DNA from: Kitasatospora albolonga
GTDB lineage: Bacteria > Actinomycetota > Actinomycetes > Streptomycetales > Streptomycetaceae
DNA length: 64,000 bases
Assembly (NCBI GenBank): GCA_002082585.1
Contig: CP020563.1
Location: forward strand, 620,001 to 684,000
Direction: 5' to 3'
In this document: one piece after another, positions 1-64,000 of the stretch
How positions within the stretch are numbered: position 1 is the first letter of the stretch
Layout: each line of letters starts with the position of its first letter
Made by a program: the position numbers and the translations under genes
The notes under the pieces: generated by a model
What the model saw: the letters and a program-made list of their open reading frames with translations, nothing else
What the model was told of the DNA's origin: nothing
The model's database searches: none

Positions 1-83
1 GGCTCGACGCGCTCAACCGGGTTCTCCGAGACCGGAGGGGGCAGCCGAGCGGTTACTGCCGACGCCCCCGCCGCGCGGCCGGG

Positions 84-1937
84 TCAGAGGTCGCCGTCGA
101 ACGTCAGCTTCCTGACCAGTTCTCCGTCCCGGAAGCAGAACCGGAATATCGTCGAGGTGTCTTCGGCGTCGTCGGACGCGAAGTGCCGGCAGGTCGCTCC
201 CTCGGGCAGCGGCGGGCCCGCGTCGCCCAGGTCGGCGGTCAGGAACGAGTCCTCGTCCGGCAGCCTGTCCTGTACGTCGTCCTCAGGGTCTCCCACCTTC
301 ACCGATTCGTAGACCTCCGGCGGAATCGTGGCCTTGTCCACCTCCTCCATCAGCGCGCTCACCCCCCAGGCCCCCAGGGCGATCACGCCCACCACGAGGA
401 CGACGGCGGTGCCCGCACAGCCCAGGGCCAGCTTTCCCCTGCGGCTCATGATGGCGGCGAAATCCCCCCGGTCCTCCCGCGCACCGGACGGAGCGATGGC
501 CACGTCACCGGCGTACGCCGACGTAGGCCCGGCCGGGTCCGAGAACTCAGGACCGGGCCGGTCGGACACCGCGCCCGGGTGCCCGGCACCGGCCTCGCCC
601 GTACCGGAGCCGGAGCCCGTACCGGAGCCGTAGGGCAGCATGCCCGCGACGCGGAACCCGCCGTCCGCCGTGGGACCGGTGTGCAGCATGCCGCCGACCA
701 GCCGAATGCGTTCCGCCATGCCGGTCAGCCCCTGGCCACCGCTGACCACCGGCGGGCCCGCCGAACTCCCGTGCTTCGGCGGCCCGTTGGTGACCTCCAC
801 GATCAAGGTGTCGGGCTCGTACCGCAGGGCGAGGCTGATCGGGGCGCCCGGCGCGTGCTTGTGGGCGTTGGTCAGGCCCTCCTGGGCCACCCGGTAGGCC
901 GCGTGATCGGCCGCCGGGGCCAACGGCCGTACGGAGCCGGACCGGTGGATCTCGACCGTCGCACCCGCGGCCCTGGAGGACGCGACCAGGTCGTCGATGG
1001 ACGCCAGGACCCGGCCGGGCCGCTGTTCGCCGCCCGCGCCGGACACGGGAACGACGCCGACGGCCGCGGAGGCGGCCGGTCCACCGGCCCGGCCCAAGGC
1101 ATCCCGACCTTCCCGGCCGTCACGGTCTTCCCGGCCGTCATGGTCTTCCCGGTCGTCACGGAGGATGCCGACCGTCTCGCGCAGCTCCTCCATCGCGGCC
1201 ACCGAGGCGTCCCGCAGGATGCCCACCCCTTCCCGCTGGCGGTCGGTGAGGTCGGGATCGACCTGGAGAGCGCCCGCGTGCACGGTGATCAGGACGAGCT
1301 GGTGGCCGAGGCTGTCGTGCATGTCCTGGGCGATACGGCCCCGCTCCAGCAGGCGCGCCTGCCGGGCCACCATCGCCTGCTCGCGCACGAGCTGCTGATT
1401 CGTCCGCCCCAGCGCCTCCAGTAGCGAACGGCGCTGCGCCCGGTACCGGGCCATCAGCCCGGGAACGACCGCCAGTACGAGGAACGCGGCCGTGCTGAAG
1501 GCACCTGTGACGAGCGGCAGTTCGGCTTTCGCGCGGATCTCCTCATAGGTGGACAACGCGGCGTAGAGGAGAAGCGCGGAACCGTAGGCGGCGGCCAGGC
1601 GTCCGGGGCGCGTGACGCGGCTTCCGGCCGACCAGCTCGCGCAGACCAACAGGAGTGCCGCCGAGGGCAGTTGCGCCGCCATGACGGTGGAGGCGACCAG
1701 GACGGTCGCCGGGAAGACACGCCTGGCCGGCGACAGCAGGGCGACGCCCGTCACGATCAGGACGGTACGCACGCCGAACCCGGAACCCAGGGCGTCCAGC
1801 ATCCCCGGAACACCGGCGAGGACGACGGCCAGCACGCTCTCCCCGGCGATCCTGGGGCGGCTCCACCGGGGCATCCGGGAGAGGCGCTCCCGGACAGGCC
1901 GGGCGATGCGGTCGGTCAGCGCTTCGTGCGATATCAC
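84..1937 (-). CDS. NarL-type sensor histidine kinase with C-terminal membrane-anchored extension
   Basis: Membrane sensor kinase that should phosphorylate the response regulator at 2881-3543. From the chosen GTG (VISHEAL) there are several N-terminal membrane helices, a HisKA_3 dimerisation segment with DMHDSLGHQL (phospho-His about residue 207), an N-box LTNAHKHAPG (about 355-364) and a G-box GQGLTGMAERI. Between H-box and N-box sits a charged Asp/Arg/Glu/Gly repeat encoded by an 18-bp tandem repeat. After the ATPase domain come a Gly/Ser/Pro-rich linker, one clear extra membrane helix (about 502-524) and a roughly 90-residue tail with no recognisable fold. That C-terminal extension is unusual for this family. 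The frame is open to GTG 2045, and GTG 1970 is another possible start, so the N-terminus is uncertain. Confidence 0.85.
   Translation of the reverse strand: MISHEALTDRIARPVRERLSRMPRWSRPRIAGESVLAVVLAGVPGMLDALGSGFGVRTVLIVTGVALLSPARRVFPATVLVASTVMAAQLPSAALLLVCASWSAGSRVTRPGRLAAAYGSALLLYAALSTYEEIRAKAELPLVTGAFSTAAFLVLAVVPGLMARYRAQRRSLLEALGRTNQQLVREQAMVARQARLLERGRIAQDMHDSLGHQLVLITVHAGALQVDPDLTDRQREGVGILRDASVAAMEELRETVGILRDDREDHDGREDRDGREGRDALGRAGGPAASAAVGVVPVSGAGGEQRPGRVLASIDDLVASSRAAGATVEIHRSGSVRPLAPAADHAAYRVAQEGLTNAHKHAPGAPISLALRYEPDTLIVEVTNGPPKHGSSAGPPVVSGGQGLTGMAERIRLVGGMLHTGPTADGGFRVAGMLPYGSGTGSGSGTGEAGAGHPGAVSDRPGPEFSDPAGPTSAYAGDVAIAPSGAREDRGDFAAIMSRRGKLALGCAGTAVVLVVGVIALGAWGVSALMEEVDKATIPPEVYESVKVGDPEDDVQDRLPDEDSFLTADLGDAGPPLPEGATCRHFASDDAEDTSTIFRFCFRDGELVRKLTFDGDL
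1111..1164. repeat. three 18-bp tandem repeats inside the histidine kinase gene
   Basis: Three near-identical 18-bp units begin with tcccggccgtcacggtct (1111, 1129, 1147). They keep the reading frame and encode a six-residue charged repeat of the type DREDHD/GREDRD in the linker between H-box and ATPase domain. Such a minisatellite can change copy number by slippage without breaking the gene. Confidence 0.85.
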
Positions 1938-2170
1938 GGGCCGACGATAGCCAGCGGCCTTGCGCACCACATCATCCCTGTGCAGGAGGCAGGAGCGACG
2001 AAAGTGAACAGGGCCAGGTGTGCCGGTGCCGGTGGGAGCACGCACGGGAGCGCCTTTGGTCGTCCCGGGGCGCGACTTTCCGGGGCTGCTCCGCAGGGGC
2101 CCGGGTCACGACGATGGTTCGGCAGCCGAGAGACGGCGGCGCGGAGGATGCGAGCAGAGGGAGACACCCC

Positions 2171-2764
2171 ATGGAGACCACGCACCTGCAGGCGACCGAC
2201 CGGTTCGTCGTGAGCCGGAAGACGGCCCTGATGACCAACGAGTACGTGGTGACGGCCGCCCGGTCCGACGGCACGGCGGGCGAGGTCGTCGCGTTCGCCC
2301 GGCAGACCCCGATGGCCCTCACGGAAGAGGTGACCATCTACACCGACGAGTCCCGGAAGTGGGTCCTGTGCACCTTCGAGGCCGACCAGATCATGGACGT
2401 GGGCGCGGTCTACACGGTGCGGGACGAGGACGGGCGGCCCATCGGTTCGTTCCGTGAGAAGACCATGACCTCGCTGCTGCGCTCGACCTGGGTCCTCGAT
2501 CAGCCGGAACTCGCCGAGCTCACCGGGCGGGAGCGCAACGCGGCGCTGGCCGTGCTGCGCCGGGTCTGGGACTTCCTGCCGGGCACCGACTTCGTACCGT
2601 TCGCATGGCCGCGCCACTTCGACTTCGCCGAGGGCGACAAGCGCTGGATGGCGGTCGAGCGGAAGTTCGGGCTGCGCGACCGCTACCTGGTGGACATCGC
2701 GAGCGCGGGCCTCGACCGCCGTCTGGCCATCGCCCAGGCCGTGGCGCTGGACGCCCTGCGATGA
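2171..2764 (+). CDS. LURP-one-related (Tubby C-terminal-like) protein
   Basis: A 197-residue soluble protein matching the LURP-one-related family: repeated beta-strand segments such as ALMTNEYVV, ARQTPMALTEEVTIY and VYTVRDEDGRPIGSFREK, and a terminal helix AIAQAVALDAL. Proteins of this fold resemble Tubby C-terminal or scramblase domains, but their bacterial role is not settled, so I give no function. ATG 2171 is preferred because gagggag lies just upstream; the frame is open back to about 2018 without good support. The gene lies between, and in opposite orientation to, the histidine kinase and response regulator genes. Confidence 0.75.
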   Translation: METTHLQATDRFVVSRKTALMTNEYVVTAARSDGTAGEVVAFARQTPMALTEEVTIYTDESRKWVLCTFEADQIMDVGAVYTVRDEDGRPIGSFREKTMTSLLRSTWVLDQPELAELTGRERNAALAVLRRVWDFLPGTDFVPFAWPRHFDFAEGDKRWMAVERKFGLRDRYLVDIASAGLDRRLAIAQAVALDALR

Positions 2765-2790
2765 CATCGGAGGCCGGACATCGGATATCG

Positions 2791-2832
2791 GACGTCCGAC
2801 GTCCGACGTCCGACGTCCGACGTCCGACGTCG
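2791..2832. repeat. six tandem copies of a 7-bp unit (gacgtcc)
   Basis: Five perfect gacgtcc units and a sixth ending in g run directly behind the stop of the LURP-one-like gene and about 50 bp before the 3' end of the response regulator. Each junction recreates the palindrome GGACGTCC, so the tract can also fold. It lies between convergent genes and could end transcription from both sides or simply be a slippage-prone microsatellite. Confidence 0.85.
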
Positions 2833-2880
2833 GCGAGAAGAGGAACCCCCGGACCCGCGACCACATCCGCCACAGCCGGT

Positions 2881-3543
2881 TCAGACCCCGCCGGGACGCA
2901 GCCCGGCGTCCCGGGCGAGCAGCGCCGCCTGCACCCGGTTGTCGCAGCCGAGTTTGGCCAGGATGCGACTGACGTACGTCTTCACGGTGGCCTCGCTGGC
3001 GTGCAGCCGCCTGCCCGTGTCCGCGTTGGACAGCCCCTCCCCGAGGAGGGCCAGGACATCGCGTTCCCGCGCGGTCAGCTTCTCCAGGCGCCGTCTGGCC
3101 TCCTCCGCGCGGGCGGTCGCCTCCGGCGCCGAGATCGTGTCGACCACATGCCGGGTGGCCGTCGGCGAGAGGTAGGCGTTCCCCCCGGCCACCGCCCGTA
3201 CAGCCTGGATCAGTTCACCGGGCGCGGAGTCCTTGAGCAGGAAGCCCGCACTGCCGTGCCCGAGCGCCCGCAGCACGTTGTCGCGTTCACCGAACGTCGT
3301 CAGCATCAGCACCCGTGCACCGGGCACGGACCGGCGCAGCTCCGCGAGGGCCGTCAGGCCGTCCATCACGGGCATCTGGATGTCCAGCAGCGCGACATCG
3401 ACGGCGGTCTCGCGGACGGTCCGCACCGCCTCCCGGCCGTCGGCGGCCTCCGCGACCACGTCGATGTCGGCGGCCGAGGTGAGGATCGCCCGGATGCCGG
3501 CCCGGATGAGCGGCTCGTCATCGGCGATGAGGACCCGGATCAC
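2881..3543 (-). CDS. NarL/FixJ-family response regulator
   Basis: A 220-residue response regulator. The receiver domain runs from about 1 to 120, with acidic residues in IADDE, phospho-acceptor Asp54 (VALLDIQMP) and conserved Lys104 (FLLKDS). A LuxR-type helix-turn-helix follows at about 153-215 (LTARERDVLALLGEGLSNAD, then ATVKTYVSRIL). GTG 3543 is chosen because it starts right at IRVLIADDE and has aggaga upstream; the frame is open to 3780, but that extension is not family-like. It is the obvious partner of the kinase at 84-1937, separated from it by the oppositely oriented LURP-one-like gene. Confidence 0.93.
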   Translation of the reverse strand: MIRVLIADDEPLIRAGIRAILTSAADIDVVAEAADGREAVRTVRETAVDVALLDIQMPVMDGLTALAELRRSVPGARVLMLTTFGERDNVLRALGHGSAGFLLKDSAPGELIQAVRAVAGGNAYLSPTATRHVVDTISAPEATARAEEARRRLEKLTARERDVLALLGEGLSNADTGRRLHASEATVKTYVSRILAKLGCDNRVQAALLARDAGLRPGGV

Positions 3544-3934
3544 TAGGTCTCCTGCGCGGTAGCGGTAGCGGTGGGGAATTGGCGGGGAAGACGGATGGCA
3601 CAGCGTGGCTATCATGCCCGGTCCGACCGCGGTGGAGCGGGCGGGGAGCCGGGAGGGCCAACCGAGCTCAACCTCCCGTACCCGGTTGTTCTCACCTGCG
3701 ACGCACAGGCGTGCCCTCGCCCACAACCTGACCGGCTTGATCAACCGGCTGGTGTACTCGGACACCACCAGGATGCGCACGTGATGCCATAGCAGCGGAA
3801 GGAGTCGCCCGTGAGCTCACGGGCGATTTCCCCGCCCCCCTTCTCGTGATGACAAGGAACTGGGAGTTCTCGGTTCCGTTGAGACTGAACGGTACGGAAG
3901 CCTGGCTCCCTCACCGGCTCGGTCTGCCGGCGAA
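3544..3934. other. intergenic region between response regulator and 1732-residue NTPase gene
   Basis: This holds the upstream region of the response regulator (a ggtagc-repeat stretch near 3555-3572) and the downstream region of the large NTPase gene. I found no supported gene. The only distinct structure is the perfect palindrome listed at 3805-3826. Confidence 0.6.
3805..3826. terminator. 22-bp perfect palindrome, probable terminator or operator
   Basis: The arms tcgcccgtgag and ctcacgggcga are perfect complements with no spacer, about 110 bp downstream of the stop of the 1732-residue NTPase gene. In a transcript it would make a stable hairpin. A dimeric repressor could also bind it. Position favours the end of the three-gene operon. 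Confidence 0.5.
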
Positions 3935-6900
3935 TCAGCCGACGTCGTTCGCAGTCCTCCCGGAGAAGAGCCGTGTGGTGCTCTGGCGCAGGCGACGGGT
4001 GTCCAGCGAGGCAACCGAGGTGGCGGCCTGGATATGAGTTTCGAAGCAGGCACGGTGCGGGCGGAGCACCGCAGCGAGGTCGGGGTGGGACTCAGCGAAC
4101 TCGGTCAGGTCGGCCAGGTCCCTGGTGGCCGCGTCGAAGAGTCGGCTGAGGTCACCGAGCTGTTTGACGAGTTCGCCAAGTCGACCGGCCGCTGTGGCGC
4201 CGACCAGCCCCAGAGCAAGGTCCCGGGGCGAACGCGGCGGATGGCTGACAAGACGGTCCACCGCCAGAATCTGGTGACGGTCCCGCCAAGGGGTGGCGGG
4301 CAGCCGGCTCAGGGCGCGGGAGACCGATGGGGCGTCCGCAAGCAACGGCTCCCGCGCCGACGGCCTTCCGAGGTTGCGGACGCCGAAACCGAACGTCGAC
4401 AGGGCATGGCAGGCATGGCCCACGTCCCACCACATGGCCGAGTCGTCCAGGACGATCTCTTGGGACAGCAGGGAGACGACCCGGTCGTTGACGGCCGATG
4501 CGACGGCGCCGGCGCACTGAGGCTGCAGCCGGACCGCGAGCCGCAGCAACAGCACCCCCACATGCGGGTCGACGTGCTTCACCACCTTGGCCCAGCCGAC
4601 CTCGTTGAGCGCGTCGAGCACCACCAGCGCCCCGGCATTGTCATCAAGGCTGGTCAGGAGGGCGGCGAGGCCGATGGCCGGTTCCAGATCGGCGAGAACA
4701 GCAAGCCTCAGCCGCCGTTCCAGCTTCCTGTGGTCGATCTTCGGAACCAGTTCGAGCGCCCAGCGCCGCTCCCACAGGGCCATGGTTCTCAGGATGTCCC
4801 GGATAACCCGCGGGCTGGAGACGGTGGTGATGATGAGCTTCTTCAGCTCGTACGTCGTCGTGGTCCAGTCCGCGTGGAGCGCTCTGCCGGGTCCGACGCC
4901 TATCCGCGCGAGGTGCAGGGCCGCCGTGTACTGCTCGGACGGGTTCTGCAGCAGCTGCAGTTCCTCGGTGAAGATCCTCATCAGCGTCGCGTCGCCGGTG
5001 AGCCCCTGGTAGACGGGCTCCCCCAAGCCCGCCAGGTCCTCGAGGGCCGCGAGCAGCCCGGCCGCCGCCACCGGGTTCTGGTACATCTCGCTGCGCGTCC
5101 GCCAGGCCAGACGTGACTCCTGCGTCGAGTGGACGGTGCGCATCGTGAGTCCGCCGTATCTGGTGAGCAGCCTGGTGACGAAGCCCCGGTCGACATGACC
5201 GAGGACACGCAGCAGCTGCGCGAACTCCCCACCGGTCCGAACTGAGTTGAGCCGGTCCATCCAGACGTCCGGACGGCCGGTGATCTTGCTTGTCCTCTGG
5301 AGGAGGGCCGCCCCGGAGATACCGTCGGTGTGCCGCATCGTGCGGGCTATCTCCCGGCATGCCTCAGCGACCGGGATGGTCTGCGCGTTTGCCAGGCGCT
5401 GCGCCAGTTCGCGAACGTCGAATGTCTGCGCGTACCGGCGGGGGGCTTGAGGGTAGAGAGCACGGGCCAGCCGGTGAAACTCCGCCTGCGCGTCCGGGGG
5501 ATACCAGACGCTCATACCGTCCAGGAGATCGCCGATACCGACCTTTTCACGCAGTTTCTCCAGGAAACCCGTGCCCAGCTCGGGGTCGGCTCCGAGTCGC
5601 AGGGCAAGCCGGGGACCCCACACCCGTCGGGATGTGGTGAGGGTCTGCGTGACGATGTCGACCATCAGGTCCAGGCAGTTCACGCGGTACGAGACCTGCG
5701 CCTCCCACAAGCCTTTCACCACGTGGTACTTCACGGAGGGACGTGGGTCTGTCTGCAGCCAGTCGGCCACGGTCTCCTCACCGAACGCGTCACCGAGCCG
5801 CTGCGCGAAGGTCCTGCCGTGCTGGTGGTAGGGGTCCTCCACCGCAGACGTCACGGACAGCAGCATCCCCGCAGCCCTGGGGTCATTCTTCGCAGCTTGG
5901 GCCAGGCTCCTGATGAACGCCTCGTCGGGTTCGAGGTCGGCAGCACTGCGCACCGGTCGCCGGGCGGGAGCGGCCAACAGCAGGCAGGCGCACCAGGCGT
6001 GCAGGCTCTGTACCACCCTCAGAAGAGCGACGGTCTCCATCGGCGAGGCACGGCGCAGCAGGGCACGGAGCGCGTCCAGATAGCGGCCCCGGTCCCAACT
6101 GGTGTCCACGGCCCGCTTGAAGATCTCGTTGCGGTGCATACCCGAGGTCCGCCGCAGCTCCTGCAACGCGATGATGACGTCGCGGGGACTGCTGTGGTCG
6201 AGCGCGGGCTGGAGAAGGTCCTGGTACTCGTCGATCATTTCTGCCCACTCGGTCCGCTCCACCTGACGCCGCAACATCATTCCGGCGAGCATGACGGCGA
6301 ATCCGTCCTGAGCCTTGACCCGGTACTCGGCCAGCAGTTCGGGTCCCGGCTCCCGGTCGACCGGGTGGTATCCGGCGGCGTCCTCGTAGTGGATCTCGGT
6401 GTCCTCCGCCACGCGCCGCCATAGCCGGCGCTGCAGCCGCAGGGCTCGCAGCACCAGGAAGTAATCGGCCACCCGGGTGGGGCTCAGGTCAGTGACGACC
6501 TCCGCGACTCGCTTGACGATGACCTCGTTCAGATCCGCGCTCTGGAACCACTCGATCAGGCTGAGTAGGTGGAGGCGTTCCTGAGCGGTTCCCTCACCGC
6601 TGCTGACAGCGGCGTTCACTTGAACCTTCAGCCACGAGGCGACGTCGTTGAAATCGAGTCGGCCGGTGGACATCGCGTGCCGGATCCCGCGGATGACGTT
6701 CACCAGGTCGTGCAGCCGAAGGGGAGCTGGATCTTCCTTGAGCCGCTGCGTCAGCTGCAGGACGAAGTCGTCGGCCGTCGCCTCGTCGAGAGAGGTGCCG
6801 AGCGCCGTCAGACAGCGGGCCAGTTCAACAACCTGCGCCCGTTGGAGCCAGTCGTGGAGCACGCCGTCGGCACGGGTGAGGTCAAGGAGGTCGGCCGCCA

Positions 6901-9133
6901 CCTGGGCTCGGTAGAGCCGGGCGCCGAGCAGCCACAGGAGGACCTCGTGGGGGGCCTCACGCATCAGTGTCCCGACCCGGTGCCGCACCAGTTCGACGAC
7001 CTTCTCCCGCACCCGTCGCTCGCCCGCCCGGGGCACCAGGTCGGGTTCTTCGGGGTCCTCCTCGATCTGCAGCACTCGTCGCAGTATCCGCTCGCTGTCC
7101 TCGACGCTCCCGACCCTCGCCAGCCCCTCCCCGGCCAGGAACTCGACACCGAGGACCTGTAGTTGATCCTCGGTGAGGTCGATGAGGGTCTCCTCGGGGA
7201 CTGCCGCATGAATCAGGGAGGTCGCAGCGGCCCGGGCCACGGCCTCCTGTTCGCGAAGACCCAGCCCGTCGAAGCAGGCGAGGACGGGGTCATCGCCCCC
7301 GCCGGTACGCATCTGCCTGATGAGCACTCCGGGGTCCCGGGTGCCGTCCTCCCGTTCGATCTCGGCCAGCCCGGCCCGGCGGTCGAGAGTGCCGGGGTGA
7401 GCCCGGTTCGCCTGCTCGACAAAGGCCCTGAGGCGCGGCTTGCCCACAACGGACGGAACGATGTCGATGCTGTCCGTCTTCCACTCATTGGCGGCGGAGA
7501 GGTCGTACTCCAGAACGGCGAGCACGCTCGCCCGGACGGATTCCGACACCATGGGAAGCAGGTCGCCCACCGCGTTGTTGCCGCTTTGGAGCGGCAACAG
7601 GCCGTCCAGGATCAGAAGGCGGGGCTTGGTGGGTCCGTCCTGCTCCAGCAGAGCGGTCGCATGGTGGCAGGCTTCGATCAGCGGGTCACGGTCGGGCAGT
7701 TCGCCACGGCGGGACCGGAGCGCCTGCACCTGCCAGCCCTGGCCTCGCAGCTCTTCGGCCAGCAGCCGGGTGATGGTGGTCTTCCCACTGCGCACAGCGC
7801 CGCCGATCACGGCCAGGCGCCTGCTGTCAGCGGCCCGCTTCCGGGGGACAGCCTGCTTTCCGACCGTGGCCTTCGCCCTGCGGTGCGCGCCGTCCGGCCC
7901 GGACTCTTTCGGCTTCTCCCCGTGGAAGAATGTCACAAGCTCGCCGACCTGGCTCATCGGGATGTCACCGGACCGGGGCTCCAGCGGATCGGGCACCCAG
8001 CCCAGGCGCGCCAGCTCCTCGACGTGGCGAGCGCGCTTCCAGGTGACCCAGCGCGAGCCCCAGACGGCTGTGGCGGCAGCGTCCAGGGTCGGCTCGGCGG
8101 GCACGTCGGCGGGCGATGCTCGCTCGTCTCCTGGGCCTGCCAGGACCCAACCACTCTCAGTGGGGGCGAGGACGGTGGTGATGCCCATCTGTCCGAACGC
8201 CTCCACTCTGCCGGACAGCTCCGTCGACCGCATCGGCGCGAAGAGCTGACCCTCCGTCCGGGCGCCGACGGCCAGGATGCCGGGGCGGGGAAGACCCGTG
8301 GTCTCCGCGAGGATGTCGAGTGCATAGCCGAGCGCGATCGCGGGGTCATCAGCAAAGTGCGAGGCGGGCCACACGCCGACCGGCAAGGGTGGTCTCCCCG
8401 CCGGGCCGACGACTCCGAAGCCGGTGAGGAGCCCCACTGCCGCTTCCCATGCCGCCACGAGGTGCGGGCCGGCCCACGTCTGGGGCCTGACCCACTCCGG
8501 TGGACCGGCCGGGAGCAGCCTGTCCACGGCCGGTTCCACTGCGGCTGCCATTACCTCCGCGATCTTCCCGGACGCTATGGTCTCCACCCTGCCCGCCGGA
8601 CCCGTCGCGTCCAGTCCGTCGGTCAAGGTGATCGCGAGGTGTCCTCCGGGCACGTCGAACACCGCCGCACGCGTCGGTGCCCTCCGGGGACTTGCTTCGT
8701 CGGCCTCGGCCTCCGGAGGGGAAGCCGCGGGGCCCTGGGCCCACAATGTCGCGAGCTGGTCCAGTACTTCCTCGGACAGCTCGTGGATGACGCGACGCAA
8801 CGGGCCGGGTACCCCCGCTGAGCCGTCGAGTTCCGGCGACTCGGCTGCAGCCCGCTGGGCATCGCCGTCCAAGTAGGCATCGACGAGGAGGGCGAGCCCA
8901 CTGTTCTCGGCCACCGTCAGCCAGCCCGGCAGAGAGACAGCGGCGTCCGGCCCGTCCAGCAGTGTGCCGAGCCAACCGTCGTCCAGATCGAACTCCCCTA
9001 GGGCATCTGCGAGTTCCTGCCCGTCGATGGTCCGGGCGGCCGCCTGGTTCAGCAACAGAAGGAGTCCGGCCAGCCGATCGCGGACGAACGCGCTGCCGGG
9101 CGTACGAGCCGAGGTGTGTGGTGCTGTTTCCAT
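3935..9133 (-). CDS. very large P-loop NTPase with degenerate Lon-like domain and long helical tail
   Basis: A 1732-residue protein, last gene of the three-gene operon, 21 bp behind the caspase gene and with a strong ggagg site before ATG 9133. Residues about 1-140 are helical. Residues about 155-325 show a Lon-protease-like pattern ending GILAVGARTEGQ...GITTVLAP, but the expected catalytic Ser and Lys positions appear as Ala and Ser, so any protease activity is doubtful. A Walker A GGAVRSGKT follows (445-452) and a Walker B-like LLILD (Asp510). About 1100 helical residues fill the rest, probably HEAT- or TPR-like repeats. Such architecture is typical of large NTP-driven sensor proteins in conflict systems. 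No substrate can be named, and the helical tail could be the recognition surface. Confidence 0.8.
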   Translation of the reverse strand: METAPHTSARTPGSAFVRDRLAGLLLLLNQAAARTIDGQELADALGEFDLDDGWLGTLLDGPDAAVSLPGWLTVAENSGLALLVDAYLDGDAQRAAAESPELDGSAGVPGPLRRVIHELSEEVLDQLATLWAQGPAASPPEAEADEASPRRAPTRAAVFDVPGGHLAITLTDGLDATGPAGRVETIASGKIAEVMAAAVEPAVDRLLPAGPPEWVRPQTWAGPHLVAAWEAAVGLLTGFGVVGPAGRPPLPVGVWPASHFADDPAIALGYALDILAETTGLPRPGILAVGARTEGQLFAPMRSTELSGRVEAFGQMGITTVLAPTESGWVLAGPGDERASPADVPAEPTLDAAATAVWGSRWVTWKRARHVEELARLGWVPDPLEPRSGDIPMSQVGELVTFFHGEKPKESGPDGAHRRAKATVGKQAVPRKRAADSRRLAVIGGAVRSGKTTITRLLAEELRGQGWQVQALRSRRGELPDRDPLIEACHHATALLEQDGPTKPRLLILDGLLPLQSGNNAVGDLLPMVSESVRASVLAVLEYDLSAANEWKTDSIDIVPSVVGKPRLRAFVEQANRAHPGTLDRRAGLAEIEREDGTRDPGVLIRQMRTGGGDDPVLACFDGLGLREQEAVARAAATSLIHAAVPEETLIDLTEDQLQVLGVEFLAGEGLARVGSVEDSERILRRVLQIEEDPEEPDLVPRAGERRVREKVVELVRHRVGTLMREAPHEVLLWLLGARLYRAQVAADLLDLTRADGVLHDWLQRAQVVELARCLTALGTSLDEATADDFVLQLTQRLKEDPAPLRLHDLVNVIRGIRHAMSTGRLDFNDVASWLKVQVNAAVSSGEGTAQERLHLLSLIEWFQSADLNEVIVKRVAEVVTDLSPTRVADYFLVLRALRLQRRLWRRVAEDTEIHYEDAAGYHPVDREPGPELLAEYRVKAQDGFAVMLAGMMLRRQVERTEWAEMIDEYQDLLQPALDHSSPRDVIIALQELRRTSGMHRNEIFKRAVDTSWDRGRYLDALRALLRRASPMETVALLRVVQSLHAWCACLLLAAPARRPVRSAADLEPDEAFIRSLAQAAKNDPRAAGMLLSVTSAVEDPYHQHGRTFAQRLGDAFGEETVADWLQTDPRPSVKYHVVKGLWEAQVSYRVNCLDLMVDIVTQTLTTSRRVWGPRLALRLGADPELGTGFLEKLREKVGIGDLLDGMSVWYPPDAQAEFHRLARALYPQAPRRYAQTFDVRELAQRLANAQTIPVAEACREIARTMRHTDGISGAALLQRTSKITGRPDVWMDRLNSVRTGGEFAQLLRVLGHVDRGFVTRLLTRYGGLTMRTVHSTQESRLAWRTRSEMYQNPVAAAGLLAALEDLAGLGEPVYQGLTGDATLMRIFTEELQLLQNPSEQYTAALHLARIGVGPGRALHADWTTTTYELKKLIITTVSSPRVIRDILRTMALWERRWALELVPKIDHRKLERRLRLAVLADLEPAIGLAALLTSLDDNAGALVVLDALNEVGWAKVVKHVDPHVGVLLLRLAVRLQPQCAGAVASAVNDRVVSLLSQEIVLDDSAMWWDVGHACHALSTFGFGVRNLGRPSAREPLLADAPSVSRALSRLPATPWRDRHQILAVDRLVSHPPRSPRDLALGLVGATAAGRLGELVKQLGDLSRLFDAATRDLADLTEFAESHPDLAAVLRPHRACFETHIQAATSVASLDTRRLRQSTTRLFSGRTANDVG

Positions 9134-9154
9134 CCTGATTGCCTCCTGGTGCCG

Positions 9155-12100
9155 TTACCGCGTCCCACCGGGCACGGGACTCTGACCGGTCCGGACGCGC
9201 AGCAGGGCGAGCGCGCCGGACGTGGCCACGATCAGGCCGCCGGAGCCGTGAGAGCAGATTCCGGCCGGCAGTCCGTCGAGCGGCCAGCGGGTGCCGAGCC
9301 CGTCGACCGCGCTGTAGGTGTCCAGCCAGCTGCCGCCGCGGTCGCCTCCGGCGACGGCGAAACAACCGCCCGTCATGAGGGCAGCACGTACGGAGTGTCC
9401 GAGTGGTGGTACGGAGCCCACGAGCGGGGCAGCACCCCCTACGAACGTGCAGGTGCCACTGGCGTCCACGATCACCGCGGTCTCGCCGTCGGCCGAGGCC
9501 GTCAGGCGCACGGGATGCGGGCACAGTGCCACTCTCTTGGGTGTGGCCTGCCCGTACGGGGCCCATCGGTGGACCACTCCGTCGAGGGTGGCCGCCCACA
9601 CGACCGGTTCCTCCCGCCGGCCGGCCATGGCCAGGGCGACGACTGGTTTCCGGAACACTTCGCCACGCACGGGATCGGCGCCGGAGGCGGACAGCACCTC
9701 GACGGCACAGCCATCGGCCAGGGCCAGCATGCCTGCCGGGTGGGACGCGGAAGGCCCGGGGAACTCGCCGGACCCTTTCCTCAGCACCTGGCCGACATCT
9801 GCCGCGTCCCGTGAGCATCGGAGCACGGACCCGTCGGTGAGAACGAGCAGCGCGCAGGCCCCCTCGGCATCCGCGCCGACTCCGGCCTCCGCCGGGTTTC
9901 CCATGGCCTGGATCGCATGCAGGTCCTTGATGGGGCCGACACCGGGCCTCGACGCCACCTGCTCGCCGTCGGCGCCGTTCCACCAGATCAGCGTGCCGTC
10001 GTCGTGCGCGGTGATGAGCGACCCCGGTCCGGGTTCCCCGGCCGCCGACACACGTGTGGTCGTATGGCGGTCACGGGCTCCCGCGTTCGCCCAGAGCACC
10101 TCCAGTGATCCGCCGGGTACGACGACAGGCCCAGCCGCACGGGCGAGGTCGGTCAAGCCCTGACGGGCAGCCGTGAGGGCGAGGGCGAACCGCCGTTGCT
10201 GCCGTGTCCCACGCCGAGGCTGGCTGTTCCACACGGCGGTACGGGCGGCCTGGTCCGGGGCACTCAGGGCGCGAACCATTCGCGTCATGGTGGGGCCCGG
10301 CAGTGCGAGCAGGAAGTCGGGATCGTCCAGGAGGCACTGCATACCGCTCGTCGGATCGGCCGCGGCGGCGGCGAGGACGGCCAGCACGTGTGGCGGGACG
10401 CCTTCCCAGCCGCAGTCGGCCACGCGGAGTTCGTCGAGCAGGTGACGCAGCACGGTACGGCGGGGTCCCTGCGCACCGGCGGGCGGTGGGTGACGTGGTC
10501 GCCATAAGCCCTGGACGTCCGTCGCGTCCCCCTTGACCGGCTGCCCGCCGGGAGCGTCTCGCCACACGAGAAGGGGCCCGCAGGCGGACAGGCAGGACAC
10601 CAGCTCCGACGCCGACAGCGGGCCGGACGCCGAGGTGCCGGCCAGACGTGAAGCGACGGCGGCCCAGGTGCGCGCGTCGAGGAACAGGTCGTTGCCGAAG
10701 GAGCACAGCGCGGTCAGGGTGTCCGCGACCGCTGTGGCGGTCTGCGGAAGGAACTCCTGGAGCGTGCGACGGAGCAGGCCGTCGAGCCGGACGGCGGCGG
10801 CCTCGCAGGCACGTTCCAGAGAGCCGCTGCCCTCCCGGAGCAGGACGTCCGCGGCGGCGACGGCCGCGGCGAAGCAGCCGTCGCAGATCTGCTCCAGGGT
10901 GGCGATGGCACCGTCGGACACCTGCCCGCCGTAAGCGAGTCGAGTCCGCAGATAGGCGCCCACGGACGAGGCTCCCAGGCGCACTGGGGCATCCAGATCG
11001 AGGATCAGCCGTGCGGGCCGGTCGGTCGGCTGACGGGTGGTGCCTACCACGACCCGGACAGCCGGCAGCGTGGCCAGTGCCTCGACCAGTTCGGTGAGTA
11101 CGGCGGCGGGCTCCTTGGCCTCGTACAGGTGGTCGATGACGATGCTGCGGACGGAGCCTGAACCGTTCTTCCTGAGCTCGGCCAGCAGGCTGGGGACGCT
11201 CGCGGCGGTAAGCCCCAGCGACCTGGCGATGTCGGCAGCAAGCCGGTCGGCCGTTCGGCCACTGGCGTTGACCGCGGCCAGGGTCAGTTCGCCGGTCGGC
11301 AGGACGCCGTGCCGGGCCACCGTGGGGAGAGCGTCGCGCAGGCCGGCGGTCGCCGTGGTGACGACACGGCCCAGCAGCGCGGTCTTGCCGCTGCCGTGCG
11401 AGCCGGACAGCCACAGCACAGGGGCAGTCCCGGTGCCGGTCAGATGATCGAGGACGGTGCGCAGCTCGGCGTCACGGCCGGTGAAGTACCAGCCCGGCGA
11501 AGCGTCGTTGACCACTCCGCGGGAGGCCCAACCCCAGCCGGGGGGCAGCCAGGTCGGCGGTTCGGGCCGCATGTACCGGGGATTGGGCAGCACCCGGCAG
11601 CGAGGTTCGCCGTGACCGGCCACGATCCGCGCCTTCTGACGGGTGTGGCTCAGGGCGTTCTGTACGGATTCCATCACCTGGGTCAGGTCCAGGTACGGCT
11701 GATCGGTGGAGGGGACGGCGGCGTCGCGCAACGCGGTGGTGAGGGCCCGGGAAAAGACGGTTTCCAGTGCCTGGTCGGTCCGCCGGGCCGCCGCCACGAC
11801 CCACAGGTCCAGCTGGTCGTCGTCGGTCCGGTGGACCGACTGCGCGATGGTGTCCAGCAGAGCCTGCTCGCCACCGGGGGCGGCACCGCACGCGTCCAGG
11901 ATCAGCAGAACCTGGGCGAGGTCTCGACGCTGCCACAATGCCCTGATCAGATCAGCCGGTTTGGTGACCACCCGGTCATCCGTGCTCTGCTGGTCGTCGG
12001 GAGCCTCATACTCCGTCGGCGCCAGCACCCAGTCCGTTCTGAGCTTGAAACCGTGGCCCGTGGCGTAGATGACAAGGGTCGCCGTTCGCGCGCCGGTATG

Positions 12101-12331
12101 ACCGGCGGCGCCCTTGCTCCAGGTGAACAGGGAGTCCCGCAGGTCGGTGTGGGACAGTGCGTCCCCGTCGCCGTCCGTGCCGGGGAACAACTCGGTCAGG
12201 CCGAGTGCGCCGAGACCCGCACGAACGGCCCGGACTTCTTCCGGCACCTTGTCCAGGTCGCCGAACGATCCGCCGTATACGGGGCGCCCGGAAATACAGA
12301 AATACCCCGTGTGGCTCCCGCTGTCAGTCAA
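9155..12331 (-). CDS. caspase-like protease fused to STAND-type NTPase and C-terminal beta-propeller
   Basis: A 1058-residue three-part protein. The N-terminal 230 residues form a caspase (peptidase C14) domain with His93 in YATGHGF and Cys148 in LLILDACGA, so the catalytic dyad looks intact. A P-loop NTPase follows with Walker A GSHGSGKT (310-317) and Walker B-like SIVIDH (Asp400), then a helical section to about 740. The last 300 residues have repeated WD-like strands (DDGTLIWWNG, DGVVHRWAPYG), fitting a beta-propeller sensor. The start is TTG 12331: aaggtgg precedes it, and the TTG overlaps the stop of the upstream hydrolase gene by 8 bp, implying coupled translation. By family logic, ligand sensing would trigger NTP-driven oligomerisation and protease activation; that is inference. 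Confidence 0.88.
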   Translation of the reverse strand: MTDSGSHTGYFCISGRPVYGGSFGDLDKVPEEVRAVRAGLGALGLTELFPGTDGDGDALSHTDLRDSLFTWSKGAAGHTGARTATLVIYATGHGFKLRTDWVLAPTEYEAPDDQQSTDDRVVTKPADLIRALWQRRDLAQVLLILDACGAAPGGEQALLDTIAQSVHRTDDDQLDLWVVAAARRTDQALETVFSRALTTALRDAAVPSTDQPYLDLTQVMESVQNALSHTRQKARIVAGHGEPRCRVLPNPRYMRPEPPTWLPPGWGWASRGVVNDASPGWYFTGRDAELRTVLDHLTGTGTAPVLWLSGSHGSGKTALLGRVVTTATAGLRDALPTVARHGVLPTGELTLAAVNASGRTADRLAADIARSLGLTAASVPSLLAELRKNGSGSVRSIVIDHLYEAKEPAAVLTELVEALATLPAVRVVVGTTRQPTDRPARLILDLDAPVRLGASSVGAYLRTRLAYGGQVSDGAIATLEQICDGCFAAAVAAADVLLREGSGSLERACEAAAVRLDGLLRRTLQEFLPQTATAVADTLTALCSFGNDLFLDARTWAAVASRLAGTSASGPLSASELVSCLSACGPLLVWRDAPGGQPVKGDATDVQGLWRPRHPPPAGAQGPRRTVLRHLLDELRVADCGWEGVPPHVLAVLAAAAADPTSGMQCLLDDPDFLLALPGPTMTRMVRALSAPDQAARTAVWNSQPRRGTRQQRRFALALTAARQGLTDLARAAGPVVVPGGSLEVLWANAGARDRHTTTRVSAAGEPGPGSLITAHDDGTLIWWNGADGEQVASRPGVGPIKDLHAIQAMGNPAEAGVGADAEGACALLVLTDGSVLRCSRDAADVGQVLRKGSGEFPGPSASHPAGMLALADGCAVEVLSASGADPVRGEVFRKPVVALAMAGRREEPVVWAATLDGVVHRWAPYGQATPKRVALCPHPVRLTASADGETAVIVDASGTCTFVGGAAPLVGSVPPLGHSVRAALMTGGCFAVAGGDRGGSWLDTYSAVDGLGTRWPLDGLPAGICSHGSGGLIVATSGALALLRVRTGQSPVPGGTR

Positions 12332-13151
12332 GGGCCACCTTCACGGCCTGCGCGGTCCGGACGTTCTTCAGGTACGTGGCCGCATCATGTGCGGTGCCAC
12401 GGGAGTTGGAGGCCGGAAGGTCATGGATCTTCCCGGCGAAAAGGCCGTCAAGCTCCTTGACCGAGGCTACGACGTCTTCCTTCGCAGCGATGTTGACCCA
12501 GGTGGCGATACCAGTGGGCCAGGGAGCCTGACAGGCGTCACAGAGCGGATGCAGTTCGCGCAGCACCGGGCGCAGGCCCAGCGGGGAGCCGAGGGTGATC
12601 AAGGTCGTTGCGGAAGTCGCCTCGTGGCACCTCAACCAGTCGTAGGCGACCACGCTCCCCAGCGAGTGGGCGATGATCAGACGGGGCTGTGACTCCATGG
12701 CGGTGCTGAACTCGGCAAGGACCGCCTTCCTGAAATCGTCGTCGCGCAGGTAGCGGGCCACCTGCTTGATGAAGCCGATGATCCTGGCGGCCGTGCCTCC
12801 GAAGACCTTGCGCGACTGGAGTACGCGGATCGCCCACTGCACACTCCGTGGAGCGTATGCCGCCTTGCTCGACGCCTCGTATGAGGGCTCCTCGACCGCT
12901 TCGGCCAGCGCGACCAGGAGATCCTCCTCGACGCCCGGCCTCAGGTCGCCGACCACGTACTGCCAGCCGGTACCGGCCTTTCCGTCGTTGTACAGGTGCC
13001 CGTAGAACGCGCACTCCACGGTGAGGTCCTCAGCCTCCGAGAACCTGACGTTCCGCAGGCCCTCCCGCAGAGCGGCCAGCCAGGAGTCGTGCATCTCGTC
13101 ACGGCTCGACATATTGGCGCAAATGCCATGTACTGCGACAACGTCAGCCAT
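12324..13151 (-). CDS. alpha/beta hydrolase (lipase-like), first gene of the caspase/STAND operon
   Basis: A 275-residue alpha/beta hydrolase. VVAVHGI gives the oxyanion-hole motif near the N-terminus, IIAHSLGS the nucleophile elbow, AKEDVVA a likely catalytic Asp, and GTAHDAATYL the likely catalytic His. No signal peptide is seen, so it should be cytoplasmic. ATG 13151 has gggggtgg upstream; an in-frame GTG lies nine bases earlier. Coupling to a caspase-STAND gene suggests either an effector enzyme, for example acting on lipids, or a target of the protease. The true substrate cannot be read from sequence. Confidence 0.85.
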   Translation of the reverse strand: MADVVAVHGICANMSSRDEMHDSWLAALREGLRNVRFSEAEDLTVECAFYGHLYNDGKAGTGWQYVVGDLRPGVEEDLLVALAEAVEEPSYEASSKAAYAPRSVQWAIRVLQSRKVFGGTAARIIGFIKQVARYLRDDDFRKAVLAEFSTAMESQPRLIIAHSLGSVVAYDWLRCHEATSATTLITLGSPLGLRPVLRELHPLCDACQAPWPTGIATWVNIAAKEDVVASVKELDGLFAGKIHDLPASNSRGTAHDAATYLKNVRTAQAVKVALD

Positions 13152-13181
13152 CACAACCACCCCCGTGTCGTCCTTTGCCCC

Positions 13182-13204
13182 CGCTGTTCATCAAGTGAAC
13201 AGCG
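13182..13204. promoter_or_regulatory. inverted repeat upstream of the hydrolase/caspase/NTPase operon
   Basis: Arms cgctgttca and tgaacagcg pair perfectly around the five-base spacer tcaag. The repeat sits about 30 bp before the hydrolase start codon, where a repressor site or a 5' leader hairpin could control the operon. Confidence 0.5.
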
Positions 13205-13287
13205 ATGTCAGGCGAATCCTCCCCCGCAACGATACGGAAGCGCCGTTCTCTTCGTACAGCAACAAGGATGCACGGCATACGACGTGG

Positions 13288-13314
13288 CGTCACAGATCTC
13301 CGGATACTGTGACG
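13288..13314. promoter_or_regulatory. 27-bp interrupted palindrome upstream of the operon
   Basis: Eight-base arms cgtcacag and ctgtgacg are perfect complements separated by 11 bases, about 140 bp upstream of the hydrolase start. The spacing fits a dimeric regulator binding two successive major grooves. No known consensus matches well enough to name the regulator. Confidence 0.45.
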
Positions 13315-13345
13315 CGACACCCGCCCCGGGGGCACGCCTCGCCCC

Positions 13346-13396
13346 AGGAAGCTCAGCCGCACCCGACGCTCCGGACCGCCCCTGTCCGTGTCCACC
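13346..13396 (-). repeat. diverged copy of the 3' end of yjbQ
   Basis: This 51-bp stretch matches 20379-20429 at 43 of 51 positions without gaps, in the same orientation. Translated on the minus strand it gives VDTDRGGPERRVRLSFLG, the C-terminal signature of YjbQ. Similarity stops abruptly at tccacc, so only the gene end is present. This pattern fits the displaced end of a gene after integration of an element. Confidence 0.75.
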
Positions 13397-13665
13397 GAAA
13401 CTCCGTCAGGACAGCCCTGGTGCGTGGGACCGCAAACGAGGACCGGAGACGGTCGTGCAGGTTCGCAGGGTGGTCGGCCGAGGCCCCATCGGGACCTGTC
13501 GTGCTGTCAGATGCGATGCCTGGTCCGGCTCAGAACCGGCGTTCGCCTCATGTGTTCATCCTCATGAGGCACCTGGGCTGGACGCACGGGCGAGAGCGAA
13601 CCGCCCGACCCGAACGACCCGTCTGATATCACGATGCCATTGGCTGACCGGCTTGGGGAGGGCCG

Positions 13666-14085
13666 ATGGAACAGCGAAGAACGGCACTTGCCCGACGAAT
13701 TTCCGAGCAGAGGGCGGGAGTCGGCGACCCAAGGGCCTTGGTGGGTGAGATGCGGCGCGCAGTTCTTCTGGTCCCGTCGGCCGGGCCCGGTCTGTGGAGT
13801 GCCCGATCGGGCGGTGTCCGGTGGATCTGCGCGTTTACGGACGAGACGGCACTGGCCCGCTTCGCCGTTCACCATGGTCCTGGTGATCGGCCCATGGATT
13901 ACGCGGCACTGCTCGGGGCCCGCATCGTGGACGAGGTCGTACCGGCCCTGGGCGAACCCGCCGGGCTCGCTGTGGACATCGCCGACGAGGACGGGGCGAT
14001 GTTCTTCCCGCCGGTCACCGGAATCGTTCCGGACGGCGTCGCGGTCGACACCGGCGCGGCGGAGGTACGCAGCCATGGGCGGTGA
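13666..14085 (+). CDS. SseB-domain protein of a polymorphic toxin locus
   Basis: A 139-residue protein with the SseB N-terminal fold, seen in RAVLLVPSAGPGLWS, GGVRWICAFTDETALARFA and the region with PAGLAVDIADEDG. In Streptomyces, small SseB proteins are regularly encoded just before WXG-like and Rhs toxin genes, as here; they are thought to be chaperone-like or adaptor partners, but the role is not proved. ATG 13666 follows a gggagggcc sequence. Its stop overlaps the start of the next gene by 11 bp. Confidence 0.8.
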   Translation: MEQRRTALARRISEQRAGVGDPRALVGEMRRAVLLVPSAGPGLWSARSGGVRWICAFTDETALARFAVHHGPGDRPMDYAALLGARIVDEVVPALGEPAGLAVDIADEDGAMFFPPVTGIVPDGVAVDTGAAEVRSHGR

Positions 14086-14738
14086 CGAAGCGAACCTGGC
14101 CTTCGATCAGGCGTCGGTGGCGAAGTTCACCCAGGGCGTAGGTGCGACGATCGACCAGCTCGGCGACCTCGGCGGCGCCACGGGCTCCGTAATGGGCAAG
14201 GGATTCTCGGGTCTGGCCCTGACGGGAATGGAAGCCGGGCACCACGGGCTGTCGGTGGATTTCGAGGACTTCTGCGAACGGTAGGAGTGGGGGGTGCGCG
14301 CTGGTGAGCGACGCGAGCGGGCTCGCGACCCGTCTCGGGCTGGCGGCGGGCACCCAGTGGGAACACGACCAGTATGTCCAGGACTCGCTGAAGATCGGCG
14401 TCAACTCCCTGACGGGCGGCAGCCCCCACGCCAGTCAGGAGGACATCGCCCAGCAGGACTGGGAGGACGTCTTCACACCCGACTACCTGGACCCGGACTG
14501 GAGTTCCGAGTCGTTCGAGAAGGCCGGCCAGGACATGGAACAGACCTGGAAGGACACCGGCCACAGCGTCCTCACCGAGGGGCAGGGCGGTCGCGAGGCG
14601 GAGAGGCTCAGGACCGGCCTCGGCATCGGTGACGAGCAGTGGGACCGGGCACTGGACGACACGTTCGGGCCGTCGCCCGAGGAACGCGCCCAGCAGGCGC
14701 AGCGACAGGGCGATTCGGACACGGCTGGGGACGACTGA
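14075..14738 (+). pseudogene. interrupted WXG-like (ESX-type) partner gene
   Basis: Two open pieces look like one former protein. The first (ATG 14075, 69 codons) ends ...VDFEDFCER followed by TAG at 14282. The text after the stop reads EWGVRA, then shifts frame into the second piece, which runs from GTG 14304 to 14738 (LATRLGLAAGTQWEHDQYVQ). I recall intact relatives having CERWEWGVRALV at this junction, so a TGG to TAG change plus a one-base loss near 14300 would explain both lesions. It may instead be two separately translated small genes, since GTG 14304 has a purine-rich ggagtgggggg upstream. It sits between SseB and Rhs genes and probably served secretion or folding of the toxin. Confidence 0.6.
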
Positions 14739-14740
14739 AG

Positions 14741-17700
14741 TTGGGCGTCGGGGACTTCATCAGGGACATCACGCCGGACTCGGTCGAGGACGTGATCGAG
14801 GACGGTGTCGAGTGGGCCGGCAACCGGGTCGAGGACGCCGGGAACTGGACGGCGGACCGGCTGGACGACGTGGGCTGGGAATCCGGTTCGGACTGGGTGC
14901 GGGAGCAGTCGCGTTCGGCGGCTGATCGGATGGGCGCCGAAGCAGACGAGATGGATCTCGGGCAGACCGAGGACAAGACCAAGCTGGTCTACGGAAGCCC
15001 TGGCAAGATCCGCTCCACGGCAAAGCAACTGCGTTCCTTCCAGAAGGCGTTCGAGGACGTCGGCGGCGGATTGAAGGGGCTCGACTCCTCACGCCTGAAG
15101 GGCGAGGCGGCCGATGCGCTGCGCACCGCGGTGAGCACCCAGCCACCGAAGTGGTTCACCGGTGCCGATGCCTGTGAGAAGGCAGCTGCCGCCTGGAGGC
15201 GTACGCCGGCACCGTAACCTGGGCTCAGAACCAGGCGCAGACGGCGATCGCCGTGTGGAAAGAAGGCGTCAAGGCATCCCGGGAAGCAGCTGAAGGCCAC
15301 GCAAGCGGATCGACGACTACAACAAGGCCGTCGACCGCTACAACGCGCAGGCCCCCGAGCAGCGCAACCCCGGCACTCTGCCGCCCTGCCCCGCGCCGAC
15401 GTTCGACGACCCGGGCAAAGCGCTGTTGCAGGACGCGCAGGAACTCCTCGCCCAGGCTCGCGAGCAGCGGAACACCGCCGCGGAGACCGCCCGGAGCGCG
15501 GTCCGGGCCGCCCGCGACACAGCCCCGGACAAGCCCTCGTACGCACAGCAGGTGGGTGACGGTCTGCGGGAATTGCAGATCATCAAGGGCCACGTCGGCG
15601 GTGGCGCCATCAAGGGCACCGCGGGGCTGGTGAACTTCGTCCGGGGAATCAATCCGCTGGATGCGTACAACATCACCCACCCCGCCGAGTACGTCACCAG
15701 CCTCGCTGCCGGCCTGGTGGTCACCGCCAACGACCCGGTCGGCACCGGCAAGCAGATGATCAGCGACTTCATGAAGGACCCTGCGGAAGGGGTCGGCCGA
15801 CTGCTGCCCGACGCGGCGCTGACCGCGGCCACCGGTGGAGGCGGAGGCGTCGTCAAGGGTGTCCGCGTCGCCTTGGACGCGGCCAAGGCGTCCCGGGCGC
15901 GGAGGCTGCTCGACAACGCTCCCGACGGCGCCCACACTCGCCCCGACGGGCACCGCGTCGTCGCCGGTACCGACTCGGTCGACCTCGCCTCGGGCCGGAT
16001 GTTCCTGCCTCAGACAGATCTGGTGCTGCCCGGCACCCTGCCGCTGGTCTTCGGTCGCCGCACCGAATCCGGCCTGTTGGCAGGCCGGTTCCTCGGCCCT
16101 TCCTGGACCTCCACCGTCGATGAGCGACTGGAGATCGACGCGGTCGGCGTGGTACACGTCACCGCCGACGGGCTGCTGTTCCCCTATCCCCACCCCGCCC
16201 CGGGTGCCCCGACCAGTCCTGAGTCCGGGACCGCCCGCACGCTCCTGGCCCGTGAAGTGAGCGGCGACTACACGGTCACCGACCCCGGCACGGGCCTGGT
16301 CCGGCACTTCACCGCCCCGGCGGACAGCGAACCGGGCGAGGACGGCGATGCCTGGCTGGACCGGGTCGAAGACCGCCACGGCAACTGGTGGGCCGTGGAA
16401 CGAGGCGAGAACGGCACGCCGCTCGCCCTGACCTGTTCGGCAGGTCGTCGGGTCACCGTCACGGTGACCGACGGCAGAGTCACGGCCCTGTCCCTGGCGG
16501 GAGCGGGTGAGGACGGGTCCGCCCTGCCCCTGATGGGCTACGGCTACAAGGACGGAAACCTCACCACCGTCGTCCGGCCGTCCGGCGCGACCACCACTTT
16601 CCTTCACGACGAACGCCGCCGCGTCGTCGCCGAAGGCGGTCGGGCCGGCCACATCCAGATCACTCTCACCTACACGGACCCGGACCCGGACACCGGCCTC
16701 CGTACCACCAGCCTCACCACTGCCGACGGACGCACGACCCGGCACCAGATCGATCGCCGCTGCCAGGTGGTGGCCACCACCGATCCGCTCGGTCACACCA
16801 CCCGCTTCACCCATGACGCCCGCGGCAACACCCTGACCCGCACCGATCCTCTGGGCCTTACCACCGCCTTCACCCACGACGAGGACGGCCGCCTGCTCGC
16901 CGTCACCCGCCCCGACGGAAGTGAACTGCGCACCGTGCGCGACCCGTCGGGGCTGCCCACAGAGTTCCGGGGGCCGGACGGTGCCCGCTGGCTGCAGGAA
17001 TTCGACGACCAAGGCAACCGCACCGCCGTCGTCGACCCGGCTGGGGCCACCACCCGCTACGCCTACGACGGCCGGGGCAGGCTGACCACCGTCACCGACG
17101 CCCTCGGCGCCACCACCACCGTGGTCTGCGACGCGGCGGGGCTGCCGATCGCGGTGACCGATCCGGTCGGTGGCACCACCCGCCTGGAACGCGACGCTCT
17201 GGGCCGGGTCGTGCGGACCATCGACCCGGTGGGCAACGTCACCCGGGCCGTCCTGGACGAGGACGGCAATCTCGCCCGCCGTGTGGCCCCGGACGGTTCC
17301 ACCGAGTCGTGGACGTACGACGGTGAGGGGAACCCCCTCAGCCACACCGGCCCGGCCGGCGGCATATCCCGCTTCACTTACACACACTTCGACCTGCTCA
17401 CCATGCGCACCGGTCCCGACGGCACGTCCCACACCTTCGAGTACGACGCGGACCTGCGGCTCACCCGGGTCACCGGCCCGCACTGCAGCTGGTCCTACAC
17501 GTACGACGCCGCCGGCCGGCTCACTTCCGAGACGGACTTCGACGGCCGCACCCTCACCTACCGGCACAACGCCGCGGGGCAGCTCATCGCCCGGTCCGAC
17601 GCACTGGGCCGGACCGTGTCCTACACCTACGACCAGCTCGGCCAAGCGGTCCGCAAGGACGTGGCGGGCAGGGTCACCACCTACGTGTACGACCGGGCCG

Positions 17701-19438
17701 GGCGCCTGTCGCACGTGGCCGGACCGGACAGCGAGATCGTCTACGTGTACGACCGGCGTGGCCGAACCAAGACCGAACTCATCGACGGCCGCGCCATGAA
17801 CTACACCTACGACATCCTGGGCCGCCGGGCTCGCCGCATCACTCCGACCGGCGCGATCACCGAGTACGCCTACGACAACGCCGGCCGTGCCGCCCGTATG
17901 ACCAGCGGCGGCCATGAGATCGCCTTCACCCACGACGCGGCCGGCCGGGAACTCGAGCGTGTCTTCGGCGGATCTCTCACCCTGGCCTCCGCCTGGGACG
18001 AGGCAGGCAGGATCAGTGCCCAGCACCTGACGGCCGAGGGCCGTTCCCTCAACCGCCGTCACTACACACACCGTGCCGACGGCCACCTCAGGTCCATGAC
18101 CGACGATCTGTCAGGCTCACGCACCTTCGATCTGGACCCGACCGGCCGGGTCAACGCTGTCCACGCCGAGGGATGGACCGAGCGCTACACCTACGACGCC
18201 GCCGGCAATCAGACGACGGCTTCCTGGCCCGACTCCCATCCCGGCCACGAAGCCACCGGTCCCCGCGTCTACAGCGGGACCTCCGTGACCAGGGCCGGTA
18301 ACGTTCGCTTCGAACACGACGCCCTCGGCCGTGTGACCCTGCGCCGGAGAGCCCGCCTGTCGCGCAGGCCCGACACCTGGCACTACGAATGGGACGTCGA
18401 GGACCGTCTCGCCGCCGTCGTCACTCCCGACGGCACCCGCTGGCGCTATCTCCACGACCCTCTGGGCCGCCGCACCGCCAAACAGCGCCTCACCGACGAC
18501 GGGCAGGGCATCGCGGAGGAAATCCGCTTCACCTGGGACGGTATGACCCTGTGCGAACAGACGGTCCACGCACCGGGTCTTCCCCATGTGGTTGCTCTCA
18601 CCTGGGACCATCGTGGCCTGGTACCGCTGTCCCAGACGGAACGCCTCCTCAGCCCGGACAGCCGTCAGGAAGAGATCGACCGCCGGTTCTTCGCCATTGC
18701 CACCGACCTCGTGGGAACGCCCACCGAGCTCGTCGACGAATCCGGCGAGATCGTCTGGCGTGCCAGGAGCGCCCTCTGGGGCACCACCGCCTGGGCCCGC
18801 TCCAGCACCGCCTACACCCCGCTGCGCTTCCCCGGCCAGTACTACGACCCGGAAACCGGCCTCCACTACAACCTCTTCCGCCACTATGACCCGGAGACCG
18901 GTCGCTACACCTCCCCGGACCCTCTCGGCCTCGGCCCCGCACCGAATCCTGTCGCCTATGTGCACAACCCGTTCACCGTCTGCGACCCACTCGGCCTCTC
19001 GCCCTACTCGAAGTTCAAAGGTTTGGGCTGGCTGACGGACAAGCTGCTCGAGCGCCCGTCGTACCGGTACCAGCGGCTCGTCACCGACCAGAGCTACGAG
19101 CAACAGTGGGTCCTGCCCGACGGCCGGGAAGTACACGTCGACGGCGGCCCGCGGGACGGCTGGATCACGGAGGCGAAGTGGACCGGCGGCGACAAGGTCG
19201 GCGAGTGGGAGAATCCCCCTACAACCCCGATTTCAAGTACTACAACGAGAGCAGAATCACCGCCCAGGCAGACAAGCTGCTCGCCCTCAATGAGGACCTC
19301 GGAGGCAAGGGCGTCCGCTATATGGTGTCCAATGAATGGGGCGCCGCGCATGTGAACGAAGTGCTGGCCAAGGCATTCCCTGAGGCATACGCCAGCGGGC
19401 AGCTGAAGGCGTATCACGTGCATGAGTGGAATGAGTTC
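14741..19438 (+). pseudogene. Rhs-family polymorphic toxin with nuclease-like C-terminus, broken by at least three one-base losses
   Basis: Starting at TTG 14741 (LGVGDFIRDITPDSVED), a WXG-like helical N-terminus leads into a DUF6531-like segment (VDLASGRMFLPQTDLVLPG), many YD repeats (such as YAYDGRGRL and YTYDAAGRL) and the Rhs core end RFPGQYYDPETGLHYN...PLGL. After DPLGL comes the variable toxin, where RDGWITEAKW resembles a PD-(D/E)xK nuclease core. Frames break near 15192 (gcc gcc tgg should read ...LEAYAGTV), near 15304 (gcaagcgg, expected ...KRIDDYN) and near 19213 (gagaatccccct, expected ...SPYNPDF). The longest intact frame (about 15306-19355) lacks both the N-terminus and the end of the toxin. 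The last toxin part now reads straight into the immunity frame. Confidence 0.75.
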
Positions 19439-19921
19439 ATGGCTGCAGTGATCGCAATGCTGGAAGAGCTGAGGAGCCTCGCCCCGCTGACCGTCGAAGG
19501 TGCGGCGGCGCGGTTCTCGGCCCAGGAGTGGACGCCCGGGGGCAAGCTCCGTGACGGCGTGGAGACGTCATGGGACAAGGACGGCGTCGGGGCCTGGGTC
19601 CAGAGGTTCAGCGGTGGGGCGGTCAGCGTCTCGTTCGCCGTCTGGATCCGCGACGTGGACGAGTCGGGCTATTTCGACGACGTGGAGGCCGTCTACGAGC
19701 AGGGGGAGCAGGCGCTGGCCGCCTTCCTGCCGGAGATCGAGGAATCACCTCTCACCGGTCACCTGGTCGAGGCCGAGCAGACGGACGCCGACAAGGAGGA
19801 GTTCGTCCGGGTGAAGAAGTGGACCCTCGACGGCCGGACCTTGACCGCCGGCGTGGTCCAGCAGGACGCCGACCTTCCGGTGATGGTGATCGTGGCACTG
19901 GAGGAGCCCGGCACCGCGTGA
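19439..19921 (+). CDS. putative immunity protein for the Rhs toxin
   Basis: A 160-residue soluble acidic protein encoded directly behind the toxin domain, where polymorphic toxin immunity genes are found. I do not recognise its family. Visible features are an N-terminal helix (VIAMLEELRSLAPL), repeated tryptophans (QEWTPGG, GAWVQRFS) and a C-terminal beta-rich stretch (RTLTAGVVQQDADLPVMVIV). The start is uncertain: ATG 19439, GTG 19448 and ATG 19457 are all in frame, and the frame is also open upstream through the toxin. In contrast to the toxin gene, the frame shows no sign of damage. Confidence 0.55.
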   Translation: MAAVIAMLEELRSLAPLTVEGAAARFSAQEWTPGGKLRDGVETSWDKDGVGAWVQRFSGGAVSVSFAVWIRDVDESGYFDDVEAVYEQGEQALAAFLPEIEESPLTGHLVEAEQTDADKEEFVRVKKWTLDGRTLTAGVVQQDADLPVMVIVALEEPGTA

Positions 19922-20368
19922 CCCGGCCCGCGCCAGGGTGCCGTACTCCCACCGAGGGCCCAGGCTCCCTCCGGTGCGCAGGGAGGGGTTGAGCGCCTCG
20001 CCTTCGCGGCCGTGCCCGCCTACCGGCACGGCCGCGAGTGCGGTCGGCTGTGTTCGCGGACCGACGGGCGGCTGTGGGGCTCCTTCGCGGCGGCGATCAC
20101 GGTCGCGTCGTTCACCGTTCCGAGCCGGGCAAGCTCCAGGGCCACGGTGCTCCGACATCGCCAGTTGACGATGAAGATCCGGACCATCCCTAGGCCAGAG
20201 CTCGCCCCCCCCTGCTTGATAGCCAGCATTCGCAAGGGCAGAGGCCATGTGCGTTGTGCACTACCAGCAGGCGAAGAGCCTGATGCCAGATGTGACGCTC
20301 CGCCCGGCGACCCCGGTGCTCTCCGTTGATAGGGCCGGAGATTCCCTCTGCGGTCGCAGCAGAGCGGC
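19922..20368. other. non-coding region between immunity gene and yjbQ
   Basis: About 450 bp between convergent genes. Apart from the hairpin at 20005-20036 I see no gene or motif. This is the inner right edge of the presumed integrated segment. Confidence 0.55.
20005..20036. terminator. hairpin between convergent immunity and yjbQ genes
   Basis: Arms cgcggccgtgcc and ggcacggccgcg form a perfect 12-bp stem with an eight-base loop. There is no T run, as is common for Streptomyces terminators. Confidence 0.6.
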
Positions 20369-20794
20369 TCAGTGACCGAGGAAGCTCAACCGCACCCGCC
20401 GCTCCGGGTTGTCCTTGTTCGTGTCCACCAGGCACACCGACTGCCAGGTCCCCAGCTCCAGTTGGCCCCCGATCACCGGCAGGGTCGCGTGGGGCGGTAC
20501 GAGAGCGGGGAGTACGTGGTCGCGGCCGTGGCCCGGGCTGCCGTGGCGGTGTTGCCAGCGGTCGTCCGCCGGGAGCAGGTGGTGGAGGGCGGTCAGGAGG
20601 TCGTCGTCGCTGCCCGCGCCCGTCTCCAGGACGGCGATGCCCGCTGTGGCGTGGGGGACGAAGATGTTGAGCAGGCCGTCACGGCCGGATGCCGCGCGGG
20701 TGAGGAACTCCTCGCACTCCCGCGTCAGGTCCGTGACGGTCTCCGCCGTACCCGTGGTGATGTTCAGGACAGTGGTGGTGAAGGAATCGGACAT
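20369..20794 (-). CDS. yjbQ: YjbQ family protein (UPF0047, secondary thiamine-phosphate synthase-like)
   Basis: A 141-residue protein of normal family length. Typical motifs are IFVPHATAGIAVLE, ending in the conserved segment GTWQSVCLVDTNKDNPERRV, with His and Glu residues of the small beta-fold active site (HGSPGHGRDH, ALHHLLP). The family has been linked to weak thiamine-phosphate synthase activity, but its physiological role is open. ATG 20792-20794 is the start. Its 3' end faces the toxin locus and is duplicated in diverged form at 13346-13396. Confidence 0.92.
   Translation of the reverse strand: MSDSFTTTVLNITTGTAETVTDLTRECEEFLTRAASGRDGLLNIFVPHATAGIAVLETGAGSDDDLLTALHHLLPADDRWQHRHGSPGHGRDHVLPALVPPHATLPVIGGQLELGTWQSVCLVDTNKDNPERRVRLSFLGH
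20379..20429 (-). repeat. 3' end of yjbQ, direct-repeat partner of 13346-13396
   Basis: The last 17 or so codons of yjbQ, matching 13346-13396 at 43 of 51 positions in the same orientation. The two copies bracket 13397-20378, which contains the SseB, WXG, Rhs and immunity genes. Confidence 0.75.
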
Positions 20795-20849
20795 GCCGCC
20801 ATCTTCTCTTCCGGGAGGCGAGATGGCACGTCCACGCTCCGAGACACCA

Positions 20850-20879
20850 TTGACCGTGTCCTGACCGGATGACTACGTT
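20850..20879 (+). promoter_or_regulatory. probable promoter of the ssu leader and operon
   Basis: A -35 element ttgacc (20850-20855) and a -10 element tacgtt (20874-20879) are 18 bases apart. The expected start site is at about 20886-20887, the first base of the leader-peptide ATG, so the transcript would be leaderless. Confidence 0.55.
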
Positions 20880-20886
20880 CATCGCC

Positions 20887-20970
20887 ATGTTCCGATCAGC
20901 TCTGCTCACCTCGCGCGGTCACATCGACCTGCTGCGGGTGGCATCCGCCGCGTGTTGTCGCGGCTGCTGA
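20887..20970 (+). CDS. cysteine-rich leader peptide upstream of the ssu operon
   Basis: A 27-residue ORF with the conserved actinobacterial leader-peptide core LLTSRGHIDLLRVASAA followed by Cys-Cys-Arg-Gly-Cys and a stop. It has no ribosome binding site, but the promoter places the transcript start at its ATG, so leaderless translation is likely. Three cysteine codons in the last five positions would stall ribosomes when Cys-tRNA is scarce, and so could couple cysteine supply to expression of the downstream sulfonate genes. Comparable cysteine-ending upstream ORFs are known in mycobacteria. The mechanism here is inference from sequence and position. Confidence 0.75.
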   Translation: MFRSALLTSRGHIDLLRVASAACCRGC

Positions 20971-21243
20971 CGTTCCCTCAGCGCCTTTCGCGCCCCTCCT
21001 GACCGGAGCCTTCATCCGGTTCCGGCCCATCGGCTGCGCCCTGCCCTCGCGCACGTGCTCCTGCGTGCCGCTTCGCCCTGCCGACAGTCGGGGCGCCCCG
21101 CCTCTGGTCTGCCGGTTCTCGTGACGTCTCCTATCGCTTCTGTCGCTTCCTGATGCTTTCTGACGTTTTCGGGGTGCCGGGTGCGGCCCCGGCATACCAA
21201 CGGCCTCGTTCGCCGCCTCCGTACGACCTCCTGTGGAGTCCTC
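20971..21243 (+). promoter_or_regulatory. possible attenuator region between leader peptide and ssuC
   Basis: A transcribed spacer of about 270 bases, pyrimidine-rich in its centre. The clearest hairpin is tgccggg/ccccggca at 21175-21194, about 50 bases before the ssuC start. No terminator with a T run is obvious, so control could act through Rho or translation rather than intrinsic termination. Confidence 0.4.
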
Positions 21244-22131
21244 GTGACCATCAGCCACGCACCGCCCGACCTGTCCGCGACTCCGGAGAAGACCCCGGCC
21301 CCCGTCGGCCGTACGGCCCCCGATCTGGAGCCGATCGTCCCCGCGTCCGTACGCCGGGCGCGGCTGCGGTCCGTGCCCCGGTGGCTGCGGCGTACCGTGG
21401 GGCCGTTGCTGCTGCTCGCGCTCTGGCAGGTGTTCAGCGCCACGGGGGTCCTGCACCCGGACGTGCTCGCGTCGCCGGGAACCATCGCCCGTGCCGGGGG
21501 CGATCTGATCGCCGACGGGACCCTTCCGGCCGCCATGGGCGTGTCGCTCCAGCGGGTGGCCGTGGGGCTGGTGCTCGGCGGGGTCGTCGGGACGGCGCTC
21601 GCGCTGGTCTCGGGGCTCTCGCGGCTCGGTGAGGACCTGGTCGACGCGACCGTACAGATGCTGCGCACGGTCCCCTGGGTGGGGCTGATCCCGCTGTTCA
21701 TCATCTGGCTCGGGATCGGTGAGGCTCCGAAGGTCGCGCTCATCGCGCTCGGCGTCGCCTTCCATCTGTATCTGAACGTGTACGCGGGGATTCGCGGCGT
21801 GGACGCCCAACTCATCGAGGCCGGTGAGTCGTTGGGGCTCAATCGATGGGGGCTCATCCGTCATGTGGTGCTGCCGGGGGCGTTGCCCGGGGCGATGACC
21901 GGGCTGCGCTACTCCCTCGCCACCGCCTGGCTCGCGCTCGTCTTCGGCGAGTCCATCAACGCCGACGCCGGGATCGGGTTCCTGATGAACCAGGCCCGGG
22001 AGTTCTTCCGGACCGACGTGATCGTGGTCTGCCTCGTCGTGTACGCCTTCCTCGGCCTCACCGCCGACGTCATCGTCCGGACCCTCGAAAGGCTGCTGCT
22101 GCAATGGCGACCGACCTTCACCGGCCAGTGA
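21244..22131 (+). CDS. ssuC: sulfonate ABC transporter permease SsuC
   Basis: A 295-residue inner-membrane permease of the binding-protein-dependent transport class. A Pro-rich N-terminus is followed by about six membrane segments, and the cytoplasmic EAA-like loop lies at EAGESLGLNRWGLIRHVVLPGALPG. GTG 21244 is chosen because ggag lies six bases upstream; the frame is open to 21181 without a good start. It overlaps ssuB by 28 bp. It should pair with SsuB and SsuA to import alkanesulfonates. Confidence 0.9.
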   Translation: MTISHAPPDLSATPEKTPAPVGRTAPDLEPIVPASVRRARLRSVPRWLRRTVGPLLLLALWQVFSATGVLHPDVLASPGTIARAGGDLIADGTLPAAMGVSLQRVAVGLVLGGVVGTALALVSGLSRLGEDLVDATVQMLRTVPWVGLIPLFIIWLGIGEAPKVALIALGVAFHLYLNVYAGIRGVDAQLIEAGESLGLNRWGLIRHVVLPGALPGAMTGLRYSLATAWLALVFGESINADAGIGFLMNQAREFFRTDVIVVCLVVYAFLGLTADVIVRTLERLLLQWRPTFTGQ

Positions 22132-22985
22132 CCGCCCCGGTCCCCTCCCCCGGCGGGGAGTCCGAAGCCGCCGTACGGGTCGAAGGGCTCACCCGGGCCT
22201 TCGACGGGCGTGCTGTGATCGACGGGCTCGATCTCACCTTGAAAGCCGGGGAGTTCACCGCTCTGCTGGGGCGCAGCGGGTGCGGCAAGTCGACCCTGTT
22301 GCGGGTGCTGGCCGGGCTGGACCGGGAGATAGCGGGGACCGTGCTGGTGCCCCGGCGTCGCGCCGTCGCCTTCCAGGCGCCGCGCCTGATGCCCTGGAAG
22401 CGGGTCTGGCGCAACGTTCTGCTGGGGCTGCCGGGGAAACCCGAACGGGCCCTGGCGGAGAAGGCGTTGGCCGAGGTCGGGCTGACCGACCGGGCCGGTG
22501 CCTGGCCCAAGACACTCTCCGGCGGCGAGGCCCAACGCGCTTCTCTGGCGCGTGCGTTGGTACGGGAGCCCGATCTGCTCCTGCTCGACGAGCCGTTCGG
22601 CGCGCTGGACGCCCTGACCCGGATCAAGGCGCAGCAGCTCGTGGCGGAGCTCTGGCAGCGACGCGGCTGCGCGGTCCTGCTGGTCACCCATGACGTGGAC
22701 GAGGCCCTGCTGCTGGCGGACCGGGTGCTGGTGATGCGGGAGGGCGGGATCGCGTACGACACAGCCGTCGGCCTGGACCGCCCGCGCGGTGTCGGCGCCC
22801 CCGGTTTCGCCGCCCTGCGCTCGCGGCTGCTCAGCGAACTGGGCGTCGAGGGCGGTGACGTTGAGAGCCGTGACGCCCGGGGCGGCGACGCCGGGAGCCG
22901 TGAGCTCCGGGGCGGTGATGTCGAGGGCGCCTTGGCCGACGCGCAGCCGGAAGCGCCCGCCGCCGCCCCGGCCAAGGCCCTCTGA
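22104..22985 (+). CDS. ssuB: sulfonate ABC transporter ATP-binding protein SsuB
   Basis: A 293-residue ATPase. Walker A is LLGRSGCGKSTLL, the Q-loop region is AFQAPRLMPWKRV, the signature LSGGEAQR, Walker B LLLLDEPFGALD and the switch His VTHDVDEA. PRLMPWKRVWRN is typical of SsuB/TauB-type proteins. The C-terminal 60 residues are a low-complexity Gly/Asp/Arg/Ala tail from a repeated DNA segment (22851-22930) and are not part of the usual fold. Starts inside ssuC (ATG 22104). Confidence 0.92.
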   Translation: MATDLHRPVTAPVPSPGGESEAAVRVEGLTRAFDGRAVIDGLDLTLKAGEFTALLGRSGCGKSTLLRVLAGLDREIAGTVLVPRRRAVAFQAPRLMPWKRVWRNVLLGLPGKPERALAEKALAEVGLTDRAGAWPKTLSGGEAQRASLARALVREPDLLLLDEPFGALDALTRIKAQQLVAELWQRRGCAVLLVTHDVDEALLLADRVLVMREGGIAYDTAVGLDRPRGVGAPGFAALRSRLLSELGVEGGDVESRDARGGDAGSRELRGGDVEGALADAQPEAPAAAPAKAL

Positions 22986-23051
22986 CCTCGTACCCCCGGG
23001 TCTTTACGAAGACCTGTCCCCTGCTCGCCTTCCCCGTCACGGAGAACCACC

Positions 23052-24083
23052 ATGAAACGCCGTACCCTGCCCGCCCTGCTCCTCCCGCTCACCCTGCTCC
23101 TCGCCGCCTGCGGCGGTGGTGCCTCGTCCGCGGGGGCGGGGAGCAGCACCGACGGAAAGGGCAGCGTCACGCTCAACATCGGTGACCAGAAGGGGGGTTA
23201 CGAGGCCATCCTGCGGGCCTCCGGAGAGCTCGACGACCTCGACTACCGCATCAAGTGGTCCACCTTCACCTCCGGCCCACCGCTGCTGGAGGCCGTGAGC
23301 GCGGGGGCCGTGGACATCGGGGGCGTGGGCAACACGCCGCCCGTCTTCGCCGCCGGGTCGGACTCGAACATCGTCGTCGTGGGCGCCAGTCACGGTTCGT
23401 CGGCCGGTGAGGCCATCGTCGTACCGAAGGACTCGCCGCTCAGGAAGCCCGAGCAGCTCAAGGGCAGCTCCATCGCCGTGGCGCAGGGCAGTTCGGCCCA
23501 CTTCCAGCTGGTCGCCTCGCTCAGGAAGGCCGGTCTCTCCATCACGGACGTGAAGCTCAACTATCTGCAACCGGCCGACGCGCTCGCCGCGTTCAGCCGG
23601 GGGAAGGTCGACGCGTGGGCGATCTGGGACCCGTACACCTCGCAGATCCTGCGGGCCGGGAACGCCCGGGTGCTGACCACCGGTGAGGGGGTGGTCAACG
23701 GCCTCGGTTTCCAGGTCGCTTCGCCCGCCTCGCTCAAGGACCAGCAGAAGTCGAAGGCCATCGGTGATCTGCTCGTCCGGCTGGAGCGGGCGCAGAACTG
23801 GGTCTTCGAGCACCCGGAGGAGTGGGCCAAGGTGTGGGCGAAGGAGACCGGGCTCCCCTACGAGGTGGCGCTGGACGCCGTGAAGCGCAGCTACGGCACC
23901 CGCGTCCCCGTGGCGATCGACGAAGCCGCCATCGCCTCCGAGCAGGAGATCGCCGACACCTTCGCCGAACTCAAGCTGATCCCGAGGAAGTTCGACTTCG
24001 AGGACTACGTCGACACCCGCTTCAACCGGGATCTTCCCGCCTCCACCACCGCACCCCGCTCGTACGGAAAGGTCTCGTCGTGA
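23052..24083 (+). CDS. ssuA: sulfonate ABC transporter substrate-binding lipoprotein SsuA
   Basis: A 343-residue lipoprotein: the signal peptide ends with the lipobox LLLAACG, then comes a NMT1/SsuA-like binding fold (LNIGDQKGGYEAILRASG, GGVGNTPPVFAAG, AWAIWDPYTSQIL). It should bind aliphatic sulfonates outside the membrane and deliver them to SsuC. ggag lies just before ATG 23052. The stop overlaps the ssuD GTG by four bases. Confidence 0.92.
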   Translation: MKRRTLPALLLPLTLLLAACGGGASSAGAGSSTDGKGSVTLNIGDQKGGYEAILRASGELDDLDYRIKWSTFTSGPPLLEAVSAGAVDIGGVGNTPPVFAAGSDSNIVVVGASHGSSAGEAIVVPKDSPLRKPEQLKGSSIAVAQGSSAHFQLVASLRKAGLSITDVKLNYLQPADALAAFSRGKVDAWAIWDPYTSQILRAGNARVLTTGEGVVNGLGFQVASPASLKDQQKSKAIGDLLVRLERAQNWVFEHPEEWAKVWAKETGLPYEVALDAVKRSYGTRVPVAIDEAAIASEQEIADTFAELKLIPRKFDFEDYVDTRFNRDLPASTTAPRSYGKVSS

Positions 24084-25291
24084 ACGTACATCTGCACTGG
24101 TTCCTGCCCACCGGAGGTGACGGCCGGACGCTCGTGGACCGGCACGCGTACACCGACGGCGGGATCAGGCGCGACCGGATCACCCCGGTGAGCGGGGTGC
24201 GCGCGCCGGACATCGAGTATCTGGCGCAGATCGCCAAGGCGGCCGAACAGCTGGGTTTCGAGGCCGTGTTGACGCCGACCGGTACGTGGTGCGAGGACGC
24301 CTGGCTGACCACGGTGGCGCTCGCTCAGCACACCGAGCGGCTGAAGTTCCTGGTGGCGTTCCGGCCGGGGGTCATCTCGCCGGTGCTCGCCGCCCAGATG
24401 GCCGCCACCTATCAGCGGATCACCCGGGGGCGGCTGCTGCTCAACGTGGTGACCGGGGGCGATTCGACCGAACAGCGGCGGTTCGGGGACCACTTGGACC
24501 ACGACCGGCGTTACGCGCGCACGGCGGAGTTCCTGTCGGTGGTGCGGGGTGCGTGGAGCGGGCAGCCGTACGACTTCGACGGTGAGCACTACCAGGTGGA
24601 GGGCGGGCTGACCGCGCTGCCGCCGGACCCGCTGCCGGAGGTCTTCTTCGGCGGGTCGTCGGCCGCCGCCGGTCCGGTGGCAGCGGCCCATGCCGATGTC
24701 TATCTGACCTGGGGCGAGCCGCCGGCGGCGGTGAAGGAGAAGATCGACTGGATTCGCGGACTGGCCGAGGAGCAGGGGCGTACGGTCCGGTTCGGTATCC
24801 GGCTGCACACCATTTCGCGGGATTCGTCGGCCGAGGCGTGGGCCACCGCCGACCGGCTGCTGGGCGGCCTGGACGCGGACACGATCGCGGCGGCGCAGCA
24901 GGCGCTGGGGCGGAGCGAGTCGGTCGGGCAGCAGCGGATGCTGGCGCTGCACGGCGGTTCGCGGGAGAAGCTGGAGATCGCGCCGAACCTCTGGGCGGGC
25001 GTCGGCCTGGTGCGGGGCGGGGCCGGGACCGCGCTGGTGGGCAGCCACGCCGAGGTGGCGGACCGGATCGAGGAGTACCACGCGCTGGGGGTGGAGCACT
25101 TCGTGCTCTCGGGCTATCCGCATCTGGAGGAGGCGTACTGGTTCGGCGAGGGCGTGACGCCCGAGCTGGCCCGGCGCGGGCTGCTGTCGACCGTGCCCGC
25201 CTCTCCGTTGCTGGGGGCGCCGGGCCACGGGGACGGCCGCGCGGCTCCGGGGTCCGGTGGAGTGCCGTTGCTGGTCGCGGGCGGGCGCTGA
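24080..25291 (+). CDS. ssuD: FMNH2-dependent alkanesulfonate monooxygenase SsuD
   Basis: A 403-residue bacterial-luciferase-like enzyme that releases sulfite from alkanesulfonates using FMNH2 and oxygen. Characteristic segments are NVHLHWFLPTGGDGR, TPTGTWCEDAW, NVVTGGDSTEQRRFGDHLDH and LSGYPHLEEAYWFGEGV. GTG 24080 gives a start overlapping ssuA. No flavin reductase (ssuE) is encoded nearby, so reduced FMN must come from elsewhere. The C-terminal 25 residues are a variable Gly/Ala tail. Confidence 0.94.
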   Translation: MNVHLHWFLPTGGDGRTLVDRHAYTDGGIRRDRITPVSGVRAPDIEYLAQIAKAAEQLGFEAVLTPTGTWCEDAWLTTVALAQHTERLKFLVAFRPGVISPVLAAQMAATYQRITRGRLLLNVVTGGDSTEQRRFGDHLDHDRRYARTAEFLSVVRGAWSGQPYDFDGEHYQVEGGLTALPPDPLPEVFFGGSSAAAGPVAAAHADVYLTWGEPPAAVKEKIDWIRGLAEEQGRTVRFGIRLHTISRDSSAEAWATADRLLGGLDADTIAAAQQALGRSESVGQQRMLALHGGSREKLEIAPNLWAGVGLVRGGAGTALVGSHAEVADRIEEYHALGVEHFVLSGYPHLEEAYWFGEGVTPELARRGLLSTVPASPLLGAPGHGDGRAAPGSGGVPLLVAGGR

Positions 25292-25306
25292 GCCCGGGCC
25301 ATATGA

Positions 25307-25339
25307 GCGGGGCGCCCGGGAAGATCCCGGGCGCCCCGC
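25307..25339 (+). terminator. strong hairpin terminator after ssuD
   Basis: A perfect 15-bp stem (gcggggcgcccggga and its complement) closes a three-base loop aga, 16 bp after the ssuD stop. It should end most ssu transcription before the next monooxygenase gene. Confidence 0.85.
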
Positions 25340-25353
25340 GAGTTAGTAGAAAC

Positions 25354-26466
25354 GTGAACATTAATGGGGTGCGTGAACTGGACGTGGTCGTCATCGGCGC
25401 CGGGCAGGCGGGGCTGTCCGCCGCCCACCACCTGAGCCGCGTCGGTCTGGAACCGGACCGCGACTTCGTGGTGCTGGACCACGCGCCCCGGCCGGGCGGC
25501 GCCTGGCAGTTCCGCTGGCCCTCGCTGACGTACGGCAAGGTCCACGGGATGCACGCGCTGCCGGGCATGGAGCTGACCGGCGCGGACCCCGACCGGCCCT
25601 CGTCCGAGGTGATCGGCGAGTACTTCACGGCGTACGAGGACCGCTTCGGCCTGCGGGTCCACCGGCCCGTCGAGGTCAGCGCCGTACGGGAGGGGAGCGG
25701 CGGGCGGCTGCTCGTGGAGACGTCCGAGGGGGCGTACGCCCCGCGCGCGCTGATCAACGCGACCGGCACCTGGGACCGGCCGTTCTGGCCGCGCTACCCG
25801 GGGCAGGAGACGTTCCGGGGGCGGCAGCTGCACACGGTGAACTATCCGGGGCCGGAGGAGTTCGCGGGGCTGCGCGTCGTCGTGGTCGGGGGCGGTGCCT
25901 CCGGTACGCAGCATCTGATGGAGATCGCGGAGTACGCCGCCGAGACCTTCTGGGTGACCCGGCGCGAGCCGGTCTTCCGCGAGGGGCCGTTCACCGAGGA
26001 GTGGGGGCGGGCCGCCGTGGCGATGGTCGACGAGCGGGTGCGCAACGGGCTGCCGCCGCAGAGCGTGGTCAGCGTGACCGGGCTGCCGGTCAACGACGCC
26101 GTGCGGCGCGCCCGTGAGCAGGGGCTGCTCGACCGGCTGCCGATGTTCGACCGGATCACGCCGACTGGGGTGGCCTGGGACGACGGCCGCACGGTCGAGG
26201 CGGACGTGATCCTCTGGGCGACCGGCTTCCGGCCCGCCGTGGACCACCTGGCCCCGCTGAAGCTGCGTGAGCCGGGCGGTGGCATCCGGGCCGAGAACAC
26301 CCGTGCCGTACGGGACGGACGCGTCCACCTGGTCGGGTACGGGCCGTCCGCCAGCACCATCGGCGCCAACCGGGCGGGGCGCGCCGCCGTCCGGTCGGTG
26401 CTGCGGCTGCTCAAGAGCGGGGACGGCCGGCGGAACGTCGAGGAGAAGGCCGCGGCGGTCGTCTGA
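25354..26466 (+). CDS. FMO/BVMO-like flavin-dependent monooxygenase
   Basis: A 370-residue flavoprotein. The FAD-binding motif GAGQAG is near residue 18, the NADPH motif GGGASG near 180, and FRGRQLHTVNYPG matches the FxGxxxHxxxY/W fingerprint of flavin monooxygenases. ILWATGFRPAVDHL is the conserved C-terminal ATG motif. Substrate is unknown; position after ssuD hints at a sulfur compound, but a strong terminator lies between them. The start is uncertain between GTG 25354 and GTG 25369; neither has a good ribosome site. Confidence 0.85.
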   Translation: MNINGVRELDVVVIGAGQAGLSAAHHLSRVGLEPDRDFVVLDHAPRPGGAWQFRWPSLTYGKVHGMHALPGMELTGADPDRPSSEVIGEYFTAYEDRFGLRVHRPVEVSAVREGSGGRLLVETSEGAYAPRALINATGTWDRPFWPRYPGQETFRGRQLHTVNYPGPEEFAGLRVVVVGGGASGTQHLMEIAEYAAETFWVTRREPVFREGPFTEEWGRAAVAMVDERVRNGLPPQSVVSVTGLPVNDAVRRAREQGLLDRLPMFDRITPTGVAWDDGRTVEADVILWATGFRPAVDHLAPLKLREPGGGIRAENTRAVRDGRVHLVGYGPSASTIGANRAGRAAVRSVLRLLKSGDGRRNVEEKAAAVV

Positions 26467-26478
26467 CGCGCGCCGCCG

Positions 26479-27336
26479 TCAGCCCGTGGCGGCGCGGCGG
26501 TTGCGGTTGAACTCCTCGACGTTTCTCTGCTGTTCGTCGTAGCTGTCGGTGAACCGGGTGTCCCCGGGCGCGACCGTGACGAAGTAGAGCCAGGGGCCGG
26601 GCGTGGGGGTGACCGCGGCGCGCATGGCCTCCTCCCCCGGGTTGCCGATGGGGGTCGGCGGCAGCCCCTTGCGTACGTAGCTGTTGTACGGGCTGTCCAG
26701 CCGGGTGTCGGCGGTCGTGGTGTCCAGGGTGGAGCGCTTGAGGGCGTAGTTGATGGTGGAGTCCATCTGCAACGGCATGTCCTTGAGCAGCCGGTTGTAG
26801 ACGACCCGGGCGACCTTGCCCATGTCGGAGGCGGTGTCGGCCTCGGCCTGGACGATGCTGGCGATGGTGGCCGTCTCGTAGACCGTGACGTTGTTCCGCT
26901 GCGCTCCGGCGGTGATGTGGTCGGCGCCGAACCGCTTGCGGGCGGTGTCCGCCATGTAGCGCAGGAGGCTCGCGGGCGTGGTCGTGGAGTCGACCGGATA
27001 CGTGGCCGGGAAGAGGTACCCCTCGGGGTTGCCCTCGGCCTGGTCCGGCAGCCCGAGGTCCACCGTCGGCACGGTCTTCTGCGTGGAGCCGGACTTCAGG
27101 CCGAGCTCCCGGTCGACGGCGGTGTACACCTGCGATGCGCGCCAGCCCTCCGGGATCACCAGGGTGCTCTGCGGGCGCTCCTGCTTCTTCTCCTTCTTCT
27201 CCGGGCCGAGCAGGGAGAGCGGGATCAGCACGGCGGCCGACACGACGAGCAGCGCCGCGACGACCAGGACGATCTTCCCGCGGCGGGTCGGGCGGAGTCT
27301 GCGACGGGGACGGGCGTCCGGGGACTCGTTCACCAT
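26479..27336 (-). CDS. MltG/YceG-like endolytic transglycosylase, short form
   Basis: A 285-residue membrane-anchored protein: a basic N-terminus and one membrane helix (IVLVVAALLVVSAAVLIPL), then a YceG domain with YLFPATYPV, the catalytic-Glu region ASIVQAEAD, RVVYNRL and SPYNSYVRKGLPPTPIGNPG. MltG cuts nascent glycan strands outside the membrane. It is shorter than the 500-600 residue Streptomyces MltG, so it is probably a second copy. It converges with the monooxygenase gene, with only 12 bp between. Confidence 0.9.
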   Translation of the reverse strand: MVNESPDARPRRRLRPTRRGKIVLVVAALLVVSAAVLIPLSLLGPEKKEKKQERPQSTLVIPEGWRASQVYTAVDRELGLKSGSTQKTVPTVDLGLPDQAEGNPEGYLFPATYPVDSTTTPASLLRYMADTARKRFGADHITAGAQRNNVTVYETATIASIVQAEADTASDMGKVARVVYNRLLKDMPLQMDSTINYALKRSTLDTTTADTRLDSPYNSYVRKGLPPTPIGNPGEEAMRAAVTPTPGPWLYFVTVAPGDTRFTDSYDEQQRNVEEFNRNRRAATG

Positions 27337-27432
27337 GCGGGCACGTTAACCCGGCCCGCTCCCCCGGGCCGGTAGCCCGGCTGCGGCGTCGGCCCCGGCG
27401 ACACGAACGCCGTACGGCTCGACCAGAACACA

Positions 27433-27454
27433 CGAACAGGGGATCGGATGTTCG
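27433..27454. promoter_or_regulatory. inverted repeat upstream of the 19-residue peptide gene
   Basis: Arms cgaaca and tgttcg are separated by ten bases, about 90 bp downstream of the mltG-like start and 138 bp before the peptide start. A dimeric regulator could bind here. It is not a LexA site, because the spacing is too long. Confidence 0.35.
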
Positions 27455-27591
27455 CTGGAACGCGTGATCGTACGGGGATTCGTTGCTGATGCCTCCCGCC
27501 GGGCGTGATGATTGCAGAGCGCAGTCAACGGGCTGCAGACCGCTACTGCGCATGTCCCACACATGCACCACGCACCAAGGAGAAAGTCCCG

Positions 27592-27651
27592 ATGAACTTC
27601 CTGACCAACCTGCTGGCCGGCATCGTCCACTTCGTGGGTTGGCTCGTCTGA
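27592..27651 (+). CDS. 19-residue hydrophobic peptide
   Basis: The ORF MNFLTNLLAGIVHFVGWLV is preceded by aaggag eight bases before ATG, one of the better ribosome sites in the window, and followed by a 15-bp hairpin. The peptide is hydrophobic, has one His and one Trp and could form a single membrane helix. Family membership is unknown to me. Possibilities are a small membrane protein, a type I toxin or a leaderless antimicrobial peptide. Nothing in the neighbourhood decides between them. Confidence 0.55.
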   Translation: MNFLTNLLAGIVHFVGWLV

Positions 27652-27665
27652 CCATCGCTCCGCCC

Positions 27666-27703
27666 GGCGCCGTCGCTCCCCGTCCCACGGGAGCGGCGGC
27701 GCC
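27666..27703. terminator. hairpin terminator between the peptide gene and the ABC exporter
   Basis: A 15-bp stem (ggcgccgtcgctccc with gggagcggcggcgcc, one G-T pair) and an eight-base loop, 14 bp behind the peptide stop and 24 bp from the 3' end of the convergent ABC gene. It could serve both. Confidence 0.75.
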
Positions 27704-27727
27704 GCTGCGTGGGGAGGGCAGCGGCGG

Positions 27728-29542
27728 TCAGGGGGCCGGAACCGGTGTCCGCCGGTGCGCGTCGCGGCGGATCAGGGCCGCGTACCGGCCGTCCCGGCCG
27801 AGCAGCTCCTCGTGCGTACCGCGTTCGGCTATGCGGCCGCCGTCCAGGACGACGATCTGGTCCGCGTCGCGGACGGTGGAGAGGCGGTGCGCGATGGTGA
27901 GGGTGGTACGGCCCTCGGAGAGTGCGTCGATCGCTTCCTGCACGGCGTGTTCCGTACGGGTGTCGAGCGCGCTGGTCGCCTCGTCGAGGATCAGCACCGG
28001 CGGGTCGCGGAGGATGGTGCGGGCGATGGCGAGGCGCTGCTTCTCACCGCCCGAGAAGCGGTAGCCGCGCTCGCCGACGAGGGTGTCGTAGCCGTCGGGC
28101 AGGGAGGCGATGTGGTCGTGGATCTGTGCGGCGCGGGCCGCGGCCTCGATCTCCTCGTCGGTGGCGCCCGGCTTGGCGAAGCGCAGGTTGTCGGCGACGG
28201 AGGCGTGGAAGAGGTAGGTCTCCTGGGAGACCACGCCGACCGCCCGGGCCAGCGTGTCGAAGTCCAGGTCGCGGACGTCGACCCCGTCGAGCGTGACCCG
28301 GCCGCCGGTGACGTCGTAGAGGCGGGGCACGAGATAGCTGAGTGTGGACTTGCCGGAGCCGGTCGGGCCGACCACCGCCAGGCTGTGGCCCGCGGGAACG
28401 GTCACGTCGATGGCGCTGAGCGCGGGGCCGCTCGTGGCGTCGTAGCGGAAGTCGACGTTCTCGAAGGCGATCTCGCCGCGGATCTTCTCCAGCCGGACGG
28501 GCTTCTCCGGTTCGGTGATGTCCACCGTGAGGTCCAGGTACTCGAAGATCCGCTGGAACAGGGCCAGGGAGGTCTGCATCTGGACACCGGTCGAGAGCAG
28601 GCTCACCGCCGGGCGGAACAGCCCCTGCTGGAGCGTGACGAAGGCGACCAGTGTGCCGATGGAGACGGCGGTGGAGCCCGGCGGGGCGGTGAGGCCCGCG
28701 AACCAGTAGATGACGGCGGGCATGGCGGCCATGACGATGCCGATGACGGCCATCCGCCAGCGGCCCGCCATGCTGGAGCGGACCTCCAGGTCGACCAGGC
28801 GCTCGGACTCCTCGGTGAACCCCTTGGTGAGGGAGTCGGAGCGGCCCATCGTGCGGCCGAGGAGGATGCCGCTGACCGAGAGGGACTCGGTCACCGTGGC
28901 GGCCATGGCGGCCATCTGCTTCTGGCGCTGGGTGGTGATCCGCTTCCGCTCCCGGCCGACGCGGCGGCTGATCGCGACGAACACCGGCAGCAGGAGCAGC
29001 GAGACGACGGTGAGGCGCCAGTCGAGCGCGAGCATGGCGACGACGGTCGCGATGACGGCGGTGAGGTTGGAGACGAGCGAGGTCGCCGTGGAGGTGACCG
29101 TCGCCTGCATACCGCCGATGTCGTTGGCGATGCGGGACTGCACCTCGCCCGTGCGGGTGCGGGTGAAGAAGGCGAGCGGCATCCGCTGGAGCTGGGCGTA
29201 GACGGCGGTGCGCAGGTCGTGCATGACGCGCTGGCCGACGGTCGTCGAGATCAGGGTCTGGAGGACGCCGAAGACGCTGTTCAGCACGGCGGTGAGGACC
29301 ATGCCGAGCGCGAGCAGGGTCAGCAGCCCCGTGCGGCCCTGGGGGATGGCGGTGTCCAGGATCTCGCGCAGCAGGAACGGGGAGGCGACCGACACCAGGG
29401 AGGAGGCGCCGACCAGCAGCCCGACCACGGCGAGCCGGCCGCGGTAGGGACGGAAGAGGCGGAGGATGCGGCGCACCTCGCCGGGCGACCGGTCCGGGGC
29501 CGCGTCGGGTGGGGGCGTCCAGGTGGATTCGTCGGGTTTCAT
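27728..29542 (-). CDS. ABC exporter, fused membrane and ATPase domains
   Basis: A 604-residue half-transporter. Six membrane helices occupy about residues 35-325. The ATPase has Walker A GPTGSGKST (392-400), signature FSGGE (496-500), Walker B VLILDE (Asp520, Glu521) and switch IAHRLST, all intact, so it can work as a homodimer. Family members export drugs or lipids. It is divergent from a MarR-type regulator with 106 bp between, which suggests that regulator controls it and that export protects against a toxic compound. Confidence 0.93.
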   Translation of the reverse strand: MKPDESTWTPPPDAAPDRSPGEVRRILRLFRPYRGRLAVVGLLVGASSLVSVASPFLLREILDTAIPQGRTGLLTLLALGMVLTAVLNSVFGVLQTLISTTVGQRVMHDLRTAVYAQLQRMPLAFFTRTRTGEVQSRIANDIGGMQATVTSTATSLVSNLTAVIATVVAMLALDWRLTVVSLLLLPVFVAISRRVGRERKRITTQRQKQMAAMAATVTESLSVSGILLGRTMGRSDSLTKGFTEESERLVDLEVRSSMAGRWRMAVIGIVMAAMPAVIYWFAGLTAPPGSTAVSIGTLVAFVTLQQGLFRPAVSLLSTGVQMQTSLALFQRIFEYLDLTVDITEPEKPVRLEKIRGEIAFENVDFRYDATSGPALSAIDVTVPAGHSLAVVGPTGSGKSTLSYLVPRLYDVTGGRVTLDGVDVRDLDFDTLARAVGVVSQETYLFHASVADNLRFAKPGATDEEIEAAARAAQIHDHIASLPDGYDTLVGERGYRFSGGEKQRLAIARTILRDPPVLILDEATSALDTRTEHAVQEAIDALSEGRTTLTIAHRLSTVRDADQIVVLDGGRIAERGTHEELLGRDGRYAALIRRDAHRRTPVPAP

Positions 29543-29648
29543 GGGCTCCTTCGTGGGGCGTGAGGAACAGCCGGACGTGTCCGACGTTCAGAGCTTAGCT
29601 CACTGTTACCTATACTCACAATGAACGGGGTCCTGATATTGTTCCTGT
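29543..29648. promoter_or_regulatory. divergent promoter and operator region of ABC exporter and MarR gene
   Basis: AT-rich for this genome. A -10-like tattgt at 29637-29642 puts the marR transcript start at about its ATG, so a leaderless transcript is likely; no ribosome site is visible. The palindrome gagcttagctc (29591-29601) is a candidate MarR operator about 50 bp before the ABC start. Confidence 0.5.
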
Positions 29649-30158
29649 ATGGACGCCCTGGATTCCCCCGACGCCGACGCCACGGATGCGGCGGACACCG
29701 CCGCCCGGCCCCACGACCGGGACCGCGACCCCGACGGCATGCTCGCCGAGCAGCTGCTGCGGCTGACGCGCCGGCTGCACCGCATCCAGAGCCGTCAGCT
29801 GGAGCCGATCGGCATCACCCCGGCCCAGTTCCGGCTGCTGCGGACGGTCGCGAGCTACGACGCGGCCCCCCGGATGGCCGATCTCGCCCAGCGTCTGGAC
29901 GTCGTCCCGCGCGCCGTGACGACCCTGGTCGACGCCCTGGAGGCGAGCGGGCGGGTCCGGCGCGCCCCCGATCCCGACAGCCGCCGGGTGGTGCGCATCG
30001 AGATCACCGACGAGGGGCGCGCCACGCTCCGCTCCCTGCGCAACGCGCGCCGGGCGGCCGCGGAGGAGATCCTGGCCCCGCTGACCGCCGACCAGCGCGA
30101 GGTGCTCGGCGGGCTGCTCTCCGCACTGGTCGACGGAATGCCGGAGCGCCGCTGCTGA
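29649..30158 (+). CDS. MarR-family transcriptional regulator
   Basis: A 169-residue regulator with a disordered acidic N-terminus (about 28 residues) and a winged helix: LEPIGITPAQFRLLRTV, MADLAQRLDVVPRAVTTLVD (recognition helix) and the wing DPDSRRVVRIEITDEG. Probably represses the divergent ABC exporter until a ligand binds. The N-terminal acidic extension is longer than usual. Confidence 0.92.
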   Translation: MDALDSPDADATDAADTAARPHDRDRDPDGMLAEQLLRLTRRLHRIQSRQLEPIGITPAQFRLLRTVASYDAAPRMADLAQRLDVVPRAVTTLVDALEASGRVRRAPDPDSRRVVRIEITDEGRATLRSLRNARRAAAEEILAPLTADQREVLGGLLSALVDGMPERRC

Positions 30159-30254
30159 GACCGGGCGCGGGCCGGAGACCACCGGAGCCGGACGGCTTCG
30201 ACAGGGCCCCCGTCAACCACCCATCGGGCGGTCAGGCGGTCAGCGGCGAAAGGT

Positions 30255-30653
30255 TCAGTACCCCCGGCCCCACCAGAACAGCGATACCGCCGCCGCCAGC
30301 AGGAAGCCCGCCCCCGCCAGGTACTTGGCGCTCCCCGGGCGCCGCCGCGGGTCCGAGAGGACCGAGAGGAGAAGGAGCGGGACCGAGAGGAAGAAGACGA
30401 ACATCCCCCACCAGGAACCGATGAGCGACCACGGCAGCAGCACCGCCGCAATGATCCCGGCCGCCCGCCGGAAGACGGAAGGCCGGGCGTGGAAGAACAG
30501 GGGCGCAGCGGTCAGCGCCGCGGTCACGACCACCAGGGGAAGCACGAAGGAAGGATCGCCGGAGACGGCGACCGGCAGCAGCGGGGCGGCCACGGCGCAC
30601 ACGGCCAGACCGATCTGCCACGGATGAACGCTCTCGCGCGTGATGACCTGCAT
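30255..30653 (-). CDS. small integral membrane protein, unknown family
   Basis: A 132-residue protein with about four membrane helices (IGLAVCAVAAPLLPVAV, FVLPLVVVTAALTAAPLFF, AGIIAAVLLPWSLIGSW, MFVFFLSVPLLLLSVL) and a last helix near the C-terminus. I do not recognise a function. ATG 30653 begins MQVITRESVHPW. The palindrome at 30679-30690 is just upstream. Confidence 0.7.
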   Translation of the reverse strand: MQVITRESVHPWQIGLAVCAVAAPLLPVAVSGDPSFVLPLVVVTAALTAAPLFFHARPSVFRRAAGIIAAVLLPWSLIGSWWGMFVFFLSVPLLLLSVLSDPRRRPGSAKYLAGAGFLLAAAVSLFWWGRGY

Positions 30654-30678
30654 GACCGCCCCCAGGAACCAGACTTTT

Positions 30679-30690
30679 TGAACGCGTTCA
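30679..30690. promoter_or_regulatory. palindrome tgaacgcgttca, candidate operator
   Basis: A perfect 12-bp palindrome preceded by a T run, about 25 bp upstream of the membrane-protein start at 30653. The form resembles TetR-type operators, but no regulator gene is adjacent. Confidence 0.4.
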
Positions 30691-30871
30691 GCCTATCCCG
30701 GCCGGTGACGCCCTGGACCACCGGGCTCGACGCGGTCCCCACCCGGCCGACGGCAAGGACAAAGGGCCGGGCCACCGGACACCCCTGCCGCTCGGCCCCG
30801 GCCGAGCCGGAACGCGCCACCCGGCCACCGGGCCGCCGATCCCCCGGAGACCCGGCCGAGCGCAGGTCAGA

Positions 30872-30900
30872 GGCCCCAACTGGTTGAACCAGTCGGGGCC
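30872..30900. terminator. hairpin in the upstream region of the GH109-type gene
   Basis: Arms ggccccaactggtt and aaccagtcggggcc pair with one mismatch and a one-base centre. It may be a terminator for upstream transcription or part of a leader. Confidence 0.5.
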
Positions 30901-31083
30901 TTCGCGCGCTCCGGAGAAAAGTCCATGGTTTGAGTACGAGAGTCCAATTGGCTCCCTTGCGCACCATCAGCCTCTCCGTCCAGGGTCCTTACCGAGGCCC
31001 GGTCCCACGGCCGTTGACCCGCCCGCAGGGGACCGGCCCCGCTCGCGCACGTCCAGAACCCCCACACCCCACCTGGAGGCTCG

Positions 31084-32565
31084 ATGAACGACGACGCCCG
31101 GCCCGGACAGACACCGCAGGACCTCCCCCCGCAGCACACCGGTGACAACGCCGACCGGCAGGCCCCCAGCCGCCGTTCGGTGCTGTGGACCACGGCGGGC
31201 GTGGCCGGGGCCGGACTCGGCCTCGGCGCGCTGGCGCCGGGCACCGCGTCGGCCGCCGGGACCGCCGCCCCGGAAACCGCGGCCGCCGCGGAAGCCGCGA
31301 CGGCGGCCCCCACCCGGCAGGGCCGCACGATGGTGGACGTCCCCTTCGAGCGGCGCTCGACCGTACGAGTCGGGATCATAGGTCTCGGCAACCGGGGCGA
31401 CAGCATGATCGACCTCTTCCTCGCCGTCCCCGGCGTCCGGGTCGTGGCAGTCTGCGACCCCGTCCGGGACAAGGCGGAGAAGGCTGCGGCCAAGGTGACG
31501 GCCGCCGGGCAGCCCACCCCGGCCGTCTACGCCAAGGGGGAGCACGACTACGAGAACCTCTGCCGACGCGGGGACATCGACTTCGTCTATGTCGTGACGC
31601 CCTGGGAGCTGCACTTCCCGATGGCGAAGGCGGCGATGCTGAACGGCAAGCACGTGGGCGTGGAGTGCCCGGTCGCGATGCGGCTGGAGGAGCTCTGGCA
31701 GCTCGTCGACCTCTCCGAGCGCACCCGGCGGCACTGTATGCAGCTGGAGAACTGTTGTTACGGCAAGAACGAGATGCGGGTGCTCCGGATGGCGCACGCG
31801 GGCCTCTTCGGGGACCTGCTGCACGGCGCGGGGGCGTACAACCACGATCTGCGCGAGCTGATGTTCGACCCGGACTACTACGAGGGTCCCTGGCGGCGGC
31901 TCTGGCACACCCGGCTGCGCGGCGATCTCTACCCCAACCACGGGTTCGGGCCGGTCGCCAACTACATGGACCTCAACCGGGGCGACCGCGCCGTCTCCAT
32001 CACCAGCGTCGGCACCCCCGCCCTCGGCCTCGCCGAGTACCGCAAGGAGCACATGCCCCCCGGTGACCCGAGCTGGAAGGAGTCGTACATCGGCGCCGAC
32101 CGGACGATCAGCCTCGTGCAGACCGCCAGGGGCCGGGTGATCCGGCTGGAGCACGATGTGTCGACGCCGCACCCGTACTCCCGTATCAACAGCCTCGGCG
32201 GCACCCGGGGCGTCTTCGAGGACTACCCGGAGCGGATCTACCTGGAGCCCACGAACACGGACCACCGGTGGGACGACTTCAAGAAGTACGCCGAGTGGGA
32301 CCACTGGCTCTGGAAGGAACACGCCAACCCGCCGGGCGGCCACGGCGGGATGGACTACATCATGGTGTTCCGGCTGATGCAGTGCATGCGGCTGGGCCTG
32401 GTCCCGGACTTCGACGTGTACGACGCGGCCCTCTGGACGGCCCCGGTGCCGCTGAGCCATCTCTCCATCAAGGCGAAGGGCGCCCCGCTGCCCATCCCGG
32501 ACTTCACCCGGGGCGCGTGGAAGAAGGCCAGGTCCGGCATGGACTCGGAGAAGCCCGCCGCATGA
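31084..32565 (+). CDS. Tat-exported Gfo/Idh/MocA oxidoreductase, GH109-type glycosidase
   Basis: A 493-residue protein. A twin-arginine signal [11 protein letters not shown] lies at about 30-40 and an Ala-rich export region ends near residue 60. The NAD-binding motif [12 protein letters not shown] follows, then [11 protein letters not shown] and the catalytic region [20 protein letters not shown] and [15 protein letters not shown], typical of GH109 alpha-N-acetylgalactosaminidases that use bound NAD transiently. Export by Tat fits a cofactor-loaded enzyme folded before transport. The true sugar substrate is not readable. Confidence 0.85.
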
Positions 32566-32729
32566 CGGTGCCGGGGTCCCGGGCTGTTCGGTCCGGGGCC
32601 CCGCGGGGCGGGGGGCGGCCGTGAAAACCGGTTGCCCCGGAGGTGGACGGAGGGCGAACCTTGCACGGTTTGGTCATCCCCCTCTCCGAGGTCCGCACGG
32701 GCCTTGCGCATTCCTAGCCCTGGGACGTC

Positions 32730-34553
32730 ATGCAGATTCGCGATCTTCCGTACTCGAATCCCGGCGACCCCGATGTACGGTCGGGCCCACGCTTCCTGTA
32801 CTGGCTCGGGCGCAATCAGCTGGGCGGGCAGCTCAAGGCCCTCGGCTGGGGACTGCTCCACCAGCTGAGCATCGCCGGGTTCCCGATCGGCGTCGGCATC
32901 GCCGTCCAGGCCGTCGTGGACCGCTCCGGTTCGCGCCTCGCGCTGGCCTGCGGGCTGGTCGCGCTCCTGGGCGTCACGATCGCGGTGGGCGACACCATGC
33001 TCCACCGGACCGCCGTGACCAACTGGATCACCGCCGCCGCCCGGGTGCAGCAGCTCCTGGCGCGCAAGACCGCCGAGCTGGGCGCCGCCCTGACCCGGCG
33101 GGTCGCGGCCGGTGAGGTCGTCGCCGTGTCGACGGGGGACGTGGAGAAGATCGGCTGGTTCGTGGAGGCCCTCTCGCGCTTCGCGGCCGCCGCCACCGCC
33201 CTCGTCCTGGTCTGCGTGGGGCTGGTCGTCTACCTCCCGGCCCTCGGCGTCCTGGTGGCCGTCGCCATGCCGGTGCTGGCCCTGGCCGTGCTGCCGCTGC
33301 TCCCCCGCGCCACCCGGCGCGCCGACGAGCAGCGCGAGAAGGCCGGAAAGGCGACCGAGCTGGCCTCGGACACGGTGGCCGGGCTGCGGGTGCTGCGCGG
33401 GATCGGCGGCGAGGAGCTGTTCCTCGGCCGCTACCGCCGGGCCTCGCAGGAGGTCCGCAGGGCGGCCGTGCGCTCCGCGCGGATGTGGGCGCTGATCTCG
33501 GCGGTGCAGGTGCTGCTGCCGGGCGTCCTGCTGCTCTCCCTGATCTGGTACGGAGCGACGCTCGTCCGCGACGGCCGCATCGACGTGGGCCAGTTGGTCA
33601 CGGTGTACAGCGCGGCCACGCTGATGATCTTCCCTCTCCGTCACTTCGAGGAGATCGCGATGGCCTACTCCTTCTCCCGGCCGTCCGCACAGCGTGCGGT
33701 ACGGGTGCTGTCGCTGCGCCGCAGCGACCGGACGGCCACCGAGGCGGGCGGCGTCCCGTCGGGCGATCTGTACGACCCCGCCACCGGACTGATGGCCGCC
33801 CGGGGGCAGTTCACGGCCGTCGTCTGCGGTGACCCGGACGAGGCGGGGCGGCTGGCCGAACGGCTCGGCGGCCACGCCCAGGGCGACGACTCCCGAAAGG
33901 CCCCCTCGGTCCTGCTCGGTGCCGTCGCGCTGGACGAACTCCCCCTGGACACCGCACGGGCGGCGGTCCTGGTCCAGGACAAGGACCCGGTCCTGCTCTC
34001 CGGCACGCTCCAGGAGCTGCTGGACGTGCCGTCCTCGGGGCTGGTCACCGCCGAGGAGGCGCTGAAGGCCGCGCAGTGCGGCGATGTGCTCGCCGCACTG
34101 CGCCAGGCGTCCCCCGACGACGACGGGGACCCGATGCGGACCCGGATCACCGAGCGGGGCCGGTCCCTCTCCGGCGGGCAGCGCCAGCGCCTCGCGCTGG
34201 CCCGGTCGCTGATCACCGACCCGGAGGCGCTGGTGCTGGACGAGCCGACCTCGGCCGTCGACTCGCACACCGAGGCGCGCGTCGCCGCCGGGGTCGCGGA
34301 GCTGCGCCGGGGCCGTACGACGGTCGCGTTCGCCTCCTCGCCGCTGCTGCTGGATGTGGCCGACCGGGTCGTCCTCGTCCACGGGGGGACCGTGGTCGCG
34401 GCGGGCACCCACCGCGAACTGCTGCGCACCGAACCGCGTTACCGGGCCGTCGTCACCCGCGAGACCGACGAGGAGGCGGCGGCCGCCGCCCGTACGGGGA
34501 CCGACGCGGCCCCCGCCGTGAAGAGCACCCAGGAAATCGAGGAGAGGGCATGA
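32730..34553 (+). CDS. ABC exporter subunit 1 with degenerate Walker A
   Basis: A 607-residue fused membrane/ATPase protein. The six-helix membrane part is normal. In the ATPase the place of Walker A (about 361-372) reads AVVCGDPDEAGRLAE, with no GxxGxGKS/T, and the switch His is replaced in AFASSPLLLD. Signature LSGGQRQR (about 480) and Walker B VLDEPTSAVD are intact. This subunit therefore cannot bind ATP normally but gives a good signature to the partner. The next gene overlaps by four bases, so the two form a heterodimer. Confidence 0.9.
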   Translation: MQIRDLPYSNPGDPDVRSGPRFLYWLGRNQLGGQLKALGWGLLHQLSIAGFPIGVGIAVQAVVDRSGSRLALACGLVALLGVTIAVGDTMLHRTAVTNWITAAARVQQLLARKTAELGAALTRRVAAGEVVAVSTGDVEKIGWFVEALSRFAAAATALVLVCVGLVVYLPALGVLVAVAMPVLALAVLPLLPRATRRADEQREKAGKATELASDTVAGLRVLRGIGGEELFLGRYRRASQEVRRAAVRSARMWALISAVQVLLPGVLLLSLIWYGATLVRDGRIDVGQLVTVYSAATLMIFPLRHFEEIAMAYSFSRPSAQRAVRVLSLRRSDRTATEAGGVPSGDLYDPATGLMAARGQFTAVVCGDPDEAGRLAERLGGHAQGDDSRKAPSVLLGAVALDELPLDTARAAVLVQDKDPVLLSGTLQELLDVPSSGLVTAEEALKAAQCGDVLAALRQASPDDDGDPMRTRITERGRSLSGGQRQRLALARSLITDPEALVLDEPTSAVDSHTEARVAAGVAELRRGRTTVAFASSPLLLDVADRVVLVHGGTVVAAGTHRELLRTEPRYRAVVTRETDEEAAAAARTGTDAAPAVKSTQEIEERA

Positions 34554-36331
34554 TCGGCGTCGCACCTCCGGCGTACGACCCGGCCGCCCCGGAGTCGGCC
34601 ACCACCCTTCCCGTCGGCACCCCGTCGACCGTACGGAGTTACGTACGGGATCTGCTGCGGCGTCACCGCAAGGCTTTCGCCCTGCTGGTCGGCGCCAACG
34701 CGGTGGCGGTCATCGCGTCGATCGTCGGCCCGTATCTGCTCGGCGGGCTGGTGGAGGACCTCTCCGACGGGGTCACCGACCTGCATCTGGAGCGCACCGC
34801 CGCGGTCTTCGCCCTCGCGCTGGTGATCCAGGCGGTGTTCACCCGGTCGATGCGGCTGCGCGGGGCCATGCTGGGCGAGGAGATGCTCGCCGATCTGCGC
34901 GAGGACTTCCTCGTACGGTCCGTGGGACTGCCGCCGGGGGTTCTGGAGCGGGCCGGGACGGGCGATCTGCTCTCCCGGATCACCACGGACATCGACCGGC
35001 TGGCCAACGCGATGCGGGAGGCCGTGCCGCAGCTGGCCATCGGCATCGTGTGGACCGGGCTGCTGGTCGGCGCGCTCACCGTGACCGCTCCCCCGCTGGC
35101 GCTGGCCGTGGTGGTCGCGCTGCCGGTGCTGATCGTCGGCTGCCGCTGGTACTTCCGGCGCGCGCCCTCCGCGTACCGCTCGGAGGCGGCGGGTTACGCG
35201 GCCGTCGCCGCCGTGCTCGCCGAGACCGTGGACGCCGGGCGGACCGTGGAGGCCCACCGGCTCGGCGCCCGCCGGGTGGGGCTGTCGGACCGGCGCGTCA
35301 CCGAATGGACGGCGTGGGAGCGCTACACCCTGTTCCTGCGTTCGGTGCTCTTCCCGGTCGTCAACGCCACGTACGTGACCGTCCTCGGCGCGGTCCTGCT
35401 GCTCGGCGGCTGGTTCGTGCTGGAGGGCTGGCTCACGGTCGGGCAGCTGACGACGGGCGCGCTGCTGGCCCAGATGCTGGTCGACCCGATCGGGATGATC
35501 CTGCGCTGGTACGACGAACTCCAGGTCGCCCAGGTGTCGCTGGCGCGGCTCGTCGGCGTACGGGAGATCGAGCCGGACGGCGGGGACGCGGAGGCAGGCC
35601 CGGACGGCCGGGACGTGCGGGCGGACGAGGTGCGCTTCGGGTACCGGGAGGGCGTCGACGTCCTGCACCAGGTGTCGCTGGACGTGGCGCCGGGCACCCG
35701 GCTCGCGCTGGTCGGCCCTTCGGGTGCGGGCAAGTCGACGCTGGGCCGGCTGCTGGCCGGGATCTACGCCCCGCGCACCGGGGAGGTCACGCTCGGCGGC
35801 ACCGAGCTGTCCCGGATGACGGCGGAGCGGGTCCGTGAGCATGTGGCCCTGGTCAACCAGGAGCACCACGTCTTCGTCGGTTCGCTGCGGGACAACCTGC
35901 TGCTGGCCCGGGAGGGGGCGCAGGATGCCGAGCTGTGGGCCTCGCTGGCCGCCGTGGACGCGGACGGCTGGGCGCGGGCCCTGGACAAGGGGCTGGACAC
36001 GGAGGTCGGTTCGGGCGGGTTCGCGCTGACCCCGGCGCAGGCGCAGCAGATCGCGCTGGCCCGTCTCGTCCTGGCCGACCCGCACACCCTGGTCCTGGAC
36101 GAGGCGACCTCGCTCCTCGACCCGAGGGCCGCCCGCCATCTGGAGCGTTCCCTGGCCCGCGTGCTGGAGGGCCGTACGGTGGTGGCGATCGCGCACCGGC
36201 TGCACACCGCGCACGACGCGGACGTCATCGCGGTCGTGGAGGACGGCCGGATCAGCGAGCTGGGCAGCCATGACGAACTGGTCGCGGCGGACGGGGCGTA
36301 CGCGGCGCTGTGGCGGTCCTGGCACGGGTGA
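34550..36331 (+). CDS. ABC exporter subunit 2 with intact Walker A and degenerate signature
   Basis: A 593-residue fused membrane/ATPase protein starting at ATG 34550. Walker A GPSGAGKST (about 389-397), Walker B LVLDEATSLLD and switch AIAHRLHT are intact, but the signature is LTPAQAQQ (about 493) instead of LSGGQ. Together with subunit 1 it makes one normal and one dead ATP site, as in known heterodimeric exporters. Substrate is unknown. Confidence 0.92.
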   Translation: MIGVAPPAYDPAAPESATTLPVGTPSTVRSYVRDLLRRHRKAFALLVGANAVAVIASIVGPYLLGGLVEDLSDGVTDLHLERTAAVFALALVIQAVFTRSMRLRGAMLGEEMLADLREDFLVRSVGLPPGVLERAGTGDLLSRITTDIDRLANAMREAVPQLAIGIVWTGLLVGALTVTAPPLALAVVVALPVLIVGCRWYFRRAPSAYRSEAAGYAAVAAVLAETVDAGRTVEAHRLGARRVGLSDRRVTEWTAWERYTLFLRSVLFPVVNATYVTVLGAVLLLGGWFVLEGWLTVGQLTTGALLAQMLVDPIGMILRWYDELQVAQVSLARLVGVREIEPDGGDAEAGPDGRDVRADEVRFGYREGVDVLHQVSLDVAPGTRLALVGPSGAGKSTLGRLLAGIYAPRTGEVTLGGTELSRMTAERVREHVALVNQEHHVFVGSLRDNLLLAREGAQDAELWASLAAVDADGWARALDKGLDTEVGSGGFALTPAQAQQIALARLVLADPHTLVLDEATSLLDPRAARHLERSLARVLEGRTVVAIAHRLHTAHDADVIAVVEDGRISELGSHDELVAADGAYAALWRSWHG

Positions 36332-36352
36332 GGCCGCTGTGCGCCCCGGAGG

Positions 36353-37891
36353 TCACCGTACGGTCCGGGTGCGGTGGGGCTGGAGGAGCTGGTCCACCGG
36401 GGCGTAGTCGTCGGTGAGGACCGGGGCGTCCCCGGTCCAGGCGGTGACGGTGTCCCCGGTGGCGATCCGCCAGCCGGTCTCCCGGGTGTCCAGGGCCTCC
36501 TGGACGGCGGGGGCGTCGACCGGCCGGGCGGAGGCGACCACCAGCAGGTTGCCGCCCACGGGGGTGGCGGCCGGGTCGAGGCCGATGTCGACGGGGGCGC
36601 CGATGAGGGCGACGTGCGCGAAGAGCTTGCGGAGGGTGGCGACCTCGGCCCGGGCGAAGGCCAGTTCGCCGTGGTCGATGAGGTTGGCGACGTACAGGCC
36701 GTCGTCCTTGAGCACCCGGCGTACGTCCCGCAGCGCTTGGAAGGTCGTGAGGTGCCAGGGCACGCTGACGCCTCCGAAGGCGTCGCCGACGACGACGTCG
36801 CGGCTGTCGGCGGCCAGCCGCTTGAGGCCCAGCCTGCCGTCCTCCACGCGGACGTCGATGCCGGTGGACGTGTCGAGGCCGAGCTGTTCGCGGTCGATGC
36901 GGACGACCCCGCCGTCGATCTCGGAGACGAGGCTGCGGGTCCCGGGGCGGACGGTGGCGAGGTAGCGGGGGAAGGTGAGGCCGCCGCCCCCGATGTGGTG
37001 GGCGGCGAGCGGCTCGCCCTCGGGGAACGCGGTGTCGACCACCGCCGCGATGGCCCGCACGTAACCGAACTGAAGGTGCGTCGGGTCGTCGATGTCCACA
37101 TAGGAGTGGCGCAGCCCGTCCAGGACGAGGGTGCGGCCGGTGGCCCGGTCGGGGTCGGCGACGATCCGGGCGCAGTGGTACCGGGTCTCCGCGTCGCAGC
37201 CTCCGGGGGCGAACCCGGTGGCGAGGGAGCCGGCGGCGACGGTGGCCAGCGCCACGGCCGAGGCCCGGAGCCGGTGGCGCGCCCGCCACCGGACCAGCGC
37301 GGAGGCGATCACCAGCAGGCCGCCGAGGCCGGTCAGGATGAAGCTGACGGGCAGCCGCGAGACCAGGACGAATCCGGTGAGGACCGTGCCGACGATGGCA
37401 CCGAAGGTGCCCACCCCGGAGAGCCGTCCCACCACCGTCCCGGTCTCGGCGAGGCTGGTGAGCCGCAGCTTGGTGACGATCGGGGTGACGGCGGAGAGCA
37501 GGGCGCCGGGCACCAGGAGGGTCCCCGCCGCGACCAGCAGGAGCAGCGGAGTCGCCCACTCCGCCGTGGTGCGGAGCAGCAGCGGGGTGAGCGAGACGAC
37601 CACGCCGGAGACCCCGAGCGCGGGGCCGATGAGGCGGTACGGGTCGACCTGGTCGGCGGCGCGCCCGCCCAGCCAGGAGCCGAGCGCGATCGCGGTGAGG
37701 GCGATGCCGATCACCATGGTGCTGGTTTCGAGGGTGAGGCCGAGGTAGGGGGCCAGGAGCCGCAGGGCGACGATCTCGACCACCAGGACCGCGGCCGATG
37801 AGCCGAACACGAGGGCCACGGCGGCGCGCTGGCCGAGCCCCTGGTCGCTGGGCGGGTCGTCGGCCACGGGAGGGGAGGGCGGTGTGGTCAC
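36353..37891 (-). CDS. membrane protein fused to spermidine-synthase-like domain
   Basis: A 512-residue protein. The first half has about eight membrane helices of the MFS/spermine-synthase-associated type (VFGSSAAVLVVEIVALRLLAPYLG). The second half is a methyltransferase-like fold related to polyamine synthases: HIGGGGLTFPRYL, VSEIDGGVVRIDREQL, DVVVGDAFGGVSVPWHL. Polyamine synthase activity is not certain, because the usual catalytic Asp context is changed. GTG 37891 (VTTPPSPP) has gagg upstream; the frame is open to 38014. It converges with the ABC pair, 21 bp apart. Confidence 0.82.
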   Translation of the reverse strand: MTTPPSPPVADDPPSDQGLGQRAAVALVFGSSAAVLVVEIVALRLLAPYLGLTLETSTMVIGIALTAIALGSWLGGRAADQVDPYRLIGPALGVSGVVVSLTPLLLRTTAEWATPLLLLVAAGTLLVPGALLSAVTPIVTKLRLTSLAETGTVVGRLSGVGTFGAIVGTVLTGFVLVSRLPVSFILTGLGGLLVIASALVRWRARHRLRASAVALATVAAGSLATGFAPGGCDAETRYHCARIVADPDRATGRTLVLDGLRHSYVDIDDPTHLQFGYVRAIAAVVDTAFPEGEPLAAHHIGGGGLTFPRYLATVRPGTRSLVSEIDGGVVRIDREQLGLDTSTGIDVRVEDGRLGLKRLAADSRDVVVGDAFGGVSVPWHLTTFQALRDVRRVLKDDGLYVANLIDHGELAFARAEVATLRKLFAHVALIGAPVDIGLDPAATPVGGNLLVVASARPVDAPAVQEALDTRETGWRIATGDTVTAWTGDAPVLTDDYAPVDQLLQPHRTRTVR

Positions 37892-38243
37892 GCCAGCATC
37901 CTCGCATGCGGCGGACGGGCTCCCGCCGCCCGGCCGATGGGAGCCCGGGCACTCGCGCCACCTGGAAGCCGGGGCCGGACGCAGATCGCTGCCGGGCCCG
38001 GACACACCGGGCACAAGTGGCTGCCGATGTACGGCCGCAGGCCGCCGTCGGCGCTTCGGTACGGGTCGCCGTCGGCGCTTGGATGCGGGTCACTAAGGTG
38101 ATTAGTATGCGAGGACCGGCCGCCGCACGGCCGGTCACCCGCCGGGGTGCCGGTGGAAGTGTCGCTGAATCCGCAGCATCGCCGCGTGACGTGACGGACG
38201 GTCCGGCCGTCCCTTGGCGGCCGAGGAAAAGGAGCCCGCCCCG
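37892..38243. other. divergent region upstream of fused membrane protein and NlpC/P60 genes
   Basis: About 350 bp. It includes the promoter region of the cell-wall hydrolase with the tandem duplication and inverted repeat at 38044-38106. I see no gene. Confidence 0.55.
38044..38106 (+). promoter_or_regulatory. 24-bp tandem duplication followed by inverted repeat actaa-N5-ttagt
   Basis: Two 24-bp units beginning gccgtcggcgctt (38044, 38068) are directly followed by actaaggtgattagt (38092-38106), whose arms pair perfectly. The end of the repeat (tagtat, 38104-38109) looks like a -10 element, so a regulator bound here would block or alter the promoter of the NlpC/P60 gene, about 135 bp upstream of its start. 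Confidence 0.5.
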
Positions 38244-39317
38244 GTGGCGTCCCATCGTCGTCCCAAGCAGCCCGGCCAGGGTTACGTGTCCGTGATCACG
38301 GCGACCGCCGCGGTGAGCGTCGCGCTGTCCGCCCAGTCGGCGTCGGCCGATCCGCTGCCCGATCCCAACAAGAAGGGCGTCCAGGCGCAGATCGACCGCC
38401 TCTACGAGGAAGCCACCCAGGCCACGGAGAAGTACAACGGGGCGAAGGAGACGGCCGGGAAGCTCCAGAAGGAGGCCGACAACCTCCAGGCGGCCGTGGC
38501 GCGCAAGCAGGACGACCTCAACGAGCTGCGGCGCGGCCTCGGTTCCGCGGCCACCGCCCAGTACCGCAGCGGCGGCCTCGACCCCTCGGTCCAGCTGCTG
38601 CTCTCGTCCGACCCGGACGCCTTCCTCGGCGAGGCGGCGGTGCTCGACCGGATCGGCGCCCGGCAGTCGGAGGCGCTCCAGCGGTTCCTCTCGGAGCAGC
38701 GCGCCCTGCGGCAGCAGCGCGTCCAGGCCGGGGAGAAGCTCGCCGGTCTCCAGGACACCCGCAAGGAGCTGGGCAACCGGAAGAAGGAGATCCAGGGCAA
38801 GCTGGCGGAGGCGCAGCGCCTCCTCAACACGCTGACCGCCAAGGAGCGGGCCGAGATCGCCGCCAAGGAGGAGCGGGCCAACCGGGCCAGCGAGCGGATC
38901 GAGCTCAGCAAGAAGACCGCCGTCGGCAACAGCACCGGGGGCGGCAGCCAGGCCGCCGCGCCGGGGCGTACCGGCTCGGCCTTCGAGGCGGCGAAGACCA
39001 GGGTCGGCATGCCGTACGTGTGGGGGGCCACCGGTCCGGGGTCGTTCGACTGCTCCGGGCTGACCTCCTGGGCGTTCCGGCAGGCCGGGGTGGACCTGCC
39101 CCGCACCTCCCAGGCCCAGGCCAGCTTCGGCACCCGGATCAACTCCCTGGGCGACCTCAGGCCCGGTGACCTCGTCATCATGCGTACGGACCTGAGCCAT
39201 GTCGGCTTCTACGCCGGGAACGGCCAGATCCTCCACTCGCCGAAGCCGGGGGCGCAGGTGCGCTACGAGTCGATGGCGCGCAGTGGGATGCCGTTCATGT
39301 GGGGCGTACGGGTCTGA
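38244..39317 (+). CDS. secreted NlpC/P60 peptidoglycan hydrolase with coiled coil
   Basis: A 357-residue protein. A signal peptide ends near AQSASA, a long coiled coil follows (about 45-230, rich in Gln, Glu, Lys, Arg), and the C-terminal NlpC/P60 domain has catalytic Cys in SFDCSGLTSW, His in LSHVGFYAG and the third polar position in ILHSPKPG. It should cut stem peptides of peptidoglycan outside the cell. GTG 38244 is chosen because aaaggag lies ten bases upstream. Confidence 0.92.
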   Translation: MASHRRPKQPGQGYVSVITATAAVSVALSAQSASADPLPDPNKKGVQAQIDRLYEEATQATEKYNGAKETAGKLQKEADNLQAAVARKQDDLNELRRGLGSAATAQYRSGGLDPSVQLLLSSDPDAFLGEAAVLDRIGARQSEALQRFLSEQRALRQQRVQAGEKLAGLQDTRKELGNRKKEIQGKLAEAQRLLNTLTAKERAEIAAKEERANRASERIELSKKTAVGNSTGGGSQAAAPGRTGSAFEAAKTRVGMPYVWGATGPGSFDCSGLTSWAFRQAGVDLPRTSQAQASFGTRINSLGDLRPGDLVIMRTDLSHVGFYAGNGQILHSPKPGAQVRYESMARSGMPFMWGVRV

Positions 39318-39334
39318 GCCCGTCGGCGGCGTAC

Positions 39335-39370
39335 GGCCCGGCCCCATCCGGCGGCGGGCGGGGCCGGGCC
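39335..39370. terminator. hairpin between convergent NlpC/P60 and M56 peptidase genes
   Basis: A perfect 11-bp stem ggcccggcccc/ggggccgggcc with a 14-base loop, 17 bp after the NlpC/P60 stop. It could serve both convergent genes. Confidence 0.7.
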
Positions 39371-39378
39371 CGCGGCCG

Positions 39379-40281
39379 TCACCCGAGTCCGGCGTGGCAT
39401 GTCAGCAGGACGGGCAGCAGCGGGGCCATGAGGGCGCCGGTGCCGACCGTGCAGCGCAGGGCGGGGTGCGCGGCCGGTCCCGGGGCCAGGACGCGCTTCA
39501 GGCGGATCACCACACTCCCGCCCCCGACCGCGAGCGCCCCGCGCGGGGCCCGGCCTGCGGCGAGGGTGAACATCGCCGTGGCCAGCGCGTGGTGCGGGGA
39601 GCGGCGCAGGGCCCGGTCGTCGGCGGCCATCTCCAGCAGCAGGGGGACCTGTTCCCGCAGGTGGCGGGCGAGGGGCAGCCCCGGGAAGACCCGGGCGAAG
39701 GCGTGGGCCGCCGCGAGGACCAGGTGGTGGCGGCCGCGGATGTGGGCCCGCTCGTGTTCGACGACGGCGCCCAGTTCGGCGCGGGTCAGGACGTCGACGG
39801 CCCCGCTGCTGACGACGATCCTCGGCCGGCGGCCCGGGAGGCAGTAGGCGGCGGGCTCGGCGTGCTCCACCACGGTGGCCCGCAGCCGCGCCGAGGGGCG
39901 GCCCACCTTGTCCAGCACGTCCCGGTGCCGGGCACGCGCGGCCCGGGCCCGTACGGCGTGGTGGGCGAAACCGGCCAGATGGGCGGCGAGCAGCACGGCG
40001 ACCGCCACGAGCCCCCAGGAGAAGCCCGCGCCCCCGTCGGGCTCGCCGCCGAGCCCCAGGGCCGCCCGGCAGGAGTAGAGGATTCCGTGCAGATGCGCCC
40101 CCGGGTCGGCGAGGTGCAGGACGGCCAGGGCGACGCAGAGCGAGAAGGACGCCGCGAGGGCGAACCAGGCGGCGACCGCCTGCAGGGGCGCGCGCCGGGG
40201 CCAGCCGCTGCGGAGCAGCAGGGGCGGGGCCAGGACGCCGACGGCCGCCGCGTAGCCGAGGAAGGCGGGGGCGGCGTTCAC
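39379..40281 (-). CDS. M56-family membrane peptidase (BlaR1/MecR1-like)
   Basis: A 300-residue membrane zinc peptidase with about four helices and the zinc motif VEHERAHIRG (HExxH) after helix 3. It lacks the C-terminal penicillin-binding sensor of true BlaR1, as usual for the actinobacterial form. Coupled by a four-base overlap to the BlaI-type repressor gene, it probably cuts or signals to that repressor. Confidence 0.9.
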   Translation of the reverse strand: MNAAPAFLGYAAAVGVLAPPLLLRSGWPRRAPLQAVAAWFALAASFSLCVALAVLHLADPGAHLHGILYSCRAALGLGGEPDGGAGFSWGLVAVAVLLAAHLAGFAHHAVRARAARARHRDVLDKVGRPSARLRATVVEHAEPAAYCLPGRRPRIVVSSGAVDVLTRAELGAVVEHERAHIRGRHHLVLAAAHAFARVFPGLPLARHLREQVPLLLEMAADDRALRRSPHHALATAMFTLAAGRAPRGALAVGGGSVVIRLKRVLAPGPAAHPALRCTVGTGALMAPLLPVLLTCHAGLG

Positions 40282-40646
40282 AGCTCGCCGCCCCGGCCCG
40301 TCGCGCGCAGCGCCTCGCGCAGGGCGGCGACCTCCTCGTCGGTCATCCGTTCCACGAAGTGGACGAGGGCGGCCGAGCGGTCCCGGCTCGCCCCGAGGGC
40401 GTCCTCCATCAGGGCCGCCGAGTACGCCTCACGGCTGCGCACCGGGGTGTAGAGCCATGCCTGCCCCTGCTTCCGCCGGGTCAGCCAGCCCTTGTCGTAG
40501 AGGATCGTGGCCACGGTCATCACCGTCGTATAGGCGGCCGGGCGGCGGAGGTTGATGTCGTCGACGACCTCGCGGACCGTCGCCGGTCTGTCCCACTTCC
40601 ACAGACAGTCCATGATCTCGGCCTCGAGCTCTCCGAGCCGTCGCAT
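40278..40646 (-). CDS. BlaI/MecI/CopY-family repressor
   Basis: A 122-residue winged-helix repressor: LGELEAEIMDCLWKWDRPATVREV, AYTTVMTVATILYDKGWL (recognition helix) and a C-terminal dimerisation helix DEEVAALREAL. It should repress its own operon with the M56 peptidase. A -10-like tagtat is read on the minus strand at 40700-40705, giving a leader of about 45 bases. Relatives respond to beta-lactams or copper; the DsbA-like gene upstream does not decide which. Confidence 0.93.
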   Translation of the reverse strand: MRRLGELEAEIMDCLWKWDRPATVREVVDDINLRRPAAYTTVMTVATILYDKGWLTRRKQGQAWLYTPVRSREAYSAALMEDALGASRDRSAALVHFVERMTDEEVAALREALRATGRGGEL

Positions 40647-40758
40647 TCCCCGTCCCTCTTCCGTCCCGCCCGGCGCCCTTTTCGTGCGCCCGCGTCCCCA
40701 TACTAGGTTCGCGCGGCACCTTCAGGAGTACGTGATGGCCGGGTGCGCGCAGCGGGCG

Positions 40759-41421
40759 TCACCGGGGTGCGAGCTTCTTCTCGATGAGCGCGCGGAACTC
40801 CTCGTACGAGCCGGGGTTGGGAATCCTGAGCCCGTCGACGAAGAACGTGGGCGTGCCCTGGACCCCGAGGCCGAGTCCGTCACGCTGGTCGGCCTCGATG
40901 CGCTCGGTGGTCGCCGGGTCGTTCAGGGCGGCGGTGAACTTCTCCATGTCGAGGCCGAGTTCCCCGGCGTACTCGCGGAAGAGCTCTTCCTTGGACTCGG
41001 TGGCCTCGCCCCACTGCGCCTGCGTGGTGAAGAGCTTGCTGTACATCTCCTCGAACTTGCCCTGCCCGGCGGCGGCTTCCACGGTGCGGGCGGCGAGCTG
41101 GGCGTTCTTGTGGCCCGGCATGGGGAAGTAGCGGGCGACGAAGGTGACCCGGTCCCCGTACTCCGCGCGCAGCTTCTCCACCGCCGGGTAGACCGCTCCG
41201 CACGCCTCGCACTCGAAGTCGAGGAACTCCACCACCGTCAGCTCGCTGTTCTCGGGCGAGGTGAGCCGGTGGCTGGATTCCCGTATGTGCTGGGGCTGGC
41301 CCGCGGCCTCGACGCCCACCGTCCCCCGGTCGCGGTCCTCGGGTGCCAGCAGCAGGAAGGAGCCGAGTCCGGCGGCGAAGGCCGCCAGGATCACCGCGGC
41401 GACGATCAGATGCTTCTTCAT
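40759..41421 (-). CDS. membrane-anchored DsbA-like thioredoxin
   Basis: A 220-residue protein with an N-terminal membrane helix (LIVAAVILAAFAAGLGSFLLL) and an extracytoplasmic thioredoxin fold of the DsbA/DsbG type. The redox site is CEAC in FLDFECEACGAVYP, and GTPTFFVDG is the cis-Pro loop. It should oxidise or isomerise cysteines in exported proteins. ATG 41421 is chosen over an upstream in-frame start because it begins right before MKKHLIVA. Confidence 0.92.
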   Translation of the reverse strand: MKKHLIVAAVILAAFAAGLGSFLLLAPEDRDRGTVGVEAAGQPQHIRESSHRLTSPENSELTVVEFLDFECEACGAVYPAVEKLRAEYGDRVTFVARYFPMPGHKNAQLAARTVEAAAGQGKFEEMYSKLFTTQAQWGEATESKEELFREYAGELGLDMEKFTAALNDPATTERIEADQRDGLGLGVQGTPTFFVDGLRIPNPGSYEEFRALIEKKLAPR

Positions 41422-41502
41422 GGGTCGTTCGTCCTCAGGTAGAGGGCCGGGCACGGCGGTGCCGGTGGGCCCGGCGGGGCAGGACGGGCCCCGCAGGACC
41501 CG

Positions 41503-42156
41503 TCAGGGCAGGCAGAGGCCGCCGACCGGGATCGCCCGGCTCAGCGGCGGCGTGGGCCCGCCGGGCGGCGGGGCCCGCCCCGACCGCAGCCGCGCGAGGA
41601 CGGCCGACTTCGGGCGCCGGGTGCGCCCCCGGTGCCCACTGTGCGGCCACGGGACACGGAGGCCGGACGCCGGGGGCCGTACGAGGGTGAGGAGGCGGCC
41701 GACCGCCGCCAGCAGGGGCCGTCCCCGCCCGAGCAGCAGTTCCGTGAGGCCGAGGGCGCGGGCCGCGACGAGCAGGGCGACCAGCTGCCCGGAGAGCAGC
41801 ACGCCCGAGGGGACATGGGTGCCGGCCGCGTGCCCGGTCCAGAGCGGCACCCCGCCCGCGCTCACCGCACGGCAGACCCCGGGCAGCGCGTACGCGAGGT
41901 GGTAGGCCAGCTGGGAGGCGGCGAGGACCCCCACCACCTGGGTGTCCGACAGCCGCCGCCGGGTCAGCACCACCGCCGCCGGAACGGCCACCCCGGCGAC
42001 CGCCGCGAGGAGGACCCACACAGGGGCCCGGCAGCGGGCGAGCAGATGACCGGCCAGCGGCAGCGACACGCACAGCACCGCGAGCGCCCCCGCCCGCACC
42101 CCGCGCACGACCCCGGCCGCCGGGGAGGCGGGACCGGGCGGGCGGAGCGGCGGCAT
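41503..42156 (-). CDS. integral membrane protein, unknown family
   Basis: A 217-residue protein from ATG 42156 (MPPLRPPGP) with about five membrane helices (AGALAVLCVSLPLAGHLL, VWVLLAAVAGVAVPAAVVL, VVGVLAASQLAYHLAYALPG, SGQLVALLVAARALGL) and a basic Pro-rich tail. Histidines lie in LAYHLAY and TGHAAGTHVPSG. I do not recognise the function; adjacency to the DsbA-like gene suggests an envelope role. The frame is open far upstream, but only this start gives membrane-protein sequence. Confidence 0.6.
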   Translation of the reverse strand: MPPLRPPGPASPAAGVVRGVRAGALAVLCVSLPLAGHLLARCRAPVWVLLAAVAGVAVPAAVVLTRRRLSDTQVVGVLAASQLAYHLAYALPGVCRAVSAGGVPLWTGHAAGTHVPSGVLLSGQLVALLVAARALGLTELLLGRGRPLLAAVGRLLTLVRPPASGLRVPWPHSGHRGRTRRPKSAVLARLRSGRAPPPGGPTPPLSRAIPVGGLCLP

Positions 42157-42367
42157 ACCGGTGGCTTTCGCGGGAGAGCGGGAGAGACGGGAGAGGGCGA
42201 GACGGGATCGGGGCGTCCGGGCGGACGGCCTGCGCCGCGCGACCGCGCACGCACCGGCAGCGTACTCGCCGCCCCTCCCCCGCCCTTCGACGGGGATACG
42301 GGAGGCTGTTCGGCCGGGCTCCGAATTAGGGATGCAGGGCCGGGCGGGCGGGTGGTCGAATGCTCCG

Positions 42368-43411
42368 ATGCGCAGAGTTGCTGATATCGGCGGATGTGAT
42401 GATGACGGCCGGGCCGGGACCGTGGACCGGGGGCGCTTCCCGGACGCCAGGACCCCCTGGGACGACGCGGACCGCCGGGCGGAGGCCCTGGAGTGGGTGA
42501 CCGGGCATCTGGCGGCCCACGGGCTGCGCGAGTCCGGGCCCCGGGAGGTGCGGCTGCGGCCCTGGTCGGTGCTCGTACGGTTCTCCGTCGCCGGTGCCCC
42601 CGGTGACCGGCCGGTGTGGTTCAAGGCCGTGCCCCCTGCCGCCGCCTTCGAGGCGTCTCTCGCCGCCGCCCTGGCCGACTGGGTGCCGGACCACGTCCTG
42701 GCGCCGCTCGCCGTCGACGCGGAGCGCGGCTGGTGCCTGCTGCCGGACGGCGGACCGCTGCTGCGGCAGGTGCTGGACGAGGGCGCGGGCACGCTCGCGG
42801 ACTGGGAGGACGCCCTGCGCGGTTACGCGGTGATGCAGCGGGCGCTCGTCCCGTACGCGGAGAAGATGACGGGTCTCGGGGTGCCCAGTGCCCGACCGCA
42901 CGAACTGCCGGGGCTGTTCGACACGCTGACGGCGGAGAACGAGGCGCTCACCCGGGAGGAGCGGGTGGCGCTGGAGGGGCTGCGGCCCCGGCTGGTGGAG
43001 TGGTGCGAGGAGCTGGCCGCGGTGGGGGTGGCCGCTTCGCTGGACCATGCCGATCTCCACGACGGCCAGCTCTTCCGGCCCGCCCCCGGCCGGTTCGCCT
43101 ACTTCGACTGGGGCGACGCCCTGGTCGGCCACCCGTTCTCCAGCCTGCTGGTCCCCGCGCGGTCGGCCGAGGACCGGTTCGGGCCCCGGGTGCTGCCCCG
43201 GCTGCGGGACGCCTATCTGGAGCCGTGGACGGGCGACGGGGTGGCGGCGGGCGATCTGCGGCGGGCGGTGAGCCTGGCGTGGCGGCTCGCGGCGCTGGGC
43301 CGGGCCGCCTCCTGGGGGCGGATGTTCGCCGTTCCCGGCGCCCCGGCCGCCCCCGGCGGCGCCGAGACGGCCCGCTGGCTGCGTGAGCTGCACACGGAGC
43401 CGCCGCTGTGA
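42368..43411 (+). CDS. aminoglycoside-phosphotransferase-fold protein
   Basis: A 347-residue protein of the APH kinase-like fold. The catalytic loop is SLDHADLHDGQLF (Asp in HADLHDGQ, which replaces the usual HGDxxxxN) and the metal site is YFDWGDALVGHPF. The substrate cannot be told; many Streptomyces members are not resistance enzymes. ATG 42368 is a reasonable start; ATG 42332 is an alternative in the same frame. Confidence 0.75.
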   Translation: MRRVADIGGCDDDGRAGTVDRGRFPDARTPWDDADRRAEALEWVTGHLAAHGLRESGPREVRLRPWSVLVRFSVAGAPGDRPVWFKAVPPAAAFEASLAAALADWVPDHVLAPLAVDAERGWCLLPDGGPLLRQVLDEGAGTLADWEDALRGYAVMQRALVPYAEKMTGLGVPSARPHELPGLFDTLTAENEALTREERVALEGLRPRLVEWCEELAAVGVAASLDHADLHDGQLFRPAPGRFAYFDWGDALVGHPFSSLLVPARSAEDRFGPRVLPRLRDAYLEPWTGDGVAAGDLRRAVSLAWRLAALGRAASWGRMFAVPGAPAAPGGAETARWLRELHTEPPL

Positions 43412-43562
43412 TCCCGGGCCGCCGCGCGTCCACCGCGCGGCGGCCCGTTCACCCCCGCCGGGAGGCGGACCGGGGCGCATCCGGTGAGGATGAGGAGTGC
43501 ATCGGCCGGTATACGGGGCAGGCGAGCGCAGAACCACGCAAGCCCGAGAAGGGACGCAGACC

Positions 43563-44924
43563 GTGGCACCACCCAGGATTCTCGTCGTCGGCGCCGGCTT
43601 CGCAGGTGTCGAATGTGTACAACGGCTGGAGCGCAGGCTCGCTCCGGGCGAGGCCGAGATCGCGCTCGTCACGCCGTTCTCGTACCAGCTCTATCTGCCG
43701 CTGCTGCCCCAGGTGGCCTCCGGCGTGCTCACCCCCCAGTCGGTGGCGGTCTCGCTGCGCCGCAGCCGCCGCCACCGCACCCGGATCATCCCCGGCGGCG
43801 CGATCGGCGTGGACACCGAGGCCAAGGTCTGCGTCATCCGGAAGATCACGGACGAGGTCGTCAACGAGCCGTACGACTACATCGTGCTGGCGGCCGGGAG
43901 TGTGACCCGGACGTTCGACATCCCCGGGCTGCTGGACCACGCGCGCGGGATGAAGACGCTGGCGGAGGCGGCGTACGTACGCGACCACGTCATCGCCCAG
44001 CTCGATCTGGCCGACGCCAGCCAGGACGAGGCGGAGCGGGCGTCCCGGCTCCAGTTCGTCGTGGTCGGCGGCGGTTACGCGGGCACGGAGACGGCCGCCT
44101 GCCTCCAGCGCCTCACCACCAACGCGGTCCGGCACTATCCCCGGCTGGACCCGAAGCTGATCAAGTGGCATCTGATCGACATCGCGCCCAAGCTCATGCC
44201 GGAGCTGGGCGACAAGCTGGGGCGGGCCGCCCTGGAGATCCTCCGCAAGCGGAACATCGAGGTGTCGCTCGGCGTCTCGGTCGCCAAGGCCGCCGCCGAG
44301 GAGGTCACGTTCACCGACGGCCGGGTGCTGCCCTGCCGGACGCTGATCTGGACGGCGGGGGTGGCGGCCAGTCCGCTGATCGCCACGCTCGGCGCGGAGA
44401 CCGTACGCGGCCGGCTGGCCGTCACCCCGCAGATGAGGCTGCCGGGGGCGGACGGGGTGTTCGCGCTCGGGGACGCGGCGGCGGTGCCCGATCTGGCGAA
44501 GGGCGACGGCGCGGTCTGCCCGCCGACGGCCCAGCACGCCATGCGCCAGGGCAAGGTGCTGGCGGACAACCTGATCGCCTCGCTGCGCCGTCAGCCGCTC
44601 AGGGACTACGTCCACAAGGACCTTGGGCTCGTCGTGGACCTCGGCGGCAAGGACGCGGTCTCCAAGCCGCTCGGCGTCGAGCTGCACGGGCTGCCCGCGC
44701 AGGCGGTGGCGCGCGGCTACCACTGGTCGGCGCTGCGGACGAATGTGGCGAAGACCCGGGTCATGACGAACTGGCTGCTCAACGCGGTCGCCGGGGACGA
44801 CTTCGTACGGACCGGGTTCCAGTCGCGCAAACCGGCGACGCTGCGGGACTTCGAGTACACGGACGCCTATCTGACGCCCGAGCAGATCAAGGAGCACACG
44901 CAGTCGTCGGTCATCAGGCACTGA
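43563..44924 (+). CDS. ndh: type II NADH dehydrogenase
   Basis: A 453-residue flavoprotein that passes electrons from NADH to menaquinone without pumping. The FAD motif GAGFAG lies at about 10, the NADH motif VVGGGYAGTE at about 160, and GVFALGDAAAV is the FAD-binding C-terminal motif. The tail AKTRVMTNWLLNAVAG is the amphipathic membrane-contact helix. GTG 43563 follows aaggga. Confidence 0.88.
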   Translation: MAPPRILVVGAGFAGVECVQRLERRLAPGEAEIALVTPFSYQLYLPLLPQVASGVLTPQSVAVSLRRSRRHRTRIIPGGAIGVDTEAKVCVIRKITDEVVNEPYDYIVLAAGSVTRTFDIPGLLDHARGMKTLAEAAYVRDHVIAQLDLADASQDEAERASRLQFVVVGGGYAGTETAACLQRLTTNAVRHYPRLDPKLIKWHLIDIAPKLMPELGDKLGRAALEILRKRNIEVSLGVSVAKAAAEEVTFTDGRVLPCRTLIWTAGVAASPLIATLGAETVRGRLAVTPQMRLPGADGVFALGDAAAVPDLAKGDGAVCPPTAQHAMRQGKVLADNLIASLRRQPLRDYVHKDLGLVVDLGGKDAVSKPLGVELHGLPAQAVARGYHWSALRTNVAKTRVMTNWLLNAVAGDDFVRTGFQSRKPATLRDFEYTDAYLTPEQIKEHTQSSVIRH

Positions 44925-44936
44925 GCACCGGCGTCC

Positions 44937-44970
44937 GAGCCGCGCCCCCGCTGCCTCGGGGGCGCGGCTC
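44937..44970. terminator. strong hairpin between ndh and DNA ligase genes
   Basis: A perfect 13-bp stem gagccgcgccccc with its complement and an eight-base loop. The right arm overlaps the last bases of the ligase gene, so convergent transcription of both can stop here. Confidence 0.85.
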
Positions 44971-46504
44971 AGCGCTGCTGTGAGAGGACCGTCTCCACGG
45001 TGTCGGCCTCCTGTGCGGTCTTGTCCTCGCGGTAGCGCAGGACGCGGGCGAAGCGGAGGGTGACCCCGGCCGGGTAGCGGGTGGAGCGCTGGAGTCCGTC
45101 GTAGGCGATCTCCACGACGAGTTCCGGGCGTACGGTCACGATGTGGCCGTCCTCGCCGGTCGCCAGCTCCCGCAGCTTCTCGGTCTGCCACTCCAGCAGG
45201 GCGTCGGTGAGCCCCTTGAAGGTCTTGCCGAGCATCGCGAACGTGCCGTCGGGGCGGCGGGCGCCCAGGTGGAGGTTGGAGAGCTTGCCGGTGCGCCGGC
45301 CGCTCCCCCATTCGGCGGCCAGTACCACCAGGTCCAGGGTGTGCACCGGCTTGACCTTCAGCCAGGACGCGCCCCTGCGGCCCGCGCTGTAGGCGGCGGC
45401 CAGGTCCTTGACGACGACACCCTCGTGGCCGCGTTCCAGGGTCTCGGCGAGGAACGCCTCGGCGGCCCGGCGGGCGTCCGCGTCGCCCGGGTCGGGGACG
45501 AGGGTGCGCCGGACCCGCAGGGGCTCGGGGACCAGCCGGGCCAGGGCCGCGTGGCGGTCGGCGAAGGGGAGGTCGAGCAGGTCGTCGCCGTCGGCGGAGA
45601 GGGCGTCGAAGAAGACGGGCACGATCGGTACGTCGGCGGCGGCTGCGGCCACGTCCCGGCGCGAGCCCACCCGGGAGGCGGTCTCCTGGAACGGGCGCGG
45701 CCTGCCGTCCTCGCCCAGCGCGATCACCTCGCCGTCCAGGATGAACCGCCCGGTCTCCAGCCCGGCAACGGCGGCCACCAGTTCGGGCAGCCGGTCGGTG
45801 ATGTCGTCGAGGGTCCGGGTGTAGGCGCGGACCCGGTCGCCGTCCCGGTGGACCTGGACGCGGATGCCGTCGAGCTTCTCCTCCACCGCGCAGGCGCCGA
45901 GCTTCTCGACGGCCTCGGTGACCGAGGCGGCGGTGTGGGCCAGCATCGGCTGGACGGGCCGCCCCACGGTGAGGCGGAAGGAGGCGAGCGCGCCGGGGCC
46001 CTCCGCGAGGAGGGGCCTGGCCACCTCCGGGAGCGATCCGGCGAGCATCACGGCCCGGCGGACGTCGGCGGGCGGGGCCTCGGCGGCCCTGGCCAGCGCG
46101 TCGGCGGCGACGGCGTCCAGGGCGCCCTGGCGGAGCTCCCCGGTGAGCAGGGCCTTCAGGAAGTGCTGCTCGTCGGCGGTGGCGGCGGCGAACAGGGCGC
46201 GCAGGCGCTCCCGGCGCAGGGCCTGGGAGCCGGTGCCGGAGATCGCCGCGAGCGCGGTCAGCCCGGCGTCGACCCCGGTGACGGTGAGGGTGGGCTCGGC
46301 GGCGGGTTCGACGGGGTCGCCGAGGGACCGCCAGCCGACGCCGATCCGCCCCTGGGGCAGCCGTCCGGCGAGGTACGGGATGGCCACGGGCACATCGTCG
46401 GGACCGGCGTCCCGGAAGAGCGCGGCGAGGAGCGCCACCTTCCGGGAGCGGGCGGAGGTGGCGGCGACCTCCAGGGAGACCTGGGCGAGCTCGGCGAGCA
46501 GCAT
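44969..46504 (-). CDS. lig: ATP-dependent DNA ligase
   Basis: A 511-residue ligase. A helical DNA-binding N-domain (about 1-190) is followed by the adenylation site EEKLDGIRVQVH (Lys about 210), then RFILDGEVIAL, PVFFDALSADG and EGVVVKDL (motifs III-IV), WLKVKPVHTLDLVV (motif V), and a C-terminal OB domain. Adds to the NAD-dependent LigA of the cell; likely a repair ligase. Starts near the divergent end of the YdjM gene; 130 bp of spacer shows no strong motif. Confidence 0.92.
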   Translation of the reverse strand: MLLAELAQVSLEVAATSARSRKVALLAALFRDAGPDDVPVAIPYLAGRLPQGRIGVGWRSLGDPVEPAAEPTLTVTGVDAGLTALAAISGTGSQALRRERLRALFAAATADEQHFLKALLTGELRQGALDAVAADALARAAEAPPADVRRAVMLAGSLPEVARPLLAEGPGALASFRLTVGRPVQPMLAHTAASVTEAVEKLGACAVEEKLDGIRVQVHRDGDRVRAYTRTLDDITDRLPELVAAVAGLETGRFILDGEVIALGEDGRPRPFQETASRVGSRRDVAAAAADVPIVPVFFDALSADGDDLLDLPFADRHAALARLVPEPLRVRRTLVPDPGDADARRAAEAFLAETLERGHEGVVVKDLAAAYSAGRRGASWLKVKPVHTLDLVVLAAEWGSGRRTGKLSNLHLGARRPDGTFAMLGKTFKGLTDALLEWQTEKLRELATGEDGHIVTVRPELVVEIAYDGLQRSTRYPAGVTLRFARVLRYREDKTAQEADTVETVLSQQR

Positions 46505-46634
46505 GCGGCCATGGTGCTACGGGCGCGGGCGGACCGCCCGCTCAAGAGGCACCGGGCGCGCCCAAAAGAAGGCGTCGCCTTCCTGCGCGGCACATGAGGG
46601 CACCGCACCCTGTGCCGCACAGGAAGGCAACGCG

Positions 46635-47426
46635 TCATATGTAGTTGAGCGCGGCCGCCCCGCCCACTCCCCCGAGCACCATGAACGCGGGCATCAGCAC
46701 CTTCATCTCCACCCAGCTGCCGGCCCGGAACCGCATGAACTTCGGCGGGCCGAGCGGGTACCAGCGCTTGCCGCCGATCGGGAGCGGCCACAGGATCGGG
46801 CACCCCGAGACGGTCAGCGCGTCCCCGATGTCGTGGACCAGCGCGCCGAGCACGATGGGCAGGCCGAGCCACATGTACTCCTGGCCGGGCGCGTCGAAGA
46901 GCCAGCCCGCGCCGTTGCCGGGCTGGTCGAGGACGCCCGCGAGAATCCAGGCGCTGGTGGCGCCGAGCAGCCAGACGAGGACGTCGCTGGAGACCCGGGC
47001 GGCCCGCCAGAGCAGGCCCTCGACGGCGAGCACCAGGTGGACGAAAAGGATCGCGAGGACCGCCCAGCGCCCACCGCTGACCGCGGCGAAGGAACAGCCG
47101 GCGCCCATCAGGACGGCGAAGAACCAGGTGTGGGTGAGCGTGCGGTGGCCGCCGGTGCGGCGGGGGTCGGCCTTGCTCTTGGTGGCCTTGTAGACGGCGT
47201 ACGAGAGCTTGTCGGTGATCTCGCAGAGCCCCTTGGAGAGCGGGCCGAAAGCGCGCGAGATGGTCGCCGACTTGTGGTCGAGGTCGGGGGCGAGCGCGGC
47301 GCCCGCGCAGATCAGCGCCCCGACGACGAGGACGGGCCAGGGCATCGTGTGGCCCGTGGCGGCGGCTGCCGCGCCCACCCCCAGCCAGGCCGCTGCCCCT
47401 GACAGAGAGTGTGCCGGTCCCATCAT
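46635..47426 (-). CDS. YdjM-like membrane-bound metal-dependent hydrolase
   Basis: A 263-residue protein with about five membrane helices. Metal-binding residues appear in MMGPAHSLSG, APDLDHKSAT, GGHRTLTHTW and ALVHDIGDALTVSG, the pattern of the YdjM/DUF457 family. Activity on a substrate is not known. ATG 47426 begins MMGPAH. Divergent from the helicase gene. Confidence 0.9.
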   Translation of the reverse strand: MMGPAHSLSGAAAWLGVGAAAAATGHTMPWPVLVVGALICAGAALAPDLDHKSATISRAFGPLSKGLCEITDKLSYAVYKATKSKADPRRTGGHRTLTHTWFFAVLMGAGCSFAAVSGGRWAVLAILFVHLVLAVEGLLWRAARVSSDVLVWLLGATSAWILAGVLDQPGNGAGWLFDAPGQEYMWLGLPIVLGALVHDIGDALTVSGCPILWPLPIGGKRWYPLGPPKFMRFRAGSWVEMKVLMPAFMVLGGVGGAAALNYI

Positions 47427-47555
47427 GGTCGCTTCCGCCCCCAGTACGTCCTTGGCCCATCACCGGTACGGAGCGGGCTCGTTGAGTGCGCAGCGTATCG
47501 CCCATGATCTTGGTGGTGCCCGCCGGTTCCCTGATCCGGGCGGAAGACAGGCAAG

Positions 47556-50078
47556 ATGGGGGGTGTGACCCTCATCGACCAGCTGCCGCAGACCGCCGAC
47601 CCGGACGCCCTCTTCGAGGCTTTCTCCTCATGGACCGAGAGCCAGGGCATCACGCTTTATCCGGCTCAGGAGGAGGCACTGATCGAGGTGGTCTCCGGGG
47701 CGAACGTGATCCTTTCGACCCCGACCGGCTCCGGGAAGAGCCTGGTGGCCGCCGCCGCGCACTTCACCGCGCTGGCCCAGGACAAGGTGACCTTCTACAC
47801 CGCGCCGATCAAGGCGCTGGTCTCGGAGAAGTTCTTCGACCTGTGCAAGCTCTTCGGTACCGAGAACGTCGGGATGCTCACCGGTGACGCCTCGGTCAAC
47901 GCGGACGCCCCGGTGATCTGCTGTACGGCCGAGGTGCTGGCCTCCATCGCGCTGCGCGACGGGAAGTACGCCGACATCGGCCAGGTCGTGATGGACGAGT
48001 TCCACTTCTACGCCGAGCCGGACCGGGGCTGGGCGTGGCAGATCCCGCTGCTGGAGCTGCCGCAGGCGCAGTTCGTGCTGATGTCGGCGACGCTCGGCGA
48101 TGTCTCGATGTTCGAGAAGGACCTGACCCGGCGCACCGGCCGTCCGACGTCGGTGGTGCGCTCGGCGACCCGCCCGGTGCCGCTGAGCTACGAGTACCGC
48201 TTCACGCCGATCACCGAGACGCTGACCGAGCTGCTGGACACCCGGCAGTCGCCGGTCTACATCGTGCACTTCACGCAGGCGGCGGCCGTGGAGCGGGCGC
48301 AGTCGCTGATGAGCATCAACATGTGCACGAAGGAGGAGAAGGAGAAGATCGCCGATCTGATCGGCAGCTTCCGCTTCACCACCAAGTTCGGCCAGAACCT
48401 CTCCCGGTACGTGCGCCACGGCATCGGGGTGCACCACGCGGGGATGCTGCCCAAGTACCGCCGCCTGGTGGAGAAGCTGGCGCAGGCGGGGCTGCTGAAG
48501 GTGATCTGCGGTACGGACACGCTCGGCGTCGGCGTCAACGTACCCATCCGTACGGTGCTGTTCACGGCGCTCACGAAGTACGACGGGACCCGGGTGCGGA
48601 CCCTGCGCGCGCGGGAGTTCCACCAGATCGCGGGGCGCGCCGGGCGGGCCGGTTTCGACACGGCCGGGTTCGTCGTGGCGCAGGCCCCCGAGCACGTCAT
48701 CGAGAACGAGAAGGCCGTCAAGAAGGCGGGCGACGACCCGAAGAAGAAGCGCAAGGTGGTCCGCAAGAAGGCGCCCGAGGGGTTCGTCGCCTGGTCGGAG
48801 ACCACGTTCGACAAGCTGATCCAGTCGGAGCCGGAGCCGCTGACCTCCCGTTTCCGGGTCACGCACACGATGCTGCTCGCGGTGATCGCCCGCCCGGGCA
48901 ACGCCTTCGAGGCGATGCGGAGCCTGCTGGAGGACAACCACGAGCCGCGCCGGGCGCAGCTGCGGCACATCCGGCGGGCCATCGCCATCTACCGCTCGCT
49001 GCTGGACGGCGGGGTGGTGGAGCGGCTGGAGACGCCGGACGCGGAGGGGCGGATCGTGCGGCTGACGGTCGACCTCCAGCAGGACTTCGCGCTGAACCAG
49101 CCGCTGTCCACGTTCGCGCTGGCCGCGTTCGACCTGCTGGACGCCGAATCCCCGTCGTACGCCCTGGACATGGTCTCGGTCGTCGAGTCGACGCTGGACG
49201 ATCCCCGGCAGATCCTGGCCGCCCAGCAGAACAAGGCGCGCGGTGAGGCCGTGGGGCAGATGAAGGCCGACGGGGTGGAGTACGAGGAGCGGATGGAGCG
49301 GCTCCAGGAGGTCACGTACCCCAAGCCGCTGAGCGAGCTGCTGTGGCACGCCTACGACGTGTACCGCAGGAGCCACCCGTGGGTGAACGACCACCCGGTG
49401 TCGCCGAAGTCGGTGATCCGGGACATGTTCGAACGGGCCATGACGTTCACGGAGTTCACCTCGCATTACGAGCTGGCCCGGACCGAGGGCATCGTGCTGC
49501 GGTATCTGGCGAGCGCGTACAAGGCGCTGGAGCACACGATCCCGGACGACATCAAGTCCGAGGACCTCCAGGACCTGATCTCCTGGCTCGGCGAGATGGT
49601 GCGCCAGGTGGACTCCAGTCTGCTGGACGAGTGGGAGCAGCTGGCCAACCCGGAGGTGGAGACGGCCGAGCAGGCGCAGGAGAAGGCGGACGAGGTCAAG
49701 CCGGTCACGGCCAACCCGCGCGCCTTCCGGGTGCTGGTGCGCAACGCGATGTTCCGGCGGGTGGAGCTGGCGGCGCTGGACCGGGTACGGGACCTGGGCG
49801 AGCTGGACGGCGGCTCCGGGTGGGACGAGGACGCGTGGGGTGATGCCCTGGACGCGTACTGGGACGCGCACGAGGAGATCGGTACCGGTCCGGACGCGCG
49901 CGGCCCGAAGCTGCTGAAGATCGAGGAGGACCCGGCGCACGGTCTGTGGCGGGTCTGGCAGGCGTTCGCCGATCCGGCGGGCGACCACGACTGGGGCATC
50001 CAGGCCGAGGTGGACCTGGCGGCCTCCGACGAAGAGGGCCGGGCGGTCGTCCGGGTCACCAAGGTCGGCCAGCTGTAA
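47556..50078 (+). CDS. Ski2-like DEAD/DEAH helicase with DUF3516
   Basis: An 840-residue helicase. Walker A STPTGSGKSL (about 50), DEFHFYAEP (DEAH-like motif II), MSATLGD (III), IVHFTQAAAVE (IV) and HQIAGRAGRAG (VI) are intact. The C-terminal 350 residues are DUF3516 with a basic linker (KKAGDDPKKKRKVVRKKA) before it. Likely an RNA helicase of the actinobacterial HelY-like group. ATG 47556 and GTG 47565 are both possible starts. Confidence 0.93.
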   Translation: MGGVTLIDQLPQTADPDALFEAFSSWTESQGITLYPAQEEALIEVVSGANVILSTPTGSGKSLVAAAAHFTALAQDKVTFYTAPIKALVSEKFFDLCKLFGTENVGMLTGDASVNADAPVICCTAEVLASIALRDGKYADIGQVVMDEFHFYAEPDRGWAWQIPLLELPQAQFVLMSATLGDVSMFEKDLTRRTGRPTSVVRSATRPVPLSYEYRFTPITETLTELLDTRQSPVYIVHFTQAAAVERAQSLMSINMCTKEEKEKIADLIGSFRFTTKFGQNLSRYVRHGIGVHHAGMLPKYRRLVEKLAQAGLLKVICGTDTLGVGVNVPIRTVLFTALTKYDGTRVRTLRAREFHQIAGRAGRAGFDTAGFVVAQAPEHVIENEKAVKKAGDDPKKKRKVVRKKAPEGFVAWSETTFDKLIQSEPEPLTSRFRVTHTMLLAVIARPGNAFEAMRSLLEDNHEPRRAQLRHIRRAIAIYRSLLDGGVVERLETPDAEGRIVRLTVDLQQDFALNQPLSTFALAAFDLLDAESPSYALDMVSVVESTLDDPRQILAAQQNKARGEAVGQMKADGVEYEERMERLQEVTYPKPLSELLWHAYDVYRRSHPWVNDHPVSPKSVIRDMFERAMTFTEFTSHYELARTEGIVLRYLASAYKALEHTIPDDIKSEDLQDLISWLGEMVRQVDSSLLDEWEQLANPEVETAEQAQEKADEVKPVTANPRAFRVLVRNAMFRRVELAALDRVRDLGELDGGSGWDEDAWGDALDAYWDAHEEIGTGPDARGPKLLKIEEDPAHGLWRVWQAFADPAGDHDWGIQAEVDLAASDEEGRAVVRVTKVGQL

Positions 50079-50111
50079 ACAGGCCCACAACGGCAAAGGG
50101 AAAGGCAGCGC

Positions 50112-50978
50112 ATGACGAATCCGGCCGAGCGCCTGGTGGACCTTCTCGACCTGGAGCGGATCGAGGTCGACATCTTCCGGGGCCGCAGCCCCGAGGAGTC
50201 CCTGCAACGGGTCTTCGGCGGGCAGGTCGCGGGCCAGGCGCTGGTGGCGGCGGGCCGCACCACCGACGGGGAGCGCCCGGTGCACTCGCTGCACGCCTAT
50301 TTCCTGCGCCCGGGCCGCCCCGGCGTACCGATCGTCTACCAGGTGGAGCGGGTGCGCGACGGCCGCTCCTTCACCACCCGCCGGGTGACGGCCGTCCAGG
50401 AGGGCCGGACGATCTTCAACCTAACGGCCTCCTTCCACCGCCCCGAGGAGGCGGGCTTCGAGCACCAGCTGCCGCCGGCCCGGACCGTCCCGGACCCGGA
50501 GGAGCTGCCGACGGTCGCCGACGAGGTGCGCGAGCACCTGGGCGCGCTGCCGGAGGCGCTGGAGCGGATGGCCCGGCGCCAGCCCTTCGACATCCGGTAC
50601 GTGGACCGGCTGCGCTGGACGAAGGAGGAGATCCGGGACGCCGATCCGCGCAGCGCGGTGTGGATGCGGGCGGTGGGCCCGCTGGGCGACGACCCGCTGG
50701 TGCACACCTGCGCGCTGACGTACGCGAGCGACATGACGCTGCTGGACGCGGTGCGCATCCCGGTGGAGCCGCTGTGGGGCCCGCGCGGCTTCGACATGGC
50801 CTCCCTGGACCACGCGATGTGGTTCCACCGGCCGTTCCGGGCCGACGAGTGGTTCCTGTACGACCAGGAGTCGCCGATCGCGACGGGCGGGCGCGGGCTG
50901 GCGCGGGGCCGGATCTACGACCGTGCGGGGCGGCTGCTGGTGTCGGTGGTGCAGGAGGGCCTGTTCCGTCGGCTGTAG
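50112..50978 (+). CDS. tesB: acyl-CoA thioesterase II (TesB family)
   Basis: A 288-residue double-hotdog thioesterase: VFGGQVAGQALVAAGRT and HSLHAYFLRPG in the first domain, ASLDHAMWFHRPFRADEW in the second (Asp-His site), and GRGLARGRIYDRAGRLLVSVVQEG at the end. Hydrolyses acyl-CoA to fatty acid and CoA. It follows the helicase by 33 bp, with aaaggg before ATG, and may be co-transcribed. Confidence 0.93.
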   Translation: MTNPAERLVDLLDLERIEVDIFRGRSPEESLQRVFGGQVAGQALVAAGRTTDGERPVHSLHAYFLRPGRPGVPIVYQVERVRDGRSFTTRRVTAVQEGRTIFNLTASFHRPEEAGFEHQLPPARTVPDPEELPTVADEVREHLGALPEALERMARRQPFDIRYVDRLRWTKEEIRDADPRSAVWMRAVGPLGDDPLVHTCALTYASDMTLLDAVRIPVEPLWGPRGFDMASLDHAMWFHRPFRADEWFLYDQESPIATGGRGLARGRIYDRAGRLLVSVVQEGLFRRL

Positions 50979-50990
50979 TACGGGCCCGGC

Positions 50991-51227
50991 TCAGGTGCCC
51001 GGCAGCGGGTCCTGCTCGACCTCGTGGCGGCGGGTGCGGATGTCGGGCGGCGCGGGGTGCAGTTTGGCGTCGCAGGACGGGCCGAGGCCCGTCCTGCGGG
51101 AGTCCGCTCCGGTGAGCGGACGGCCGCAGAGGCGGCAGCGGATCAGGCGGCGGGACGGGGCGTCACCGGAATGCTCCTCGCGGTCGACTGCGGGCAGCGG
51201 TTCGGGGAAAGGTTCGGGAGACTGCAC
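50991..51227 (-). CDS. small zinc-ribbon-like protein (DUF6011-like)
   Basis: A 78-residue protein with Cys residues in CRLCGRPLT and GPSCDAKL, a possible zinc site built from four ligands. GTG 51227 starts MQSPEPFPEP. Function unknown. It lies between the thioesterase (plus) and the GNAT gene (plus). Confidence 0.65.
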   Translation of the reverse strand: MQSPEPFPEPLPAVDREEHSGDAPSRRLIRCRLCGRPLTGADSRRTGLGPSCDAKLHPAPPDIRTRRHEVEQDPLPGT

Positions 51228-51340
51228 AGGGGGAGATCCTTCCTCATCGGGAGCCGTACCGGGCCCTGACCGGTGCGCCCGATGAGCGCGCCGCCGACCC
51301 TTCCGCTGTGATCGTTCCGCTGGAAAGGACCCCCTAACCC

Positions 51341-51865
51341 ATGACCGAGATCGTCCACGTGAGCGGCCCCGAGCTGGTCACGTACGCCGACGAGATGGCC
51401 GAGCTGCTGGTGGAGACCGTCGAGGAGGGATCGTCGGTGGGCTTCCTGGCCCCGCTGGACCGGGAGGCGGCGGCTGTCTGGTGGCGGGAGCGCGCGGCGG
51501 CCGTGGAGTCCGGGCAGGTCTCCATCTGGATCGCCCGGGAGGGCTGCCGGGTCGCCGGAACGATCGCCCTGGTCCGGGCGCCACTGCCGAACGCCCGCCA
51601 CCGCGCGGAGGTCGCCAAGCTGATGGTCCGGCCCTCGGCGCGCGGCCAGGGGCTCGGGCGGGCGCTGCTGGCGGCCGTGGAGGCGTACGCGGAGATGCAG
51701 GGCATCACGCTGCTGATCCTGGACACCGAGAGCGGCAGCCTGGCCGAGCAGGTGTACTGCAAGGCGGGGTGGACGGAGGTGGGCTCCGTACCGGGATACG
51801 CGGCCGATCCGGCGGGCAGCCTCAAGCCGACCACCTTCTACTACAAGGAGCTCGCCGGGCCGTGA
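51341..51865 (+). CDS. GNAT-family N-acetyltransferase
   Basis: A 174-residue acetyltransferase. The acetyl-CoA motif is KLMVRPSARGQGLGRALLAAVEAYAE (motif A) with LLILDTESGS and the tail YCKAGWTEVGSVPGYAADP. Substrate unknown. ATG 51341 follows ggaaaggacccccta. Confidence 0.9.
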   Translation: MTEIVHVSGPELVTYADEMAELLVETVEEGSSVGFLAPLDREAAAVWWRERAAAVESGQVSIWIAREGCRVAGTIALVRAPLPNARHRAEVAKLMVRPSARGQGLGRALLAAVEAYAEMQGITLLILDTESGSLAEQVYCKAGWTEVGSVPGYAADPAGSLKPTTFYYKELAGP

Positions 51866-51923
51866 GCGGCAGCCGGGGAGCGGCACAATGAGCACCACAC
51901 GCGATGATCAGGGAGAGAGCTTC

Positions 51924-52412
51924 ATGACGCTGCACGACATTCCGCTGCGCACCCTCACCGGCGAGCCGACCACCCTGGGCGCCTGGAGCGGCCGGGCCGT
52001 CCTGCTGGTGAACGTGGCGTCCAAGTGCGGGCTCACGCCGCAGTACGAGGGCCTGGAGCGGTTGCAGCAGGCGTACGGGGACCGGGGCCTGACCGTGCTC
52101 GGTGTGCCGTGCAACCAGTTCGCCGGGCAGGAGCCGGGGAGCGCGGAGGAGATCCAGACCTTCTGCTCGACGACGTACGGGGTCACCTTCCCGCTCCTGG
52201 AGAAGATCGACGTCAACGGGGCGGACCGGCACCCGCTGTACGCGGAGCTGACGAAGCTGGCCGACGCGGACGGGGAGGCCGGGGACGTCCAGTGGAACTT
52301 CGAGAAGTTCGTGATCTCTCCGACCGGTGAGCCGGTGGCCCGTATCCGGCCGCGCAGCGAGCCGGAGTCGACGGAGGTCGTGGCGGCGATCGAGGCGCAG
52401 CTGCCGGGCTGA
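51924..52412 (+). CDS. glutathione peroxidase-family thiol peroxidase
   Basis: A 162-residue peroxidase. Catalytic Cys is in NVASKCGLTPQYEGLE (in place of selenocysteine), the Gln is in GVPCNQFAGQEPG, and WNFEKFVI gives the Trp. Family members of this Cys type usually use thioredoxin, so the name glutathione peroxidase is only by homology. ATG 51924 follows gggagag; an in-frame start at 51888 would add an unusual 12-residue tail. Confidence 0.9.
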   Translation: MTLHDIPLRTLTGEPTTLGAWSGRAVLLVNVASKCGLTPQYEGLERLQQAYGDRGLTVLGVPCNQFAGQEPGSAEEIQTFCSTTYGVTFPLLEKIDVNGADRHPLYAELTKLADADGEAGDVQWNFEKFVISPTGEPVARIRPRSEPESTEVVAAIEAQLPG

Positions 52413-52426
52413 GCGATGGCGTGAAG

Positions 52427-52455
52427 GAAGGGGGCCGTCCTGGACGGCCCCCTTC
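52427..52455. terminator. hairpin terminator between peroxidase and acyl-CoA dehydrogenase
   Basis: A perfect 12-bp stem gaagggggccgt/acggcccccttc with a five-base loop and a T-rich tail on both sides, so it should work in both directions for the convergent genes. Confidence 0.85.
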
Positions 52456-52470
52456 TTCCCGGTCTGTCCG

Positions 52471-53697
52471 CTAGCGGATCGGCATCCCCGAGAGCGTCCG
52501 GGCGATCACCAGGCGCTGGATCTCGCTGGTGCCCTCGAAGATGGTGTAGATCGCGGCGTCCCGGTGCATCCGCTCGACCGGGTACTCCCGGGTGAAGCCG
52601 TTGCCGCCGAGGATCTGGATGGCCTGCGCGGTGACCTGCTTGGCGGTCTCGCTGGCGTACAGCTTGGACATGGAGCCCTCGGCCGAGGTGAACGGCTTGC
52701 CGGTGGTGGCCATCCAGGAGGCGCGCCAGACCAGCAGCCGGGCCGCGTCGATCCGGGTGCGCATGTCGGCGAGCTGGAAGGCGATGCCCTGGTTGTCGAT
52801 GATCGGGCGGCCGAACTGGGTGCGGGTCTTCGCGTAGTCGAGCGCCACCTCATACGCCGCCCGGGCGGTGCCCACGGCCATCGCGCCGACGGCCGGGCGG
52901 GATGCCTCGAAGGTGGCCATCGCCGCGTTCTTGACCCGCTCGCCGCCCGCCTTGGCACGCTCCCGGGCGCGGGCGAGGCGCTCGTCGAGCTTCTCCTTGC
53001 CGCCGAGCAGGCAGTGGCCGGGGACGCGGACGTCCTCCAGGACCACTTCGGCGGTGTGGGAGGCCCGGATGCCGTGCTTCTTGAACTTCTGGCCCTGGGA
53101 GAGGCCGGGGGTGTCCGGCGGCACGATGAAGGAGGCGTGGCCCTTGGAGCCGAGGTCGGCGTCGACGACGGCGACGACCACGTGGACGTTGGCTATGCCG
53201 CCGTTGGTCGCCCAGGTCTTGGTGCCGTTGAGGACCCACTCGTCCTTGGCCTCGTCGTAGACGGCGCGGGTGCGCATGGAGGCGACGTCGGAACCGGCGT
53301 CGGGCTCGGAGGAACAGAAGGCGGCGACCTTCACGTCGTTCGCGTCGCCGTACATCTGCGGTATCCAGGTGCCGATCTGCTCCTCGGTGCCGTTGGCGAG
53401 GACGCCGACGGCCGCCAGGCCCGTACCGACGATGGACAGGGCGATGCCCGCGTCGCCCCAGAAGAGCTCTTCCATGGCCATGGGGATGCCGAGCCCCGTA
53501 GGGTCGAAGAACTGCTGGGCGTAGAAGTCGAGGGAGTAGATGCCGACCTTGGCCGCCTCCTGGATGACGGGCCAGGGCGTTTCCTCACGCTCGTCCCATT
53601 CCGAGGCCGCGGGGCGGATGACGTCCGCCGCGAAACCGTGAAGCCAGTCACGGACCTGCTTCTGGTCGTCGTTGAGATCGAGCGTGAACTCGGCCAT
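52471..53697 (-). CDS. acyl-CoA dehydrogenase
   Basis: A 408-residue flavoenzyme of beta-oxidation or related oxidation. AFCSSEPDAGSDVASMRT and FKKHGIRASHTAEVVLEDVRVPG are the FAD and substrate regions, AYEVALDYAKTRTQFGRPI and LGGNGFTREYPVERMHRDA the C-terminal helical domain, with the catalytic Glu in IFEGTSEIQ. ATG 53697 follows ggaggggaac. Divergent from the TetR gene, which may control it. Confidence 0.95.
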   Translation of the reverse strand: MAEFTLDLNDDQKQVRDWLHGFAADVIRPAASEWDEREETPWPVIQEAAKVGIYSLDFYAQQFFDPTGLGIPMAMEELFWGDAGIALSIVGTGLAAVGVLANGTEEQIGTWIPQMYGDANDVKVAAFCSSEPDAGSDVASMRTRAVYDEAKDEWVLNGTKTWATNGGIANVHVVVAVVDADLGSKGHASFIVPPDTPGLSQGQKFKKHGIRASHTAEVVLEDVRVPGHCLLGGKEKLDERLARARERAKAGGERVKNAAMATFEASRPAVGAMAVGTARAAYEVALDYAKTRTQFGRPIIDNQGIAFQLADMRTRIDAARLLVWRASWMATTGKPFTSAEGSMSKLYASETAKQVTAQAIQILGGNGFTREYPVERMHRDAAIYTIFEGTSEIQRLVIARTLSGMPIR

Positions 53698-53736
53698 GTT
53701 CCCCTCCATGCGCTGCCGTGAAAAGCACGCGTTACT

Positions 53737-53776
53737 TGCGGTAACCGCAGTCTGTTACCGGACAGTAGCCGCTGTC
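53737..53776. promoter_or_regulatory. operator-like palindromes between acyl-CoA dehydrogenase and TetR genes
   Basis: tgcggtaaccgca (53737-53749) is a palindrome around one central base, and gacag-N6-ctgtc (53761-53776) follows. Both lie in the divergent promoter region, about 40-80 bp upstream of the dehydrogenase start, where the TetR product may bind. Confidence 0.5.
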
Positions 53777-53885
53777 AACCGCCCCGGAGCTGATCGACAG
53801 GGGCGCCGGGCGTGGTGCTACGTTGCGCAGGCGCGAAGAAGCAGACGTGAAGAAATCGCATGGCCAGGGGCGGGAGAGAGACGAC

Positions 53886-54551
53886 ATGGAGACCACACGC
53901 GGCGCCGAGCGACAGCGGACCGCGGCCGAGGCTCGCCGCCGCGAACTGCTCGAAGCGGCGGACCGGGTGGTGCTCAGGGACGGCCCGCAGGCGTCGATGA
54001 ACGCGATCGCCGCCGAGGCCGGGATCACCAAGCCCATCCTCTACCGCCACTTCGGGGACAAGGGCGGCCTCTACCGCGCGCTGGCCAAACGCCACACCGA
54101 CGCCCTCCTCAGCGCCCTGCGCGCGGCCCTGGACGCCCCCGCCGAGCGCCGGGCCCGGGTCGAGGCCACGCTCGACACCTACCTCGCCGCGATCGAGGCC
54201 CGCCCGCAGGTCTACCGCTTCCTGATGCACCCCGCCGACGGAACGGCCGACTCCGCCACCTCCCCCGAGCAGGGCTTCGACGTCGGCCGCCACTCCGCCC
54301 CGCTGCTGCGCCTCCTCGGCGAGGAGCTGGGCCAGGTGATCGTCGAGCGGGTGGACCTGGGGCCGGACAGCGAGCAGATGGCCCGCATCTGGGGCCACGG
54401 CATCGTCGGCATGATGCACGCGGCGGGCGACTGGTGGCTCGCCGACCGGCCCTGCTCCCGCGAGCGGCTGGTGCGCAGCCTGGCGGACCTGCTGTGGGGG
54501 CGGCTGGCGGAGGCGGGCGACCGCGACGTCAAGGGCGGCCCGGGGTTCTAA
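53886..54551 (+). CDS. TetR-family transcriptional regulator
   Basis: A 221-residue regulator. The helix-turn-helix is at MNAIAAEAGITKPILYRHFGDKGGLYRAL, and the C-terminal ligand domain follows. ATG 53886 (METTRGAE) has gggagagagacg upstream. It is divergent from the acyl-CoA dehydrogenase, so acyl-CoA or fatty acid may be the signal. Ends PGF in a direct repeat shared with the def 3' end. Confidence 0.92.
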   Translation: METTRGAERQRTAAEARRRELLEAADRVVLRDGPQASMNAIAAEAGITKPILYRHFGDKGGLYRALAKRHTDALLSALRAALDAPAERRARVEATLDTYLAAIEARPQVYRFLMHPADGTADSATSPEQGFDVGRHSAPLLRLLGEELGQVIVERVDLGPDSEQMARIWGHGIVGMMHAAGDWWLADRPCSRERLVRSLADLLWGRLAEAGDRDVKGGPGF

Positions 54552-54592
54552 AAAGCCCCGGGTTCCAGGACACGTCCGGCCCGGGGTTCTAA
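54537..54592. repeat. 15-bp direct repeats spanning the tetR stop and the def stop region
   Basis: The sequence ggcccggggttctaa occurs at 54537-54551 and 54578-54592 with a related gccccgggttcc between. The first copy holds the tetR stop taa, the second holds the def stop (tag on the minus strand). A local duplication seems to have set both gene ends. Confidence 0.75.
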
Positions 54593-55140
54593 GGCGTGTC
54601 CTTACGGGCCCACGGCGCCCTGCGCGCCGCCCGCAGCGCCCGGGACCGCCGCAGCCCGGTCAGCCGGTCGGTGTAGACCCTGCCCTCCAGGTGGTCGCAC
54701 TCGTGCTGGAGGCACCGGGCGAACCACCCCGTGCCCGTGATCCGCACCGGCTCGCCCGTCATCGTCAGGCCCTCGACGACCGCGCGGTCGAAGCGTTCCG
54801 TGCCCGCTTCCAGCCCCGGAAGTGACAGACAGCCCTCCGGTCCGCGTACGGTGAGTCCGTCCGCCTCGACCAGTTCGGGGTTGACGACATGTCCCAGATG
54901 ACGGACGTCATCGTCGTCCGGGCAGTCGTAGACGAACACTTTGAGCGGGACGCCGATCTGGTTGGCGGCGAGCCCGACACCCTGCGCGGCGTACATCGTG
55001 GCGAACATGTCCTCGACCAGCCTCGCGAGCGACGGGCCGAACTCCGTGACGTCCTCACAGGCGCGGTGGAGCAACGGGTCGCCGAGCAGACTCATCTCAC
55101 GGACGAGTCCGGAACTGCCGGGGATCGGGCGGTTTCGCAT
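54589..55140 (-). CDS. def: peptide deformylase
   Basis: A 183-residue iron/zinc enzyme that removes the formyl group from new proteins. Motif 1 is GVGLAANQIG, motif 2 EGCLSLPG and motif 3 QHECDHLEG (Cys, His, His ligands), all intact. Starts MRNRPIPGSSGLVREM at ATG 55140; the frame is open to 55239. A second deformylase is common in Streptomyces. Confidence 0.92.
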   Translation of the reverse strand: MRNRPIPGSSGLVREMSLLGDPLLHRACEDVTEFGPSLARLVEDMFATMYAAQGVGLAANQIGVPLKVFVYDCPDDDDVRHLGHVVNPELVEADGLTVRGPEGCLSLPGLEAGTERFDRAVVEGLTMTGEPVRITGTGWFARCLQHECDHLEGRVYTDRLTGLRRSRALRAARRAPWARKDTP

Positions 55141-55254
55141 GGCGGCAAGCGTACGTTCCGCCGCCGCCGGGGAGTTCCCGTGGTGCCGCGGTGCGGTCGC
55201 CGCGGCGGACATCGATAGGCTGGGCGCGGACCGATGCAAGGAGGATCTAGGACG

Positions 55255-56493
55255 ATGGCAGGCAACACGGAGCCGTTGTCGCCGCGGGCCAAGCTGGCCG
55301 TGACGGCGGGCAAGGCCGCGGCGGCGGTGTCACGCGCCGCGGGGCGGGGCAGCGGATCGGTGATCGGCGGCCGGGTGGCGCTCAAACTCGACCCCGACCT
55401 GCTGGGGCGGCTGGCGCAGCACCTGGACGTGATCCTCGTGTCGGCGACGAACGGCAAGACGACGACCACCCGGCTGATCGCCGAGGCGCTGCGGGCCGCC
55501 GGGCCCGTCGTGTCGAACGCGCTCGGCGCGAACATGCCCGCGGGCATCACCTCGGCGCTGGCCGGCGGCTCGGACGCGAAGTTCGGCGTGATCGAGGTCG
55601 ACGAGAAGTACCTCGCCGGGGTCGCCCGCGACACCACCCCCAAGGCGATCGCGCTGCTCAACCTCTCCCGCGACCAGCTGGACCGCGCGGCCGAGACCCG
55701 GATGATGGCCGAGCACTGGCGCGAGGGCCTCTCCGGCTCGAAGGCCGTGATCATCGCCAACGCGGACGACCCGCTGGTCGTCTGGGCGGCCTCCTCCTCG
55801 CCCAACGTGGTGTGGGTGGCGGCCGGCCAGGCGTGGAAGGACGACGCCTGGTCCTGCCCGTCCTGCGGCGGTGTGATGCAGCGCCCCGGCGACGACTGGT
55901 TCTGCGGGCAGTGCGGCTTCCGCCGCCCCGCCCCGAGCTGGGCACTCAACGGCGACTACGTCCTGGACCCGCACGGTTCGGCCTGGCCGATCCACCTCCA
56001 GCTGCCCGGCCGCGCCAACAAGGCCAACGCCGCCAGCTCGGCCGCCGTAGCCGCCGTCTTCGGAGTGCCGCCGCAGGTAGCGCTGGAGCGCATGTACCAG
56101 GTGCAGGCGGTCGCGGGGCGTTACGACGTCGTGAACTTCCAGAACCGCGAGCTGCGGCTGCTGCTGGCGAAGAACCCGGCCGGCTGGCTGGAGACGTTCT
56201 CGCTGATCGACCCGCCGCCGACGCCGGTGATCCTCTCCGTCAACGCGCGCGGCGCGGACGGCACGGACACCTCCTGGCTCTGGGACGTGGACTACACCCA
56301 GCTGGCCGGTCACCCGATCTTCGTGCTCGGCGACCGCAAGCTGGACCTCGCGGTCCGCCTGGAGGTCGCGGGGCTGGACTTCCGGGTCTGCGAGAGCCTC
56401 GACGAGGCCGTGCAGTACGCCCCGCCCGGCCGCATCGAGGTCATCGCCAACTACACCGCCTTCCAGGATCTGCGCCGTCGTGTCGGCAACTGA
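55255..56493 (+). CDS. murT: lipid II isoglutaminyl synthase, Mur ligase subunit MurT
   Basis: A 412-residue Mur-ligase-like protein with ATP loop ATNGKTTTT. A four-Cys zinc ribbon (CPSCGG and CGQCG) sits inside the central domain, as in MurT. With GatD it amidates the glutamate of lipid II in the stem peptide. aaggagg before ATG 55255 is strong. The next gene starts 34 bp later. Confidence 0.95.
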   Translation: MAGNTEPLSPRAKLAVTAGKAAAAVSRAAGRGSGSVIGGRVALKLDPDLLGRLAQHLDVILVSATNGKTTTTRLIAEALRAAGPVVSNALGANMPAGITSALAGGSDAKFGVIEVDEKYLAGVARDTTPKAIALLNLSRDQLDRAAETRMMAEHWREGLSGSKAVIIANADDPLVVWAASSSPNVVWVAAGQAWKDDAWSCPSCGGVMQRPGDDWFCGQCGFRRPAPSWALNGDYVLDPHGSAWPIHLQLPGRANKANAASSAAVAAVFGVPPQVALERMYQVQAVAGRYDVVNFQNRELRLLLAKNPAGWLETFSLIDPPPTPVILSVNARGADGTDTSWLWDVDYTQLAGHPIFVLGDRKLDLAVRLEVAGLDFRVCESLDEAVQYAPPGRIEVIANYTAFQDLRRRVGN

Positions 56494-56527
56494 CCCCGGC
56501 CCCGGCCACCTCCGGAGAGGACGAAGC

Positions 56528-57253
56528 ATGAACAACGGTCTGCGTCTGGTCTGGGTCTACCCCGACCTGCTCAGCACCTACGGCGACCAGGGCAACGCCC
56601 TGGTCGTGGAGCGGCGGGCCCGGCAGCGCGGTCTGGACGTACAGCGCGTCGACGTGCGCAGCGACCAGCCGGTGCCGACGTCCGGCGACATCTATCTGAT
56701 CGGCGGCGGCGAGGACCGGCCCCAGCGCCTCGCGGCGGAGCGGCTGCGCCGCGACGGCGGGCTGAGCCGGGCCGCGTCCAACGGCGCGATCATCTTCTCG
56801 GTCTGCGCGGGCTACCAGATCCTCGGCCACGAGTTCATCAACGACCTCGGTGAGCGCGAGCAGGGTCTCGGCCTGCTCGATGTGATCTCCACGCGCGGCG
56901 AGGGCGCCCGGTGCGTCGGCGACGTACTGGCGGACATCGACCCGCAGCTCGGCCTGGAGCCGCTGACCGGGTTCGAGAACCACCAGGGCGTCACCCATCT
57001 CGGCCCGACGGCACGGCCGTTCGCCCGGGTGCGGTACGGCCGGGGCAACGGCACCGGGGACGGCACGGAGGGCGCGTACAACGACACGGTCTTCGGGACG
57101 TACATGCACGGTCCGGTGATGGCCCGCAACCCGCAGATCGCCGACCATCTGCTGAAGCTGGCCCTCGACGTGAACGCGCTGCCGCCCACGGACGACCGCT
57201 GGTACGAGGCGCTGCGCGCCGAGCGCATCGCGGCCGCGACCCAGCCCGCCTGA
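56528..57253 (+). CDS. gatD: lipid II isoglutaminyl synthase, glutaminase subunit GatD
   Basis: A 241-residue class I glutamine amidotransferase of the cobyric-acid-synthase type. Nucleophile Cys is in SVCAGYQILG and the catalytic His in GTYMHGPV. It supplies ammonia to MurT. Operon with murT. Confidence 0.95.
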   Translation: MNNGLRLVWVYPDLLSTYGDQGNALVVERRARQRGLDVQRVDVRSDQPVPTSGDIYLIGGGEDRPQRLAAERLRRDGGLSRAASNGAIIFSVCAGYQILGHEFINDLGEREQGLGLLDVISTRGEGARCVGDVLADIDPQLGLEPLTGFENHQGVTHLGPTARPFARVRYGRGNGTGDGTEGAYNDTVFGTYMHGPVMARNPQIADHLLKLALDVNALPPTDDRWYEALRAERIAAATQPA

Positions 57254-57276
57254 GGTCACCGGCCCGGCCCGCCCGA

Positions 57277-57344
57277 TGAGGCGTTTCCCGCTCGCCCGAG
57301 CGGCGTCCGTCTGAGGCGATTTCCGCTCGATCGAGCGGAGTCCA
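57277..57344. repeat. two 33-nt tandem units, each with a hairpin, between gatD and pfkA
   Basis: Units at 57277-57309 and 57312-57344 both begin tgaggcg and end in -cggagtcc/-cggcgtcc forms. Each holds a hairpin: ccgctcgcccgagcgg (57288-57303) and the perfect palindrome ccgctcgatcgagcgg (57323-57338). They lie in the gatD-pfkA spacer and may act as a double terminator. Confidence 0.75.
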
Positions 57345-57454
57345 GCAGGCGGACGGCCGGTTCGGTCCCGCCACCCTGCGCCGGTAGGGTGGCGGAGATC
57401 CAACCGGACGACGTGGTCCGGTCGTCGACTTAACGTTGCAAAGGTTCTCGGGCC

Positions 57455-58480
57455 ATGCGCATTGGCGTACTCACCTCCGGCGGCGACTGCCCCGGCCTCA
57501 ACGCCGTCATCCGTTCCATCGTGCACCGCGCGGTGGTGGACCACGGCGACGAGGTCATCGGCTTCCACGACGGGTGGAAGGGCCTGCTGGAGGCCGACTA
57601 CCGCAAGCTGGACCTCGACGCGGTGGGCGGCATCCTGGCCCTCGGCGGCACCATCCTCGGCTCCTCCCGGGTCCAGCCCGCGCATCTGCGGGACGGTGTG
57701 GAGCGGGCCCGCGGCCATGTCGCCGACCTCGGCCTGGACGCCATCATCCCGATCGGCGGCGAGGGCACGCTGAAGGCGGCCAACCTCCTCTCCGAGGCCG
57801 GGCTGCCCATCGTCGGGGTCCCCAAGACCATCGACAACGACATCGCCTCCACCGATGTGACCTTCGGTTTCGACACCGCCGTCGGGGTCGCGACCGAGGC
57901 CCTGGACCGGCTGAAGACCACCGCCGAATCGCACCAGCGGGTGCTGATCGTCGAGGTCATGGGCCGCCACACCGGCTGGATCGCCCTGCACTCCGGGATG
58001 GCCGCCGGTGCCCACGCCATCGTGGTGCCCGAGCGCCCCTTCGACATCGACGAGCTGACCGAGCTGGTCGGCAAGCGCTTCTCGGCGGGCAAGAAGTTCG
58101 CCATCGTGGTGGTCGCCGAGGGCGCCAAGCCCCGCGCGGGCTCCATGCAGTTCGAGCAGGGCGTCAAGGACATCTACGGCCACGAGCGGTTCGCCGGGGT
58201 GGCCACGCAGCTCTCCGGGGAGCTGGAGAAGCGGCTCGGCAAGGAGGCCCGCCCGGTCATCCTCGGCCACGTCCAGCGCGGCGGCACCCCGACCGCGTAC
58301 GACCGCGTCCTGGCGACCCGGTTCGGCTGGCACGCTGTGGAGGCGGCGCACCGGGGCGAGTTCGGGATGCTGACCGCGCTGCGCGGCACCGACATCGTGA
58401 TGGTCCCGCTGGCGGAGGCGGTCGAGACGTTGAAGACGGTCCCGGCCGAGCGGTACGCCGAGGCGGAGTGCGTGCTCTAG
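57455..58480 (+). CDS. pfkA: ATP-dependent 6-phosphofructokinase
   Basis: A 341-residue PfkA. GVLTSGGDCPGLNAVIR is the N-terminal ATP site, IPIGGEGTLKAA is the ATP-type discriminator, PKTIDNDI the catalytic Asp loop, and MGRHTGWIA follows. It phosphorylates fructose 6-phosphate in glycolysis. ATG 57455 follows a cgttgcaaagg sequence. Confidence 0.95.
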   Translation: MRIGVLTSGGDCPGLNAVIRSIVHRAVVDHGDEVIGFHDGWKGLLEADYRKLDLDAVGGILALGGTILGSSRVQPAHLRDGVERARGHVADLGLDAIIPIGGEGTLKAANLLSEAGLPIVGVPKTIDNDIASTDVTFGFDTAVGVATEALDRLKTTAESHQRVLIVEVMGRHTGWIALHSGMAAGAHAIVVPERPFDIDELTELVGKRFSAGKKFAIVVVAEGAKPRAGSMQFEQGVKDIYGHERFAGVATQLSGELEKRLGKEARPVILGHVQRGGTPTAYDRVLATRFGWHAVEAAHRGEFGMLTALRGTDIVMVPLAEAVETLKTVPAERYAEAECVL

Positions 58481-58496
58481 CGGAACCGGCCCCCGA

Positions 58497-58534
58497 GAAC
58501 TGCCCCCGCCCGCAGCCGCGGCCGGGGGCAGTTC
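58497..58534 (+). terminator. hairpin terminator after pfkA
   Basis: A 12-bp stem gaactgcccccg/cgggggcagttc with a 14-base loop, 16 bp after the pfkA stop. Confidence 0.8.
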
Positions 58535-58592
58535 TACGCTGTACCGGACAACCGGCACGAAACGGGGACGTGTCCCCATCGGGAGTGGACAG

Positions 58593-59540
58593 ATGGATCA
58601 CAGCGGGCACGGCATGAACATGGATCTGCCGCCGTTCACGCTGGGACGGGGGCTGGAGCTCTCCGTCGAGCCGTTCTTCCTGACCGGCTGCCTCCTGGCG
58701 CTCGCCCTGTACGGGTACGGCGTGGTGCGGCTGCGCAGGCGCGGGGACGGCTGGCCGGTCAGCCGGGTGATCTCCTTCACCGTGGGGGTGCTGAGCATCC
58801 TGCTGGTGATGTGCACCAAGCTCAACGACTACGGCATGGTCATGTTCAGCGTGCACATGGTGCAGCACATGGTGATCAGCATGCTGTCGCCGATCCTGCT
58901 GCTCCTGGGCGCCCCGGTGACCCTGGCGCTGCGTGCGCTGCCGCCCGCCGGACGGGGGCGCGTCGGGCCGCGCGAGCTGCTCCTGAAGCTGCTGCACAGC
59001 CGGTACATCAAGATCGTCACGCATCCGGCGTTCACGATCCCGATCTTCATCGCCAGCCTCTACGCCCTGTACTTCACGCCGCTCTTCGACTTCCTGATGG
59101 GCTCCAAGCCCGGCCACATCGGGATGATGGTGCACTTCCTCGCCGTGGGCCTGGTCTTCTTCTGGCCGATCATGGGCGTCGACCCCGGCCCGCACCGGCC
59201 CGGCTATGTGATGCGGATGCTGGAGCTGTTCGCCGGGATGCCGTTCCACGCGTTCTTCGGGATCGCGCTGATGATGGCGACCACGCCGATGGTGGGGACG
59301 TACAGCGATCCCCCGGCCTCGCTCGGCATCGACGCGCTCAGCGACCAGAACTGGGCGGGTGGTATCGCCTGGGCCTTCAGCGAGATCCCCTCCGTGCTGG
59401 TGCTGATCGCGCTGGTCTACCAGTGGTACCACTCCGAGCAGCGGGCCGCCCGGCGCTCGGACCGGGCCGCCGACCGCGACGGCGACAAGGAGCTGGAGGC
59501 GTACAACGCCTATCTCGCGTCATTGCAGGCGCGACAGTAG
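58593..59540 (+). CDS. caa3-type CtaG cytochrome c oxidase assembly protein
   Basis: A 315-residue integral membrane protein with about seven helices. Conserved His residues are in MVQHMVISML, KPGHIGMMVHFLAVG and MPFHAFFGIAL. CtaG helps insert copper into cytochrome oxidase. The His/Met-rich N-terminus (MDHSGHGMNMD) may bind copper. Confidence 0.93.
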   Translation: MDHSGHGMNMDLPPFTLGRGLELSVEPFFLTGCLLALALYGYGVVRLRRRGDGWPVSRVISFTVGVLSILLVMCTKLNDYGMVMFSVHMVQHMVISMLSPILLLLGAPVTLALRALPPAGRGRVGPRELLLKLLHSRYIKIVTHPAFTIPIFIASLYALYFTPLFDFLMGSKPGHIGMMVHFLAVGLVFFWPIMGVDPGPHRPGYVMRMLELFAGMPFHAFFGIALMMATTPMVGTYSDPPASLGIDALSDQNWAGGIAWAFSEIPSVLVLIALVYQWYHSEQRAARRSDRAADRDGDKELEAYNAYLASLQARQ

Positions 59541-59606
59541 CGCGGGGGGCGCTCACGGGGTGACCATGGGGTGAACGGCCGCGCGGCCGACGAGGAGGGT
59601 ACGCGC

Positions 59607-59765
59607 ATGTCCGGATCGACGAGAACCATGGGATATCTGACCGTCGGGGCGCTGGTCACGGTGACCGCCTACACGGTGGCGCTGGGAAGCAGCGGCTGGC
59701 TCTGGTTCGGCTGGGTGGTGCTGGGTCTGTGCACCCTCGGCATGCTGGCCACCCAGGACACCTGA
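59607..59765 (+). CDS. small membrane protein
   Basis: A 52-residue protein with two membrane helices (MGYLTVGALVTVTAYTVALG and WLWFGWVVLGLCTLGML). ATG 59607 follows cgaggagggt. An in-frame ATG at 59571 has no good ribosome site. Lies 66 bp after ctaG and may be its partner. No function known. Confidence 0.7.
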   Translation: MSGSTRTMGYLTVGALVTVTAYTVALGSSGWLWFGWVVLGLCTLGMLATQDT

Positions 59766-59936
59766 CCGCCCCGGCGGGAGACGCCTGACGGGCCCGGCGG
59801 CGGGTACGAGCCGGGTGACCGGTTCGCCACGGTCGCACGGTGCGGCCGGGGACCTACACTGACGGTCCCCGCACGACCACGACCTGGCAGTACGCAGCCC
59901 TGACGCCGACCCGGCAGAGCGAGGAGCACCCACAAG

Positions 59937-60653
59937 GTGTTTTATTACGTCCTGAAGTATGTCGTGCTGGGGCCCCTGCTGCGGGTGCTGTTCCGTCCTC
60001 GTATCGAAGGGCTGGAGAACATCCCGGAGGAGGGCGCGGCGATCGTCGCCGGGAACCATCTCTCCTTCTCCGACCACTTCCTCATGCCCGCCATCATCAA
60101 GCGGCGCATCACGTTCCTCGCGAAGGCCGAGTACTTCACCGGCCCCGGGATCAAGGGCCGGCTCACCGCCGCGTTCTTCCGCAGCGCGGGCCAGATCCCG
60201 GTGGACCGCTCCGGCAAGGACGCAGGGCAGGCGGCGATCCGCGAGGGGCTCGGGGTGCTGGGCAAGGGCGAGCTCCTGGGGATCTACCCGGAGGGCACCC
60301 GCTCGCACGACGGCCGGCTCTACAAGGGCAAGGTCGGGGTCGCGGTCATGGCGATCACCGCGCAGGTGCCGGTGGTCCCGTGCGCCATGCTCGGTACGTT
60401 CGAGATCCAGCCGCCCGGCCAGGTCGTCCCGAAGATCAAGCGGGTCGCGATCCGGTTCGGCGAGCCGCTGGACTTCTCGCGCTACGCGGGCATGGAGAAC
60501 CAGAAGGCCGCGATCCGGGCCGTGACCGACGAGATCATGTACGCGATCCTCGAACTCTCCGGCCAGGAGTACGTCGACGAGTACGCGGCGAAGGTGAAGG
60601 CGGCCGAGCAGGAGGCCGCCCCGCCGAAGAAGTTCCGCAAACTGCGACGCTGA
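59937..60653 (+). CDS. lysophospholipid acyltransferase (PlsC family)
   Basis: A 238-residue 1-acylglycerol-3-phosphate acyltransferase-like enzyme. Motif I NHLSFSDH (NHxxxxD), motif II FFRSAGQIPVDRSG, motif III YPEGTRSHDG and motif IV VPVVPCAMLG are intact. A short N-terminal membrane segment anchors it. GTG 59937 follows a gagcgaggag sequence. A -10-like tacact lies at 59855. Confidence 0.93.
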   Translation: MFYYVLKYVVLGPLLRVLFRPRIEGLENIPEEGAAIVAGNHLSFSDHFLMPAIIKRRITFLAKAEYFTGPGIKGRLTAAFFRSAGQIPVDRSGKDAGQAAIREGLGVLGKGELLGIYPEGTRSHDGRLYKGKVGVAVMAITAQVPVVPCAMLGTFEIQPPGQVVPKIKRVAIRFGEPLDFSRYAGMENQKAAIRAVTDEIMYAILELSGQEYVDEYAAKVKAAEQEAAPPKKFRKLRR

Positions 60654-60704
60654 CGGCGGATTCGCCGACGGCAGAGCGGCCTGGTCCGGCCGGCCCCACT
60701 CCCC

Positions 60705-60912
60705 CTAGGGCGTGTCCGGCGGATCAGGACCGGACAGGCCGCGGCGTCTGGTGCGGTGCATCGCAAGGCGCTGGAACGTCCTCATCGCGGAGCGATTCGG
60801 GCGTTTCGGCAACGCCGCGAGGGATGGGGCCTCCCCTGCTCGAGCGAAGCCGAGAGCTTGGGGAAGTGCCAGGCGTCGCGGACCCGGTCAAGATCCGCCG
60901 GACACGCCCTAG
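60705..60912. mobile_element. 208-bp MITE with perfect 21-bp terminal inverted repeats
   Basis: The left end 60705-60725 (ctagggcgtgtccggcgg plus atc) is an exact complement of the right end 60892-60912. The outermost ctag or ta likely is the target duplication. There is no ORF for a transposase, so it must be moved by another element, probably of the IS630 or IS5 type. An internal hairpin (tcccctgctcgag... with ...cttgggga, near 60834-60864) is of a sort common in Streptomyces repeats. It ends ten bp before the next start codon. Confidence 0.85.
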
Positions 60913-60921
60913 CGTCGAGCC

Positions 60922-61977
60922 ATGAGTCAGGGACACGCGTGGGTGCTGGGAGCGACGGGACAGATCGGGCGGGCGGCGGTGAGCGCGCTCGTCCGGGACG
61001 GCTGGGAGGTGACCGCCGTATCGCGCGGCGGCGGGCGGGACGACCGGTGGGGTGACGGGGTACGGGCCCTGGCGCTCGACCGGGACGAGGAAGGGGCGCT
61101 GGAGAGCGCGCTCGGTGAGGGCTGTGACGTCCTGGTCGACATGGTGGCGTTCTCCCCGGCGCACGCACGGCAGCTGAGGTCTCTGTCCGGACGCGTCGGT
61201 TCGGCGGTCGTGATCTCCAGCGGTGCGGTGTACGAGGACGACCGGGGCCGCAGCTTCGACACCCAGGCCGAACCGGACGGCTTCCCGCGCTATCCGGTCC
61301 CGCTCCCGGAGACCCAGCCCACGGTGGCCCCGGGGGACACCACGTACGGGACCCGGAAGGTGGCGCTGGAGCACGAGCTGCTGGCGGCGGGCGACGCGCT
61401 GCCGGTGACGCTGCTGCGGGCGGGCGCGGTCCATGGCCCGTACTGCCGCACCCCGCGCGAGCTGTACTTCGTGAAGCGGCTGCTGGACGGACGGGGGCTG
61501 CGGGTCCTCGCGTACGGCGGCGGGAGCCGCTTCCACCCGCTCCACGTGACGAACGCGGCCGAGCTGATCCGCCTGGCCGCCCGCCGCCCCGGCTCCCGGG
61601 TGCTCAACGCGGCAGACCCTGAGGCGCCGACGGTCGCGGAGATCGGGGCAGCGATCGACGCGGTGCTCGGCCGGGAGACGGAGACGGTCCTGGTCGACGG
61701 TCCACCGCCCGAGGAGGGCGTGGGCGACACGCCGTGGAGCGGGGCTCATCCGGTGGTGTACGACATGACGGCGGCGGAGCAGGAGCTCGGGTACCGGCCG
61801 GTGACGGGGTACGTCGAGTCGCTGCCGGGGACGGTGGAGTGGCTGGCCGGGGAGCTGGCGGGGCGGGACTGGCGGGAGGCGTTCCCGAAGATGGCGCGGA
61901 ACTACGGGGAGGCGCTGTTCGACTATGCGGCGGAGGACGCCTGGCGGGCGCGGTACGACCGGAGCCCGCGTGCGTGA
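60922..61977 (+). CDS. NAD-dependent epimerase/dehydratase
   Basis: A 351-residue short-chain dehydrogenase/epimerase-like protein with NAD motif GATGQIGRAA and a Tyr-x-x-x-Lys in YGTRKVALEH. Substrate unknown. The MITE at 60705-60912 ends ten bp before ATG 60922, so its promoter and leader may lie in the element. There is no clear ribosome site, so a leaderless transcript is possible. Confidence 0.9.
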   Translation: MSQGHAWVLGATGQIGRAAVSALVRDGWEVTAVSRGGGRDDRWGDGVRALALDRDEEGALESALGEGCDVLVDMVAFSPAHARQLRSLSGRVGSAVVISSGAVYEDDRGRSFDTQAEPDGFPRYPVPLPETQPTVAPGDTTYGTRKVALEHELLAAGDALPVTLLRAGAVHGPYCRTPRELYFVKRLLDGRGLRVLAYGGGSRFHPLHVTNAAELIRLAARRPGSRVLNAADPEAPTVAEIGAAIDAVLGRETETVLVDGPPPEEGVGDTPWSGAHPVVYDMTAAEQELGYRPVTGYVESLPGTVEWLAGELAGRDWREAFPKMARNYGEALFDYAAEDAWRARYDRSPRA

Positions 61978-62037
61978 GCCGGGCGGCGACGGCGTACGCG
62001 GCCGGGTCACGGCTTCGGTGGGGCGTACGGGCTCACC

Positions 62038-62813
62038 TCACCCGTCCTCCTTCAGCCCCTCCAGCAGCTCGTGCACCGCCCCGTCCAGGATCGCGCGCAG
62101 CAGGCGGGCGTCCTCCGCCACCGCCGTGACCAGGACGGCGGGGCCCGCGAGCGGGGTGAGGGCGGCGGTGGGGCCGAGGAGGCGGGCGGGGAGCGGGGAC
62201 TCCTCGAAGGACGGGTCGGCCAGGAGGAGCTGACCGACCGCGCGGTGCTCGCCGAGGACGGCGGGGCCGTCCCAGCCGCCGGGGGCGCCGGGGCCGTAGG
62301 CCAGTTGCTGGTCGAGGAGCGGGCGGCCTCCCCGGTGGACGGTGAGGCGGGTCGTGAGGGTACCGGTGGGCTCGCCATGACGGCCGAGGATCTGCTCCTC
62401 GCGCAGCAACAGGCGTGCGGTGGGGGCGAGTTCGACGCGGGTGGTCTGGTGCAGGTCGCTGCCGTGGGCGGAGACGAGCTGTTCGGGGAGCCAGCGCAGG
62501 ACGGCCCGCTCCCCCACCCGTAGAGCCACGGTGTACGTGGACGGGGCGGCGTCCGGCCGGGCGCCCGGCAGCGCGATGGTGGCCGCCGCCGCGTCGACGG
62601 TGAGGTGGGCGCCGTCGGCGGCCTCGGCCTCGATCGCCAGCCGGTCGCCGTTGAGCGGGGCGCTCATGGCGCCGACCACGGTGACCCGGGCGTGGGTGGA
62701 GTGCGGTGAGCGGGTGCGGCGGAGCGCGAGGGGGCCGGCGCTCTCCAGGACGGGCAGCGCGGTCCCGCCCCGGCCGTCGGGTTCGGCGCGGAGGCGGGCG
62801 GTGGCGTGGACGC

Positions 62814-62817
<4 letters not shown>
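62038..62817 (-). CDS. ureD: urease accessory protein UreD
   Basis: A 259-residue scaffold protein that helps to load nickel in urease. The fold shows as beta repeats ([47 protein letters not shown]), and [23 protein letters not shown] is family-like. Coupled to ureG by a four-base overlap. Confidence 0.93.
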
Positions 62818-63491
<674 letters not shown>

Positions 63492-63554
63492 GGGGCTGCT
63501 CCTGTCGGGGTGCGGGTGTGAGGATGTCCGGCCCACAGGCCGAACGGCTGCGGG

Positions 63555-64000
63555 CTAGGAGGCGAAGAGGCGGACCGGCCAGGCGGCGTGCGCCTCGGCG
63601 GTGATGTCGAGGAGCGGGGCGGAGGCGGCGGGCAGGGCGTCGATGCCGTGCCGGGCGGCCTCGGCCGCCCGGGCGGCCACCTGGTCCAGCTCGGGTGCGA
63701 GGCGGGCGAGTACGGCGGTGGCCTGGAACGGGTCGAGGGAGAGCAGCCGGACCACGGCGGTGGCCGGGCCGCTGACCGTCTCGTACGCCACGCAGTACGC
63801 CGCGTCCTCGGGCCCCAGCCCCGCCGCCCGGGCCGTGAGGCCGAGGACGACGGGCTGGTGGGCGCCGCGCGGCCGGGCCAGGGCGAGCGCGTCGAGTCCG
63901 GGGCTCGGCCAGGTGGCGCGGGCGGCCCGCATCATCTGGCGGCCCAGCTTGCGGGCGGTGGCCCGCAGGGCGGGTGAGGGCGTACGGGCGTCGGCGGCCT
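63555..64000 (-). CDS. ureF: urease accessory protein UreF, 5' end beyond window
   Basis: At least 148 residues of the C-terminal part. The frame runs through the window edge: ATARKLGRQMMRAARATW then AAYCVAYETVSGPATAVVRLL and the end LLDITAEAHAAWPVRLF, all UreF-like. UreF links UreD and UreG. The start and further ure genes (ureA-C expected) lie outside. Confidence 0.85.
   Translation of the reverse strand, partial: AADARTPSPALRATARKLGRQMMRAARATWPSPGLDALALARPRGAHQPVVLGLTARAAGLGPEDAAYCVAYETVSGPATAVVRLLSLDPFQATAVLARLAPELDQVAARAAEAARHGIDALPAASAPLLDITAEAHAAWPVRLFAS

What the first reader, a model, noticed from the sequence alone, without database searches (positions are those of the whole stretch)
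3935..13151. Three-gene operon: alpha/beta hydrolase, caspase-STAND-propeller, giant P-loop NTPase
The three genes are on one strand with an 8-bp overlap and a 21-bp gap. They unite a hydrolase with intact-looking catalytic triad, a caspase with His93/Cys148 fused to a switch NTPase and propeller, and a 1732-residue NTPase. Caspase and STAND fusions are known from bacterial conflict systems, but I cannot place this exact trio. A ligand could trigger NTP hydrolysis, caspase action, and then hydrolase or NTPase effects that kill or halt the cell.
Basis: partly seen in the sequence, partly recalled or inferred. Interest (0 to 1): 0.82.

Follow-up and report, generated by a model that had tools for sequence, protein, structure and literature searches.

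The report
Bacterial caspase operon with two switches
Three adjacent genes in a Streptomyces-like genome, inherited together, encode a predicted suicide-defence machine: a hydrolase, a caspase built into an apoptosome-like switch protein, and a second giant switch protein, suggesting a sensor that triggers a protease that unleashes an enzyme.

Summary
On the minus strand lie an alpha/beta-hydrolase (275 aa), a caspase-STAND-propeller protein (1058 aa) and a 1732-aa protein, packed with an 8-bp overlap and a 21-bp gap. The hydrolase triad and caspase His/Cys are kept in 12 of 12 trio loci; the P-loop lysine in 11 of 12 (caspase protein) and 12 of 12 (giant). The caspase protein's best solved match is full-length Apaf-1. 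The giant itself looks like a STAND NTPase with a helical tail. Five of five genomes found with the giant as query, the window's own included, carry the whole trio in the same order. The hydrolase with a caspase-STAND protein occurs more widely without the giant, and the same hydrolase family sits beside VMAP proteins and fused to trypsin. So this is a new variant of known caspase/STAND conflict systems: a recurrent hydrolase-peptidase pair joined to two STAND switches. Best reading: STAND sensing activates the caspase, which activates the hydrolase, causing arrest or death. Predicted fold, conservation and linkage are shown; activity, trigger and order of events are inferred.

The parts
12324..13151 (-). 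alpha/beta-hydrolase gene, 275 aa; the best or equal-best conserved part of the trio
   Evidence: alignment A3; weak Pfam matches (Abhydrolase_6 25 of 28 members at E<=0.1, best 7.9e-5; Hydrolase_4 24 of 28, best 6.8e-6); identity table
12663..12665 (-). codon of hydrolase Ser163 (AHSLGS)
   Evidence: 28 of 28 aligned, 12 of 12 trio loci
12474..12476 (-). codon of hydrolase Asp226
12387..12389 (-). codon of hydrolase His255
12324..12331 (-). 8-bp overlap of hydrolase and caspase genes; close packing also in L006-L012
9155..12331 (-). caspase-STAND-helical-propeller gene, 1058 aa
   Evidence: model m5347f0aaeef5 pLDDT 82.2; Foldseek best match full-length Apaf-1 E 1.6e-15, TM 0.22
11546..12331 (-). 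caspase domain, residues 1-262
12053..12055 (-). codon of caspase His93 (TGHG)
   Evidence: 25 of 25 aligned, 23 of 23 aligned
11888..11890 (-). codon of caspase Cys148 (DAC)
   Evidence: 25 of 25 aligned, 23 of 23 aligned
10652..11530 (-). STAND NTPase domain, residues 268-560, Walker A at 310-317
   Evidence: AAA_16 in 25 of 25 members at E<=0.1, best 3.7e-9; motifs
10142..10651 (-). helical linker, residues 561-730
   Evidence: model
9188..10126 (-). WD40-type beta-propeller, residues 736-1048 (blade number not tested)
3935..9133 (-). giant gene, 1732 aa: N-terminal alpha+beta region, STAND NTPase, helical tail
7979..8671 (-). alpha+beta region, residues 155-385; Lon/S5-like only as an unproven suggestion
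   Evidence: model; hhalign register but not significant; no credible PDB match
6734..7996 (-). STAND NTPase core of the giant, residues about 380-800
7778..7804 (-). Walker A of the giant (GGAVRSGKT), residues 444-452
   Evidence: GK[ST] in 12 of 12 trio loci
3938..7036 (-). tail of the giant, residues 700-1732; helical as far as modelled (residue 1190)
13184..13202 (.). palindrome CTGTTCA-N5-TGAACAG upstream of the hydrolase start, possible operator (inference)
   Evidence: seen, then counted: 1 match in window, 0 of 100 shuffles; pattern chosen after sight

Best explanation
A three-gene conflict (abortive-infection-type) system. In resting cells the hydrolase is held inactive and both STAND proteins are in a closed, nucleotide-bound state. 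A trigger (phage component or host damage) is bound by the helical tail of the giant STAND and/or the propeller of the caspase protein. NTP-dependent opening and assembly brings the cis-fused caspases together, as an apoptosome with the protease built into the same chain. The caspase then cleaves and switches on the hydrolase encoded just upstream, which attacks a lipid or other ester and stops or kills the cell. Shown here: gene linkage and co-inheritance, conserved catalytic residues, predicted folds of the two large proteins, and reuse of the hydrolase family beside peptidases in other conflict systems. Inferred: the trigger, who senses, oligomerisation, caspase-to-hydrolase cleavage, the hydrolase substrate, and the outcome.
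For: Linkage: 5 of 5 genomes found by the giant, own included, have all three genes in the same order; of 23 named loci found by the caspase query 7 have the trio, 11 a hydrolase plus caspase-STAND-type match without giant, 5 no hydrolase or giant match. Co-inheritance. Caspase. Apaf-1-like order of domains. Giant as STAND: the first ten VIA rows are STAND-type proteins (that 8bob is MalT, and that MalT, SAMD9 and NRC1 are STAND-type, is recalled); Avs3, SAMD9, Avs5 and NLRP3 are Foldseek ranks 1, 2, 4, 5. Hydrolase reuse: of 32 hydrolase neighbourhoods fetched from a 61-genome sample, 2 trio, 10 caspase-STAND, 3 STAND without detected caspase, 9 VMAP, 2 trypsin fusions, 6 other. Precedent: canu and Avs1/Hachiman pairs in which a caspase or trypsin activates a neighbouring pro-nuclease, with published assays (PMC12799240, abstract and passages). 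Patchy presence, 3 of 101 genus genomes and 3 of 148 class genomes, and third-position GC of 0.83 in all three genes against 0.90 or more in 32 of the 47 other ORFs kept by my caller, fit an accessory locus.
Against: No activity data. PADLOC models give only weak, scattered matches. No match of the giant in the plasmid or phage collections at E<=1e-5. Of 10 neighbouring ORFs scanned, the recognisable ones are a two-component system, an RHS/T7SS toxin locus and a UPF0047 protein, not known defence genes; nearest neighbours have third-position GC 0.86-0.93, so that contrast is small locally. Among close orthologues propeller and tail are not clearly faster-evolving than the rest, unlike a typical arms-race receptor, although the propeller profile no longer hits in L011, L066 and L067. 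Foldseek rank 3 for the giant is an unrelated RNA-editing protein, only 4 matches reach E<=0.001, and TM-scores are low; VIA rows below the tenth are mostly other AAA+ proteins. No cleavage site was identified.
Confidence: 0.5

Rival explanations
1. Sensor-helper pair: the giant is the dedicated sensor and the caspase-STAND is a helper/executor that has no ligand of its own, like paired plant NLRs; signalling passes from STAND to STAND.
For: Two STAND-type proteins in one operon, co-inherited; caspase-STAND homologues occur without the giant in other loci, so the giant looks like an added receptor.
Against: No interaction data; the caspase protein keeps its P-loop lysine in 11 of 12 loci and a propeller of its own.
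Confidence: 0.3
2. The giant is a brake or chaperone that holds the caspase-STAND inactive, an antitoxin-like partner, rather than a sensor.
For: Linkage of the giant to the pair in 5 of 5 genomes; no enzymatic effector domain recognised on it.
Against: Hydrolase/caspase-STAND pairs persist without it in 11 of 23 named loci and 10 of 32 sampled neighbourhoods; STAND-plus-long-tail architecture resembles Avs receptors.
Confidence: 0.15
3. A programmed cell-death or lysis device for development or for releasing something, not antiviral.
For: Caulobacter LypABC, a CARD-NLR-like system with peptidase domains, is needed for lysis during gene-transfer-agent release (PMC13236601, abstract); receptor regions are evenly conserved among close orthologues.
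Against: Patchy presence, 3 of 101 genus genomes, unlike a core developmental gene.
Confidence: 0.15
4. The hydrolase is not the effector but an upstream processor or regulator, and the caspase kills by cutting many proteins itself, as described for type IV Thoeris.
For: Type IV Thoeris caspase-like protease degrades cell proteins (described in PMC12847820, passages); the hydrolase gene lies first in the operon.
Against: The hydrolase has the highest identity of all domains in 10 of 11 comparisons and ties in the eleventh, and its family is reused with different peptidases.
Confidence: 0.2

Closest known systems
VMAP ternary conflict systems with caspase plus alpha/beta-hydrolase (Kaur et al. 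2020, PMC7159879; passages read)
   Same: A caspase and a neighbouring alpha/beta-hydrolase; my hydrolase profile finds genes directly beside VMAP-M2 proteins (L088, L093 by Pfam; 10 VMAP-like proteins by phmmer among the loci scanned). The caspase in those is inferred from the paper and a D-x-C pattern in 8 of 10; my caspase profile hit only L083.
   Different: No VMAP match in the trio and no MoxR or vWA match in 10 neighbouring ORFs; the caspase is fused to STAND and propeller, and a second STAND is added.
Metacaspase-NACHT-WD40 proteins (2012 survey, PMC3501461; passages read)
   Same: Caspase, STAND-type NTPase and WD40 propeller in one chain; called widely distributed there.
   Different: The NTPase here matches AAA_16 best rather than NACHT; no partner hydrolase or giant in the passages seen.
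Canu and Avs1/Hachiman nuclease-protease pairs (PMC12799240; abstract and passages read)
   Same: A peptidase, caspase or trypsin, paired with a neighbouring enzyme and recurrently recruited by unrelated immune systems.
   Different: The paired enzyme is an alpha/beta-hydrolase, not an MBL nuclease; proteolytic activation is unproven here.
Apaf-1 / Dark apoptosome
   Same: STAND, helical linker and WD40 propeller; Apaf-1 is the best Foldseek match (E 1.6e-15), Dark rank 12.
   Different: Caspase is in the same chain instead of being recruited; whole-chain TM 0.22 and rmsd 28, so the domain arrangement is not superposable.
Avs (AVAST) STAND receptors
   Same: Giant's best Foldseek match is Avs3, Avs5 rank 4; STAND plus long helical tail.
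   Different: No recognised N-terminal effector; no Avs model among the PADLOC matches.
EACC1-caspase two-gene systems (PMC7159879; passages read)
   Same: Caspase domain matches NCBIfam caspase_w_EACC1 at E<=0.01 in 23 of 23 aligned members.
   Different: Window score 29-33 bits against a cut-off of 140; the upstream gene is a hydrolase.

Membership tests
Caspase (clan CD) peptidase | His-Cys dyad in HG and [DE]xC motifs | tested here: met
   His93, Cys148 invariant in 23 of 23 aligned domains; DxC not found by pattern in 3 of 34 profile hits, all distant relatives
Caspase (clan CD) peptidase | Sequence-profile relation to solved clan-CD peptidases | tested here: met
   37 of 38 PDB matches at E<=1 are named clan-CD type, best 7e-4 Metacaspase-4, the rest 0.0085 or weaker (that GSU0716, the 38th, is caspase-like is recalled)
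Caspase (clan CD) peptidase | Proteolytic activity | not testable with these tools
   needs an assay
STAND NTPase (caspase protein) | P-loop, Walker B and C-terminal superstructure domain | tested here: met
   AAA_16 25 of 25 members; Walker B Asp 12 of 12, P-loop Lys 11 of 12, Arg in L010; propeller
STAND NTPase (giant) | P-loop NTPase core with following helical/winged-helix part and repeat tail | tested here: met
STAND NTPase (both) | NTP-dependent oligomerisation | not testable with these tools
   needs biochemistry
Alpha/beta-hydrolase | Nucleophile elbow G/AHSxG with ordered Ser-Asp-His triad | tested here: met
   28 of 28 aligned sequences, 12 of 12 trio loci
Alpha/beta-hydrolase | Fold match | tested here: inconclusive
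   Pfam below curated cut-offs for the window protein; no PDB profile match at E<=0.1; no model made
VMAP ternary system | VMAP middle/C domain plus MoxR and vWA genes | tested here: not met
   no VMAP match in the trio; 10 neighbouring ORFs scanned, none matching MoxR-type AAA or vWA
EACC1-caspase system | Upstream EACC1 one-TM gene | tested here: not met
   the upstream, overlapping gene is the hydrolase
EACC1-caspase system | NCBIfam caspase_w_EACC1 above cut-off | tested here: not met
   29-33 bits against 140
Avs (AVAST) | Match to known Avs family models | tested here: inconclusive
   no Avs model among PADLOC matches, but fold resemblance
Lon/S16-like domain in the giant N-terminus | Profile relation to Lon P domain | tested here: inconclusive
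   hhalign puts positions 113-178 of the piece on the Lon GPSAG-GxK region, 28% identity, but score 19.6 lies within the controls' 10.8-20.6

The most novel reading that the evidence does not exclude
A bacterial paired-receptor operon: a giant sensor STAND that signals to a second, helper STAND carrying its own caspase (a one-chain apoptosome plus protease), which then matures a pro-hydrolase. It would be a prokaryotic sensor-helper pair and a hydrolase member of the proteolytically activated effector class.
Probability: 0.3. Interest if true: 0.85.

Novelty: new variant of a known kind. Interest (0 to 1): 0.62.

Why it matters
It shows one operon in which two STAND-type switches, a caspase and a hydrolase are inherited as a unit, with the caspase protein laid out like Apaf-1 plus its protease. 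[quoted passage not shown] the hydrolase-peptidase pair, seen here with caspase-STAND, VMAP and trypsin partners, is a concrete, testable candidate. The dual STAND arrangement makes the question of sensor-helper receptor pairs in bacteria directly testable.

Tried and rejected
Lon/S16-like domain in the giant N-terminus: the model's strand-helix order and motif register looked right by eye, but hhalign was within controls (built on 18 of 20 loci; two lacked the motif by which I cut them), the PDB profile search gave two chance-like hits (E 1.3 and 3.1) and Pfam nothing consistent. Kept as a suggestion only.

Filing under a known defence system: PADLOC gave only E 0.009-0.07 matches for the window proteins; in the 20 giants of A2, 3 matched mad8 (best 9.8e-5), 1 PDC-S01 and 1 PprDinG, which I read as P-loop similarity. 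VMAP and EACC1 membership tested and not met.

Phage or plasmid carriage: giant without match in both collections (records near the window's genome may be left out there). Caspase protein: 16 plasmid records, none covering 80%. Hydrolase: 53 plasmid records, 25 listed; I opened 6.

Flank comparison by tblastx was noisy. The one strong match is the L006 piece on the window stretch with the UPF0047 gene; I make no general claim on flanks. A family that Foldseek or VIA did not list is not excluded. Giant residues 1191-1732 and the hydrolase were not modelled.

Rows left out: caspase alignment A1 used 25 of 30 listed homologues (P0003 and P0027-P0030 left out); giant alignment A2 17 of 18 (P0048 left out) plus L010-L012; hydrolase alignment A3 27 of 120 listed plus the window; caspase-domain alignment A5 22 of 34 profile hits plus the window (L070 was prepared but not passed on). 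One search gave 37 rows; I dropped two from the window's own genome and three G049 rows that repeat one gene or its terminal copy, leaving 32. Of the 11 pair-only named loci, L013 and L016 are on short contigs, so a missing giant there is weak evidence; in L016 and L017 the hydrolase is on the opposite strand and the caspase profile does not hit. In L075 and L077, counted as caspase-STAND, the caspase hit is weak and lacks the motifs by pattern. Contig lengths listed for giant, caspase and hydrolase homologues often coincide; noted, not counted as proof.
Full report
Observation. The window is G000:C1:620001-684000 of an 8.03-Mb single-contig genome, probably Streptomyces to judge by its named homologues. 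The three genes lie on the minus strand as stated: hydrolase 12324-13151, caspase protein 9155-12331, giant 3935-9133. The 8-bp overlap and 21-bp gap follow from these coordinates. In L006-L012 the genes are equally close: caspase-giant gap -1 to 31 bases.

Conservation of the trio. The caspase query against the genome collection gave 23 loci. tblastn of the three proteins over them found all three, in order, in 7 of 23 (L006-L012: six Streptomyces and Micromonospora rosaria); hydrolase plus a caspase-STAND-type match without a detectable giant in 11 of 23; no hydrolase or giant match in 5 of 23. The stricter test starts from the giant: 3 of 101 genus genomes and 3 of 148 class genomes have it, each count including the window's own, so five distinct genomes; in 5 of 5 the caspase-STAND and hydrolase are adjacent, same order and strand. 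Hydrolase identity to the window falls from 79 to 40%, that of the caspase-protein domains from 72 to 20% and of the giant's from 79 to 20%. Distance matrices correlate at 0.99 (hydrolase-caspase), 0.98 (hydrolase-giant) and 0.995 (caspase-giant), 0 of 5000 permutations reaching the value; species relatedness contributes, so this shows co-inheritance, not contact. The hydrolase has the highest identity in 10 of 11 comparisons and ties in L006.

Hydrolase. Ser163, Asp226 and His255 are invariant in the 28 aligned sequences and 12 of 12 trio loci; Pfam abhydrolase matches are weak but present in 25 of 28. A length-variable, often acidic loop lies near residues 87-96, a possible regulatory or cleavage loop by inference.

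What else uses this hydrolase. The A3 profile found it in 25 of 61 genus genomes. I fetched 32 neighbourhoods outside the window's genome: 2 are the trio, 10 have a caspase-STAND protein, 3 a STAND without detected caspase, 9 a VMAP protein, 2 are trypsin fusions (L080, L082), 6 are other. VMAP-M2 was confirmed by Pfam in two (L088, L093), the other seven by phmmer to these. Named plasmids add an Agrobacterium gene annotated caspase family protein next to the hydrolase, a Leptolyngbya hydrolase next to a 2216-aa protein with a caspase match, a Rhodococcus hydrolase plus caspase-STAND, a Streptomyces hydrolase inside an ORF annotated as serine protease, one beside a VMAP-like protein and one beside a NACHT-WD protein on the other strand. 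The window's own genome has a second, divergent locus near 7.66-7.67 Mb with two STAND proteins that carry caspase-like motifs, read by eye, and a hydrolase.

Comparison with print. Kaur et al. report the alpha/beta-hydrolase with caspases in VMAP systems and a related one in GAP1-N1 systems (PMC7159879, passages), and infer that the two work together. Metacaspase-NACHT-WD40 chains were surveyed in 2012 (PMC3501461, passages). Caspases with bDLD3 that are often linked to an AP-ATPase gene are mentioned in PMC8195603 (passages). I found no description of this trio or of a two-STAND caspase operon in the listings of searches or in what I opened of seven papers; that library lacks most subscription papers.

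Mechanism and grading. Given the pro-nuclease precedents, in which a caspase or trypsin activates its neighbour (PMC12799240), the simplest reading is sensing by STAND protein(s), proximity activation of the caspase, activation of the hydrolase, and arrest or death. Only the architecture and linkage are shown. Against an arms-race receptor stands the even conservation of propeller and tail among close orthologues, although the propeller profile fails in the distant L011, L066 and L067. I grade it a new variant of a known kind: known domains and a partly known pair, with a third component and a dual-STAND arrangement that I did not find described.

Noticed in passing
G000:C1 about 7662750-7671400 (L029:7750-16410): A second, divergent locus in the same genome: two STAND proteins with caspase-like motifs (VTGHG/IDTC and LSHG/LDLC, read by eye), one with many WD40 repeats, and a hydrolase of the same family.
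   Followed up: partly
window 14639-19352, + strand: T7SS-signal protein followed by an RHS-repeat protein with DUF6531, a likely polymorphic toxin locus.
   Followed up: no
window 13184-13202: Palindrome with perfect 7-bp arms upstream of the hydrolase start, absent from 100 shuffles; the pattern was chosen after it was seen.
   Followed up: no
window 3938-13160: Third-codon-position GC is 0.83 in all three genes, against 0.90 or more in 32 of 47 other ORFs kept by my caller, some of which may be spurious; nearest neighbours 0.86-0.93.
   Followed up: partly
window 87-3780: Histidine kinase and LuxR-type response regulator just downstream of the trio.
   Followed up: no
L080:3130-5622, L082:8563-10707: The same hydrolase family in one chain with a trypsin-like peptidase.
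   Followed up: no
L019:8244-18727: Two hydrolase plus caspase-STAND pairs back to back on opposite strands.
   Followed up: no
L010, caspase-protein gene: In the Micromonospora trio the caspase protein's P-loop lysine is replaced by arginine.
   Followed up: no
L006:7850-8311 and window 20345-20806: A stretch upstream of the trio in L006 matches (83% in one frame) the window stretch that holds the UPF0047 gene (window 20372-20794), so the two trios may share a chromosomal site with the RHS locus lying between in the window.
   Followed up: no
L020:2474-3814: Beside a caspase-STAND protein without the usual hydrolase lies a different protein whose start looks lipase-like by eye.
   Followed up: no
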